A stretch of 46,716 nucleotides of DNA from Flavobacteriales bacterium (GTDB lineage Bacteria; Bacteroidota; Bacteroidia; Flavobacteriales_D; Sanyastnellaceae): positions 1 through 46,716 of the forward strand of contig NYSX01000015.1 in NCBI GenBank assembly GCA_002683345.1, in the 5' to 3' direction. Position numbers and translations under genes: made by a program. Under the pieces are notes generated by a model. It worked only from the letters and a program-made list of their open reading frames with translations, did no database searches and was not told the origin of the DNA. Shown here one piece after another: positions 1 through 46,716 of the stretch (within the stretch, counting starts at the first letter, position 1; the number at the start of each line of letters is the position of its first letter).

Positions 1-1308
1 GCCCCCGCCGCTGCCAAAGCTCGCATAGGCCGTCGTCGTCAACGTCGACTTGTCCGACAAGCTCCACACATCACGAACCGTGACGATGGGCTTGAAGTAT
101 TGGTTTTGACGGGGGTTGTAGCGTCGCATGTCCCCAAACGTCGTGTCCACCTGCCCAGTCTCTTCGTTGTAGTTGTAGAACACCTCCTGGTAGTTCACCA
201 TGAACTCGTTGAAGCTGCGTCCGCGGTTGACGATGGACGTTTCAGACAATCCATCCACCACCTCATTGTACTCGTCCACGCTGGCTTGCCCCTCATCGGA
301 AATCAAGCGTTGGGCCAAGTCGGTGTCGTATTCGTACAACTGCATTTGATAAGAACGCTGGCCGTGACGCTGCGGAGCGCCAAACGTCGTGAAGCTCAAG
401 TTGTGGTTGCCCACGGTTTTTCTCCCCTTGAGGTAGTAGGCGTAGGCTTCCGATTCCAATCCGTCCGCGAAGCCTTGGTTGGATTTGTAGGATCCGACGA
501 AGTGCAGAAACCCTTTGTCCTGGTTGCCAAACACGCCGCTCAGGCTGTTTCTGTAGTAGCCGTACGACCCCATCTCAGCCTGGTAGTTGATGGACCCGTT
601 GGCCGACTCGTCGCCACCCGTCAAAATGTTGATGGTTCCACCCACAGAAGGGATGGCGAGCTTGCTGGCCCCAAGGCCGCGCTGCACCTGCGTGGTCCGA
701 ACGACGAGGTCCAATCCGGCCCAGTTGCTCCAGTACACCCAACCGTTCTCCATGTCATTCATGGGGACCCCGTCCACCATGACCGCGAGGTTCGTTTGGT
801 CAAACCCGCGAATCGTGACACGGGCATCTCCGTCACCTCCACCCTGCTGCGTGGCGTACACCCCTGGCGTGGTGTTCAACACGAGGGGCAGATCACGACC
901 GGCCAATTCCTCCTGGATTTGGGCAGGCAAGACGTTGGTGAACGCCACGGGAGTCTTCCGAGAAATCACCACATCCGCGGAGACCACGGCCTCCTCCATG
1001 ATGAGCGTCTCCATCCGAAATCGCACCGAAGTGGAAGCGCCTTCGCACTCCACCTGACGGACTTGGCTGGCGTATCCGATGTAGGACACTTCCAACGTGG
1101 CTACCCCTTTGGGCACAGGCATGGCAAACACCCCATCGAAGTCCGTGGCGACCACGGCATTCCCGGATTTGACGTAGGCTCCGATCAGAGGCTCTCCCGT
1201 CAGGGCATCTTCAATGACCCCGTTGATGGTGCATAGCTGCGCAGCGGCTGTCGTTACGCATGCCCAAAGCACCAGCGCAACAGCCCTCAAAGGCTTCAAT
1301 GCAAACAT
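1..1308 (-). CDS. TonB-dependent receptor, N-terminal part (runs off the window)
   Basis: I translated this from the reverse strand: an ATG at 1308 opens a frame with no stop to base 1, giving 436 visible residues. Residues 1-24 form a signal peptide ending AAAQ. Residues about 26-105 are a CarboxypepD_reg-like beta-sandwich (GVIEDALTGEPLIGAYV start). Residues about 125-240 are the TonB plug, with VTIRGFDQTN, VMVDGVPMND and GGTINILTG motifs. The rest is the beginning of the barrel. It is an outer-membrane, TonB-energised importer; the substrate cannot be read from sequence. The length of the leading domain and plug is ordinary, but it lacks the long SusC architecture. The start lies 8 bases after the stop of the lamin-tail protein upstream, so the two are probably one transcript and may act together at the cell surface. 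Confidence 0.93.
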   Translation of the reverse strand, partial: MFALKPLRAVALVLWACVTTAAAQLCTINGVIEDALTGEPLIGAYVKSGNAVVATDFDGVFAMPVPKGVATLEVSYIGYASQVRQVECEGASTSVRFRMETLIMEEAVVSADVVISRKTPVAFTNVLPAQIQEELAGRDLPLVLNTTPGVYATQQGGGDGDARVTIRGFDQTNLAVMVDGVPMNDMENGWVYWSNWAGLDLVVRTTQVQRGLGASKLAIPSVGGTINILTGGDESANGSINYQAEMGSYGYYRNSLSGVFGNQDKGFLHFVGSYKSNQGFADGLESEAYAYYLKGRKTVGNHNLSFTTFGAPQRHGQRSYQMQLYEYDTDLAQRLISDEGQASVDEYNEVVDGLSETSIVNRGRSFNEFMVNYQEVFYNYNEETGQVDTTFGDMRRYNPRQNQYFKPIVTVRDVWSLSDKSTLTTTAYASFGSGGG

Positions 1309-1316
1309 GTGATTCC

Positions 1317-2264
1317 TCACTTGCGAACCACGCGACGGGTCGCGCGAGCCCCGTTTTCAAGCACCACCTCCATCAAGTAGAGGCCGGCAGTCACGTTGTC
1401 CAAGCGGACTTCTGCCACGCCCAAGCCATTCACGGCCTGACGGCCCACTTGCTGGCCTGCGAGGTTGTGCAGAACCACTTCACGGATGGCTGAAGCTGCA
1501 CTCACCCAAACCACGTCGCCAGAGGCCGGGTTGGGGAACACCTTCACGTCCATGGACGCGGGTTGCTCTTGGACGTCCGTCGTGCCGCACTCACAGGTGT
1601 GAGAGCCGAGGTTCAGAAACACCGCGTCCAACGTGTAGTTCAACGAATCGTTGGACCACAAGGTGCCGTCCCACTCGTCGACGACGAGGTAATCGTTCAA
1701 GGCATCGGTGTCACCGCCGGTCACGCTGGGCTTGCGAATCAACGTGTGATTCTGGGTCATTTCTGCCCAGCCCGTGGTTCCGGGATCTTCGCCAATCTTG
1801 CCGAAGATGTCGATGGGCGTGTTTGTCGAGATTTTGCGCAACACCATGGCGTCGTTGCCATTGAAGTACATCGCGTTGTTCTCCTCGTACACAGGGCAAA
1901 CCCACAAATCGGCGGCCTCTGCAAGCTCATCCCACACGGGCGCTTCGAAGTCCACCCCATCGGGATCTTGCTTGTCCAACACAACGACCACCACGCTGTT
2001 GGCCGCAAGCGTGCCTGACAAATCCACTTTCTGGTTGTCTTGTGCCGCAGTGGCTCCGTTGGAGTAGCGCTCGAGGCGGTAATCGCTCAAGTCCACCGCC
2101 GCGTCGGTGGGGTTGTAAATCTCAATGGCTTTGTTGTTGCTCCAGCCTTCGATGTATTCGGACATGAAGAGTTCGTCGCACTGTGCTTGGGCAGATTGAA
2201 TGGACAGAAGGGTCAAGGCCACGCAAAACGACGCTTGGAGGGATTGAAGGAGCGCTTGTTTCAT
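1317..2264 (-). CDS. Secreted lamin-tail-domain protein with T9SS type A sorting domain
   Basis: 315 residues. Residues 1-27 are a signal peptide (SAQAQ cleavage region). Residues about 29-145 look like a lamin-tail domain (LTD), recognised by ELFMSEYIEGWSNNKAIEIY and the YRLERYSNG strand that are typical of bacterial LTD proteins and of the N-terminus of ExeM-like secreted nucleases; no nuclease domain is present here. A short linker with a CEC pair follows, then a Por-secretion sorting domain from about 238 to the end (VFPNPASGDVVWV, GLYLMEVVLENG). It should be exported by the Sec system, crossed through the outer membrane by T9SS and attached to the surface. Its TonB-dependent receptor neighbour begins 8 bases downstream, suggesting a binding-protein/importer pair. 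The ligand is unknown. Confidence 0.88.
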   Translation of the reverse strand: MKQALLQSLQASFCVALTLLSIQSAQAQCDELFMSEYIEGWSNNKAIEIYNPTDAAVDLSDYRLERYSNGATAAQDNQKVDLSGTLAANSVVVVVLDKQDPDGVDFEAPVWDELAEAADLWVCPVYEENNAMYFNGNDAMVLRKISTNTPIDIFGKIGEDPGTTGWAEMTQNHTLIRKPSVTGGDTDALNDYLVVDEWDGTLWSNDSLNYTLDAVFLNLGSHTCECGTTDVQEQPASMDVKVFPNPASGDVVWVSAASAIREVVLHNLAGQQVGRQAVNGLGVAEVRLDNVTAGLYLMEVVLENGARATRRVVRK

Positions 2265-2363
2265 GAGATTGGTTTTGGGTCTGGATTTCGTTCGATGTGA
2301 TTCGTTGGGGCGAAATTACCGCGGGCTGCGTTATTTTCGACGAATCAACGATAACGAATTGTC
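2265..2363. promoter_or_regulatory. Divergent intergenic promoter region
   Basis: 99 bases separate the divergent lamin-tail gene (minus) and the giant surface protein (plus). Each strand has a one-mismatch match to the Bacteroidota -7 box TAnnTTTG: TATTTTCG at 2332-2339 on plus and TAATTTCG (CGAAATTA at 2311-2318) on minus. The boxes are weak and no convincing -33 TTG was placed, so the exact start points are uncertain. Confidence 0.35.
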
Positions 2364-5300
2364 ATGCTTGCGTTTATTCCGACCAACCGTCTTGGGAGAA
2401 GCGAAATTCTCTGCGCTTGGCGCCTCTCTTTGTCCCTTCTTTTGACATGGGCAGGGGTGCAAGCCATGCACGCCCAAACCGGCGGCGGCCTTGGCTGCGT
2501 CATCGATGCTGGAATTTCGCCGCAAGAAGTGTGCAAAGGAGACCATGTCGTTTTGGGCGGAAACCCAACCATCCCGTACAACCTGTCTCAGGAGTTCGCC
2601 TCGGTGTCGTGGTCTGTCTTGGAGGGAGATTCTGTGGCGTTTGATCCGTCTCCTGATGTGCCAAATCCATCGGTTCAGGTGGACGTCACAACGACCTTCT
2701 TGGTGGAATTGGTGCTGAATGACGGCTCGGTATGCAGCAGCACCATCACGTTGATCCCCATCACGGAACCCATGCTGGACCTTCAAGGAAGTTGGATCCA
2801 ATGCGGAGGCTCGACGTTGTTGTCGTTTTACAACACCTCCCCTTCCAACAGCGTGGCCATCACCTACGACGTCGATTGGGGAGATGGCAGCATGGACTCC
2901 GCATTGCCGTTTGCCACAGCCTTTCAACACGATTACGCCTCCTTGGGGCAATACGATGTGCAAGTCAGCGCCACTTTGGGAACCTGCGTGAATGAGGAAT
3001 CCATTGAAGTGTTCTTGGGCACCCCACCCGAACCGATTGAATTGGATGTGCCCGAATGGACGTGTTCTGGAAGCGAGGTCGCGTTTGAGTGGTCCAACCT
3101 GGATGGCTACCCCCTGGGTTCGAGTTGGGACATCCAAATCGATGGAAGTCCGGCTTTCAACGGTGCCGTCACGGACTCCACCGCCACTGAATTCACATGG
3201 AGCTTCGGAGAGTCTGTGACCTGTTTGGATGCGTTGGCGACGCATTCGGTCTACGCGCAACTCTCAAATGCTTGCCTTCCCGCAGTGAATGCCTCGGCGA
3301 GCTTCAACATCATCATGGAGCCCGAGGCCGACCTCGTTCTTGCGGGGGACTCGTGTGCCTTTGTGCAAATGTCTCTGGGCCCTGAAGTGGAATGTCCCGG
3401 TCTGCATTCGATCCAATGGAATGTCACCAGCGAAGGAGGAGAACCCGCATCGCTTTCCACCCATTCAGGCGGCCCCCAATCGACGTTTTGGACTGTGCAG
3501 CTTGACCCTGGGGAATACCAGACCACCTTGGAAGTCTCCAACCCCGCCTGTGGAAGCACTGCCGACACCGCGGCGTTTTGCGTCGAGATGTCTCCCCCGG
3601 GAGATTGGGCCACGCCGGGAGTGGCCAATGGGCAACAGTTCAACATTTGCGTCAACGAGGTCATCGACTTGTGGATCGACCCCATTGAATCCATTTGCGG
3701 CAGTGACATTGCCGGGGAATGGTTCGTCAGCCCCATGACCGAGGACACGGATCCTGAAGGATTCGAGACGCTTCTTAACGAGGAGTGGCACCGCAGTTGG
3801 TCGTTCCAAGCGCCAGGCATCTACCTGATTGAGCTTGAAGGCCAAATCGGATGTGGCGACCTCGACCTCTTCGCCTCAGTCGTGGTCACGGAACTGCCTG
3901 AAGTGACCTTGACCTCCTACGACAACGGTGTGCCCGATCAGGTGCTGTGCCGAGGAGACGAAGTGTCCGTCGTTGCAGAGGTCTCGGGGGTCGGGTTGAA
4001 CTCCGGAGCGTACGACTTGAATTGGAGTGTCCTGAATTCAGAAGGGCAGTCTCATCCCAGCGCAAGCGCCTACCAATACGGCGACTCGACCTTGATGGTC
4101 CAAAGCCATCCCAGCGCCCCAGCAGAAGACATTTTTGTGGCGCTGGAAGTTTTGTCCGCCTGCGGCCCGATTTACGACACCCTCCACCTTGAAGTGGAAG
4201 GCAACTTGCCCCTCAACTATTGGCTTGTCTCGGGCAGCGAAGGACCTGTGAACAACGGCATCCCCGAATTCGTGCAATGCCAAGGAGACTCGCTCGAATT
4301 GGGATTCGAGGTCCCCGGTGCTGCAGTCATGAACGTCTACTCCCAAACGTTTGACCTCTGGGACCTGACTTTTGACGAAGCGGAAGGCACGGGCGAGCTC
4401 ACGTGGCTGTCCAATGGGCTCAACTGGGATTTTGAATTGGAGTATTTGAGCGCGGAAGGGTGCCAAACCTTGGACACCCTTTCCTTCCGGACCATTTTCC
4501 GTCCAGAGGTGTTTGTCGATGCGCCAGGTTTGGTCTGTCAGGGGGATGCATCCCAATTCTCTGCGGTGGTGTTCCCTGGCTCGACAAGCAACTTCGGTGC
4601 CGTGAATTGGAGCGTCGGCGGCAGTTTGGTCCAATCGGGGTCTGAAACCGACTTCGCCTATGTCATGCCCGACTGCTTGAACAACCCCACCGTGACCTGC
4701 ACGGTCATCGACGAATTCGGGTGCCAAGCCTCCGCTCCCGCGGTGACGGCCCCCATCAGCTGTCCGCCCAGCACCTCCTCCCAGTTCTACAGCTGCGGCG
4801 AGGAAGGCGACACCCTTTGCCAATCGTGGGTTGATTCTCCGGTGGCCGGATGGCTGCTCGACGACAACATGTGGCTGGATGAAGACAGCCTGGGCACATG
4901 TGTGGTGGTCGACTCCATGTACGTGCATCATTCACTGACGTGGTACACCACCACGGAATTGGGATGTCAGCAAACAAACCACATGTGCTGGGGCGTGGGA
5001 GCTTTGGACAGTTTGGGGCAATGCACCGAAGTGCCTTGCAGTCCGCCACCACCGCCTCCTTGTGACGCGTTTCTGTGCGAAGACTCCTTGGCTTGCAACT
5101 ACGGCATCGCAACCTGTTGCTTGGATTCATGCGTCTTCCCCGAGTCAATCGGTGCCAACGAACTGGCATTTGACTCTCTGGTGTTTTGTCAGTCATGGAC
5201 GCCATACTTGCTCGAAGCCGAGTCGCCTTGGATTGGGAATTGGTCAGGCCCACGGGTGTCGGACAACTCACAGGTCAATTGCCCTGGCACCCAGGCGTAC

Positions 5301-8300
5301 TTGGACCTTTCGGTGACCGGGGAATGGGACATCTATTTCCACGGTGGCTTGGGCTCCTGCATGGACATCGACACCGTGCATGTGGTGGTCCATGAGATTC
5401 CACAGTACAACGGTCCCAATGCGTTCCAAGAGTGCCACGGGGTTGAATTGGACTTGAGCGAGGTCCTGGCACAGGATTCCAGCCTGTGCTGGAGTTTGGA
5501 TTGGCTTGGGGAGGAGAACAACGGTTGTGACACCTCGGCTGTTTGGCTGGTGAATGGGTCTGGCTATGTGGCCTGGAACGCCACCAACGAATGGGGATGT
5601 TCCTCCCTGAACACGACGATTTACATCGAAGATTTGGGCCGTCCCAACGCCATTGTGGGTGGGGACACTGTCCTGTGCAACCAAGCCATTCCCAACATCA
5701 TGGCCTTCGAATTTGGGGCGCCTTATGCGTTGGGATGCAACCCGACCCAAGGTGTTTGGGAAGGACAAGGTGCCAACCTTGAATTCTTCACGGAAGTATG
5801 GACGGGCGGCAATTGCGTGGATGCCGGGGATCCATGGATTGACAGTTTGTGGACTTTCACTCCGGACAGCGTCGGGGTGTACGAATGGGTGTGGACCGTG
5901 ACCGACTGCAATGGATGCGTGGACCGAGACACCTTGAACATCACCGTTGTGGAACCGACACCTCCCTTGCTTCCCCAACTCACGTTCTGCATGGATGCGC
6001 CAGTCGGACCAGTCACCCCGCAAGGCGAGGCGTGTTGGTTCGGGAGCGGCATCTCGCCAGACTACATCTTCGACCCTGCGGTGGCCGGCGAAGGCACCCA
6101 TGAGTGGGTGGTCATGATTGGAGAGGGCTCCTGCGCCATGACAGACACCGTTGAAGTTGAAATTTTTGATGTTCCTCACATCGATCTGGTGGGCTATGGA
6201 CCCTGGCCCTGCTACGGGGACACCTATGCCATGTGCGTGGAGACCGAAGACAGCTTGACCGACAATTGGGTGTACGACTGGCAGGCGTTTCCGAGCCTGT
6301 TGGCCATCGATACGTGCAGCACGGCATGTTGTGACATTGAAAATGTGGATGCCACAAACGCCATGGTCGTCGTCACCAACGAGCATGGATGCACAAGCGA
6401 AGATTCTTGGATCATCAACCTCGCCCCAACCCCGGAGGTGGTGTTGACGGACAGCGTGTTCTTGTGCAAGGATGGCGGAACATACCCCATTCCAACAGCT
6501 CCCTTGGGGGGCACTTGGACCGGCGAACACTTGACCGAAACGGGAGTGTTTACCGCGGAAGAGGTGGGTGTGTTTGTGCTCCACTATGAATTCATCAATG
6601 TCCAAAACTGCATGGATGAAGACAGCGTCGTCGTTGTCGTGACAGACATCCCCCAGCCCACCATTGTGACCCCTCAATTGGAATACTGCTTGGGATCATC
6701 TGCCCTGCTTTACTCCGACATGGACGGCGTGTGGAGCGGTCCTGGAATCGACGGTTCCGGTGCCATTCAACAAAGCATTCCCGGAACGTACTCCTACCAA
6801 TTCACCACTGGAAGCGGTTCCTGCTTGGCGCAGGACTCCATCGACATCACGTTCTTGGAACTTCCGTATGTGGATTTGCCCGTCGACACCATTCTTTGTC
6901 CTGGCAGCCCCCTCGAGATTGAGGTCCCCGCGGAGGCCATCGACTCGTTGAATTTGGTCAATGCCTTTGCCATTGGATGCGAAGGCATCGGTGGGGCATT
7001 CCCGGTGTTCACCTTTGAGCCCGAATTCACTTGTGGGTTCTCCATGGTCGTGGTGGACGACCACGGCTGCTTGGGATACGATGACATGACGGTCATTGTG
7101 CCGCTTCCCACCCCTTCCTACGCGGGGCCACCTGAAGTGTTGTGCATGGGAGAGGAACTTCAACTCGAAGGCCAAATTGTCCCCGGGTGTGCGACCGAAG
7201 TCACCTGGTCTGGCGCGTTGGTGGACGAATCCGGATACGTCACTGCGGACACCGTAGGCGTGCACTGGGTCGAACTGACGTATTACGACTGCTTTGGTTG
7301 TTTTGCCTCTGGACAACGTGAGGTGTTGGTCTTGGACGCTCCTGTGCTCAGTGCCATGTGGTCAGACACGGTGGTCTGCGAAGGTGAGGAAGTCGACCTC
7401 ATGCTCGACGGTTACGGGGGCAGCTTGGGATACAACTGGGACTGGGTCGACTCCCCTTTTGAGGAAAGTCCGACCTTCCCCTGGCTGGCACAAAACCCCT
7501 TGGACTCCATCATGGATTTGACCCTTTGGGCCACCGCAGGGAACTTGTGCAATGCAGACAGTGTCTCCATTGACTTGACCGTTTGGCCGGCCATTTCCGC
7601 GGAGCCAAGCACCAACATCGGATCCAACGCCATGGTCGACACGGTGTTGTGCGCGCCCGTGTCGCTCTCCTACCAAGCCTATGCCGCTGGCGCCCTCGAT
7701 TGGGTGTGGTCTTCTTCCGTGTCTGTCGACACCATCGACACGTCCGTGGCTGAGTTTTCGGTCGACGTGGTGGATGAGGTGATGACCTTTGACCTGGGGG
7801 TTTTGGCCAGCCTGAACCAAAGCGCGTGCACAAGCCCATCCCAATGGACCGTCACCGTGGTGCCGGAACCGATTGCAGAGTTGAGTGCGGTGGAGGCATT
7901 TTGCGGAGACGTATTTGCCCCGGAGGTCGAATACACGGCGGAACACGGGGACGTGGCTTGGGACTGGACCGGAGGCGCTTTGCCGGCGACGTTCCCCGAC
8001 GATTGGGAATTGGAATCTTGGGGCACGACGTCTTTGTCGTTGACGGTCACCTCGACGCATCCGGGCGTCTCTTGTGTGGCCACCGATGAGGTGTCACTCG
8101 CTTTCTACGATCAACCCGTCGCCGGGTTTGAGTTGATTTCAGATTCTGTGGTCTGTGCGCCTGGAACCTTCCAGATTGTGGATGCCAGCGCCGACGCCCA
8201 AAGCATCTCTTGGTTTGTGGACTACGTCGGAGGCATCCTGACGCCGCTGGACACCCTTGACCTTCTCTTGCCCTTTGCGGGACAATTTGGGCTGACTTGG

Positions 8301-8936
8301 GTGGCTGAAGGTGAAGGAAGCTGCACCGACACTCTGCTTGTGGCAGACGTCGTCGAAGTGCTGCCCTCTCCTGAAGCCGGGATTTGGTCCAACCAGCCGC
8401 TGGTCGTGCCTTGGCGCATGGAAGGAACGGAGTTCATCTTCAACGACGTCAGTGTGGGGAACGACAGCACCATCTGGACCGTGGGTGACAGCACCATCAT
8501 CGACCAAGGCATCTTGAATTTCTTGTACGAAGCGCCTGGCACTTATGCCATTGGCCAACAAGTGTTCAACGACTTCGGCTGCCAAGACACGGTGAGTTTG
8601 CGGTTTGAAATCGTCGACGAATTGAACATCCACGTTCCCACGGCATTCACCCCCAATGGAGACTTCGTCAATGACGTTTGGAAACCCATCATCGCCGGAG
8701 TGGAGCGCATCGACGAATACACGCTTCAGGTGGTGAGTCGCTCAGGACAAATCGCCTTTGAAACCACCGATCCAGAACAAGCGTGGGATGCCCTTGACGT
8801 TCCTCGTCCGGAGAAACTGGAGGACGTCCAAAACAGCGTGTTCCGCTACATCCTTCGCGTCTTGCCAAATGCCACGCCACTCGATCCTGACCCGGCTTGG
8901 ATGGAGTACACCGGGCATGTCATGATTGTGGACTGA
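2364..8936 (+). CDS. Giant secreted Ig/PKD-like repeat protein with T9SS type B sorting domain
   Basis: 2190 residues. The N-terminus has an extended signal peptide (basic region, then SLSLLLTWAGVQAMHAQ, cleavage near residue 38). The bulk consists of many degenerate beta-sandwich repeats, each roughly 80-100 residues, rich in Cys, Trp, Asp and Thr, with PKD-like phrases such as DVDWGDGSMDS and YDVQVSA near residues 170-205. A proline run at about 892-898 is followed by a Cys-rich motif (CEDSLACNY). Residues about 2088-2190 form the CHU_C/gliding-motility type B C-terminal domain (VPTAFTPNGDFVNDVWKP, then YTLQVVSRSGQ). Such proteins are secreted by T9SS and act as adhesins or gliding/surface-layer components; a specific role cannot be assigned. 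It is monocistronic and its stop lies 15 bases from the converging glucan operon. Confidence 0.9.
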   Translation: MLAFIPTNRLGRSEILCAWRLSLSLLLTWAGVQAMHAQTGGGLGCVIDAGISPQEVCKGDHVVLGGNPTIPYNLSQEFASVSWSVLEGDSVAFDPSPDVPNPSVQVDVTTTFLVELVLNDGSVCSSTITLIPITEPMLDLQGSWIQCGGSTLLSFYNTSPSNSVAITYDVDWGDGSMDSALPFATAFQHDYASLGQYDVQVSATLGTCVNEESIEVFLGTPPEPIELDVPEWTCSGSEVAFEWSNLDGYPLGSSWDIQIDGSPAFNGAVTDSTATEFTWSFGESVTCLDALATHSVYAQLSNACLPAVNASASFNIIMEPEADLVLAGDSCAFVQMSLGPEVECPGLHSIQWNVTSEGGEPASLSTHSGGPQSTFWTVQLDPGEYQTTLEVSNPACGSTADTAAFCVEMSPPGDWATPGVANGQQFNICVNEVIDLWIDPIESICGSDIAGEWFVSPMTEDTDPEGFETLLNEEWHRSWSFQAPGIYLIELEGQIGCGDLDLFASVVVTELPEVTLTSYDNGVPDQVLCRGDEVSVVAEVSGVGLNSGAYDLNWSVLNSEGQSHPSASAYQYGDSTLMVQSHPSAPAEDIFVALEVLSACGPIYDTLHLEVEGNLPLNYWLVSGSEGPVNNGIPEFVQCQGDSLELGFEVPGAAVMNVYSQTFDLWDLTFDEAEGTGELTWLSNGLNWDFELEYLSAEGCQTLDTLSFRTIFRPEVFVDAPGLVCQGDASQFSAVVFPGSTSNFGAVNWSVGGSLVQSGSETDFAYVMPDCLNNPTVTCTVIDEFGCQASAPAVTAPISCPPSTSSQFYSCGEEGDTLCQSWVDSPVAGWLLDDNMWLDEDSLGTCVVVDSMYVHHSLTWYTTTELGCQQTNHMCWGVGALDSLGQCTEVPCSPPPPPPCDAFLCEDSLACNYGIATCCLDSCVFPESIGANELAFDSLVFCQSWTPYLLEAESPWIGNWSGPRVSDNSQVNCPGTQAYLDLSVTGEWDIYFHGGLGSCMDIDTVHVVVHEIPQYNGPNAFQECHGVELDLSEVLAQDSSLCWSLDWLGEENNGCDTSAVWLVNGSGYVAWNATNEWGCSSLNTTIYIEDLGRPNAIVGGDTVLCNQAIPNIMAFEFGAPYALGCNPTQGVWEGQGANLEFFTEVWTGGNCVDAGDPWIDSLWTFTPDSVGVYEWVWTVTDCNGCVDRDTLNITVVEPTPPLLPQLTFCMDAPVGPVTPQGEACWFGSGISPDYIFDPAVAGEGTHEWVVMIGEGSCAMTDTVEVEIFDVPHIDLVGYGPWPCYGDTYAMCVETEDSLTDNWVYDWQAFPSLLAIDTCSTACCDIENVDATNAMVVVTNEHGCTSEDSWIINLAPTPEVVLTDSVFLCKDGGTYPIPTAPLGGTWTGEHLTETGVFTAEEVGVFVLHYEFINVQNCMDEDSVVVVVTDIPQPTIVTPQLEYCLGSSALLYSDMDGVWSGPGIDGSGAIQQSIPGTYSYQFTTGSGSCLAQDSIDITFLELPYVDLPVDTILCPGSPLEIEVPAEAIDSLNLVNAFAIGCEGIGGAFPVFTFEPEFTCGFSMVVVDDHGCLGYDDMTVIVPLPTPSYAGPPEVLCMGEELQLEGQIVPGCATEVTWSGALVDESGYVTADTVGVHWVELTYYDCFGCFASGQREVLVLDAPVLSAMWSDTVVCEGEEVDLMLDGYGGSLGYNWDWVDSPFEESPTFPWLAQNPLDSIMDLTLWATAGNLCNADSVSIDLTVWPAISAEPSTNIGSNAMVDTVLCAPVSLSYQAYAAGALDWVWSSSVSVDTIDTSVAEFSVDVVDEVMTFDLGVLASLNQSACTSPSQWTVTVVPEPIAELSAVEAFCGDVFAPEVEYTAEHGDVAWDWTGGALPATFPDDWELESWGTTSLSLTVTSTHPGVSCVATDEVSLAFYDQPVAGFELISDSVVCAPGTFQIVDASADAQSISWFVDYVGGILTPLDTLDLLLPFAGQFGLTWVAEGEGSCTDTLLVADVVEVLPSPEAGIWSNQPLVVPWRMEGTEFIFNDVSVGNDSTIWTVGDSTIIDQGILNFLYEAPGTYAIGQQVFNDFGCQDTVSLRFEIVDELNIHVPTAFTPNGDFVNDVWKPIIAGVERIDEYTLQVVSRSGQIAFETTDPEQAWDALDVPRPEKLEDVQNSVFRYILRVLPNATPLDPDPAWMEYTGHVMIVD

Positions 8937-8951
8937 CGGAGTTCTGACCCC

Positions 8952-9353
8952 TCAGGTCGTCTCGGCCTCATCCCCAGATTCGCGCTCTTCGATGGCGAGC
9001 TTGACCTTCTTGGTCAGGCCTTGCCATACGAGCGCGTAACTGTGGTCGACCAAGTCCAGAAAGGTCTCCCATGGGACGTCCCCAAACGGCTCAGGATGGA
9101 CACTGTTCCAATGTTTGGCGTTCAAATAGGGTCCTGTGGTGACGCCTTCGAATTGGGCGCGCAGCTCAGGGATGCGATCCGGGGCGCATTTCATGCCACA
9201 CCCCTCAAATTCAAAGGCATCGAGCAGGCAAAACATCTTGCCCCCCACCTTGAACACCAGGGTGCGGTCGTCAAAGGGAAGTTCCTCAGTGGTTCCTGGC
9301 TTGGCCAAACAATGGGCCCTCAGGCGTGTGACCACACGCTCGTGTGCGGTCAT
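8952..9353 (-). CDS. MmcQ/YjbR family protein
   Basis: 133 residues, the usual size for this family. The CyaY-like fold is recognised by ELPFDDRTLVFKVGGKMFCL, then the mid-protein GCGMKCAPDRIPELRAQF, the PYLNAKHWNSV segment and the closing helix (DHSYALVWQGLTKKVK). MmcQ/YjbR proteins are cytosolic, small and often called DNA-binding, but their cellular role is not established. The start ATG overlaps the stop of the Hpt gene by four bases (ATGA), so it is the last gene of the glucan operon or of an Hpt-YjbR subtranscript. The C-terminal tail is acidic (ERESGDEAETT). No sugar-related function is suggested by its sequence. Confidence 0.85.
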   Translation of the reverse strand: MTAHERVVTRLRAHCLAKPGTTEELPFDDRTLVFKVGGKMFCLLDAFEFEGCGMKCAPDRIPELRAQFEGVTTGPYLNAKHWNSVHPEPFGDVPWETFLDLVDHSYALVWQGLTKKVKLAIEERESGDEAETT

Positions 9354-9676
9354 GCAGTCTTGGCCTTCTTATCCGCGACCGCATCGAGCACTTGAGTCAA
9401 CATGCCGTCCAACTCCGTAGCGTCGAGGTCGCTCATGGAGGGTCGCCACTCATTCAGCAAATCGTTGACAGGCTCCGCTCCCAGAAGGGTCATGGTGGGC
9501 TTCAAGGAGTGGCGTGTGGCAGAGATGACGTTCCAGTCTTGGGCCGCCGCAGCTTCGAGAAGGTTGCGCTTGGATTTGGTGAGCGTCGCCTCGAGGGCTT
9601 CCAGAAACTCCAAGTAGGCCTGGGGATCGTCACCAAAAATGGCATCGTATTGATCAAAACGAGGGTGCATCTCCAT
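9350..9676 (-). CDS. Stand-alone Hpt (histidine phosphotransfer) domain protein
   Basis: 108 residues from the chosen start MEMHPRFDQ; an in-frame upstream ATG at 9703 would add nine residues. It is a helical bundle with the phospho-acceptor motif SATRHSLKPTM (His 56 in this numbering), matching the HxLK signature of Hpt domains, and the expected position inside helix 3. No kinase, receiver or output domain is attached. Hpt proteins relay phosphate between hybrid sensor kinases and response regulators in the cytosol; partners are not in the window. The shorter start is preferred because a TATCTTCC box ends four bases before it, the same spacing seen at other genes here. It sits between GH16 and YjbR at the tail of the glucan operon. 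Confidence 0.75.
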   Translation of the reverse strand: MEMHPRFDQYDAIFGDDPQAYLEFLEALEATLTKSKRNLLEAAAAQDWNVISATRHSLKPTMTLLGAEPVNDLLNEWRPSMSDLDATELDGMLTQVLDAVADKKAKTA

Positions 9677-9685
9677 GTGTGGAAG

Positions 9686-9712
9686 ATACACCCTCGCTGT
9701 CATTTGGTGTAT
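9686..9712. promoter_or_regulatory. Inverted repeat between GH16 and Hpt genes
   Basis: ATACACC (9686-9692) and GGTGTAT (9706-9712) are perfect 7-base arms around a 13-base loop, lying between the GH16 stop and the preferred Hpt start and touching the possible -7 box GGAAGATA/TATCTTCC at 9681-9688. There is no T-tract, so it is not a classical terminator. It could be an operator or RNA hairpin that separates expression of Hpt-YjbR from the sugar genes. Confidence 0.25.
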
Positions 9713-9720
9713 GGGGCGGG

Positions 9721-10944
9721 TTACTGGTACACGCGCACGTAGTCTACAGCCATGAACTGAGGGAACAACGTGGTTTCGTCAGGCGATCCCGGCCAGTTTC
9801 CTCCAACCGCGATGTTGAAGATGAAAAAGAACGGGTCGTTGAATGGCGAGTCGAAGCCACTGGTGGCCACGTGCTGCTCCGTCGTCAGTTGGAAGTAAGG
9901 CTCGTCGTTCATCAACCACGTCATGGTGTCCGCAGACCACTCCAAAGAGAAGACATGGTATTCGTCCGAGAACGTCGTCGGGAAATCCGAGTACGTCACC
10001 GCACCCAAGTTGGGGTGACCACCACCGCTGATGGCGCCCCAGTGCGCGGTGCCGTGAACGTAGTTGGGCTGGTGCCCCAACAATTCCATGATGTCGATTT
10101 CGCCGCACTGCGGCCAGCCCACTTCGGTGAAGTTGGCGCCGAGCATCCACAAGGCGGGCCAAATCCCTTGACCATATGGCAACACCGCACGGATGTCGAT
10201 GCGGCCAAACTCGAACTCCTGCTTGTCGCGGGTGATCATTCGGGCTGAGGTGTATCCTGCCCCGTCTTGCATGGCCACGATGAACAGGTTGCCGTCCTCG
10301 ACGAAGGAATTCGCCGGATTTGCCGTGTAGGCTTGGAACTCGTTGTTGCCCCAACCTCCTGCACCCAGCTCGTGGGTCCAATCGTCCAAGTTGATGGCCG
10401 TGCCTTCAAACTCGTCGGACCAGGTCAACGTCATGCCTTCTGGCGGATTGGACGGCGAGTGTGGGGTGTCATACCCCCCTTCAGGAAGGGAGATGTCCAA
10501 CTCCGTGTCGTCGTTCAAGATGGTGCCTGTGGCCACCTGCTGGTTGCCCTTCAAGTATCCATTGACGGGATTCGACAACACCACGGTGAACTGCTCGTCC
10601 GCTTCCAAGCCTTCGTCAATCACGATGGGCACTTCGATTTGGGCGATGAGGTCACCTGGCTCAAAAACAAGTGTGCCCGACTGGGGCTCAAAGTCCTCCC
10701 CTGCCTTGGCCGTACCTTCGACGGTTTCATAGTCCGCCGTGACTTGAGCCGTGTTGCTCGCGTCGAGACGGACTTCAAAGCGAAACGTGCTGTTGAAGGT
10801 GTTTTCCAACGACGTGCGATCCGCCACAAACTGAATTTCAGAGTTTGTGGGCTCGGGACCGCCGCCGCAGTCAGAACACCCCACGGCAAGCGCCATCAAT
10901 CCCAACCCGCCAAGCAGGTTGGTGGACCATGTTGAACGGATCAT
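9721..10944 (-). CDS. GH16 endo-beta-1,3-glucanase (laminarinase-like) lipoprotein with Calx-beta domain
   Basis: 407 residues. A lipoprotein signal ends in LAVGC with Cys 23 as the lipidation site. Residues about 35-148 form a Calx-beta-like domain (YETVEGTAKAGEDF, GTILNDD). Residues about 168-407 are a GH16 catalytic domain. The active-site signature EIDIMELLGH places the nucleophile at Glu 282, Asp 284 and acid/base at Glu 287; WNNEF-like GWGNNEFQAY, WPALWMLG and HGTAHW are further laminarinase-type blocks. It should hydrolyse internal beta-1,3 bonds of laminarin-like glucans at the cell surface or in the periplasm. Its start overlaps the PKD lipoprotein stop by four bases. A different beta-glucan (for example lichenan) is a less likely substrate given the GH3/SusCD context. 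Confidence 0.92.
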   Translation of the reverse strand: MIRSTWSTNLLGGLGLMALAVGCSDCGGGPEPTNSEIQFVADRTSLENTFNSTFRFEVRLDASNTAQVTADYETVEGTAKAGEDFEPQSGTLVFEPGDLIAQIEVPIVIDEGLEADEQFTVVLSNPVNGYLKGNQQVATGTILNDDTELDISLPEGGYDTPHSPSNPPEGMTLTWSDEFEGTAINLDDWTHELGAGGWGNNEFQAYTANPANSFVEDGNLFIVAMQDGAGYTSARMITRDKQEFEFGRIDIRAVLPYGQGIWPALWMLGANFTEVGWPQCGEIDIMELLGHQPNYVHGTAHWGAISGGGHPNLGAVTYSDFPTTFSDEYHVFSLEWSADTMTWLMNDEPYFQLTTEQHVATSGFDSPFNDPFFFIFNIAVGGNWPGSPDETTLFPQFMAVDYVRVYQ

Positions 10945-11813
10945 TCAGCTGCGAAAATCAAGGTGAAGTAACCACTGCCCACGGGGTTGATGCAATCCCC
11001 GCCTTGTTGGAGGGCGCTCAACACCAGGCGTTCTTCGGTCAATTCTGTGATGGTGTATGTCGGACCTGAGTCCCACACGCCCATCCATCCACAAATCTCA
11101 GCCGCTTCTGTGGTCAACCCGCCGACCGTGAAGAGATCCTCGCCGTTGGGACCTGCTTGCAATTCAAGGGTGTACGTGGAGGGCGCCACCGTCATGGTTG
11201 TTTCGATGAATCCATCAAAGGGGTTCATCGAGCTGCCGTTGTTGTTGTAGATGAACTCACCGTCCTCCGTGAGCGACCAACGGTCGTCGTACTGGAAGGC
11301 CACAAGCCCACCTGCTGGCGAGTTATACCATTCTGTTGAACCGGGTTCCGGGCCAATGGCAATGGCTCCGGCATCCGAAGCAAACTTCCAAGACTTGGGG
11401 TTGTCGCAGCCAGTGAGCAACGCCAACGTGCCTTCACAAGGCAATTCCAAGGTCTTTTCAATGGTCACACTGTCGGTGAAGTAGGCCATGCCTCCTGGGG
11501 CGTGTCCCTGGTAGGAGATGCCGTAGGTCCCTTCCACGTAGTACACCATGGTGTCGACCGGATCGTTGCTGACCTGACCGTTGCCAAAATCCCACAAGTG
11601 GATGAACACGTCGTCACTGACATCGGCTTCCACCACCACGCGGTTCGAGTCAATCCCGACCACACCGTCCACAGTGTCTGGGAGGAAGTACCATGCAATT
11701 TCCGCAGAGGGAGGCGCAGGCAATCCTGGGCTTGTCTCCACGTAGGGATCGCATCCCGTCAGCGCCACAAAGGCTGCTGCGGTGGCGATCAAAGAGGTGC
11801 ATTTCAGATTCAT
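10941..11813 (-). CDS. PKD-domain surface lipoprotein, probable glycan-binding protein of the glucan locus
   Basis: 290 residues. The signal peptide ends VALTGC (Cys 21), so it is a lipoprotein. Residues about 38-120 form a PKD domain (IHLWDFGNGQ, YYVEGTYGISY). The C-terminal half is a beta-rich domain of a type often found in SusE-position proteins of PULs (GCDNPKSWKF, then WSLTEDGEFIYNNNGSSM, GGLTTEAAEICGW). No catalytic motif is seen. It overlaps SusD upstream and GH16 downstream by four bases each, exactly where SusE/F-like surface glycan-binding proteins lie. The inferred job is capturing glucan chains next to SusC/SusD. The binding role is by position and architecture only. Confidence 0.8.
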   Translation of the reverse strand: MNLKCTSLIATAAAFVALTGCDPYVETSPGLPAPPSAEIAWYFLPDTVDGVVGIDSNRVVVEADVSDDVFIHLWDFGNGQVSNDPVDTMVYYVEGTYGISYQGHAPGGMAYFTDSVTIEKTLELPCEGTLALLTGCDNPKSWKFASDAGAIAIGPEPGSTEWYNSPAGGLVAFQYDDRWSLTEDGEFIYNNNGSSMNPFDGFIETTMTVAPSTYTLELQAGPNGEDLFTVGGLTTEAAEICGWMGVWDSGPTYTITELTEERLVLSALQQGGDCINPVGSGYFTLIFAAE

Positions 11814-13405
11814 TCGTAGCCTTCGTTTTGGGTCAATTGACCGTTGGACAAGGTGATTTCCGCGGTGGGAATGGGGAAGAGTTCGCTCTTGCCTTCCACA
11901 AACCCTTCGAGCACTTCTGCGGCGCGGCCTTGGCGCACCAAATCAAAGAAACGGTGCCCCTCAAGGCCCAATTCCACGCGGCGCTCGTGGTAGATCACGT
12001 CGAGCAAGGATCGGCCTGTGAGGCCCGCCAAGTTGATGACTTGACCCGCAGCATTTTCAAATTGAACGGCGTTGGCCGTCCCCTCTTTCACGGCGAGCAC
12101 GGAGGCACGCGCACGAACGAGGTTGAGGGACGCAATGGCCGCTGCATCGTCGCCTGTGAGATGACATGCCTCCGCATGCATCAACAGGACGTCGGCAAGG
12201 CGAATGACACGGTCGTTGGATCCTCCGTTGGGGTTGGGGTCGCCGAAAGGCGCCAATTCCGCGGCTGGGTTGAAGTACTTGCGTGGGTAGTATTCGCTGG
12301 TCATGCCCGTGGCATCTGCGGTGATGGTGCCCCAGTCCGAAGCATTGTCACCCAACGCGTACACGGTGTATCCCAACCGAGGGTCCGTCTTTTGGATGAC
12401 GTCGGGACCAATCTGCTCTTCCCACGTTTCGAATTCGTCCACGAAGTCCTGGGTGGGCAAGTTGAAGCCGTATCCACTGAACGTGCCGCGGGCGCGTTGG
12501 AACACGTTGGTGTAGGTGCCTTCGCTCCAAAATTGCGCACCCCAGTTTCCACCGGAGTTGTTCGCGTATTGGATTTCCCAAATGCTGCCGGGTCCGTTTT
12601 CACCACCTTCCGTGAAGATGTTGCCGTAGTTGGGATCCAGGAAGTACTCCCCGGAGCCCACGACCTCTTCGCAACGTGCGCGGCACTCCGCCATGTTGCC
12701 TTGGTAGAGTTGCGCCTTGGCCAACAAGGCATTTGCCGCACCACGCGTGGCTCGGCCCGTCTGCGATGTGCCGTACGCACTCTTGGCAGGCAAGTTGGCT
12801 GCGGCCTCTTCGAGGTCGGCGACGATTTGGGCCCAAACCTCCTCGTCCGTCGCACGTGGCTGTGCATACTCCGACGGCGCCAAAGGACGCGTCACAAGCG
12901 GCACACCGCCAAACGTGGTGACGAGGTTGAAGTACCAGTAAGCACGCAAGAACTGGGCCTCTCCGAGGTATGCGAGCTTGGTGAACTCGTCCATCTCAAT
13001 GCCAGGAATGTTCTCCAAAGCGAGGTTGCAGTAGGTGATGCCTTTGTAGGCTGTCTTCCATTCCCCGAGCACAATGCCGCTCGAAGGGTCGCCGTAGAAG
13101 CCCTCAAACTCGAGCAAGTCGGGCTCGTCGGTGTCTCCCGAGCCTCCCTTGTCGGCATCGTCGCTGACAATGTCACCGAAGTACCAACGGAAGTGTGCAC
13201 CGTCTGAGATTTCGACCTGCAAGGGCGCGTAGCAGGCAATGGTGGCTGCTTCCGCGTCTTCCGCCGTTTGGTAGAAGTTGCCCGCAGAGCTGCCGATGTA
13301 GGGATCACGATCCAAGAAGTCCTTGGAGCATCCCGTGTTGAGGAGCACAAAGACCATCAAGGTCAGCGCGCCCATCCATGAAAGGGTTGTTGCGTTGTGT
13401 TTCAT
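11810..13405 (-). CDS. SusD-family starch/glucan-binding outer-membrane lipoprotein
   Basis: 531 residues, normal for SusD. Lipoprotein signal MKHNATTL...LLNTGC with Cys 26, followed by the typical SKDFLDRDPY. TPR-like helical parts include AEDAEAATIACYAPLQ, LGEAQFLRAYWYFNLV with the conserved GGVPLVTRPL, and NALLAKAQLYQGN. The C-terminal RagB/SusD domain carries VIRLADVLLMHAEA, NLVRARA and the final IYHERRVELGLEGHRFFDL block and LFPIPTAEI. It caps the SusC barrel and binds the oligosaccharide before import. Its ATG shares one base with the SusC stop (TGATG), a strong sign of coupling. Confidence 0.97.
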   Translation of the reverse strand: MKHNATTLSWMGALTLMVFVLLNTGCSKDFLDRDPYIGSSAGNFYQTAEDAEAATIACYAPLQVEISDGAHFRWYFGDIVSDDADKGGSGDTDEPDLLEFEGFYGDPSSGIVLGEWKTAYKGITYCNLALENIPGIEMDEFTKLAYLGEAQFLRAYWYFNLVTTFGGVPLVTRPLAPSEYAQPRATDEEVWAQIVADLEEAAANLPAKSAYGTSQTGRATRGAANALLAKAQLYQGNMAECRARCEEVVGSGEYFLDPNYGNIFTEGGENGPGSIWEIQYANNSGGNWGAQFWSEGTYTNVFQRARGTFSGYGFNLPTQDFVDEFETWEEQIGPDVIQKTDPRLGYTVYALGDNASDWGTITADATGMTSEYYPRKYFNPAAELAPFGDPNPNGGSNDRVIRLADVLLMHAEACHLTGDDAAAIASLNLVRARASVLAVKEGTANAVQFENAAGQVINLAGLTGRSLLDVIYHERRVELGLEGHRFFDLVRQGRAAEVLEGFVEGKSELFPIPTAEITLSNGQLTQNEGYE

Positions 13406-16400
13406 CAGAACGTCACATTGATGCCCAGGTTGTAAATCCGGGGAGATGGGTAGAATCCGCGGTCAATGCCGATTTCCAGCGTGCCACGGGTGCCAATTTC
13501 AGGATCCAAGCCCGTGTACTTCGTAAACGTAAACAGGTTGTTGGCACTGGCGTAGATGCGGAACTTGGAGATGCCGACGCGGTCCAAGACCTCCGAAGGC
13601 AAGGTGTAGCCCACCATCAACGACTTCACCCGCAAGTAGGATCCGTCTTCGATGAAGCGGTCCGACACGCGGTTGTTTTGGTTGAGGTCAGAGTGGGTCA
13701 CACGAGGCGTCTCGTTGGTCGACCCCTCCCCTGTCCAACGATCCAAGGCCGAAATCGGCAGGTTGGTGGTGTTCAGATCGTAGCGGAACATCCCCTTGTA
13801 GATGTCATTGCCGTGGCTGCCCTGCAAGAACAAGTTCACGTCGAAGTTCTTGTACTTCGCACCGGCCGTGAAGCCGTACGTGAAGTCGGGGTGCGGGTTG
13901 CCGATGACCACTTTGTCTTCGTTGTTGATGACGCCGTCGCCGTTTTGGTCTACAAAGATGACATCACCCGCCACGGCGTTGACCTGGCTGGTGTCCGCCA
14001 TGGCCTCCTCGTCGGTTTGGTAAATGCCCGCCGTTTCAAAACCCCAGAAGGTCGCGATGGGCAAGCCGATGTCCGTGATCGCCACGAAGTCGCCTGAGCC
14101 AAACACGTTGCCCGTGAAAATGGGCTGGTTCAAGCTGTCGACTGGCGCACCGAGGTCGGTGACTTCGTTGCGGTACGCCGAGATGTTGCCGTTCAGGTTG
14201 TAGGTGAAGTCTCCCTCACCTCCCTGGTAGCCCACTGCCAATTCCGCACCGCGGTTGCGCGCAGAGGCCACGTTAGAAGGACCGGGTTCCAAACCGGCGG
14301 TGCCGGGGTTGGGCACGTAGGCCAACATGTCGATCGTGTTCTTTTCGTAGATGTCGAAAATGAGGTTCCAACGTCCGTCCAAGAAGTCCGCATCCACACC
14401 GAAGTTGATTTGCTCGCCCGTTTCCCACTTGAGGTCGGGGTTGGCGATGGCCACGGGACCTGAACCGATGATTTGGGTCTGCTCTTGGCCGAAGGTGTAG
14501 TTCAACCCGTTCACGATCACGGGGTTGTACGCGTAGTCACCGATCTCGGCATTTCCGTTGCGTCCCCAGCTTCCGCGAACCTTGAAGAAGTCGATCCAGT
14601 CCTTCTCGTCGAACCATGGACGCTCGGTCAAGTTCCAAGCCGCAGAGAACGAGGGGAACAATCCGAAGCGGTTGTTCAATCCAAAGCGGGAAGAACCGTC
14701 GTAACGCAAGGTACCCATCAAGGACCACTCTTTGCCGAGGTCGTACGTGGCACGGACAAACTGTCCAATCCATGCGGTTTCGCTGATGCCGTCGCTGGCC
14801 CGTGGGATTTGGGGTTCCACGTTCAAGCTGTTGCTCAAGAACGCGTAGGTGGGGTTGTTGGTCGCCAAGCTGTCACGTGAAGCCGTGATGCTCGTGGAGC
14901 GAGACTCCAAGGCAGAGTAACCTGCAATGACCTGAAGCTTGTCCTCGTTCTCGAACTCCTTGGTGTACGTCAGGGTGTTCTCCCACTGCCACGTCGACCA
15001 CTTGTTCTCGGCGCGAATCAAAGAGTTGACCTCGCGGAATTCGGTGGCGGGACGGTTGGGATCGCCGGGGAACAACGCCAAGTCATAGGCTGGCAAGAAG
15101 ATGTTCTGAGAACCCAAGGCCAAATCCACGTTGACCGAAGAACGGAACTTCAGGTTGGGCGTCAAATCCATTTCCCCGAAGACGTTCCCCACAAATCGGT
15201 TGGTCGTCCAGTTGTCGTACGTCTGCTCGATTTGGTTGATGGGGTTCACGATGTCGCTGTCGATGTAGTCCGTGTACGCGTACTGACCGTCGGGACGTGT
15301 CACCGGCGTGACAGGATCCATGTTCAACGCGCGCACCACCGGCGTCGCGAATTCGTTGTTGACCGCGAGGGCACTGCGGTTGATGTTCGTGAAGGTCACG
15401 TTTTGGCCCACCTTGATGCGATCTCCAGCTTGCTGCTCGGAGTTCACACGGAACGTGGTCCGCTCAAAGCGCCCCTTCTCTCCACCAATGATGCCATCTT
15501 GGGAGAAGTGACTGGCACCCATGGCCATGCTCGAGGTCTCTGTGCCGTTGGTGTAGAGCACGCTGTGGTTGGACATGGGGGCACGTTGGAACATGGCTTC
15601 TTGCCAGTTGGTTCCTTGGCCCAAAGACGCGGGATCCGTCAACCCAGGCAATGCCGCCAAGCCGGCAGCCGCGCGGCTTTCGTTCATCAACGTCGCGTAC
15701 TCCTCCGCATTCAACAGCGCCATGAATTTCCAAGGCTCTTGCATGCCGATGTAAGAGTCGTACGTCAGGGTCGCCTTGCTTCCGCGCGATCCCTTTTTGG
15801 TCGTGATCAACACCACCCCGTTCGCACCGCGCGCGCCATAAATGGCCGTCGACGCCGCATCCTTCAAGATGCTGATGCTCTCAATGTCCGAAGGGTTCAA
15901 GTAGTCGATGCCTCCAGAAGGGATGCCATCCACGATGAACAAGGGGTCCGAATTGTTAATCGAACCGAGACCACGGATGCGGATGGTCTGCGTGGAACCG
16001 GGCTGGCCCGAGTTCTGCGTGACCTGCACCCCTGCCGCACGGCCTTGAAGGGCCTGTTCGGTGCGCAAGACGGGGATGCTCGTGGCTTCCTTGATGTCGA
16101 CGGTGGTCACCGCACCAGAGATCTTGCTGCGCTGTTGGTTGCCGTAACCAATGACCACGGCTTCTTCCAGTCCAGCCACGTCGGGCTGAAGCACAACCTT
16201 GAGGTCAGACACCGTGTTGGCCACAGTCAACTCTTGGCGGAGGTAGCCGATGTAGGAGAACACCAAGGTGGCTCCAGACTCGGCCGTCAAGGCAAATTTT
16301 CCGTCCAGGTCGGTTGCCGTACCGGCATAAGACCCTTTCACGGTCACCGAAACGCCGGGAAGGGGCATGTCCCCATCCACGACCGTTCCTCCGACCGAAA

Positions 16401-16476
16401 TCGTTTGGGCCAAAAGCCCTGAGCTCGCTCCGAAGAGCAAGACCAGGGCCATCAGCGATGAGATGCGTTGAATCAT
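13405..16476 (-). CDS. SusC-family TonB-linked outer-membrane oligosaccharide importer
   Basis: 1023 residues, the normal SusC length. Signal peptide 1-24, carboxypeptidase-regulatory-like domain about 27-98 (GVSVTVKGSYAGTATDLDGK), TonB-box-like EEAVVIGYG at 104-112, plug about 115-235 with the SusC hallmarks LQGRAAGVQV, IRIRGLGSINNSDPLFIVDG and AIYGARGANGVVLITTKKG, and then the 22-strand barrel ending in an aromatic residue (NLGINVTF). It imports glucan oligosaccharides in partnership with SusD. The start overlaps the stop of the CBM-like T9SS gene by four bases and the stop overlaps SusD by one. No frameshift or missing segment was seen. Confidence 0.97.
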   Translation of the reverse strand: MIQRISSLMALVLLFGASSGLLAQTISVGGTVVDGDMPLPGVSVTVKGSYAGTATDLDGKFALTAESGATLVFSYIGYLRQELTVANTVSDLKVVLQPDVAGLEEAVVIGYGNQQRSKISGAVTTVDIKEATSIPVLRTEQALQGRAAGVQVTQNSGQPGSTQTIRIRGLGSINNSDPLFIVDGIPSGGIDYLNPSDIESISILKDAASTAIYGARGANGVVLITTKKGSRGSKATLTYDSYIGMQEPWKFMALLNAEEYATLMNESRAAAGLAALPGLTDPASLGQGTNWQEAMFQRAPMSNHSVLYTNGTETSSMAMGASHFSQDGIIGGEKGRFERTTFRVNSEQQAGDRIKVGQNVTFTNINRSALAVNNEFATPVVRALNMDPVTPVTRPDGQYAYTDYIDSDIVNPINQIEQTYDNWTTNRFVGNVFGEMDLTPNLKFRSSVNVDLALGSQNIFLPAYDLALFPGDPNRPATEFREVNSLIRAENKWSTWQWENTLTYTKEFENEDKLQVIAGYSALESRSTSITASRDSLATNNPTYAFLSNSLNVEPQIPRASDGISETAWIGQFVRATYDLGKEWSLMGTLRYDGSSRFGLNNRFGLFPSFSAAWNLTERPWFDEKDWIDFFKVRGSWGRNGNAEIGDYAYNPVIVNGLNYTFGQEQTQIIGSGPVAIANPDLKWETGEQINFGVDADFLDGRWNLIFDIYEKNTIDMLAYVPNPGTAGLEPGPSNVASARNRGAELAVGYQGGEGDFTYNLNGNISAYRNEVTDLGAPVDSLNQPIFTGNVFGSGDFVAITDIGLPIATFWGFETAGIYQTDEEAMADTSQVNAVAGDVIFVDQNGDGVINNEDKVVIGNPHPDFTYGFTAGAKYKNFDVNLFLQGSHGNDIYKGMFRYDLNTTNLPISALDRWTGEGSTNETPRVTHSDLNQNNRVSDRFIEDGSYLRVKSLMVGYTLPSEVLDRVGISKFRIYASANNLFTFTKYTGLDPEIGTRGTLEIGIDRGFYPSPRIYNLGINVTF

Positions 16477-18005
16477 TTCACGAAGCTCCAGGAAGCGCGC
16501 GCTTCCTCATTTGAGATTTGGATGGTGTACACTCCGGCGTTCCATGACGCGGCGTCCAACACCAAAAGCTGTTGGTTGGGCAACATTTGCGTGCTTTCGA
16601 TCAAGCGACCTTGAACGTCGCGGATGTCGACGCGTGCAGCGCTGCTCAAAGGCGTCGCCAAACGCACGTTCAATGCGTCCGTGACTGGCACGGGGAACAA
16701 CGAACCTTCGAGGGCAGTGAATTCCATAATGCCGTCGACCGTCATGGTCAAGCTGGCCGTTGCCGTGCAGCCGTTGGCATCTGTCACCACGGCCGTGTAC
16801 AAGCCCCCAGACAAAGAATCAGGGTTGGCTTCCATGCCGGTCATGTTGTTCCACACCACAGTGTAGTCAGGCGTGCCGCCCGTGACCGTGGCTTCCGCCT
16901 GGCCATCGCCTGCGCCTGAGTCCTCAGCCAAGATGGAAACGTCAATCACAAGTTCATCGGGTTCACCAATGGTGAAAGCTGTCTCGCTGGAGCAACCGAG
17001 CGTGTCTGTCGCCACAAAAATGTAGTCCCCTGCTGGCAGCGTTTCTCCCGCTCCAAGTACTTCGACTGAGATCAATCCATCATCCAAAAGAAGCATTGTT
17101 GCCGAATCCAACGAAAGCGTGCCCTCTCCACCGAAGCAAAGAGCGTCCTCCACAGTCAGCTCCACAACGGGACCGTCACCAAACACGCAGCTGCCGTCGT
17201 CTTCCGTGGCTGCCGCATCGTAGTTGCATGCCGTGGCGTCTGTGCAACCAGGCACAGGCTCGGCGTTGCAGGCCGTGCATTGGTTGTAACACACAACTGG
17301 CAACTCCAAGTCACCGGTCACATCGAGGGTACGGTTGATGTAACCGTCAATGGTGGAGGTGCATGGGTCGCCATCCATGAACTCTTCTTGCGCAGTCCAG
17401 CCGTCCAAGGTGAACTTGTACTCGAAGGTGCCACCGGGCAAGTCCACAGGAAGTTCGAACACCATGTCGCCGTCGTCGTCGGTCATGGTCGCACAAGCGC
17501 CGCACCAACCGTTGAAGGAACCATTGAGGTTGACCGTTCCATACGTACCGCCGTATTCACTCATGTCCACGCGGAACAACACTGTGCCGCCTGGAGGAGG
17601 AGGCACGTCGTTGCAAGTACCATCACAGGTACCGTAGTAGTCGCTTGCCACGGAACCGGCTTCGATTTGACGATTGGCGTAGCCACTGTAGTCTGTGACA
17701 GGTGCGCACGTCGCACCGTCGACCATGTCGTTCACCAAATTTTCTTGATCGGCAAATCCGTTGATGGCGTACTTGTATTCCACCACACCCGTCAAGTCTG
17801 CGACTTCCACGGAGTACACGCCGTCCCCGTCGGGGTCGGTCATCGTGTTGTACGTGTCATTGGCGCACCAGCCGCACCAAGGGCCAGTCACAAACACGTT
17901 GTCAAAGCCCTCAGGGGCACAGGTCATGTCCACGTTGAACGTGGTTTGGGCTTGGGTACCCACTGCGAGGAGGGCTGCAGCAGCCAGGGAGAACAATTGT
18001 TTCAT
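16473..18005 (-). CDS. T9SS-secreted protein with two CBM-like modules, GCTD motif and SprB-like repeat
   Basis: 510 residues. Signal peptide 1-20. Two related beta-sandwich modules at about 22-130 and 140-245 share the pattern ...GPWCGWC / NGSFNGWCGAC, then DDDGDMVFELPVDL and FEYKFTLDGW; this layout resembles AMPK/CBM48-type glycan-binding modules. A short motif GCTDATACNYDAAATEDDGSC lies at 253-273. A SprB-like repeat follows at about 365-430 (GGTPDYTVVWNNMTG, YTAVVTDANGCTATAS). A T9SS type A domain ends the protein (SLFPVPVTDALNV to WSFVK). It is probably a surface glucan-binding protein. It lies 11 bases after GH3 and overlaps SusC by four bases, so it belongs to the glucan operon. Binding specificity is inference. 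Confidence 0.85.
   Translation of the reverse strand: MKQLFSLAAAALLAVGTQAQTTFNVDMTCAPEGFDNVFVTGPWCGWCANDTYNTMTDPDGDGVYSVEVADLTGVVEYKYAINGFADQENLVNDMVDGATCAPVTDYSGYANRQIEAGSVASDYYGTCDGTCNDVPPPPGGTVLFRVDMSEYGGTYGTVNLNGSFNGWCGACATMTDDDGDMVFELPVDLPGGTFEYKFTLDGWTAQEEFMDGDPCTSTIDGYINRTLDVTGDLELPVVCYNQCTACNAEPVPGCTDATACNYDAAATEDDGSCVFGDGPVVELTVEDALCFGGEGTLSLDSATMLLLDDGLISVEVLGAGETLPAGDYIFVATDTLGCSSETAFTIGEPDELVIDVSILAEDSGAGDGQAEATVTGGTPDYTVVWNNMTGMEANPDSLSGGLYTAVVTDANGCTATASLTMTVDGIMEFTALEGSLFPVPVTDALNVRLATPLSSAARVDIRDVQGRLIESTQMLPNQQLLVLDAASWNAGVYTIQISNEEARASWSFVK
17181..17249 (-). repeat. GCTD-ACNY-DDGSC motif in the PUL-encoded T9SS protein
   Basis: Encodes residues 253-275 of the CBM-like protein. 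The same 20-24 residue pattern (GCTD, two to four residues, ACNY or ALNF, then DDGSC) occurs twice in the CotH protein of this window, and a divergent form occurs in the giant protein. It is a short Cys/Asp-rich inter-domain motif of unknown function. Confidence 0.7.
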
Positions 18006-18016
18006 GGATCGTATGA

Positions 18017-20392
18017 TTATTTCTTCAATTCAAATTCTGTGAGTTGGTCCCGCACGCGTAAGCCAAAAGTGCCTGGCTCTACCACATGCTTAAGTTTGAG
18101 TCCGACAAAGCCAAGGTTCGATGTTGGGACGCGTAACTGAACCTGTTTTGTTGCACCAGCGCCCACAAAAACGCGTTTGTAGGCCCTGAGTTTCTCCATG
18201 TTCGGAGTAATGGACGCAACGCGGTCTTGCACAAACAACATGACCACTTCAGCACTGGCACGGTTCCCAAGGTTTTCAAGGGTCACCTCCACGAGCAACT
18301 CGTCACCCATGTGTATATCACCCTCGTTCAAAATCCGCAAAGCGGTTGTTTTTACCTCGCTGTAGCTCAGACCATGGCCAAACAAATACTGCGGCCTGTA
18401 TGCGCTTTTCTTCGCATTTTTATGAACATCTTCTGTCCCTTTGCGATCGTAGGTCACGTGAGATGATGCCTCCCGTGGCCAAGTGAAAGGAAGACGTCCG
18501 GATGGATTGTAGGCCCCACTGAGAACCTGGGCAATCGCAGGTGCACCGAATTCCCCAGGCAGATAAGCCATCACCACGGCGTCCATGTCTTGCTCCACCT
18601 GTGAGAACGTACGAGGCCGACCTTGGACAAACACCCCCACCACTTGAATCCCTGTGGCTGCGACTGCACGCACGAGGTCCAGTTGGTTGTCAGGAAGACG
18701 CAAATCACCGATGTTGCCAAAAATCTCTGTGTATGGCATTTCCCCCAGAAACAACACTGCCACTTCCGGATTGGAACCCTCCATTGCTTGGATCACCCTT
18801 TGAATGTCCTCTGCACCGAATTCCATGTCATCCAGCGCTTCAAATGCAATGCGACTGGCCCCAAATTCTTCGCGCAATCCCTCCACGGCTGTCAATCTCC
18901 CGGGATTGTTGTACTTGGGATTTTTGCCCTGCCACGTGCCCGACCAGCCTCCATTCAACGCATTCAATGAGTTGGCAGTGGGTCCCGACACGAAAATCGT
19001 ACCGGTGCCTCCCAATGGCAACAGAGGCTGATTGGGGTACACCGCATGGGTTCCTTCGTTCTTCAACAACGTAATGCACTCAAGTGCTGCACGCGCTGCA
19101 GGTCCAGCCAAGGCCTGACGTTCGTCTTCTGTCAGTGCTGGAGGCAATTCAAATCCCCCTTCTTCCAAAAGCCCAAGTTTCTCCTTCACGGAGAGAATTC
19201 GACGAACGCTCAAGTCGATGCGGCTTTCCGGGATTTGGCCTTCTACCACGAGTTCTTTCAAAAGAACCGGAAATTCCAGGTCTTGCGGCACCATGCTCAT
19301 GTCAATCCCTGCCAAAATCGCCATTCTGATGGCTTCTTTGTATGTGGCCGCCACACGATGCCTTTTCACCAAGTATTTGATGTCTTCCCAATCTGTCACG
19401 ACCAATCCCTCAAAACCAAGCTCACCACGAAGGATGTCTGTCAGCACGAAGCGATTGACGTGCGTTGGAATGCCATTCATCTCCCCACTGTTTACCATCA
19501 CAGTCATCGCACCCGCGTCGACGGACTGCTTAAAAGGTGGTAGAAAAATCTCTCGCAGCTGACGTTCTGGGATGTAAGCTGGCGTGCGGTCTTTCCCACT
19601 CCATGGGGTGCTGTAACCCATGTAGTGTTTGAGTGTGGCTGCAACTTTGACGGGGCCTTCTTGAAAACCCCGCACCATGGCCTCGCCCATGTCGCCAACG
19701 AGCATGACATCTTCGCCAAAGGTTTCCCAAAACCTCGGCCAACGAGGGTCACGTCCGACGTCCAATACCGGAGCAAAATTCCAAGGAATGCCACACGCAT
19801 CAATTTCTTGCGCTGTCCCTTCTGACATTTTTCGAACCAACGCGGTGTCCCATGTTGCTGCCAGTGCAATCTGCTGCGGCCCCAAGGCCGCTCCCGATGT
19901 GTAAGTTGCGCCATGAATGGCATCCACCCCATACAAAGTGGGGATGCCCTTGGCTGCGATGCTTGCCTTTTGGATTCCAGAAACGAGTTCGCGCCATTGC
20001 GCGGTCGGGTATGCATGCCCACCACAATTCAGCACGCTCCCGATGCGCCCTTCCTGAAATGCAGCGTGCAGTTTGCTTTCGTCCAAAGCATGGGGCTCGT
20101 CAAGAACAACGTAAACTCCGGGTTTTTCACTCAGCTCTCCTTCACAAAGCATATTCAACGTCAGCTGAGTCATTTCTCCCACCTTGTCGTCCAATGTCAT
20201 TCCAGACAACAGGGATTCCACAGCAGCTGAACCGCGAAACTTCTCAAGCTCGGAATCTGTGATGCCGGAGTGGGCCACGTCATTTTTACACGACGTTCCC
20301 CCGAACATCCAAACCAGCGCGAGCGCACAGGCGACCATGCAATTACGGCGAGTGATTTTAGGGCACAAGATGGTTGCGAGGGAAAGGCGCAT
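18017..20392 (-). CDS. GH3 family beta-glucosidase lipoprotein
   Basis: 791 residues. The N-terminus has a basic stretch (KITRRN) and hydrophobic segment ending GGTSC, so Cys 35 is a likely lipid anchor. The GH3 (alpha/beta)8 domain spans about 60-400: GMTLDDKVGEMTQL, YGVDAIHGATY, NFAPVLDVGRDPRW, the KHYMGY substrate loop (Lys 255, His 256) and VVTDWEDIKYL with the nucleophile Asp 334. The GH3_C sandwich follows (ALECITLLKNEG, FVSGPTANSLNALNGGW, GRLPFTWPRE), then an Fn3-like tail from about 690. It should release glucose from beta-linked gluco-oligosaccharides in the periplasm or at the surface. It is the first gene of the operon. Base composition is visibly lower in GC than its neighbours (30 of 60 at 19801-19860 against 35 of 60 at 12601-12660). 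Confidence 0.94.
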   Translation of the reverse strand: MRLSLATILCPKITRRNCMVACALALVWMFGGTSCKNDVAHSGITDSELEKFRGSAAVESLLSGMTLDDKVGEMTQLTLNMLCEGELSEKPGVYVVLDEPHALDESKLHAAFQEGRIGSVLNCGGHAYPTAQWRELVSGIQKASIAAKGIPTLYGVDAIHGATYTSGAALGPQQIALAATWDTALVRKMSEGTAQEIDACGIPWNFAPVLDVGRDPRWPRFWETFGEDVMLVGDMGEAMVRGFQEGPVKVAATLKHYMGYSTPWSGKDRTPAYIPERQLREIFLPPFKQSVDAGAMTVMVNSGEMNGIPTHVNRFVLTDILRGELGFEGLVVTDWEDIKYLVKRHRVAATYKEAIRMAILAGIDMSMVPQDLEFPVLLKELVVEGQIPESRIDLSVRRILSVKEKLGLLEEGGFELPPALTEDERQALAGPAARAALECITLLKNEGTHAVYPNQPLLPLGGTGTIFVSGPTANSLNALNGGWSGTWQGKNPKYNNPGRLTAVEGLREEFGASRIAFEALDDMEFGAEDIQRVIQAMEGSNPEVAVLFLGEMPYTEIFGNIGDLRLPDNQLDLVRAVAATGIQVVGVFVQGRPRTFSQVEQDMDAVVMAYLPGEFGAPAIAQVLSGAYNPSGRLPFTWPREASSHVTYDRKGTEDVHKNAKKSAYRPQYLFGHGLSYSEVKTTALRILNEGDIHMGDELLVEVTLENLGNRASAEVVMLFVQDRVASITPNMEKLRAYKRVFVGAGATKQVQLRVPTSNLGFVGLKLKHVVEPGTFGLRVRDQLTEFELKK

Positions 20393-20580
20393 CGAATCTT
20401 ACGGCTTGGGCAATGAGATCAGGTGGGACGCCGCAAATCGGATGAAATCATTGTTCACTCGTGGCAAGCCTTGCGCGGCGTATCGCAAGCTACATCAACA
20501 AATTGAGAAAAGCCGTCTTTTTGGGTACAGAAGAGTGTCCAATTGACGCAAAGAACCCATTTTCTCACACGAGGTATCCA
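20393..20580 (-). promoter_or_regulatory. Leader region of the glucan operon
   Basis: 188 non-coding bases upstream of GH3 must hold the operon promoter. I see no perfect TAnnTTTG box; the nearest are weak. An inverted repeat CTTGCG (20470-20475) and CGCAAG (20484-20489) separated by eight bases is a candidate regulator site but is short and could be chance. Confidence 0.3.
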
Positions 20581-21441
20581 TCACAGGTGTCGATGGGCCC
20601 ACCAATTCATCGCCGTGTCCACACCGAGTCGGTAGTCTTGGGCCACTTCTTTGGCACCCACGGTCCAAGCGTCGGTTTGAAGCGGATAGGGAGGTGCAAT
20701 CTCCTCCCAGGTTCGGCCGTGGTTGTCGCCTCCTCGAAGCAGGCGGTCGACCGTGTCGTTGTACCGCTCGTAGCCTTCCAAAAACAGCGGCGCCAAGACC
20801 TTGTTGTGCCGATGCCAGTACATCCCAAAAGAATCCACGTAGCTCTGGGAAGCGTGGTCACCCATGGGCCTGGTGCGCACCACCAAGATGTGCCGACCGC
20901 CCATCTCCAGGGCCTTGTCCAGCGGCAACGGATCGGAATATCCCCCGTCAAACATCCACTCTCCGCGGAATTTGACCTTGCCGCGAGTCACCATGGGCAA
21001 AGACGACGACGCCACAAGCGCGTCCATCCAATCTCGCCCTTGGGGCTCAATGTATCGAGGCTCCCCCGTTTCCAGATGCGTCGTCACGACGATGGCTTGG
21101 GTGGTTTCCTGGGCGACACCCAGAGTGTCCAAATCGAGCGGTGCATGCCGCATGACGTGTGCCCTCAAGTGGGACAAATTCATCAACCCTTCTTTCGACC
21201 ATGCAGAGGAAAACCGGATGAAGGTGCCGTCTTCAACCAAGTCACGTGAGATCCTGTAGAAATGCTTGTATTGGCCAGACAGGTAGGTGGCCATCACCAT
21301 GGATCCCGCGCTGATCCCGTAGATGCGATCGAACTTCAAAGGCCCCAGCAGGAGCAAAGCATCCATGACCCCGGCCGTGAAGGCACAGCGCAGACTTCCT
21401 CCTTCGAGGATGAGGGTGTCGTATGGTGGTTGGGGATTCAT
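20581..21441 (-). CDS. Patatin-like phospholipase (YjjU type)
   Basis: 286 residues. The patatin oxyanion-hole block LILEGGSLRCAFTAGV comes at residues 10-25, the catalytic serine is in YGISAGS (Ser 44), and the catalytic aspartate is in FDGGYSDP (Asp 165), giving an intact Ser-Asp dyad. No signal peptide or membrane segment is seen, so it should be cytosolic. The layout matches the short YjjU/RssA-like bacterial patatins that hydrolyse acyl chains of phospholipids. It is a single gene with 48 bases before its upstream neighbour. The true lipid substrate is not shown by sequence. Confidence 0.9.
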   Translation of the reverse strand: MNPQPPYDTLILEGGSLRCAFTAGVMDALLLLGPLKFDRIYGISAGSMVMATYLSGQYKHFYRISRDLVEDGTFIRFSSAWSKEGLMNLSHLRAHVMRHAPLDLDTLGVAQETTQAIVVTTHLETGEPRYIEPQGRDWMDALVASSSLPMVTRGKVKFRGEWMFDGGYSDPLPLDKALEMGGRHILVVRTRPMGDHASQSYVDSFGMYWHRHNKVLAPLFLEGYERYNDTVDRLLRGGDNHGRTWEEIAPPYPLQTDAWTVGAKEVAQDYRLGVDTAMNWWAHRHL

Positions 21442-21489
21442 GCGCGTCTCTGTAAGATAAGACGCAGCAGGGCAATCAACGTTGCCGCA

Positions 21490-22593
21490 TCAAAGGTCCC
21501 ACTTGGGACAGGTGTTGCATTCTCGCTCGGAAGTGCCCCAGCGGAGGGCCACCCCAGCGCTGACGTAATCCGCACGCCAGTCGGTGAATCGCAACGACAC
21601 AAAGGCATCCAGGGTGGGATGAACCGAGAGAAAAAGTTGCGCTTTGTTGTAGCCGTGAATGAACCCAGGCGTGGGGTTGACCAGCACCGCCCCTTTGATC
21701 AAATCCAAACGCGCCCGACCAAACAACCACGACCACCCCGCACTCAACCCCGGCTGCAACCGGTCCAACGGGTTCGTGGCCACGCTGTCTGACGGGGCAT
21801 CGGTGTTGTCGTCTGCGCGCAGTGCACCGTGGTGCACAAGGGCCGCTTGGGCGGTGACCCCGTACCGAGGCGACAACACGTACGTGGACTGGGCAAACAA
21901 CTCTTGGACCCCGTAGACATGGCCGCCATACGCTCCATGGTCTCGACCGCCGATGCCCAACCCCACTGCGTGGCGCCATTGACGCGGGTCCGCGCCATCC
22001 ATGTACACCTTGCGACGCGGCGTCTCTGCGACGCGGACGATCAACTTGGCGTGTGGCGTGTTGATGCCTTTGTTCGGTCGGCGAAGTCCCCCATTGCTTG
22101 TGTGCAGGATGCCCAGTCCCAAGCTGATGGGACTGTCGTTGGCCACAGTGATGCCCAGTCGGATCAGGCCATTGAGGTGAGAGCCCACTGCGATGAGGTC
22201 TGGGTTGGGCTCTTCCGGGTTGTAGACGCGCGAATTGTACGCCAAACCCGTGCTGAACGACCACCCCACGAGACGGGTTTGTCCCGTCCGCAAGGTCCAG
22301 CCCAACTGAGGCTGCCAGCCGTAGAGGGAGGAACCAATGCGGTGCATGCCCACAAATCCCCCGTGCTCCACGCCACCGAAAAAGGCAGCCCACCCGTTGG
22401 TGGCGCGTGTCATCCATCCCACATGGGCCCCGAATGCCGCAGATTCCACGACGTCTTGCATGTCCCCTTCCGCAACCCAAACCCCGCTCGTCGCACTGAC
22501 TTCCGTGGGCCACCACTGCATTTGGGCTTGGGCAGAATCCGTTCCGACCCAGGACAGGAGCACGAACCAACAAGACCAGACGAACTGTTTCAT
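21490..22593 (-). CDS. PagL-like acyloxyacyl hydrolase / lipid A 3-O-deacylase family protein
   Basis: 367 residues with a signal peptide (cleavage near AQAQ, residue 24) and alternating beta strands typical of a small outer-membrane barrel. The key motif LGLGILHTSNGGLRRPNKG contains His 164, Ser 166 and Asn 167, corresponding to the His-Ser catalytic pair of PagL (HxSNxG). The protein is about twice the length of Pseudomonas PagL, as is common for Bacteroidota members. It probably trims lipid A acyl chains in the outer membrane. It ends with a Cys-rich tail (ERECNTCPKW). A TTTG box lies four bases before the start codon on the coding strand. Confidence 0.82.
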   Translation of the reverse strand: MKQFVWSCWFVLLSWVGTDSAQAQMQWWPTEVSATSGVWVAEGDMQDVVESAAFGAHVGWMTRATNGWAAFFGGVEHGGFVGMHRIGSSLYGWQPQLGWTLRTGQTRLVGWSFSTGLAYNSRVYNPEEPNPDLIAVGSHLNGLIRLGITVANDSPISLGLGILHTSNGGLRRPNKGINTPHAKLIVRVAETPRRKVYMDGADPRQWRHAVGLGIGGRDHGAYGGHVYGVQELFAQSTYVLSPRYGVTAQAALVHHGALRADDNTDAPSDSVATNPLDRLQPGLSAGWSWLFGRARLDLIKGAVLVNPTPGFIHGYNKAQLFLSVHPTLDAFVSLRFTDWRADYVSAGVALRWGTSERECNTCPKWDL

Positions 22594-22646
22594 TTCACAA
22601 AGGCGGCTTCGATCTTCATGGGGTCAAGGTAAATGTCCGCAGCCCT

Positions 22647-23441
22647 TCAAGAAGAGCGCGCCACCAAAAACCAAGCGTTGAGCAATTCCTCGCGGTTGTA
22701 GCGCATGGGTTCGCCGGTGTTTTGGTCAATGACGTCGCATCCCGCAGCCTCGCAAACGGCTTGGCCTGCTGCCGTGTCCCACTCCATGGTGGGCGCAAAA
22801 CGCGGATAGGCATCGGCCGTGCCCTCGGCCACCATGCAGAGCTTGAGGGAACTGCCCTTGGAGATGAGGTTCACCTCGCCGTGGATCGACTTGGCCTCTT
22901 CCACGTAGGCCTCCGTTTCAGGCGACATGTGTGAGCGGCTGGCCACCACCGTGAACGCGCGCGTTCCAGCATTCACAGGAAGCGACACACGGGTGTGCCA
23001 CGCGGCGTCCACATCGGCATCGGCGGAGACGTCCAAGCGCCATGCGCCTTCGCCAACTACCCCCACATACGCGTGGCCGAGAACGGGGGCAAAGACGACC
23101 CCACCCGCAACGCGGCCATGGCGAACCAAGGCAATATTGACGGTGAATTCTCCGTTGCGCTTGATGAATTCCTTGGTGCCATCCACGGGGTCGACAATCC
23201 AGAGTTCGTCCCATTGCGAGCGGTCCGCAAAAGGCATGTGTTTGCCTTCTTCTGAAAGCACGGGAATGCCCGTAGGCTCAAGGTGACGTAGGATGACGTG
23301 GTGGGCTGCGCGGTCCGCGCGGGTCAAGGGACTTGCGTCCTCCTTGTATTCGACGCCCACGTCGTCGCTCTCATAAATGTCCATGATGGCCTGGCCCGCT
23401 TCCAAGCTGGCCTTGAGCGCCACGTTGATCCAATCGTTCAT
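22647..23441 (-). CDS. cysQ: 3'(2'),5'-bisphosphate nucleotidase CysQ
   Basis: 264 residues of the inositol-monophosphatase fold. Metal-binding motifs are intact: LSEEG (Glu 64, Glu 65), WIVDPVDGTKEF (Asp 84, Asp 87) and MEWDTAAGQAV (the third Asp near residue 220). The KEF after DGT and the FTVNIALV strand are CysQ-typical. It is a cytosolic enzyme that converts 3'-phosphoadenosine 5'-phosphate to AMP, relieving a by-product of sulphate assimilation. No other sulphate gene is nearby apart from the decayed SulP transporter at 27330. A GACCTTTG box (one mismatch to TAnnTTTG) ends five bases before the ATG. Confidence 0.93.
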   Translation of the reverse strand: MNDWINVALKASLEAGQAIMDIYESDDVGVEYKEDASPLTRADRAAHHVILRHLEPTGIPVLSEEGKHMPFADRSQWDELWIVDPVDGTKEFIKRNGEFTVNIALVRHGRVAGGVVFAPVLGHAYVGVVGEGAWRLDVSADADVDAAWHTRVSLPVNAGTRAFTVVASRSHMSPETEAYVEEAKSIHGEVNLISKGSSLKLCMVAEGTADAYPRFAPTMEWDTAAGQAVCEAAGCDVIDQNTGEPMRYNREELLNAWFLVARSS

Positions 23442-23467
23442 GGCGTCAAAGGTCCGTCACGCCGCCC

Positions 23468-24475
23468 TCACTTCGCAAGGGTCATGCGCTTCACATCCGT
23501 GAAACGACCGCGATCGTTCTCCACTTCGACGCGGTAGAGATAGGATGCCGCTGGCAATCCAAGCGCTGCGAAATCCACGCGGATCACCTGTCGCCCCGCG
23601 GGCATCATGCCCAAATCCACAAAATGCACGCATTGCCCCTCTGCACTCCAGAGCGCCCAAAACACTTCGCCGGGCTGCTTCAAATCGAGGGGTATTTCGG
23701 TGGCTGTGGTGACGGGGTTGGGGAAGTTTTGGCCCAGGTGGAACACCTCCGCACGTTGCAACTCCTGATAGCCGACCCCGCTTGTGCCCGCGCCCTCGAC
23801 GGTGGCCTCGTACAAGGACACGTATTCCTGGGCCGCATCGTCCCAGGCCAAGTCGGCCATTTGGAATTCAAACCCATCGGCAAACACACCATCCTGCTCT
23901 GGCGACAAGGGGTCTGGCCCTGCGGGATACAGCTCCGGGTGGGCACTGACCGCCTCCACAACCGCATCGTGCGGCCACGTCCACTGACTGACCACGCTGT
24001 ATTGGGAACTCACAAACACCTGGAAATGCACATGCGTGACCCGGCCCGGGTACCATCCCGGAACAATGGTCACAAATTCACATTCGCCGTTGGCGTCGGT
24101 CATTTGGTATCCACGGCAATACGTCAGTGCTTCAGATTCCATGGCCGCATATCCAGAGTAGTTGCCATCGCGGTCGCAATGCCAAATGTTGACACGCACG
24201 TTGACCATCGGCTCACAATTGTCCGCCCCCACAATGCGCACCCGCTGACGCAGCTTCACCCCTTCCCGACCCTCGCGGATGTCCTGCCGAAAAAAGAAGT
24301 CGTTCTCGGTCAAATCCAAAGGAAAGGGACCTGGCGTTTCGCTGGGAACGAGCACGCAGTTTCCCCGGCTTGCGCCCCCTGACGTGGCGAGGCGTTGCGC
24401 TGAACTTGCGAAGGGGAACGAGGCGGGCAATGCCAAGGCGACTCCGACAGATTTGAGGAATTGGCTGCGTTTCAT
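23468..24475 (-). CDS. Secreted intradiol ring-cleavage dioxygenase-like protein with T9SS sorting domain
   Basis: 335 residues from MKRSQFLKSVG; a longer open frame upstream is ignored because this start gives a good signal peptide (to about residue 26). Residues about 40-235 form an intradiol-dioxygenase domain: SETPGPFPLDL, VNIWHCDRDGNYSGY, and FVTIVPGWYPGRVTHVHFQV. Candidate Fe(III) ligands are Tyr 106 or Tyr 109, Tyr 142, His 148 and His 150, so the metal site looks complete. Residues about 250-335 are a T9SS type A domain (LGQNFPNPVTTATEIPLDL, ending KRMTLAK). Such enzymes open catechol-type rings using oxygen; a surface location suggests action on external aromatics, but the substrate is unknown. 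It diverges from the membrane-protein gene with a 15-base overlap of 5' ends. Confidence 0.87.
   Translation of the reverse strand: MKRSQFLKSVGVALALPASFPFASSAQRLATSGGASRGNCVLVPSETPGPFPLDLTENDFFFRQDIREGREGVKLRQRVRIVGADNCEPMVNVRVNIWHCDRDGNYSGYAAMESEALTYCRGYQMTDANGECEFVTIVPGWYPGRVTHVHFQVFVSSQYSVVSQWTWPHDAVVEAVSAHPELYPAGPDPLSPEQDGVFADGFEFQMADLAWDDAAQEYVSLYEATVEGAGTSGVGYQELQRAEVFHLGQNFPNPVTTATEIPLDLKQPGEVFWALWSAEGQCVHFVDLGMMPAGRQVIRVDFAALGLPAASYLYRVEVENDRGRFTDVKRMTLAK
24448..24455 (+). promoter_or_regulatory. Candidate -7 box for the TTG-started membrane protein
   Basis: CAGATTTG matches TAnnTTTG at seven of eight constrained-or-free positions (first base differs) and ends five bases before the TTG at 24461, the spacing seen at other genes in this window. 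It supports that start. It lies within the start region of the opposing dioxygenase gene. Confidence 0.35.
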
Positions 24476-24994
24476 GTTGCTGAAGCTACGCCAAACGACC
24501 CAGAAACGTTGGAACTTGCGCGGCCGACTCAGAGGGAATACACGCCGCTCGACCGCGACATCTTGGCCCATTTGGCCGAACTCAATCTGGAAGAAGGGAT
24601 GTACGCACTGGGGAGCCCCTCCCCTGAGGAGCGTGCAGATCCCGAAGGCCTGGGGGCCGAATACATGGCCCGCATGGAAGGTCAACCTTACGCCGTGTTG
24701 AACTACCAACTCGAGTGGCGGGGCGACATGAGCCCCAACTTGATCCGCAGCCTTGTGATGAATCTGTTGACGTCGGGACTGTTGATTTGGCTCTTGGGAC
24801 AGCTCCAACATCCCACGCTGTTTCGACGCGTGATGCTCGCCGGTGCCGTGGGCATGGTCGGATTCATGTTCTTCCCCTGCAGCAACTTCATCTGGTTCAA
24901 GAATCCCGACATTTTTGCCCACCTCGTGGACGCCCTGGTGCCGTTCAGTGTGGTGGGACTCGTGGGCCATGCATTCCTTCGCTCAAGAACATGA
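24461..24994 (+). CDS. Small membrane protein with three C-terminal transmembrane segments
   Basis: 177 residues from a TTG start; an ATG at 24599 would give 132 residues. The N-terminal 80 residues are soluble and acidic, then hydrophobic segments lie at about 95-112 (LVMNLLTSGLLIWLL), 122-140 (VMLAGAVGMVGFMFF) and 150-172. The pattern EEGMYALGSP ... SPNLIRSLVMNLLT resembles a family of about 180-residue bacterial inner-membrane proteins that normally also carries an N-terminal membrane segment ending in LPWH; that segment is absent here because the upstream DNA codes for the opposing gene. Function unknown. The stop overlaps the start of the asparaginase gene by four bases. Confidence 0.65.
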   Translation: MAAFHVAEATPNDPETLELARPTQREYTPLDRDILAHLAELNLEEGMYALGSPSPEERADPEGLGAEYMARMEGQPYAVLNYQLEWRGDMSPNLIRSLVMNLLTSGLLIWLLGQLQHPTLFRRVMLAGAVGMVGFMFFPCSNFIWFKNPDIFAHLVDALVPFSVVGLVGHAFLRSRT

Positions 24995-26019
24995 AATCCA
25001 CCCTCGCCTTTCTTGGCACCGCCTTCGTTTTGTTGGCTTGCCAGCCCTCGCACACGGACGCTCCTCCTCCCCCGCCACGCGCGGTGTGGTCCCTCGCCAT
25101 TCACGGCGGGGCCGGCCTTTTTGGTGAAGAAGACTTGAGCGCAGCGCAACAACAGGCCTACACGGCATCCCTTGATGCTGCTCTCTCGTGGGGGCAAGCC
25201 CAACTCGACCAAGGCGCCAGCGCCGTGGATGTCGTCGAGGGTGTGGTGCGGTTGATGGAAGATGACTCCCTGTTCAACGCGGGACGTGGCGCCGTATTCA
25301 CCTCGGAAGGCACCCACGAACTGGATGCGTCCATTGCCGATGGCACCTCCCGAAATTGCGGGGCCGTGACCGGGCTTCAGGGCTTCCGGCACCCCATTTC
25401 TGTGGCGCGGGCGGTGATGGACAGCAGCGAACACGTGTTCTTCAGCGGCCACGGAGCGGGCGTGTTTGCCGCCGCACAAGGTGCCGAAACCGCGGAGCCT
25501 GCTTGGTTTGACACGCAAAAAGCCTACTCGCGATATCGGCGTGCAGCCAAGCGCGCCGGGGATGAGCCAGTGCCACTGGAAGAGAAGCGGGGTACGGTTG
25601 GGTGCGTGGCCATGGACATGGAAGGCCATTTGGCCGCGGCCACATCCACCGGAGGCATGACCTACAAACGCCACGGCCGCATCGGCGACAGCCCGATTGT
25701 CGGTGCGGGCACGTGGGCAGACAACCGCACCTGCGCCATCTCAGCCACAGGCTGGGGCGAATACTTCATTCGAACAGGGGTCGCGCAAGACATCCATGGA
25801 AGGATGCTGCACGGGAAGCAATCGCTTCAAGAAGCATGTGAGGCCAGCATTTTTGACGAAATGGGCGCCTTGGGCGGCGACGGCGGTGTGGTTGCGGTCG
25901 ACGCGCTCGGGCAGGTGGCTCTGGTCTTCAACAGCACCGGCATGTTCCGCGCTTCCGCCATCAAACAAGGGCAAGACGTGGCGCGAGACGTGGCGATGTT
26001 TGGGCCTTACGCACGCTGA
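24991..26019 (+). CDS. Isoaspartyl peptidase / L-asparaginase (Ntn hydrolase) lipoprotein
   Basis: 342 residues from the ATG that overlaps the previous stop (ATGA). Signal peptide ends VLLAC, so Cys 17 is probably lipidated. The type III asparaginase fold is clear: WSLAIHGGAG, NAGRGAVFT, LDASIADGTSRNCGAV and the autocleavage site KRGTVGCVAMD, where Thr 202 becomes the N-terminal nucleophile; GGMTYKRHGRIGDSPIVGAG and ATGWGEYFIR complete the active site. It removes isoaspartyl dipeptides and hydrolyses asparagine, here probably in the periplasm. No nucleotide or peptide transporter lies beside it. Confidence 0.93.
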   Translation: MKSTLAFLGTAFVLLACQPSHTDAPPPPPRAVWSLAIHGGAGLFGEEDLSAAQQQAYTASLDAALSWGQAQLDQGASAVDVVEGVVRLMEDDSLFNAGRGAVFTSEGTHELDASIADGTSRNCGAVTGLQGFRHPISVARAVMDSSEHVFFSGHGAGVFAAAQGAETAEPAWFDTQKAYSRYRRAAKRAGDEPVPLEEKRGTVGCVAMDMEGHLAAATSTGGMTYKRHGRIGDSPIVGAGTWADNRTCAISATGWGEYFIRTGVAQDIHGRMLHGKQSLQEACEASIFDEMGALGGDGGVVAVDALGQVALVFNSTGMFRASAIKQGQDVARDVAMFGPYAR

Positions 26020-26022
26020 CCT

Positions 26023-26427
26023 TCAGCGCGACCGGCGAGACCACGCCCAACCCAGCCAGCCGCCAATCATCAGCACCCCGCCCAACGGCGTGATGGGTCC
26101 CAGCACGGCGCGCCACCCTGCCCCGACCTCCAAGGTCGCCAGCGTCACCAGCGCCATGATGCTGCAGGAAAACAAGACGGTGCCCACCCACACCGCATCC
26201 AGCGCGACTTGAGACCGACGTTCATTTGAACTGTGGGAAGCGCCAATCAGGCCTGCCCCCATGACAAGGAGATACAGGCTTGCCGTGCCCCAAGAATCCA
26301 ATCGCTCGGGGGTCATCACGGACTCGAGGGCGTGCGCGCCCAAAGCGCCACAGGTCGCGCCCAGTGCGAGGAAGAGGGCGCCTGCGATTTGGCCCCTGCG
26401 AAAAGGTGCTGAGGAATAATCAGCCAC
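26023..26427 (-). CDS. DUF423 (YgdD-type) small inner-membrane protein
   Basis: 134 residues with four hydrophobic helices. Family signatures are GALFLALGATCGALGAHAL near the N-terminus, the SWGTASLYLLVMGAGLI helix, the FSCSIMAL segment, and LGPITPLGGVLMIGGWLGWAW at the end. DUF423 proteins are uncharacterised inner-membrane proteins. The start lies eight bases inside the end of the bestrophin gene, so the two are co-transcribed. It converges on the asparaginase gene with a three-base gap. Confidence 0.9.
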   Translation of the reverse strand: MADYSSAPFRRGQIAGALFLALGATCGALGAHALESVMTPERLDSWGTASLYLLVMGAGLIGASHSSNERRSQVALDAVWVGTVLFSCSIMALVTLATLEVGAGWRAVLGPITPLGGVLMIGGWLGWAWSRRSR

Positions 26428-27277
26428 GCGTCAGGATCTCCTCGGTGTTGGTCCGAATGGTCTCACATAAGCCGTCCAACGGGAGGTCATTTTCATCCAC
26501 CCCAAACGGATCTTCGATTTCCTCCGCAATCAACTCCACACTCACGAGGATGTAAAACACCAGCATCACCACGGGCACCGCCCACCAGCCGAAGGTGGTC
26601 ACAAAGCCCAACGGGAGGGTCACCACGTACAGGAAGATGAATTTCTTCATGAACATGCTGTAGCTGTAGGGAATGGGGGTCTTGAGGATGCGTTCGCATG
26701 CGCCAAGGATGTCGACCATGCGCTCGAGGTTTTGGGAGACCAACCAATGTTGTTGGGCTGTCCACTCTCCCGACGAAAGTCGCTTCATGGCTTCGCGTTC
26801 CATGGCTTGCGCCCATGCATTGGGCGCGTGGTCTGCCGACACAAACGGCGCGCCCTCGGGCCGCAACGGCTCCTCGGGTTGGGAAGGGCGCAAATGGTCG
26901 CGCAACGCCTCCACAAAGCCGGGGATGTGGGCTCGAAAGAAATCCGCCGTGGCCTCGTCTGTGCTGAATTCACGCACACGGGTGGCCAAGGTGCGTGACA
27001 CGTTCACCAAACCACCCCACTGCTTTCGTCCCTCCCACCAACGGTCGTAGGCGGTGTTGGTTCGAAACACCAGAAAGAGAGAAAGGACAAAGCCCAACAG
27101 CGAATGCACCACGTTGCTCAGCTCCACGGGCTCCTCGAGGTAATGAAGCTCGACGTAGCACACGCCCGCACTCAGCACGCCCATGGCGAGCATCAACGGG
27201 AACAACTTGCGAAACACCTGCCGGCTGTACGCCGCGAAAATCAGGCTGAACCAGCTCTTGGGGTTGTAGTGAATCAT
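26420..27277 (-). CDS. Bestrophin/RFP-TM family anion channel
   Basis: 285 residues, the usual size for bacterial bestrophin-like proteins (formerly UPF0187). Landmarks are the N-terminal HYNPKSWFSLIF, the pore-region LLGFVLSLFLVFRTNTAYDRWWEGRKQWGGLVN, the helix with ANNW-like SQNLERMVDILGACERI, and PIPYSYSMFMKKFIFLYVVTLP; the C-terminus has VELIAEEIEDPFG, a bestrophin hallmark that binds Ca2+ in animal members. It forms a pentameric chloride- or bicarbonate-type channel in the inner membrane. A TAAGTTTG -7 box lies 25 bases upstream. A decayed SulP anion transporter lies just upstream on the same strand. Confidence 0.92.
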   Translation of the reverse strand: MIHYNPKSWFSLIFAAYSRQVFRKLFPLMLAMGVLSAGVCYVELHYLEEPVELSNVVHSLLGFVLSLFLVFRTNTAYDRWWEGRKQWGGLVNVSRTLATRVREFSTDEATADFFRAHIPGFVEALRDHLRPSQPEEPLRPEGAPFVSADHAPNAWAQAMEREAMKRLSSGEWTAQQHWLVSQNLERMVDILGACERILKTPIPYSYSMFMKKFIFLYVVTLPLGFVTTFGWWAVPVVMLVFYILVSVELIAEEIEDPFGVDENDLPLDGLCETIRTNTEEILTRG

Positions 27278-27302
27278 GGGGAGAACAAGGATGCGTTGGA
27301 CG

Positions 27303-27310
27303 CAAACTTA
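27303..27310 (-). promoter_or_regulatory. -7 promoter box of the bestrophin gene
   Basis: TAAGTTTG on the coding strand fits TAnnTTTG exactly and lies 25 bases before the ATG at 27277, giving a short untranslated leader. It also sits between the SulP remnant and bestrophin, so bestrophin does not need read-through. Confidence 0.55.
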
Positions 27311-27329
27311 CAGACCCCGAGGAGAGGTC

Positions 27330-27703
27330 TCACGTTTGGTCCGTCAACACCTTGTAGGTCGGGTCCTCGAAGTGGTTGACTTCGATCAAATTGTCGGCCT
27401 TGTCCATGAGGCCCGTCAAGGCAGCCATGGGCAACCGCTCGATCAAAGGCGCCCCAAACAAGATGAACACCAAGAGCATCACCGCAGCCACAATGCCACT
27501 CAACCGGGCGCGTGCCCCGGAGCTGACGTTGATCAGGCTTTGGCCAATCATGGCGCATCCCCCCATCCCACTGAACAAGCCGCTCAAAATGTTGGCGGCG
27601 CCTTGCGCAACGCATTCTCGGTTGCCATGGCCACGGTCAATCCACTCAGAATTTCCAAGCGGTAGTCCACCGTTTGGCGGAAATCAAAAAGGGCAATGCG
27701 CAT
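27330..27703 (-). pseudogene. SulP family anion transporter remnant with two internal deletions
   Basis: Three conserved SulP pieces are joined in the right order but most of the protein is missing. From ATG 27703, a typical SulP start is read ([24 protein letters not shown]), which then needs a frame change near 27621-27640. The second piece, in another frame, reads [36 protein letters not shown] and [10 protein letters not shown], the conserved late membrane part of bicarbonate/sulphate SulP proteins. At 27400-27412 it jumps in frame to [19 protein letters not shown], the end of the STAS domain. About 125 codons remain of a family that is usually about 500 or more residues. It cannot be a working transporter. 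The alternative is an assembly collapse rather than a natural deletion. Confidence 0.85.
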
Positions 27704-27767
27704 CGTGCAGGGTCTGAAAATGAAGGCGCAAAGGCACCGCCTCGATTTGACTTTGACCCTGAAAGAC

Positions 27768-28088
27768 TCAGGCTTCCTTCACAAACAAGTCGTGGACAAT
27801 GTTGCCCTCTCCGAAGACCTCCATGCTTTCGCAGGCTTCCACCATGCGCTTGCGGGCCTCCATCAAGGTCTCGTGGCCCTCGATCTGCGCATTCTCGAGC
27901 GCTTCTCTGTTAGGCCATTGCGCGTAGGCCCAATACGTCCCGCCCACCCACGTATGAAGGCGTGAACCGAGGCTTCCACACTTGGCGTGAATTTCCCGCG
28001 TCACGTCGGCCCACGCCGCTTCAAACGCAGCTTCTTGGCCCTTTTTCACTTGGAACACGTAGAGGATGGCGTGGGGTTTGTCAGTCAT
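27768..28088 (-). CDS. Antibiotic-biosynthesis-monooxygenase (ABM) fold protein
   Basis: 106 residues, the size of a single dimeric ferredoxin-like ABM domain. It reads HAILYVFQVKKGQEAAFEAAW, then a helix, GSLGSRLHTWVGGTYWAYAQWPNREALENA, and a second helix with MEARKRMVEACE. These proteins are cytosolic dimers; members include haem-degrading and quinone monooxygenases, but none of the specific catalytic residues is diagnostic here, so only the fold is called. A TAGTTTTG -7 box lies 22 bases upstream of the ATG. It diverges from the cytochrome c peroxidase gene. Confidence 0.83.
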   Translation of the reverse strand: MTDKPHAILYVFQVKKGQEAAFEAAWADVTREIHAKCGSLGSRLHTWVGGTYWAYAQWPNREALENAQIEGHETLMEARKRMVEACESMEVFGEGNIVHDLFVKEA

Positions 28089-28110
28089 GGCGTCCGGCTT
28101 TTGAAGGCCC

Positions 28111-28118
28111 CAAAACTA
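28111..28118 (-). promoter_or_regulatory. -7 promoter box of the ABM gene
   Basis: CAAAACTA on plus is TAGTTTTG on the coding strand, an exact TAnnTTTG match 22 bases before the ATG at 28088. It lies in the 88-base divergent region shared with the cytochrome c peroxidase gene. Confidence 0.5.
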
Positions 28119-28162
28119 CATCACGACTTCCCGAAGCAACGAAGGAACGTTCTCGTGCGATG

Positions 28163-28170
28163 TAATTTCG
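28163..28170 (+). promoter_or_regulatory. -7 promoter box of the cytochrome c peroxidase gene
   Basis: TAATTTCG has one mismatch to TAnnTTTG and ends six bases before the ATG at 28177, implying an mRNA with almost no leader. Confidence 0.4.
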
Positions 28171-28176
28171 ACAGGC

Positions 28177-29190
28177 ATGCCCACGGAGATTCGACATACC
28201 CTCCTCTGGAGCACGGTGCTCGTGCTCGTGGGCTGTGAGCCCGAGGTCCCTGCTTTCACCGTGGCAGACATTCGCGAAGTCCCCGCGCACTTTCCCGCCT
28301 ACGTCGAGCCCGCAGACAACCTGCTGAACGAGGCCAAATGGGAACTCGGGCGACACCTCTTCTTCGACGAACGGTTCTCGGCGGATGGCATGCTCAGCTG
28401 CGCCAGCTGCCACAACCCTTCCCTGGCCATGGCCGATTCACTTGCCGTGACGCCAGGCACCTCCGGCGCCTTGGGGGTCCGGAATGCCCCTGCCTTGGTC
28501 AACCTTGCGTGGCAACCGCGATTTCACCGGGAAGGCGGCGTCCCCTCGCTCGAGGCCCAAGTGCTCGCCCCGGTGCAAGAGCCCACCGAATTCCACCGCG
28601 ACTTGGTCGAATTGGTGGACCAGCTCGGTCAAGACCCGCAATACCAGAAATGGGCCCAAGAAGGATTTGACCGTCCCTTTGACGCCTACGTCATGACCCG
28701 GGCGCTGGCAGCGTTTCAGCGCACCCTGATCAGTGGATCCTCGCCTTACGACCGCTGGCTCCAAGGCGAGACCGAAGCCCTTTCTCCTGCCGCGCTTCGG
28801 GGGCGTGAACGCTTTGAGGAATTCGAATGCGCCTCGTGCCACCCGGGAGTGATGTTGTCGGATTTCACCACGCACAACACGGGATTGTACGAGACTTACG
28901 TGGACCAAGGGGCGTACCGTTTGACCTTCGATTCAACCGACATAGGCGCCTTTAAAACGCCATCGCTACGAAACGTGGCCTTGACGGCCCCGTACATGTT
29001 TGATGGCTCCTTGCCCACCCTGGAATCGGTCCTTGAACACTATGCCTCGGGCGGCAGCGGACATGTCAACCAAGATGCGCGCATTCAGGCCCGGGACCTG
29101 TCAGCCCAAGACCGGAGCGACTTGATCGCTTTCTTGGAATCCTTGACGGACGACGAATTTGTCACTTGGGCTGAAGGCCTGCGTCCCTGA
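28177..29190 (+). CDS. Di-haem cytochrome c peroxidase (CcpA/MauG family) lipoprotein
   Basis: 337 residues. The leader ends VLVLVGC, so Cys 20 is probably a lipid anchor and the enzyme periplasmic. Two c-type haem sites are present: CASCH at 75-79 and CASCH at 218-222. Between them are the family blocks LGRHLFFDERFSADG, RNAPALVNLAWQPRFHREGG and QVLAPVQEPTEF. The distal TPSLRNVALTAPYMFDGSL supplies Met 274, a likely axial ligand of the electron-transfer haem. It reduces hydrogen peroxide using electrons from the respiratory chain; the MauG-like alternative (cofactor maturation) is less likely without a methylamine dehydrogenase nearby. The stop abuts the convergent PQQ-dehydrogenase gene with no gap. 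Confidence 0.93.
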   Translation: MPTEIRHTLLWSTVLVLVGCEPEVPAFTVADIREVPAHFPAYVEPADNLLNEAKWELGRHLFFDERFSADGMLSCASCHNPSLAMADSLAVTPGTSGALGVRNAPALVNLAWQPRFHREGGVPSLEAQVLAPVQEPTEFHRDLVELVDQLGQDPQYQKWAQEGFDRPFDAYVMTRALAAFQRTLISGSSPYDRWLQGETEALSPAALRGRERFEEFECASCHPGVMLSDFTTHNTGLYETYVDQGAYRLTFDSTDIGAFKTPSLRNVALTAPYMFDGSLPTLESVLEHYASGGSGHVNQDARIQARDLSAQDRSDLIAFLESLTDDEFVTWAEGLRP

Positions 29191-30639
29191 TCAATCCCGT
29201 TCTACAAGCACCGTCGAGGTCCATCGTTCCCCGTTCTCGGCGCGCACCTCCAGCACGTAAAGGCCCGTTTGCACGTCCCCCAACCGGACGTACAGCAACC
29301 CTGGCCCGTGCAGCGCGAGGGGCTCCGCGCCCAAGACCATGCGACCAGACATGTCGTGCAGGTAGACGTCGACCTCTTCCACGGATTCAGGCAAAAACAT
29401 GGAAACCCCATCCCGGGCGGGCTGCGGGAACACCTTGCCCACAGCTTGCGGCGTCTCCAGCAGCTGGGTCAAAAACACCTCGTTCAGGTCATTCACGGGC
29501 TCAAGGGCATCGTACGAGAAGTCGGGATTGACCAATTCCAAAATGCGGTCGTCCTCTTCGGCTGCGAGGTAGTTCCACCCGTTGATTTCTTGGTTGGACG
29601 TGGTCACAAACACCCGTCCGTTGGGCGCCACAAGTACGTCCCGCAGCCGGCCGTACTCGTTGTACAGAATGCTGTCCTCATGGGTTACTTGCGTGCCCGT
29701 TTCGTCGAGGTGAAGGATGCGCAGGTGTTGCTTTTTCAAGAAGGTCAACAGCAAGGAATTTTCCCACTCCGGGATCGACGCGTGGTCGAAGTAGTCCATC
29801 CCACAAGGTGCCTGCGTCGGACTCCACGAAGCCAAGGGTTCTCGGGCATCCAACGAATCGCACAAGGCCTCTTCCATGGGGGAGTCGCAAGGACCCTCGA
29901 TTAAGGGCCAACCGTAGTTCGCGCCTTTTTGGATGAGGTTCACTTCGTCGTCTGTGGCCGGGCCGTGCTCAGAGGCGTACAGCTGCCCCTCGTCTGAGAA
30001 GACAAGGCCCTGCGGATTGCGGTGTCCCCAGCTGTAAATCAGGTTGCCGTAAGGGTTGTCCGGAAGGGGATTGCCATCCCAATCCATGCGCAGGATTTTG
30101 CCGGAGAGGGACTCCAGGTTTTGGGCATTCATCTTGCTGTACGCATCCCCCATCGCCATGTACAAATGCCCGTCTGGCCCTTCCAACAGGCGACTCCCAT
30201 TGTGGGACGAATTGCCCCGAAAATCCGGAATCAAAATCTCCTCATCCACCACGCGGCGCTGTGGGATGGAATACCTCAAGCGCGACAACCGGCTGCGCCA
30301 CTCGCCGTAGGCGTAATGCACATAGATGAAGGGCGTCCGGGGAAAGTCCGGGTGAAGCGCCATGGCGTGGGCGCCGCTGTTGTCCCACGATTGGTACACC
30401 CCACTCAGCGCGTGCACCTCTTCCAACACCTTGGTGTCCGGGTTCGTGCGCGTGATGCGTCCGGTTTTTTCCATGCACCACACGTGGTTGTCTGGACCCC
30501 AGACCAAATCCCAAGGCACCGTCATGTCCTCTGCCAACACCTCCACTTCTAGGGTGGTTTGGGCCCAGGCACCAGCGGTCCAACTGCAGACCATGCATGC
30601 GATGCACCTCAACATCCAACCCTTCTTCAGCGTCTTCAT
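29191..30639 (-). CDS. Secreted PQQ-dependent aldose/sorbosone dehydrogenase-like beta-propeller with T9SS domain
   Basis: 482 residues from MKTLKKGWML; an ATG further upstream is rejected because it would fall before the promoter. Signal peptide 1-26 (GAWAQ). A six-bladed propeller of the soluble glucose/sorbosone dehydrogenase (YliI/Asd) type spans about 30-390: DMTVPWDLVWGPDNHVW, GAHAMALHPDF, HNGSRLLEGPDGHLYMAMGD, YSWGHRNPQGLVF, EHGPATDDEVNLI and NYGWPLIEG. The last part (about 405-482) is a T9SS type A domain (VFPQPARDGVSMF ... YVLEVRAENGERW). It probably oxidises sugars outside the cell with bound PQQ and Ca2+. No PQQ synthesis genes are in the window. It has an exact TAATTTTG box five bases before the ATG. 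Confidence 0.9.
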   Translation of the reverse strand: MKTLKKGWMLRCIACMVCSWTAGAWAQTTLEVEVLAEDMTVPWDLVWGPDNHVWCMEKTGRITRTNPDTKVLEEVHALSGVYQSWDNSGAHAMALHPDFPRTPFIYVHYAYGEWRSRLSRLRYSIPQRRVVDEEILIPDFRGNSSHNGSRLLEGPDGHLYMAMGDAYSKMNAQNLESLSGKILRMDWDGNPLPDNPYGNLIYSWGHRNPQGLVFSDEGQLYASEHGPATDDEVNLIQKGANYGWPLIEGPCDSPMEEALCDSLDAREPLASWSPTQAPCGMDYFDHASIPEWENSLLLTFLKKQHLRILHLDETGTQVTHEDSILYNEYGRLRDVLVAPNGRVFVTTSNQEINGWNYLAAEEDDRILELVNPDFSYDALEPVNDLNEVFLTQLLETPQAVGKVFPQPARDGVSMFLPESVEEVDVYLHDMSGRMVLGAEPLALHGPGLLYVRLGDVQTGLYVLEVRAENGERWTSTVLVERD

Positions 30640-30644
30640 GGATG

Positions 30645-30652
30645 CAAAATTA
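30645..30652 (-). promoter_or_regulatory. Promoter of the PQQ-dehydrogenase gene (TTG-N17-TAATTTTG)
   Basis: TAATTTTG on the coding strand is an exact match to TAnnTTTG, five bases before the ATG at 30639. A TTG at 30670-30672 lies 17 bases upstream of it and fits the -33 element. That TTG is formed by the T-tract of the preceding terminator. Confidence 0.65.
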
Positions 30653-30670
30653 GGTGGAACAGTCGTGCAC

Positions 30671-30702
30671 AAAAAAGGCGCCGGAGCAAAGCCCCGGCGC
30701 CG
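30671..30702 (-). terminator. Rho-independent terminator after the small lipoprotein gene
   Basis: On the coding strand, a GC-only stem GGCGCCGG/CCGGCGCC (arms at 30677-30702) encloses a short loop and is followed by TTTTTT (30676-30671). It lies 31 bases after the stop of the 101-residue lipoprotein gene and ends the SPFH-NfeD-lipoprotein transcript. Confidence 0.85.
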
Positions 30703-30733
30703 GTTCGTGAATGGCCCCGAGATGGGGAAATCC

Positions 30734-31039
30734 TCAGTCCATGCTTTCGCAAGCCAGCAGTGTCACCATGGGGCCCACCATGCAAATGCTGAAATAGTCT
30801 GATTCTTCCTCGTATTCAACCCTGAGACGCATGCCTGGGTCAGGATCCGAGATGAATTCGCCCAAATTCAACGGCTCCAACACGGCTCCCTCGTCAGCCT
30901 CAATCACCCAACCGCATCCGTCGAGCCCCGTGTAATCAAGCAAGGTGGCGTTTCCTGGCCGCAAGCCATCGACACAGCCCACGCAAAGCATGGCAAGGAC
31001 TGCGAGGAAGGCGCCAGCCAACTCAGTCTTTGGCCGCAT
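30734..31039 (-). CDS. Small lipoprotein, unknown function
   Basis: 101 residues. The signal ends AMLCVGC, so Cys 22 is a likely lipidation site. The mature part is a small beta domain with the phrases DYTGLDGCGWVIEADEG, LEPLNL and YFSICMVGPMVTLLAC; the three Cys residues could form disulphides. I recognise this pattern as a recurrent small lipoprotein in Bacteroidota but cannot give a function. Its start lies 17 bases inside the end of the SPFH gene, so it is the third gene of the NfeD-SPFH operon, and a strong terminator follows. Confidence 0.78.
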   Translation of the reverse strand: MRPKTELAGAFLAVLAMLCVGCVDGLRPGNATLLDYTGLDGCGWVIEADEGAVLEPLNLGEFISDPDPGMRLRVEYEEESDYFSICMVGPMVTLLACESMD

Positions 31040-32018
31040 TCATCAATTCCTTGATGCCCCCCACGCTGCTCATCAAACCGCTCGCCTCGTAGGGCATGAA
31101 CACCGTCTTGGAACCCGTTCCGCCTTCTCGCAGCACTTGGTCCATCATTTCGATGTACTTCACCGCAATGAGGTACTGGGTGGGGTCGGCCGAGGACGTT
31201 TCCACTGCGGCGGCAATGCGGCGAATCGCCTCCGCCTCCGCTTCTGCGACTGCCAAGCGCGCCGACGCCTCGCCCTCTGCCTTGAGGATGCGGGCTTGCT
31301 TCTCGCCTTCCGCCTGGTTGATGTCGGCGCCCTTCCGGCCTTCTGCCTCGAGGATGGCCGCCGTTTTGGTGCCTTCGGCGTCGATGATTTGGGCACGACG
31401 CGTGCGCTCAGCACGCATCTGCTTTTCCATCGCCTCCTTGATGTCGGTCGGCGGGTTGATGTCCTGCAATTCGACGCGGTTGACCTTGACACCCCACTTG
31501 TTGGTGGCCTCGTCCAGAATCGTCCGAAGCTTCATGTTGATGGTGTCGCGCGAGGTCAAACATTCGTCCAACTCAAGCTCACCAATGACGTTCCGCAAGG
31601 TGGTCTGGGTCAACTTCTCGATGGCGTTGGGCAGGTTGTTGATCTCATACACGGCCTTGACCGCATCCGTGATTTGAAAGTAGATCAAGGCATTGATCTC
31701 GGTCACCACGTTGTCTTTGGTGATCACGCCCTGCTTGGGAAAGTCAAACACCGTTTCCCGCAAATCCACGCGGTCACGCATCTTGTACTGCACGACCTTG
31801 GTGCCGTCAGGCATTTCACCCGCCAGGCGCCACACGATGTCGCGCGGACGGTCTACGATGGGAATGATGATGTTGATGCCGGCATTGAGCGTCGTGCGGT
31901 ATTTGCCGAGGCGTTCGATGACCATGCTTTCGCTCTGACGAACGATGCGCACGCCCTTGACGACGATGACAATGGCCAAAAGCAGGAAAAGCAGGGCAAG
32001 AATGGAAGTGGGACTCAC
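31023..32018 (-). CDS. SPFH/band 7 stomatin-like membrane protein (QmcA family)
   Basis: 331 residues from a GTG that overlaps the NfeD stop by four bases (GTGA); a longer frame upstream is rejected because it would lie inside NfeD. One N-terminal membrane helix (ILALLFLLLAIVIVVKG) is followed by the SPFH domain (ESMVIERLGKYRTTLNAGINIIIP, RVDLRETVFDFPKQGVITKDNV, NAIEKLTQTTLRNVIGELELDE). A long charged coiled coil (MRAERTRRAQIIDAEGTK ... ARLAVAEAEAEAIRRIAAAVE) leads to YLIAVKYIEMM. Such proteins form large membrane-bound rings and help organise membrane microdomains with NfeD partners. Confidence 0.94.
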   Translation of the reverse strand: MSPTSILALLFLLLAIVIVVKGVRIVRQSESMVIERLGKYRTTLNAGINIIIPIVDRPRDIVWRLAGEMPDGTKVVQYKMRDRVDLRETVFDFPKQGVITKDNVVTEINALIYFQITDAVKAVYEINNLPNAIEKLTQTTLRNVIGELELDECLTSRDTINMKLRTILDEATNKWGVKVNRVELQDINPPTDIKEAMEKQMRAERTRRAQIIDAEGTKTAAILEAEGRKGADINQAEGEKQARILKAEGEASARLAVAEAEAEAIRRIAAAVETSSADPTQYLIAVKYIEMMDQVLREGGTGSKTVFMPYEASGLMSSVGGIKELMNAAKD

Positions 32019-32470
32019 GATGTGGGGGGTTGTGTGTGAACGATCAAGGTGTTGCTTTCTACGCGCTCCACCCAAACCGACGCCCGCTCTCCCGCGAGGT
32101 CTGCTTGGGCATGGGGAGCCAACTGGGCACGCCAATCGTCTCCATCCACTTTGCAGCGACCGAGGCCCGTGGCGGCATCAAAGGCCGTGGTGACGTGGCA
32201 TTCACGTCCCACCAGCGCATCGACGCCCGTGCGCGCACCCTCCGATTGAGACATGCGCAGGGCCACGGGGCGCAGAAAGAAGAACGACAAGAGGCTCAAC
32301 ACCGCGACGCTCACCAGCTGAACACTCAACCCCCAACCGAGCGCGGCCGCGCCAGCGCCTGCCAAGGCACCCACGCCCAAACACGCGAGCACAAACCCGG
32401 GCACAAACACCTCCAAGATGATGAGCCCGATGGCTGCCGCGATCCACAATTGCCAGACTTCCCACTGCAT
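32015..32470 (-). CDS. NfeD-like membrane protein
   Basis: 151 residues from MQWEVWQLW. Three membrane helices at about 8-80 (AAAIGLIILEVFVPGFVLACLGVGALAGAG is split by a Gly-rich turn) and a C-terminal OB-fold domain (GVDALVGRECHV, GRCKVDGDDWRAQL, ASVWVERVESNTLIV). This is the short NfeD type without a ClpP-like protease, which pairs with SPFH proteins. It is the first gene of the SPFH operon. A TACTTTGG box ends four bases before the ATG, directly beside the terminator of the previous gene. Confidence 0.92.
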   Translation of the reverse strand: MQWEVWQLWIAAAIGLIILEVFVPGFVLACLGVGALAGAGAAALGWGLSVQLVSVAVLSLLSFFFLRPVALRMSQSEGARTGVDALVGRECHVTTAFDAATGLGRCKVDGDDWRAQLAPHAQADLAGERASVWVERVESNTLIVHTQPPTS

Positions 32471-32486
32471 GCCTCCAAAGTAGCGC

Positions 32487-32522
32487 AAAAAAAATGCGGC
32501 GCACCCCTCGGCACGCCGCATT
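32487..32522 (-). terminator. Rho-independent terminator after the redoxin gene
   Basis: Nine-base arms AATGCGGCG (32493-32501) and CGCCGCATT (32514-32522) form a stem; on the coding strand it is followed by a run of eight T (32494-32487). It lies 19 bases after the redoxin stop. The NfeD promoter box starts immediately beyond the T-run. Confidence 0.88.
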
Positions 32523-32541
32523 CACAAAGTCGTTGGATTCC

Positions 32542-33357
32542 TCAGTCGAGGAGCGTCAGGCGACGGGTCACCTTGGTGACGTCGTCAGACACGCTGATGA
32601 GGTAGTTGCCTGCTTCAAGTGCACCGAGGTCGATGCGCTGAATGGCACCTTCACCCTGAGCTGTAGAGGTCCACACCTTGCGGCCCACGATGTTGTACAC
32701 TTCCACCGTCGCCACGCCATTGAAGCCATTCAGCTCCACGGCAAATTCACCGAGCGAGGGGTTGGGGTACACCTCGACGTTGGCTTGACCTGCAGCCACT
32801 TCTGCGGTGTTGGCCACGCCGAGGACGATGCCGTCGATGTTCGCGCCGTTGATGGCGTCCACCTGTGCCTCAACAGAAAACAAACTGGACGTGTCAAGGA
32901 CAATTTCTCGATCAGAAGGACGTACGACGTTCACCGTGGGGTATGAAATGGGGGCCCAAATGTTGAGAGCCAGCGACAGAGGACTCTCGTTGACAATGGG
33001 GTAAGTGACCCCGTTGGTCCAATCGCCCTGGGTGCCTCCTCCCATGCCTTGCACCTGAGCCAAAGTCGTAGTTGGATCGGCCTCATAAAAAATCACCCGA
33101 AGTTGGTTGGTTCCGTTTGGACCATACGCTTCGTGCAATTCTTGCAAGGCATGGGATTGATGAAAATTCCAACAATTGGAACACCAAGTGGCAGAAATTT
33201 CCACCACGGCAATCAAGCCTTGGTCCAAAATGTCAGCGTAGAGTTGGTGCTCATTCCCGTCAATGTCTGTGACGGTGAAATCAGGTGCTGTGCCAAACTG
33301 GGCGGAAGTCATCAGTGAGCTCAAACAGAGCAAGACCAACAGTGCAAGATTTTTCAT
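32542..33357 (-). CDS. Secreted redoxin/thioredoxin-fold protein with T9SS sorting domain
   Basis: 271 residues from MKNLALLVLL; the upstream in-frame ATG is rejected because it would delay the signal peptide. Signal peptide 1-20. A redoxin/AhpC-TSA-type domain (about 24-175) has DFTVTDIDGNEHQLY and the redox motif EISATWCSNCW (Cys 59, Cys 62), with the cis-proline region APISYPTVNVV. The C-terminal part (from about 193) is a T9SS type A domain (VEVYPNPSLGEFAVEL ... RLTLLD). It is expected to work as a thiol-disulphide oxidoreductase outside the cell or at its surface. It stands alone and is closed by a strong terminator. Confidence 0.9.
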   Translation of the reverse strand: MKNLALLVLLCLSSLMTSAQFGTAPDFTVTDIDGNEHQLYADILDQGLIAVVEISATWCSNCWNFHQSHALQELHEAYGPNGTNQLRVIFYEADPTTTLAQVQGMGGGTQGDWTNGVTYPIVNESPLSLALNIWAPISYPTVNVVRPSDREIVLDTSSLFSVEAQVDAINGANIDGIVLGVANTAEVAAGQANVEVYPNPSLGEFAVELNGFNGVATVEVYNIVGRKVWTSTAQGEGAIQRIDLGALEAGNYLISVSDDVTKVTRRLTLLD

Positions 33358-33406
33358 GTGTTTTGCTTTCTTGAGAGGGAGATACAGAGACAAAACCCTT
33401 CCGCGC

Positions 33407-34828
33407 TCAGAGAAGTTGCACCCACCATGGCAACACGGTCATCGCCCAAAGCCACGCAAGCCCCGCGGCCACCACATTGAGCACCACCCCCACTTGGACC
33501 ATGGTGGCCATGCGAAGCTTGCCACTGCCAAAGACAATCGCATTGGGAGGCGTGGCCATGGGCAGCATGAAGGCGCAACTGCTCGCCATGGTCACAGGCA
33601 CCACAAGCAGCAAAGGATTCATGCCCCACGCGATTGCCACCTGCGCCACCACCGGCACCATGACCACCGTGAGCGCGAGGTTGCTCATCACCTCCGTGAG
33701 AAAAAGCGACATGATCACAAAGCCTGCAATCAACCACACCGGAGACAGGGAAGGCATGGAGGCCAGCGAATCCGCCACCGCCGAGAGCACACCAGCCTCG
33801 GCCAATTGCCCTGCCAACGTCAATCCACCCCCAAAAAGGAGCAAGATGTCCCAGGGCATCCGACGCGTGTCTTCCCAAGAGAGCAGCGGCGTACGTGACG
33901 CGTCGCCCGAGGGAATCACAAACAACAACACCCCCGCTGCCATGGCAATGGACGTGTCGTTCAAGGGCCATCCCAAGCCCTCGACGAGCCAACGCCGGGC
34001 CACCCACATCACAGCCGTCCCGCCAAACACCCACGCCACGCGCTTCTCCGACAGACCCCATGGACCCAGCGCCTTGAGTTCCTCCTTCAGGCCCGCTACA
34101 CCGGATTTCAGCGGCTCGGAGGACACACGACACAGGACCCGCGTCAGCAGCAGGTACACCAACACCAGCATGATGGCCGAGAAGGGCAGCGCCATGATCG
34201 TCCATTCCAAAAAAGGCATCGCAATCCCCACGTGCTCCTCCAGCAGCCCGGCCATGGCCACGTTGGGTGGGGTGCCCACGAGGGTGGCGATTCCGCCGAG
34301 GTTGGCGGCATAGGCCGTGCCGAGAAGCAAGGCGATCGGGAACCGTGGGTGTGCATCGGCGTCGATTTTGGCCACCACAGAGAGGGCGATCGGCAACATC
34401 ATCAGCGTCGTGGCCGTATTCGAAATCCACATGCTCAGAGCCGCAGTGGCCAGCATGAAGCCGCCCAGCAACCGCCGAGGCCGGCCCCCAGCCGCCACCA
34501 AGATGCGCAGCGCAAACCGCCGATGGAGGTTCCATCGCTCCAAGGCCAGCGCGATGAGGAATCCGCCCATGAAGAGAAACACAAATTTGGATCCGTACGG
34601 TGCGGCAGCACTGGCCACATCCGTCACGCCCAAGGCGGGGAAAAGCACCAACGGCAACACGGACGTGACCCCAAGGGGCACCGCCTCAGACACCCACCAC
34701 ACGAGCATCCACGCGGCGGCACTGAGCACGGCCACCTGCCCGTCAGGCAGGCCCAAGGCCGACGTGGCGACCCACGTCACCGCGGCGAATGCCGGTCCCA
34801 ACACAAGCTTGAGTGCAGAAGCCTTCAT
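33407..34828 (-). CDS. DASS/SLC13 family sodium-dependent anion (dicarboxylate/sulphate) transporter
   Basis: 473 residues from MKASALKL with 11-12 hydrophobic segments. The two-fold DASS pseudo-symmetry is visible: the SNTATTLMMLPIALS motif and GGIATLVGTPPN in the first half, and EVMSNLALTVVMVPVV and MLPMATPPNAIVFGSG in the second, which hold the Na+ and substrate sites. It sits in the inner membrane and imports di- or tricarboxylates or sulphate with sodium. The exact substrate cannot be read. A TATCCTTG box (one mismatch) lies five bases before the ATG. It diverges from the PhzF gene with 41 bases between starts. Confidence 0.92.
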   Translation of the reverse strand: MKASALKLVLGPAFAAVTWVATSALGLPDGQVAVLSAAAWMLVWWVSEAVPLGVTSVLPLVLFPALGVTDVASAAAPYGSKFVFLFMGGFLIALALERWNLHRRFALRILVAAGGRPRRLLGGFMLATAALSMWISNTATTLMMLPIALSVVAKIDADAHPRFPIALLLGTAYAANLGGIATLVGTPPNVAMAGLLEEHVGIAMPFLEWTIMALPFSAIMLVLVYLLLTRVLCRVSSEPLKSGVAGLKEELKALGPWGLSEKRVAWVFGGTAVMWVARRWLVEGLGWPLNDTSIAMAAGVLLFVIPSGDASRTPLLSWEDTRRMPWDILLLFGGGLTLAGQLAEAGVLSAVADSLASMPSLSPVWLIAGFVIMSLFLTEVMSNLALTVVMVPVVAQVAIAWGMNPLLLVVPVTMASSCAFMLPMATPPNAIVFGSGKLRMATMVQVGVVLNVVAAGLAWLWAMTVLPWWVQLL

Positions 34829-34869
34829 GGATGCAAGGATAGCACGTCCCTCGCGTGTACCTTCCAACC

Positions 34870-35661
34870 ATGGAACTGGATTTGTACCGCGTGGATGCAT
34901 TCACGGAACGGGTTTTTGGGGGCAATCCTGCGTGCGTCATGCCGCTCACGGCTTGGTTGGAGGATGACACCTTGCTCGCTTTGGCGCAGGAAAACGCCGT
35001 GGCAGAAACGGCGTTTCTCGTGCAGAAAAAGCCAGGACGCTACCACCTGCGCTGGTTCACCCCGGACGTGGAAATGGACCTCTGTGGCCATGCCACCCTT
35101 GCCTCAGCCCACGTGGTCCTAACCTTTCTCGAGCCCGAAGCGACGGAGGTCTGCTTTGAATCGGCCAGCGGCGATCTGGTCGTCACACGGCAACCGTCTG
35201 GGTACGAAATGGCCTTGCCCAACCGCGCGCCAGAACCCGCCATTCTGCCCGTGGAAATGGAAGAATCCTTGAGCCTGCCACCGACGGAAGTTCTCAAGGC
35301 GCGGGACTACCTGCTCGTCTACCGAAGCCAGCGCGACGTGGAAGAATTCAGCGTGAATCGCCACCTTTTTGACCGGGTGAACTTAGGCACAGGAGGCGTG
35401 ATTGTCACAGCACTCGGGGACCAAGTGGACTTTGTGTCTCGCTTTTTCACGCCGCAAGCCACGATTTTGGAGGATCCTGTCACAGGCTCGGCCCATTGTA
35501 CTTCCGCGCCCTATTGGGCAGAACGGCTCGGAAAAACGGTGCTGCACGCCCGACAGATTTCAGCGCGTGGCGGAGAGGTGCATTGCCAAGTGCTTCCAGA
35601 ACACGTCCTCGTTTCAGGCCAGGTGGTGACCTACGCCAAGTCCACGGTGTTCCTTCCCTGA
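34870..35661 (+). CDS. PhzF family isomerase/epimerase
   Basis: 263 residues from MELDLYRVDAF; a GTG 15 bases upstream is rejected as a start. The two-domain diaminopimelate-epimerase-like fold shows the standard blocks DAFTERVFGGNPACVMPL, NAVAETAFL with the catalytic Glu 46, WFTPDVEMDLCGHATLASAH, and DPVTGSAHCTSAPYWA. It is a cytosolic enzyme; family members isomerise small amphipathic acids, including phenazine precursors, but no phenazine genes are nearby and the substrate is unknown. A TACCTTCC box lies four bases before the ATG. Confidence 0.92.
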   Translation: MELDLYRVDAFTERVFGGNPACVMPLTAWLEDDTLLALAQENAVAETAFLVQKKPGRYHLRWFTPDVEMDLCGHATLASAHVVLTFLEPEATEVCFESASGDLVVTRQPSGYEMALPNRAPEPAILPVEMEESLSLPPTEVLKARDYLLVYRSQRDVEEFSVNRHLFDRVNLGTGGVIVTALGDQVDFVSRFFTPQATILEDPVTGSAHCTSAPYWAERLGKTVLHARQISARGGEVHCQVLPEHVLVSGQVVTYAKSTVFLP

Positions 35662-35677
35662 GCCGTCTGTCCTCCCC

Positions 35678-35685
35678 TACATTTG
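35678..35685 (+). promoter_or_regulatory. -7 promoter box of the 58-residue membrane protein
   Basis: TACATTTG is an exact TAnnTTTG match, five bases before the ATG at 35691. It identifies a separate promoter for a gene that would otherwise be missed. Confidence 0.6.
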
Positions 35686-35690
35686 CAGCC

Positions 35691-35867
35691 ATGAATGACG
35701 CAGTGACGTGGCTTCAAACCCTCGGCGTGGCCGGATTCATGTTCTTCCTTCTGAAGGGCATCGCATGGCTCGTGGTGTTTTGGCTCATCTCACGCGGGGT
35801 CATTCGCAAGCACAAGGTGGCCAAACTGAAACTGCGCTGGCGCAACCTTTGGCGTCGTCAGGCCTGA
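35691..35867 (+). CDS. Small single-span membrane protein (58 residues)
   Basis: 58 residues: a short polar start (MNDAVTWLQTLG), a hydrophobic span of about 25 residues (AGFMFFLLKGIAWLVVFWLI) and a strongly basic tail (RKHKVAKLKLRWRNLWRRQA). The topology is probably tail-inside by the positive-inside rule. I do not recognise a family. An exact -7 box five bases upstream and a gap of only four bases to the convergent receptor gene support it as a real gene. No function is proposed. Confidence 0.65.
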   Translation: MNDAVTWLQTLGVAGFMFFLLKGIAWLVVFWLISRGVIRKHKVAKLKLRWRNLWRRQA

Positions 35868-35871
35868 GCAC

Positions 35872-38055
35872 TCAACGCCCCTCCAGGCGCCACGTCCATT
35901 CCAAGAACACGCGACGGCCTTCCAAGGGACCGTACACACGGGACGCATCGAAGTCTTCTCCGAACGGATCTTCCGTGCCCAGCAAGGGATTTTGCTGGGT
36001 GGCGTTCGTGACGTTCTGCACCCCAGCCGTCAGGGTGTGTCTGCTGCCACCCGCCGTCACCAAGGAACGGTTCACCGAAACGTGCATGAGCGAATAGGGC
36101 TCGCTGACGTCGGTGAAGGAAGCGTCGTAGTAGGGGACGGCCATTCGGCCGACGGTTTGGGCTGTGAGGTTCCAGCCCCACGCCGACCGCGATTGACCGA
36201 GCTTCAGATTGGTCGTCCAACGCGGGGCAAATTCCACGGGATCGCCCTTCCCCGACAACGAACCGGACTCAAACAATTCCGAGCGCAACCACGTCGCCCC
36301 AAAGGCCGCTTGCCATCCCTCGCTGCCGTTCATCCAAACATCCCCGCTGATTCCTCGGTTCCACCCGAGCCCTTCGATGTTGCGGTACACGATCGCATTG
36401 GGCAGGCTGTCGAAATCAGCGTAGATCCGGTCCGTGAAGAGCGTGCCAAAGGCCTGCAGGGACACGGTGCCGGTCCAACGGTCGGAGCCCAGGGTGCGGG
36501 TGAGGTTCAGGTTGGCGTTCCAGCTTGATTCAGGGTTCAATCCTCCTTCCGCGAGCAACACCTCCCTCGACCCGTCCAGCGCGGCGTGCTCCTCTGTGAA
36601 GAGGTGGACCCTGCGGTATCCGCGGCCCGAGTTCAAACGGAGGTCCCACAACGGGTGAGGCGCCCATTTGACGTTGATTCGGGGGGCCACCACGAGGTTT
36701 TGGTCGCTGGGGCGCTCCAAGCGAAGCCCGTGAATCCACGACCAAGTACCCGCTTCGCCCGCGTATTCTCCGTACAGGGCCGGGACCCACACATTCATGT
36801 CCGACGACGCCGGAGTTTCATCGGCGTACACGTCCCAAAGCAGGCTCGCCCCTCCCCTCACATGCTGTCCCTCCGCCCAGCTCCACCCCGAGTGGAAGGC
36901 GTCCACGTTCGCCGTCCATTCCTGGGCGTTGAAGACGGTGGTTCCGTAGGTGGATTCCTGACGGTGAAATGCCCCACCGCCTTGAAACGTCCAGCCCTGT
37001 CCTTTCAAGGGCGAACTGCCCCACGTCCATTCGGACCGAAGCAAATCAATGCGCTCCCCATACACGTTCGTGGTGCCGCGATCGACCTCTTGAAAAGCGG
37101 TGTCCCCGCCAAAGCGCTCCTCCCCAAACAACCGCGCGGTCATCCGCATCTGTCTTCGGTCAGAACGCCTCTGGTGCCGAAGGGTGGTCACCACCCTGTT
37201 CATGTTGGGGGCGTCCGTGAAACCGTCGCCGTTGTCGTCCACGCGGCGTTGGAAGTGGATGCCATCCAATCCGGCTTGCCACAATGCGCCCTCTTTGCCC
37301 CACACCGCACTTCCCGAGGCCTGAACACGTCCATGGCCGTCCAACAGCACGCGGGAAAAGGCATCGCCCGCATGCAACGGGGACAGCACCACGTTGATGA
37401 CGCCGCCCACCGCCTGGCTTCCAAAGCGGGCGCTGGCTGGCCCTTGAATGACCTCGACTTGCTGAATCATGCTGAGCGGAATCCCGTCCAGCGCGTAAGC
37501 GGAGGCCAAGCCGCCCAACAAAGGCACCCCGTCGATCAACACCAAGCTGTACACCCCTTCCATGCCATTGAGCTGAACGCTGTTGGTGCCGCACACCCCA
37601 CACCCCACGGTTTCTCTCACCCCTGTGGTGAAGTCAAGGGACTCCACCAAGTCTTGGGCGTGAACCGCATTGAGCGAGGACCCCGAGAGCACTGCTGTAC
37701 GAATGGGGCTTTCTTTGAGTCGTGTGGGGCTCATGCTGCCCACCACTGTGGCGCCGCCCAATGCGAACGTGGTCGGCGTCAATGAAATGACCTGAATGCC
37801 CGTTTCGCATCCCGCACTGCCGTTCACCTCCACCCCGTCGTAACCGAGCGCTTGAATCCGTATGCGTCCTGCGCCTTCCGACCATGTGTACTCCCCGAAG
37901 GCGTTGGTCGCACCGACCGGCCGGCCATCCAGCCACACCGTGGCGCCTGGCACGGCAACCTCATTGTCTGTGACGCGCAGCGTGCATGGAGCTTGCGCCA
38001 ACGCGCCAACAGCCCAGCAGGACATCGCAACAAACAAGAGGATAGGGCGCCACAT
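35872..38055 (-). CDS. TonB-dependent receptor, probably metal-regulated
   Basis: 727 residues. Signal peptide 1-21 (GALAQ), a CarboxypepD_reg-like domain about 24-92 (VPGATVWLDGRPVGATNAFGEY), plug about 110-235, then a 22-strand barrel ending in the aromatic-rich VFLEWTWRLEGR. The plug has a Cys pair GCGVCGTNSVQLNGMEG (Cys 152, Cys 155) followed by LIDGVPLLGGLASAYALDGIP; this Cys-containing form is seen in a group of Bacteroidota receptors whose substrates are poorly defined. Two TTTAGG-type palindromes upstream suggest control by an iron- or manganese-sensing DtxR/MntR repressor, so metal or metal-chelate uptake is the best guess. It has its own TACTTTTG promoter box. Confidence 0.93.
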   Translation of the reverse strand: MWRPILLFVAMSCWAVGALAQAPCTLRVTDNEVAVPGATVWLDGRPVGATNAFGEYTWSEGAGRIRIQALGYDGVEVNGSAGCETGIQVISLTPTTFALGGATVVGSMSPTRLKESPIRTAVLSGSSLNAVHAQDLVESLDFTTGVRETVGCGVCGTNSVQLNGMEGVYSLVLIDGVPLLGGLASAYALDGIPLSMIQQVEVIQGPASARFGSQAVGGVINVVLSPLHAGDAFSRVLLDGHGRVQASGSAVWGKEGALWQAGLDGIHFQRRVDDNGDGFTDAPNMNRVVTTLRHQRRSDRRQMRMTARLFGEERFGGDTAFQEVDRGTTNVYGERIDLLRSEWTWGSSPLKGQGWTFQGGGAFHRQESTYGTTVFNAQEWTANVDAFHSGWSWAEGQHVRGGASLLWDVYADETPASSDMNVWVPALYGEYAGEAGTWSWIHGLRLERPSDQNLVVAPRINVKWAPHPLWDLRLNSGRGYRRVHLFTEEHAALDGSREVLLAEGGLNPESSWNANLNLTRTLGSDRWTGTVSLQAFGTLFTDRIYADFDSLPNAIVYRNIEGLGWNRGISGDVWMNGSEGWQAAFGATWLRSELFESGSLSGKGDPVEFAPRWTTNLKLGQSRSAWGWNLTAQTVGRMAVPYYDASFTDVSEPYSLMHVSVNRSLVTAGGSRHTLTAGVQNVTNATQQNPLLGTEDPFGEDFDASRVYGPLEGRRVFLEWTWRLEGR

Positions 38056-38061
38056 GAATCA

Positions 38062-38069
38062 CAAAAGTA
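38062..38069 (-). promoter_or_regulatory. -7 promoter box of the TonB receptor
   Basis: CAAAAGTA on plus is TACTTTTG on the coding strand, an exact TAnnTTTG match six bases before the ATG at 38055. The upstream -33 region falls on the first operator palindrome (38088-38103). Confidence 0.6.
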
Positions 38070-38087
38070 GCATCACGCGCCTTCTTT

Positions 38088-38125
38088 TTTAGGCGTGACT
38101 AAATATTTTTTTAGTTGCACCTAAA
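38088..38125. promoter_or_regulatory. Tandem 16-base palindromes, candidate DtxR/MntR-type operator
   Basis: TTTAGGCGTGACTAAA (38088-38103) and TTTAGTTGCACCTAAA (38110-38125) are each TTTAG-N6-CTAAA inverted repeats. Read on opposite strands, both are TTTAGG-N4-ACTAAA, so the whole 38-base element is a larger palindrome, centres 22 bases (about two helical turns) apart. It overlaps the expected -33 region of the receptor at 38055. The half site TTTAGG resembles known operators of DtxR/MntR-family metal repressors. The regulator itself is not in the window. Confidence 0.6.
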
Positions 38126-38127
38126 AA

Positions 38128-38289
38128 TCAAGTCGCCTTGCCAGGTTTGTGACGTTCGTTGTGTTGGCGTCGACGGTTGGTCATCCTTGCAAGCTCCTCT
38201 CCCCATTCATTCAAATCCTCGGGATCTTCAGGGTTCAGGTTTGGCGGGCGTTTGGCATGAACATTTTTCAAGTCTCGTTTGCGTCCCAT
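38128..38289 (-). CDS. Small basic/charged conserved-looking protein (53 residues)
   Basis: 53 residues from ATG 38289 (a GTG at 38310 would add seven). The sequence is hydrophilic: MGRKRDLKNVHAKRPPN, then an acidic stretch with DPEDLNEWGEELARM, then a basic tail RRRQHNERHKPGK. This acid-base pattern with a WGEELAR helix looks like a real small cytosolic protein, not random translation, but I know no function. Its stop lies two bases from the paired operator, and it points at the TonB receptor gene, so read-through into the receptor is possible. Overlapping frames on the other strand are less protein-like. Confidence 0.5.
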   Translation of the reverse strand: MGRKRDLKNVHAKRPPNLNPEDPEDLNEWGEELARMTNRRRQHNERHKPGKAT

Positions 38290-38388
38290 CTGAAAAAAAA
38301 CAAGACGCACGAGAAGAAAGTTTCAATTCAATCTTGAGGGTTCGTCCATGTGTGTAACATTGATTACATTCGGGCCAAACCTTACTCA

Positions 38389-39573
38389 ATGAGATACGTT
38401 ACTTGCTTTTTCCTTCTGGGCGCCATGCTCAGTTCTACGCTTTGTGAAGCGCAAACATTCACCCCCACCAAACGGGTCATGGTTGAGGATCACACCACCG
38501 GAGGTGCTTGGTATGGGTGGTTTAGCCCTCGAGGCATTGTTTACCTCGAAGACTTCATTTTTGAAACACCCGCTTCAGGCTACGAGGTGGCGTGCATCCA
38601 CGGAAACAATGGCGCAGACGAGTTTGGCAACTTCGATGCCATGTATTTGCCTGAGTACAGCGATGCTGCTTTTGGTGCGTCAACCGTCAACCCCGGCGGA
38701 TGGCCAGGGTATGTTGTGGACCGGAAGGTGACAGATGCGTACACCACAGAAGACGGATTGTTCAATCAATACAATCTCCTCTCAGAGGACTTTGGGTACG
38801 CCAACTTGTCCATCGAGCCCGTCTTCGAGCCGACATCGAGAAACTTGACGGTGACTGTGGGCGCACACTTCGCCGTGGAAGCAGACAATTTTCGCCTGGC
38901 AGTCGTGTTGACTGAGGACAGCGTTCACCAACCGGGCGTCGATGGCTACGGTCAAACCAACGGCTACAACTATTACAATGGCGACGCTGCGGACATCCCC
39001 ATGGAGTCATCTTCGATCAATTTCAACTTGTTTGGCCCCGTCGTCCCTTCGACATTCATGCACTTCCGACATGTGGCACGGGCCATTCTTCCCTCGTTCG
39101 ATGGAGATCCAAACAGCCTGCCTGCCTCAGTGGCGGAAAATGAAGAATACACCTACACGTTCCCTGCGGAATTCATCCCCGAGGAGTTCAATGAAGACAA
39201 GATGCGTGCCATCGTGCTCCTGATCGACGGATCCACCGGTGAAATCGTGAATTGTCTTGGTGCAAAGTTTGATGAGTCTCAAACTTCGACGGCCGGCGCC
39301 CCCCTTGTGGCGAGCATTTCTTCAAAATTGTTCCCCAACCCCACAACCCAGACGACCATTCTTGAATTCAGCAGCAATCAATCCCAACGCGCCGTCATGG
39401 AAATTGTCGATGCCCTCGGTCGTGTGGTCGAAAACAAGACCCTGACCTTGAATCAAGGGGTCAACAGGGTCGCACTGGACGCAACGCAATTGGAGCAAGG
39501 TACCTACGTTGTCCACGTCCAAGTGGAAGGCGAATTTCACGTGACTGAAAGACTGGTTGTCGGCCAACGCTGA
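38389..39573 (+). CDS. Omp28-like T9SS protein lacking the CxxC motif
   Basis: 394 residues from MRYVTCFFLL; the ATG further upstream is rejected because this start gives the signal peptide (to about residue 22). The mature N-terminus KRVMVEDHTTGGAWYGWFSPRG aligns with the Omp28/thioredoxin-like start KxVLVExFTGTWCGWCPRG, but both Cys are replaced (Tyr 42, Phe 45) and one Ser is inserted. The central region (about 130-290) is the Omp28 beta domain (TVTVGAHFAVEADNFRLAVVLTEDSVHQPG, HFRHVARAILPSFDG, AIVLLIDGSTGEIVN). Residues about 310-394 are a T9SS type A domain (KLFPNPTTQTTILEF ... TERLVVGQR). It is a secreted surface protein that should have lost any thiol redox activity. TACATTCG 17 bases upstream is a weak promoter box. 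Confidence 0.85.
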   Translation: MRYVTCFFLLGAMLSSTLCEAQTFTPTKRVMVEDHTTGGAWYGWFSPRGIVYLEDFIFETPASGYEVACIHGNNGADEFGNFDAMYLPEYSDAAFGASTVNPGGWPGYVVDRKVTDAYTTEDGLFNQYNLLSEDFGYANLSIEPVFEPTSRNLTVTVGAHFAVEADNFRLAVVLTEDSVHQPGVDGYGQTNGYNYYNGDAADIPMESSSINFNLFGPVVPSTFMHFRHVARAILPSFDGDPNSLPASVAENEEYTYTFPAEFIPEEFNEDKMRAIVLLIDGSTGEIVNCLGAKFDESQTSTAGAPLVASISSKLFPNPTTQTTILEFSSNQSQRAVMEIVDALGRVVENKTLTLNQGVNRVALDATQLEQGTYVVHVQVEGEFHVTERLVVGQR

Positions 39574-39616
39574 ACGCCATCTATGCATCTCGGAGCTGAA
39601 GTGCTTCGGGTCCAAG

Positions 39617-39645
39617 AAAAGGCCTCCACTCCAGGAGGCCTTTTT
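39617..39645 (+). terminator. Rho-independent terminator after the Omp28-like gene
   Basis: GGCCTCC (39621-39627) pairs with GGAGGCC (39634-39640) around a six-base loop, flanked by AAAA before and TTTTT (39641-39645) after, 44 bases past the Omp28-like stop. The flanking A/T runs extend the stem and make it potentially bidirectional. Confidence 0.9.
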
Positions 39646-39686
39646 GCTGCCTGCAAACTTCTCGCGTTCAGCCTTGTTCTAAGCCC

Positions 39687-40298
39687 ATGACGACAAAGTC
39701 CACATTTCAATTCCATGCCTTTCGGTTCATTGGCGGATTGGCCATGCTGACAGCCATGTCTTGTGCCCAATCCAACTCTCCTGCTTCTCCTGCAACCACC
39801 CAAACCGTCCGGTTCAGTGCCGACATGGCGAACCCTTGGCGGCCCCTGAATGACGGGGTGATGGGCGGCCTGTCTGAAGGGGACGTCGTGCTGCACGACA
39901 CGGCCATGTCTTGGAAAGGCCAAACCCGCTTGGAAAACAACGGCGGTTTCGCCTCCGTTCGCGCGCCTTGGAGCCACACGGACCTGCGCGCGATGGACAG
40001 GGTTGTCATTCGCTGTCGCGGCAACGGCGGGCCGTTCAAGTTGACCCTTGAAACGTCCGAGCGGTGGTGGATGCCCTATGCGTACGCGTCCTTTAGCCCT
40101 TCCGAAGAATGGCAAGATGTCACCCTCAAAGCCAAGGACTTCTCTTGGAGTCAAGCCCAAATGGGCGACCTCAAAACCGTCACCCCGAGCCGCGAGCTCG
40201 GAGACGTTCTTCGCATGGGACTCATGAAATATGACGGCACGGCGCAGTCGTTTGACTTGGAAGTCGCTTCCATTCAATTCCTTCCCTCCGGACGGTAA
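39687..40298 (+). CDS. CIA30 family lipoprotein
   Basis: 203 residues. The leader ends LTAMSC, so Cys 26 is a likely lipidation site. Residues about 40-200 form the CIA30 (complex I intermediate-associated protein 30) galactose-binding-like beta-sandwich: WRPLNDGVMGGLSEGDVVL, ENNGGFASVRAPWS, DRVVIRCRGNGGPFKLTLET, and SEEWQDVTLKAKDF. Bacterial members are uncharacterised and not linked to complex I assembly by experiment as far as I know. It is a single gene after a terminator, convergent with the CotH gene (6 bases apart). Confidence 0.9.
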   Translation: MTTKSTFQFHAFRFIGGLAMLTAMSCAQSNSPASPATTQTVRFSADMANPWRPLNDGVMGGLSEGDVVLHDTAMSWKGQTRLENNGGFASVRAPWSHTDLRAMDRVVIRCRGNGGPFKLTLETSERWWMPYAYASFSPSEEWQDVTLKAKDFSWSQAQMGDLKTVTPSRELGDVLRMGLMKYDGTAQSFDLEVASIQFLPSGR

Positions 40299-40304
40299 CG
40301 CGAC

Positions 40305-42860
40305 TCAGCACGTCTCGCCATAGACGCTCAGGATTTCCAGGAAGTCGGACACCGTCACCTGGCCGTCGTCGTCCATGTCTGCAGTGCAGTCGACAATGCA
40401 GCCAAACTCGGACAAGGCCGCCAAAATGTCTGACACCCCCACGGCCAGGTCGCCGTCCAAATCACCTGGGCATTCACATGGCTCGCAGCTGCCGTCGTCA
40501 AACAGCGCCGTCGGTTCGTAGTTGCATGCCGTGACGTCGGTGCAACCGGGAATGCACGTCCCTTCGATGTTGTCGTCCAACCACGCCACGCGCTCCAAAA
40601 TCCAGTTGCGCAAAAAGGCCACTTCTTCCTCGTAGGTCTGGCCAATGAAGACGTTGGGCCAGACGTATTGGCCGAGTCGTGGCCAACGGGCGTGGTCCCG
40701 GACGCTAGGCTCGGCCAACACCGCAGACAGCGAATCGATGATGCCATTCAAGCTCTCGTCGCTCCACACGTCAGACCGGTAATCGTCCCACATGCATTTC
40801 GTCAACCCGCGATAAGCCGGGTCCTCTCGCAGTCGCTGCCACCAAAACGGATGGAGCACGTTGCATCCCGTGTTGGACTCAAAGCCCGAGGTGAAGTAAC
40901 TGTCGCACCCGTCGGAATTGCCGAAACCCAAGTTGTAATCCCACCAGGGGCCCATCACGATTTGGCCTCCATCCGAATCCTTCTCTTTGTAGAAGTAGGT
41001 GCTCAAGCGATAGGCGTCGACGTTCTTCGTGATTTCGTTGGCAAAATACATGTCGATGAACGACTCGGGCTCGATGTACGCCTTGTAGCCCAACACCGGA
41101 TCTGTGAAGTCGGGGCCCGCCAGGGCATGCTCGAATTGCGTGAAGTGGTCTTCGATGTACGCGAGTTGCAGGGGGTGCAAATCCTCGGCTTCCGGCTTGT
41201 GCATTTGGATGAATTGCTCGTCTCCCCCCAAGCGCGGGTACGGCGACACCCACCCCCCTTCAAAGTCTCCCTGGATGCGGTCCACCTTCATGATGTAGCC
41301 GCCGGTGAGCTCGTTGCCCACAGTGTCCGTCGGAAGCAACGTGGCAATGTCCACGCGGTCGTTGTCGCGCTTGATGTTTTCCATCAGCATGTACACGCCG
41401 CGGTAGTCGTCATTGATGTAGAGCTCGCAGTACCTCCGTCGGGTCGTGTAGCGCCCGATTTTGTCCCCCATCTCGTAAATGAGGGCGTTGCGCATCAGGG
41501 TTTTGTCTGAATACGGGCCGTGGAGAATCCAATCGTTCTCCGTCGGCATGCCCAACAGCGACACGTTGTTGTTCGCCCCGAGGGAATCCTGGGTTTCCAG
41601 CGCGTAGGACTGCTTGGGGAAAAACTGCGAGGACGAGCCGCGGATTTCGATGGTGATTTGGCCATTGTACTCGTAGGTCGTGTCGCTCAGTGAATTGAAC
41701 CCGCTTTCCAAGTTGGTGACCTTCATGTTGGCGACGATGCGCGGGTCGTCCAAAATCGGGCTGTCCGTGGTCACTTGCACCAACGGGAGGGTCGACTCGT
41801 TCATGTAAATGCAGGACCCGTCGTCCTCCGTGGCTGCATCCCAAAAGTTCAGCGCCGCCTCGTCCGTGCACCCCTGGTTGGCCGCACAGCTTCCGTCCGT
41901 GGTGCACTGGCTGAAGCAGGTGTTCACCTCGATGGAGGACGTGACGTTGACCAAGAGCCGGTCGTTCCAATTGAAGGGATCGGCACACTCCTGTCCCACG
42001 ATGTTTTCCTTGCAGCTCCAATCCTCGCACGCCCCATTGGTGAACGTGTAGTGCCCGGTGAAGCCATGAGGCACCTGCACGGTGATGGACCAGATGCCAT
42101 CTCCGTCGTCGTCAGCCATGGGATAATCCCCAGGAAACCCAAAGTTTCCGCCCCCCGCCAAAAACACGCCCTCCGGGGACACGGTTTCGTTGGCCATGTT
42201 CAAGTTGAACGTCACGAAATGCGAATCCGCTGCAGGGGCCTGAAACCACGCCGGCGGGGCGCCGAAGGTGTTGCCTGCGTCAGCCGCACCCAAAAACAGG
42301 AAGGGCCGCGCCGTGAAGTCTGAACTCGAGATGCTGTTGTTGTGAACCTCCACGGCCAACACATTTGTGCCCGACACCAACAGACCGGGGTTGACGTCCA
42401 TCAAATCGGGCGTTCCACCTGCATAGAGTACCGCTTCGTGCCACCCGTCCAAAATGGCATCCCAGGCGAGCACCTCACCAGGCTCCCCCGCATTGCCCCG
42501 GGCGATTTCAGTGCCGTTGAGGTAGGCCACAAAGCCGTCATCGTAGTCCACCGCCAGCAGGGCTGCCGGAAAGCTGCTGGCATCGTCGACCTGAAACACG
42601 TGGCGCATGTAGATGCTGTTTGAGGGCGGGATGACCGTGACATCGTCCCCGTCTCCGTAGCCAAATCCCGAAACCCCTTCACTCCATCCGGTGGCGGCGA
42701 AGTTGGTGAACATCCAATACGGCAGGGGCTGCGAGGTGGGGAGAAGGTAATCCCATGTGGATCCGTCTTGCACCACGGCTTCCCAGTGATCGACAGGGCC
42801 TTGCGCTGTCGCACCCCAGTGCAACAGAACCCCCACCAACATGACGAAATACTTCCTCAT
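40305..42860 (-). CDS. Secreted CotH-family protein with CBM-like module, GCTD motifs and dockerin-like C-terminus
   Basis: 851 residues. Signal peptide 1-20. An N-terminal jelly-roll-like domain spans about 22-195 (FQVDDASSFPAALLAVDYDDGFVAYLNGTEIARG). A CBM-like module at about 215-320 is related to those in the glucan-operon T9SS protein (MADDDGDGIWSITVQVPHGFTGHYTFTNG). A GCTD motif sits at 330-352. The CotH kinase-like domain spans about 395-740 (IEIRGSSSQFFPKQSYALET, DWILHGPYSDKTLMRNALIYEMG, VYMLMENIKRDNDRVDI, MGPWWDYNLGFGN). A second GCTD motif lies at 772-794, followed by two Ca-binding-like loops (GDLDGDLAVGVSDIL, DMDDDGQVTVSDFLEIL) forming a dockerin-like tail. There is no ordinary T9SS domain. 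CotH domains phosphorylate protein in Bacillus spores; the target here is unknown. Confidence 0.88.
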   Translation of the reverse strand: MRKYFVMLVGVLLHWGATAQGPVDHWEAVVQDGSTWDYLLPTSQPLPYWMFTNFAATGWSEGVSGFGYGDGDDVTVIPPSNSIYMRHVFQVDDASSFPAALLAVDYDDGFVAYLNGTEIARGNAGEPGEVLAWDAILDGWHEAVLYAGGTPDLMDVNPGLLVSGTNVLAVEVHNNSISSSDFTARPFLFLGAADAGNTFGAPPAWFQAPAADSHFVTFNLNMANETVSPEGVFLAGGGNFGFPGDYPMADDDGDGIWSITVQVPHGFTGHYTFTNGACEDWSCKENIVGQECADPFNWNDRLLVNVTSSIEVNTCFSQCTTDGSCAANQGCTDEAALNFWDAATEDDGSCIYMNESTLPLVQVTTDSPILDDPRIVANMKVTNLESGFNSLSDTTYEYNGQITIEIRGSSSQFFPKQSYALETQDSLGANNNVSLLGMPTENDWILHGPYSDKTLMRNALIYEMGDKIGRYTTRRRYCELYINDDYRGVYMLMENIKRDNDRVDIATLLPTDTVGNELTGGYIMKVDRIQGDFEGGWVSPYPRLGGDEQFIQMHKPEAEDLHPLQLAYIEDHFTQFEHALAGPDFTDPVLGYKAYIEPESFIDMYFANEITKNVDAYRLSTYFYKEKDSDGGQIVMGPWWDYNLGFGNSDGCDSYFTSGFESNTGCNVLHPFWWQRLREDPAYRGLTKCMWDDYRSDVWSDESLNGIIDSLSAVLAEPSVRDHARWPRLGQYVWPNVFIGQTYEEEVAFLRNWILERVAWLDDNIEGTCIPGCTDVTACNYEPTALFDDGSCEPCECPGDLDGDLAVGVSDILAALSEFGCIVDCTADMDDDGQVTVSDFLEILSVYGETC
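40314..40478 (-). other. Dockerin-like paired Ca-loop tail of the CotH protein
   Basis: Encodes about residues 795-849. Two 12-residue DxDxDG-type loops (GDLDGDLAVGVSD and DMDDDGQVTVSD), each followed by a short hydrophobic helix, are separated by a Cys pair (FGCIVDC) and the protein ends YGETC. The pattern is that of a type I dockerin/EF-hand pair. Confidence 0.6.
40479..40547 (-). repeat. GCTD-ACNY-DDGSC motif, second copy in the CotH protein
   Basis: Encodes residues 772-794 (GCTDVTACNYEPTALFDDGSC...). It directly precedes the dockerin-like tail. Confidence 0.7.
41805..41873 (-). repeat. GCTD-ALNF-DDGSC motif, first copy in the CotH protein
   Basis: Encodes residues 330-352 (GCTDEAALNFWDAATEDDGSC...). 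It links the CBM-like module to the CotH domain. Confidence 0.7.
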
Positions 42861-42970
42861 CCCTTAAAAATACGAAGAACGACGAAGCCTGAGGCATCGG
42901 CGTGCCCTTAGCGCGCCACCATCAACTTGAGACGCTCCAAGATTTGGCCTGTGGGGACGCGATGCAACAC

Positions 42971-45900
42971 TCAATTCACCACCCACCGCACAGGCGCAAC
43001 CCCAGGCGTCGCCAGCGTGTACACGCCGACCGGAAGGTCCGCCTCCCACGCCATCCGCGTGTGCGCGAACCGGCCCTGACGCACCACGCGACCATGGGCA
43101 TCGTGCACGAGGTACGAAGCCCCGAGAAGGGCGTCGGGAACCACCACCACACAAGCCCCTTGGTTGGGGTTGGGGAAGAGTTGGATTTGGGCTTGGTCGG
43201 ACACCTCTTCCGACGCGCTGATCGCATCCAAATTCACGTTGTCCACCCAAATGTGGTTGCCGTAGTCCCCCACGTTGGCAAACGCCAATTCGAGGCACGT
43301 CTCCGAGCCGTCGGTCCAAGCCGAGGGCAAGTCGAGCACGTGGTTGGCCCATTGGATTGTGCCGCCGGTGTCGTACCAAAACCACGTGTAGCACCCATCC
43401 ACCGCGAGGTCAGCACCATAGGCAGACCACAGCACCGTCCAATCGGACTCGTTGCCTGCACGGCCCCACACCTCCAACCCATCGACGTAGTCCGAATACA
43501 GTTGGTAGGCCACGTCAAACGAGAAGGTGCTGTGTCCCGTGGGATTGAAGGCCGGGGTCACCAACAAGTCGAAGGCCCCGTCGGTGTCGACCCAATAGTT
43601 GGGGAATTGGGCCACGCCGTTCGTCTCGTCCAGCAAGTCGTACGCGTGCTCCCATGCGTGTCCTTCGAATTCCATGCGCCAATGTTCAGGCGGGAACGTG
43701 GGACCGTTGAAATCCTCTTGGAAGCCTTCATCGGACACCACAGGTGCGTTCACCACCTCGATGAGCTCTTCCCACGTCCAGGTGTCGGTGGCGCCGTCCG
43801 CGTCTGTCACAGTCAAGCCGACGTCGTAGGTTCCTTCTTGGTCAAACGCCACCCACGCCTCTGGCCCTTCAATGGCCAGAACGGTGCCGCCTCCAAACGT
43901 CCATTCGTACGTCGCGCCGTCGCATCGCACCACCGACACCGCGCTGAAATGAATGGGGTCCTGTTGGCATGGACTTGCGAGGTTGACGTCCGTTCGGTCC
44001 GCCATGAATCCTGCAAGCACCTCAGACGGCGCGTAGAACTCCGCTTGGTGAACGCCGCGGGTGCCTGCCGCACGAATGTGCCCGCCGCAGTAGTCGGCCT
44101 GAAGGAAGGTGTTGACGTTGATCATGGGCAGGCCGTCGTTGTACAAGACCCAGTCGTCGAGGTCTGCGTCTCGGTAGTACACGGCATTGGTCGTGCCGAT
44201 GTAGACGCCGCCGTTGGACCCGCGTTGGTGGGCCAAACTCACCACGCGCTCCGACGCAATGGTGCCGTTGGTCCAGTTTTGCCACGTCTCTCCTGCGTCT
44301 TCCGAACGAAGGATTTTGTACCCGGTTTGGGTCCCGGTCAGCACACACCACAAACGGTCGGGGTCTGTGCCGTCGACGTCGAGGTACATCGGTTGGTTGT
44401 TGTTGCTGCCGTTCTCAGACATGTTGGGGGTAGCGATTTCCCACGTGGCCCCGCGGTCTGTGGACCTGTGAATGCGCCACAACGAGCCGTTCACTTGATG
44501 AGATACGTAGATGCGGTCACGGTCCCGAGGGCTGACTTTCACCGAAATGATCTTGTCTCCCTCAAAGTCGTGCACCAGCACCCAAGACGCCCCGCCGTCC
44601 TCCGAACGCCAGAGCTCTGAGCCCACAGGCGAGTACATGCAGTTGTGGCAAGCGGGGTCCCATTCGAGGTTCCCGTATTCCCCAAACCAGTACCCCGTGT
44701 TGGGGTTTTTGGAGCCGTCAAACGGCATGGCGTCGATGCGGTCAAAGCGGTCTGTGGTGTAGCGGAAAGCCCCTCCGTCGTGGTACCCCCGCGTGGCATC
44801 GCCCGGGTTCACAAAGCCACGGAAGTTGTCCCCGGCCAATTCGGCCAGCCACCCGCCCGCGGTGTCGCTTTCGGCGCCCCAGTGGTACAGGTCCCCGTTT
44901 CGGATCATGGTGCCGTTGTGGTAGGTCCCACCCACCATGACTTCGGGGCCGCGCCATCCGGCTTGCCAACCCCAAAAGTCCGTGCCGTGCAGCCCGTACA
45001 TCCGGGGCTCGATGTGGTCCCCTTGGTCCGCGGAATAAAACACACCCCCGTCCGACGCCACCCACAAATCCACGGTGCCATCCGCCCGCGTGAAGAACTT
45101 CACGTCGTGCACGTCGGCGTGCGTGTAACGGTCCGCGGTGAATTCTCCAGCCCAGGTGACCCAGTGCCCGTTCAGGCTCCAGTCCACGCCACCGCTCTCC
45201 GAGCGCCACACGCAAATGCCGGCCGCAAATTGACGGTCCGGATCGGTGGGACTGACATCCAAGGCGAGGTCGTAGTAGTACTGCCCGCCGTCGCCGGAGC
45301 CGTCCTCGCTCCACCCCAAGATGTTGGGGTTGACGCCGGCCTCCCACGGTCCGCCTGGACCGTCCCCGCAACACATGAATTCAAACGATTCGCCCGCGTC
45401 GAAACTTTGGTACATGCCGTACAACCCGCCGCCGTTGTCGGTCGCGCCCGCGGCCAGCACAACAATGCGGTCGGGGTCGGCCGGCGTCACCGCCAGCTCG
45501 CAGCGACGTTGCTCGTCGCCTGTGCCCACCGAAGGCCAGCCGGTCGTGCCCGACGCAAACGTCGCGCCGCCGTCGGTGGACCGCTTGAACACGGTGCTGT
45601 TCGCCAGCAATTGGACGGTGTAGCACGTGTCTGGACTGGTGGGGTGAAACGCCAATTCCATGTATTCCCCTCCAGCCACTTGCGTCATGGTGACGCCGCC
45701 ATCTTCGGTTCGGTGAAGGCCGTTGTCGGTGGCTGCAAACAGCACCGGTTCTTCGTCGCCCGTGACCGGCTTGAACACCAAGTCGCGGTACCACCGGTCC
45801 GTGGACTGGTAGGCCGCGCTCCCACAAAGTGCCCAGGAATCGCCTCCGTCTTCGGTGCGCCACAGTTGCCCCGAACCAGATCCCACCCACACGCGCTGGT

Positions 45901-46477
45901 CGTCTACAGGATGAATGGCGACGCTGTAGACACTTGTCAGGGGGAGGTCTCGCGTCATGAGCGTCCAATGGGCGCCGTGATCGACGCTCATCCACGCCCC
46001 CGCTGTGGCCGTCCCGCACCACACCACCTCGTGGTTGGACGGGGCTTGCTCCACCGTGTAGACGTGGCAGGCGCCGGGACTTTGGACTTGGAACTGCATG
46101 GCCACCTCCGGGTCAAAATGCCAAGGCCCCATTTCTTCCCACACCCCATTTTCGCGGGCGGTCGAAGCCCTCGATGCGCCCAACGCCTCTGCGTAAGCAC
46201 GAGACACCTCCGGCCGCGGCAACTCCACGTTGCGCAACCACCGCTTGTAGTATTGAGTGTCCCTGTTTTTTTCGAAAGGATGCGTGGCGTAATGCGATTC
46301 GTAGGCGCCCCGCACCTCGGCCACCGTCGCTTCTCCGCCGTACATCAATTGCACCCACACCGGGTCGTCGACGGAGGCTCTGTATGGGGTTTGGGGCACG
46401 TATTGGGCAAGGAAAGAGCCTAGGCCTCCGCAGATCAACAGCGCGGAAAAAAGTAGACGGGAAAACAATGGAATCAT
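42971..46477 (-). CDS. Secreted BNR/VPS10-type beta-propeller protein with PKD and T9SS domains
   Basis: 1168 residues. Signal peptide 1-24. After a helical stretch (about 30-115), a long run of sialidase-like Asp-box/BNR repeats forms one or two propellers (about 130-800): SVDHGAHWTLM, RTEDGGDSWALC, STDGGATFASG, RSEDGGASWVLV, STDRGATWEIA, SEDAGETWQNW. A PKD-like domain is at about 850-920 (ATYEWTFGGGTV, AFDQEGTYDVGLTVTDADG). A jelly-roll domain is at about 935-1080. The C-terminus (about 1095-1168) is a T9SS type A domain (IQLFPNPNQGACVVVV, GVYTLATPGVAPVRW). Asp-boxes are structural; no sialidase catalytic Arg triad or Tyr was identified, so no enzyme activity is claimed. A TAAATTTG box lies seven bases before the ATG. 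Confidence 0.88.
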   Translation of the reverse strand: MIPLFSRLLFSALLICGGLGSFLAQYVPQTPYRASVDDPVWVQLMYGGEATVAEVRGAYESHYATHPFEKNRDTQYYKRWLRNVELPRPEVSRAYAEALGASRASTARENGVWEEMGPWHFDPEVAMQFQVQSPGACHVYTVEQAPSNHEVVWCGTATAGAWMSVDHGAHWTLMTRDLPLTSVYSVAIHPVDDQRVWVGSGSGQLWRTEDGGDSWALCGSAAYQSTDRWYRDLVFKPVTGDEEPVLFAATDNGLHRTEDGGVTMTQVAGGEYMELAFHPTSPDTCYTVQLLANSTVFKRSTDGGATFASGTTGWPSVGTGDEQRRCELAVTPADPDRIVVLAAGATDNGGGLYGMYQSFDAGESFEFMCCGDGPGGPWEAGVNPNILGWSEDGSGDGGQYYYDLALDVSPTDPDRQFAAGICVWRSESGGVDWSLNGHWVTWAGEFTADRYTHADVHDVKFFTRADGTVDLWVASDGGVFYSADQGDHIEPRMYGLHGTDFWGWQAGWRGPEVMVGGTYHNGTMIRNGDLYHWGAESDTAGGWLAELAGDNFRGFVNPGDATRGYHDGGAFRYTTDRFDRIDAMPFDGSKNPNTGYWFGEYGNLEWDPACHNCMYSPVGSELWRSEDGGASWVLVHDFEGDKIISVKVSPRDRDRIYVSHQVNGSLWRIHRSTDRGATWEIATPNMSENGSNNNQPMYLDVDGTDPDRLWCVLTGTQTGYKILRSEDAGETWQNWTNGTIASERVVSLAHQRGSNGGVYIGTTNAVYYRDADLDDWVLYNDGLPMINVNTFLQADYCGGHIRAAGTRGVHQAEFYAPSEVLAGFMADRTDVNLASPCQQDPIHFSAVSVVRCDGATYEWTFGGGTVLAIEGPEAWVAFDQEGTYDVGLTVTDADGATDTWTWEELIEVVNAPVVSDEGFQEDFNGPTFPPEHWRMEFEGHAWEHAYDLLDETNGVAQFPNYWVDTDGAFDLLVTPAFNPTGHSTFSFDVAYQLYSDYVDGLEVWGRAGNESDWTVLWSAYGADLAVDGCYTWFWYDTGGTIQWANHVLDLPSAWTDGSETCLELAFANVGDYGNHIWVDNVNLDAISASEEVSDQAQIQLFPNPNQGACVVVVPDALLGASYLVHDAHGRVVRQGRFAHTRMAWEADLPVGVYTLATPGVAPVRWVVN

Positions 46478-46484
46478 GGCGTCC

Positions 46485-46492
46485 CAAATTTA
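46485..46492 (-). promoter_or_regulatory. -7 promoter box of the BNR protein gene
   Basis: CAAATTTA on plus is TAAATTTG on the coding strand, an exact TAnnTTTG match seven bases before the ATG at 46477. Confidence 0.6.
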
Positions 46493-46567
46493 ATGCGGGA
46501 TTCGACCCTAGAAAGAACTTGATGCCATGCCGAGGCGTTCTTTCATTGGCTCTTCTAACTCGCCCCG

Positions 46568-46716
46568 ATGAATCACAAACTGATTTCCAAAAAGAAACAG
46601 GTCTATCCGGTCCTCCCGGCGCTGCAAACTTACCTCGACCAGCATGGGCGCGCCATGGGCATTCCCGTGAGCTACAAGGACCTGCTGAGGTTTGAGGGGA
46701 GCGTGGCGATTTTGGA
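46568..46716 (+). CDS. Unidentified protein, N-terminal fragment (runs off the window)
   Basis: An ATG at 46568 opens a frame to the right edge, giving 49 residues: a basic start (MNHKLISKKKQVYPVLPALQ) followed by TYLDQHGRAMGIPVSYKDLL. No signal peptide is evident, so it is probably cytosolic. It diverges from the BNR protein gene (90 bases between starts). The fragment is too short to assign a family. An alternative is that it is not a gene, but frame and composition look coding. Confidence 0.6.
   Translation, partial: MNHKLISKKKQVYPVLPALQTYLDQHGRAMGIPVSYKDLLRFEGSVAIL

What the first reader, a model, noticed from the sequence alone, without database searches (positions are those of the whole stretch)
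16473..18005. Shared module plus GCTD motif found in otherwise unrelated secreted proteins
The module with DDDGDG...YKFT/YTFTNG followed by a CxxC-rich end occurs twice in the glucan-operon protein and once in the CotH protein, and in both proteins a GCTD...DDGSC motif follows. A divergent form (CEDSLACNY) is in the giant protein at 5073-5138. This implies a common building set for surface proteins in this organism. The role of the short motif (calcium or disulphide spacer, or protease/attachment site) is unknown.
Basis: seen in the sequence. Interest (0 to 1): 0.5.

Follow-up and report, generated by a model that had tools for sequence, protein, structure and literature searches.

The report
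Mobile disulphide mini-module in surface proteins
A 21-residue cysteine motif noticed in two secreted proteins belongs to an uncatalogued family of tiny disulphide-linked modules that this bacterium carries more than 160 times, that also occurs in archaea and phages, and that resembles the hinge of the mammalian immune protein perforin-2.

Summary
The observation mostly holds. Three related CBM48/AMPK-type modules are present: two in P0001 (16473-18005) and one in the CotH protein. Three copies of GCTDxxAxNYxxxAxxDDGSC (the "A-unit") follow or flank them. The proposed divergent copy in the giant protein is not supported (3.2 bits).

The A-unit is no chance motif. The genome has 85 strict DNA matches (0 in the control) and 162 protein-level matches. 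All 25 family members searched have at least 52 copies; only 26 of 395 genomes drawn across the phylum have any. Exact matches also lie in records labelled Neomarinimicrobiota and archaea, and in phage contigs. No Pfam or NCBIfam family was seen to cover it.

Cysteine covariation supports two disulphides: C2-C21 always, and an optional C8 that pairs with a spacer cysteine (29/29 with, 26/26 without, in this genome). A three-unit array is predicted at pLDDT 94.

The A-unit profile's only PDB matches are MPEG1/perforin-2, where the segment appears to be the small "EGF-like" hinge.

Best reading: a disulphide-stapled spacer or hinge between folded domains and anchors, amplified across aquatic surface proteins and virions. 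Calcium binding is untested. Many carriers end in dockerin-like tails although no cohesin was found.

The parts
16473..18005 (-). P0001: signal peptide, two CBM48/AMPK-type modules, one A-unit, beta-rich region, T9SS type A sorting domain
   Evidence: translation; Pfam and NCBIfam
17607..17945 (-). CBM48-like module 1 of P0001 (residues 21-133)
   Evidence: 35% identical to module 2, 53.5 bits
17262..17588 (-). CBM48-like module 2 of P0001 (residues 140-248)
   Evidence: AMPK1_CBM 36.4 bits (cut-off 26.8), CBM_48 26.7 (cut-off 22.4) for the whole protein, best stretch 157-230
17187..17249 (-). A-unit GCTDATACNYDAAATEDDGSC (residues 253-273)
   Evidence: profile 37.6 bits
16476..16700 (-). T9SS type A sorting domain (Por_Secre_tail)
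   Evidence: 38.7 bits, cut-off 27
40305..42860 (-). P0005: CotH kinase-like secreted protein with CBM48-like module, two A-units and a dockerin-like tail
41886..42224 (-). CBM48-like module of P0005 (residues 213-325)
   Evidence: 41.2 bits to module 2; no Pfam match of its own
41811..41873 (-). A-unit without C8 (GCTDEAALNFWDAATEDDGSC, residues 330-350)
40578..41651 (-). CotH kinase domain (residues 404-761)
   Evidence: Pfam CotH 195.6 bits
40485..40547 (-). A-unit with C8 (GCTDVTACNYEPTALFDDGSC, residues 772-792), followed by an extra Cys
40308..40472 (-). Dockerin-like tail: two calcium-loop-helix halves at the extreme C terminus
   Evidence: predicted helices 48-56 and 76-86; top PDB hit dockerin 2y3n_B; tail profile hits
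18017..20392 (-). GH3 glycosidase of the glucan locus
   Evidence: Pfam; conserved neighbour
13405..16476 (-). SusC/RagA transporter of the glucan locus
   Evidence: TIGR04056 867.7 bits
11810..13405 (-). SusD-like lipoprotein
   Evidence: Pfam
9721..10944 (-). GH16 glycosidase with Calx-beta domain
   Evidence: Pfam

Best explanation
The GCTD...DDGSC motif (A-unit) is a self-contained mini-module of 21 residues, closed by a C2-C21 disulphide. An optional second disulphide joins C8 to a cysteine in the 4-9 residue spacer that follows. It works as a rigid but hinge-capable spacer: singly between a binding or catalytic domain and its neighbour, or as arrays that push domains away from the cell-surface anchor (T9SS sorting domain or dockerin-like tail here; lipoprotein or membrane anchor in archaea; virion structural proteins in phages). 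It has been copied and exchanged as a module. In the window it separates glucan-binding CBM48-like modules from the rest of a T9SS-exported protein of a laminarin-type utilisation locus, and flanks the CotH domain in P0005. Shown: the copies, their spread, the cysteine covariation, the confident predicted fold, the profile match to perforin-2. Inferred: the disulphides themselves, the spacer or hinge role, surface exposure, the substrate.
For: Copy number far beyond chance. Cysteine covariation in this genome: in 55 neighbouring pairs with spacer <= 12 residues, C8 present goes with one spacer Cys in 29 of 29, C8 absent with none in 26 of 26. Counting cysteines inside the unit too, 54 of 55 have an even total against a shuffled mean of 0.50, maximum 0.73. 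In loci of other genomes 87.0% of 123 are even against a shuffled mean of 0.54, maximum 0.71. AlphaFold2 of a three-unit array: mean pLDDT 94.2; A-unit of the P0005 tail 91-94 by ten-residue block. All five PDB sequences that the A-unit profile lists up to E 10 are MPEG1/perforin-2, E 2.4e-5 to 0.0051; the reversed-profile control finds nothing below 0.46. Papers on perforin-2 describe a small EGF-like folded linker or hinge between MACPF and P2/MABP, unresolved in the pore form. Archaeal copies follow a lipoprotein-like leader (L169) or lie in a protein with a C-terminal hydrophobic anchor (L126). In 19 of 23 dockerin-tailed frames the last unit lies 6-35 residues before the tail. P0001 orthologs in congeners keep the A-unit with C8 (10 of 10 ortholog loci L331-L338, L341, L342).
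Against: Exceptions to the cysteine rule exist in other genomes: 16 of 123 pairs have odd totals, 9 of them C8 units without a visible partner. In viral units C8 is so rare that the rule cannot be tested (0.932 even against 0.933 shuffled). The Foldseek match to MPEG-1 is not significant on its own (E 2.0-3.4, 28 columns) and uses sequence as well as shape; VIA-align gave no Z of 2 or more. No MACPF protein found in Bacteroidota carries the unit (0 of 16 loci). The hinge and spacer role is inferred, not tested; what C8 of the single unit in P0001 pairs with is unknown.
Confidence: 0.62

Rival explanations
1. The A-unit is a small calcium-binding repeat (TSP3- or cbEGF-like): the conserved D4, N9, D17, D18 and backbone hold a Ca2+ ion that stiffens arrays in seawater.
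For: D4 71-86%, D17 79-91%, D18 79-92% across three sets; N9 is fixed by the search pattern. Neighbouring B-units DxDGDGxCD look TSP3-like and TSP3_bac matches 2 of 41 frames.
Against: No ion evidence here. 'Calcium' does not occur in the main text of three perforin-2 papers searched, which is weak evidence. TSP3 models were not seen to match the unit itself.
Confidence: 0.25
2. The A-unit is a processing, attachment or sorting signal of the type IX secretion system.
For: In this genome it often lies just before the C-terminal tail, and 10 of 41 frames match Por_Secre_tail.
Against: Position and number vary (1 to 19 per dockerin-tailed frame); it occurs in archaeal records and phage virion proteins; frames with it end in either of two unrelated tails.
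Confidence: 0.05
3. The A-unit is a ligand-binding module (glycan or protein) that adds avidity when arrayed.
For: Arrays in giant secreted proteins and phage proteins and a glucan-binding neighbour in P0001.
Against: Conserved positions look structural (Cys, Gly, Asn, Ala, Asp); positions 5, 6, 12, 13 and 16 vary freely; single units are common.
Confidence: 0.1
4. The resemblance to the perforin-2 hinge is convergence of a short two-cysteine loop, not common descent.
For: Only 21 residues; no MACPF link in Bacteroidota; Foldseek E above 1.
Against: 12 of 21 residues of the human unit equal the profile consensus, E 2.4e-5 with all listed hits in one protein family and a clean reversed control; a giant-virus MACPF protein also matches the array model over 28 columns at 54% identity.
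Confidence: 0.3

Closest known systems
Small EGF-like hinge of MPEG1/perforin-2
   Same: 21-residue unit with the same two cysteines and GCT...DD.SC frame; sits between two folded domains; described as a folded linker or hinge
   Different: Single copy between MACPF and P2/MABP in a metazoan immune protein; prokaryotic copies are amplified, arrayed and in other contexts
EGF-like domains
   Same: Small extracellular disulphide modules used as spacers, often in arrays
   Different: EGF has six cysteines in 30-40 residues (recalled); the A-unit has two invariant ones and an optional third
Thrombospondin type 3 and bacterial TSP3 repeats (PF18884)
   Same: Acidic, short, arrayed spacer repeats in secreted proteins; they resemble the B-units (DxDGDGxCDxxE) next to A-units
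   Different: The A-unit itself was not seen to match the TSP3 model and has a different pattern
CBM48 / AMPK1_CBM glucan-binding modules
   Same: The larger shared module of P0001 scores above Pfam cut-offs; PDB hits are CBM48-type (SEX4, DSP4, SIP2)
   Different: Here with added cysteines and a C-terminal cysteine-rich end, fused to the T9SS sorting domain; the copy in P0005 has no Pfam match of its own
Dockerin type I
   Same: Two predicted loop-helix halves; top PDB match is a dockerin (2y3n_B, TM by target 0.75, E 0.05)
   Different: P0005 tail below Pfam and NCBIfam cut-offs, extra cysteines, elsewhere often only one half, and no cohesin found in the genome

Membership tests
MPEG1/perforin-2 hinge unit | 21-residue sequence pattern with two cysteines | tested here: met
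   A2 profile: five MPEG1 sequences at E 2.4e-5 to 0.0051, nothing else up to E 10; reversed control best 0.46
MPEG1/perforin-2 hinge unit | Lies after a MACPF domain | tested here: not met
   No MACPF in this genome; 0 of 16 Bacteroidota MACPF loci hold the unit
MPEG1/perforin-2 hinge unit | Same three-dimensional fold | tested here: inconclusive
   Foldseek ranks MPEG-1 first but E 2.0-3.4; VIA-align no Z of 2 or more
EGF-like domain | Six cysteines paired 1-3, 2-4, 5-6 (recalled) | tested here: not met
   Two invariant cysteines plus optional C8
EGF-like domain | Match to a Pfam EGF model | tested here: not met
   None for four unit-bearing proteins at E up to 10; none among the 25 of 35 families shown for 41 frames
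TSP3 repeat | Match of the A-unit to a TSP3 model | tested here: not met
   TSP3_bac matches 2 of 41 frames only; none for unit-rich L067, L073, L077 at E up to 10
CBM48/AMPK1_CBM | Score above the curated cut-off | tested here: met
   P0001: 36.4 bits vs 26.8 and 26.7 vs 22.4; the P0005 module has no Pfam match of its own
CBM48/AMPK1_CBM | Binding of alpha- or beta-glucan | not testable with these tools
   needs a binding assay
T9SS cargo (P0001) | Type A or B sorting domain at the C terminus | tested here: met
   38.7 bits vs 27
T9SS cargo (P0005) | Type A or B sorting domain at the C terminus | tested here: not met
   None found; ends in a dockerin-like tail
Dockerin (P0005 tail) | Score above Dockerin_1 or dockerin_GC cut-off | tested here: not met
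   9.7 bits vs 22.9; 15.3 vs 29. One Dockerin_1 hit elsewhere in the genome, over the cut-off
Dockerin (P0005 tail) | Cohesin partner in the genome | tested here: not met
   0 PF00963 matches; the genome is only 73% complete

The most novel reading that the evidence does not exclude
The A-unit is one homologous, mobile extracellular module shared by Bacteria, Archaea, tailed phages, a giant-virus MACPF protein and the hinge of animal perforin-2: an ancient prokaryotic and viral surface spacer that was recruited as the pivot of an innate-immune pore former.
Probability: 0.4. Interest if true: 0.78.

Novelty: new variant of a known kind. Interest (0 to 1): 0.6.

Why it matters
A module present from about 50 to more than 150 times per genome in a whole family of Flavobacteriales, and found in many phage contigs, was not seen among the Pfam or NCBIfam matches, so parts of the surface proteome of these bacteria carry no annotation. 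Naming it gives a marker for secreted and surface proteins, a disulphide rule that can be tested by mass spectrometry, and a small spacer that could be useful in protein design. The link to the perforin-2 hinge offers bacterial arrays as simple models for a little-studied part of an immune effector.

Tried and rejected
Tried and led nowhere. The first pattern search had too short a gap and found nothing; corrected. Paper searches with fragments of the motif found no paper describing it: GCTD+DDGSC gave one unrelated phosphoproteomics paper seen in the listing only, CTDPTACNY none, six further fragments none. A paper on cysteine-rich repeats and phage recombination sites (PMC7379824, abstract and passages) concerns other repeats. 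Searches on CBM48 and laminarin, on dockerin and T9SS, on TSP3 and marine repeats and on perforin-2 relatives were used as listings only. PHROGs gave no match for the unit alone.

Considered and rejected. A chance motif (85 against 0). A T9SS sorting or cleavage site (varying place, archaea and phages). A plain EGF domain (cysteine count). The divergent copy in the giant protein (3.2 bits). A MACPF link within Bacteroidota (0 of 16).

Rows dropped and limits. A1 used 41 of 43 frames; L067 was scanned later, L077:1-1260 was not. The 43 frames include two likely spurious ones (L074; L077:1-1260), and the 216 relaxed units are a pattern count, not a curated one. A2 used 72 of the 85 units picked; the 13 dropped include six with an extra inner cysteine, so the profile leans to the canonical form. 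A3 used 64 of 144 triple arrays. Group labels were assigned by me from the titles.
Full report
What is in the window. P0001 (16473-18005, minus) is a signal-peptide protein with two related modules, one GCTD...DDGSC unit, a beta-rich stretch and a T9SS type A sorting domain (the signal peptide is read from the sequence, no predictor was run). It lies between GH3 and SusC/SusD genes, with a PKD-like protein and a GH16 enzyme following. The same order, GH3 - P0001 - SusC - SusD - the PKD-like protein, is kept in 5 of 5 congeners inspected (the outer genes cut by the stretch end in some); P0001 is 59-79% identical, SusC 81-96%. So 'glucan operon' is fair; the substrate (laminarin-type beta-glucan) is inferred from GH16 plus GH3. 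The CotH protein P0005 (40305-42860, minus) has one such module, two units and a dockerin-like tail.

The larger module. The three copies align over about 110 residues (pairs 53.5, 41.2 and 32.7 bits). P0001 scores above the Pfam cut-offs for AMPK1_CBM and CBM_48, and a profile of the three copies matches SEX4/DSP4 glucan phosphatases in the PDB (E 3.7e-5 and 3.3e-4) with weaker hits to SIP2 and an alpha-amylase chain. This is therefore a known kind, a CBM48-type module with added cysteines. The stretch with both modules recurs in another protein of the same genome at 77% identity.

The short unit is real and abundant. A strict DNA pattern finds 85 matches in the 1.85 Mb genome and 0 for the reversed pattern. 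tblastn counts 162 matches, with 150 of 290 candidates scored. A relaxed protein pattern finds 216 units in 43 open frames. Around them lie further cysteine repeats: B-units such as EYAEEYYDCDGNCLNDADGDGVCDELEV and C-units such as DECGVCGGDNSTC. No model covering the unit was seen in Pfam (41 frames, 25 of 35 families shown; four unit-bearing proteins at E up to 10) or NCBIfam (25 of 46 shown).

Spread. In 395 genomes drawn across the phylum 26 have it, most with one copy. Identical hit coordinates tie G045 to record L098 (Cryomorphaceae bacterium RI_182, same family), G403 to L097 and G396 to L103 (Flavobacteriales bacterium UBA7382, same genus), so the organism belongs with records labelled Flavobacteriales. 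Counted per genome in 24 chosen genomes (24 of 24 match), two Neomarinimicrobiota have 31 and 96 copies, a marine group III genome 21, a Poseidoniales genome 10, two Nanoarchaeota 1 each. The viral scan stopped at 120 stretches, with 489 units in 122 frames. Ten neighbour proteins of four viral loci were scanned: a short tail fibre protein in L219, a virion structural/head protein in L238 and a ribonucleotide reductase in L289 matched PHROGs; the other seven, all three of L298 among them, did not. Named Synechococcus phages carry the unit in virion structural proteins.

Cysteines. In this genome, for 55 neighbouring unit pairs with spacers up to 12 residues, C8 goes with exactly one spacer cysteine (29 of 29) and its absence with none (26 of 26) (Fisher p 2.8e-16, not corrected for common descent of copies). 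Counting inner cysteines as well, 54 of 55 totals are even, against a shuffled mean of 0.50 and maximum of 0.73 in 10,000 shuffles. In other genomes 87.0% of 123 are even, shuffled mean 0.54, maximum 0.71; 16 are exceptions. In viral units C8 is nearly absent and the test says nothing. Archaeal units have C8 in 0 of 17. Units just before a tail follow the rule too: C8 with an extra cysteine in 3 of 14 rows and neither in 11, although one of the three (L175) also has an inner cysteine (counted by eye). This supports C2-C21 as the constant bond and C8-spacer as an optional one.

Structure and the perforin-2 link. A three-unit array is predicted at mean pLDDT 94.2 (pTM 0.63) with short strands and no helix. 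The A-unit profile's PDB hits up to E 10 are five MPEG1/perforin-2 sequences, best E 2.4e-5, with 12 of 21 residues of the best-scoring unit equal to the profile consensus; a reversed profile finds nothing below 0.46. Foldseek also puts MPEG-1 first for the array, but at E 2.0-3.4 and not independently of sequence; VIA-align gives no Z of 2 or more. Passages of PMC6989145 and its conclusion section call the segment between MACPF and P2 a truncated EGF-like domain that provides the focal point of the rotation. Passages of PMC7593815 call it a small folded linker postulated to be EGF-like, and of PMC9713709 say it is unresolved in the pore. The word EGF does not occur in PMC6753088. That the 21 residues are this hinge rests on the place of the match in the chain (332-352 and 333-353 of about 645, and 4-24 of the 295-residue chain 6sb1), so it is an inference. 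Structures of viral proteins in BFVD that match the array include phage proteins and a Terrestrivirus MACPF protein (28 columns, 54% identity, E 0.012). No MACPF was found in this genome, and none of 16 MACPF loci from 15 of 296 Bacteroidota genomes has the unit.

How it most likely works. The unit is a closed loop that can be set between any two extracellular parts without disturbing them. In 19 of 23 dockerin-tailed frames the last unit lies 6-35 residues before the tail. In two archaeal examples it follows a lipoprotein-like leader or lies in a protein with a hydrophobic C-terminal anchor. In perforin-2 it bridges two domains that move against each other. A spacer or hinge is the simplest common role. 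Calcium binding is possible and untested; the word 'calcium' does not appear in the main text of three perforin-2 papers searched, which is weak evidence.

Verdict. The CBM module is known; the short unit is an uncatalogued module family as far as the libraries and papers searched here show, with one probable known relative, the perforin-2 hinge.

Noticed in passing
window 40308-40472 and genome-wide: Dockerin-like C-terminal tail (CxxDLNGDGxVxxxDLLxFLxxFGxxC, one or two copies): 81 matches in about 57 frames of this genome (frames counted by hand) although no cohesin was found; of 296 phylum genomes only the window's family and order give strong matches. Of 43 unit-bearing frames 23 end in it and about 11 in a T9SS domain, so it may be an alternative surface-retention or sorting tail.
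   Followed up: partly
L073:2-3226, L067:2400-10715: Two further cysteine-repeat types beside the A-unit: B-units (DCDGNCLNDADGDGVCDELEV) and C-units (DACGVCNGPGEIYECGCSDIPEGDCDCDGNQLDALGVCGGDC) in long arrays; L067 (2772 residues) has no Pfam match at all up to E 10.
   Followed up: no
L080:6093-9848: The DDCGVCGGDNSSC stretch resembles part of ADAMTS: PDB hit to ADAMTS5 9rwm at E 6.6e-4 over 22 residues.
   Followed up: no
L077:3049-6609: A 1187-residue protein with several CBM48-type modules plus a CBM_20 match, 77% identical to P0001 over residues 7-249, ending in a dockerin-like tail.
   Followed up: partly
G433:C2:1693040-1694803 (genome of L164): Nine equal-scoring A-units and one more, spaced 189 bases apart, pointing to recent tandem duplication.
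   Followed up: no
window 42971-46477: Protein P0006: sortilin/BNR-like repeats with a PKD domain and a weak T9SS domain, upstream of the CotH gene.
   Followed up: no
viral loci L208-L327: Viral A-units often have a hydrophobic residue (F/L/I) at position 8, where cellular ones often have Cys, and are almost all of the two-cysteine type.
   Followed up: partly
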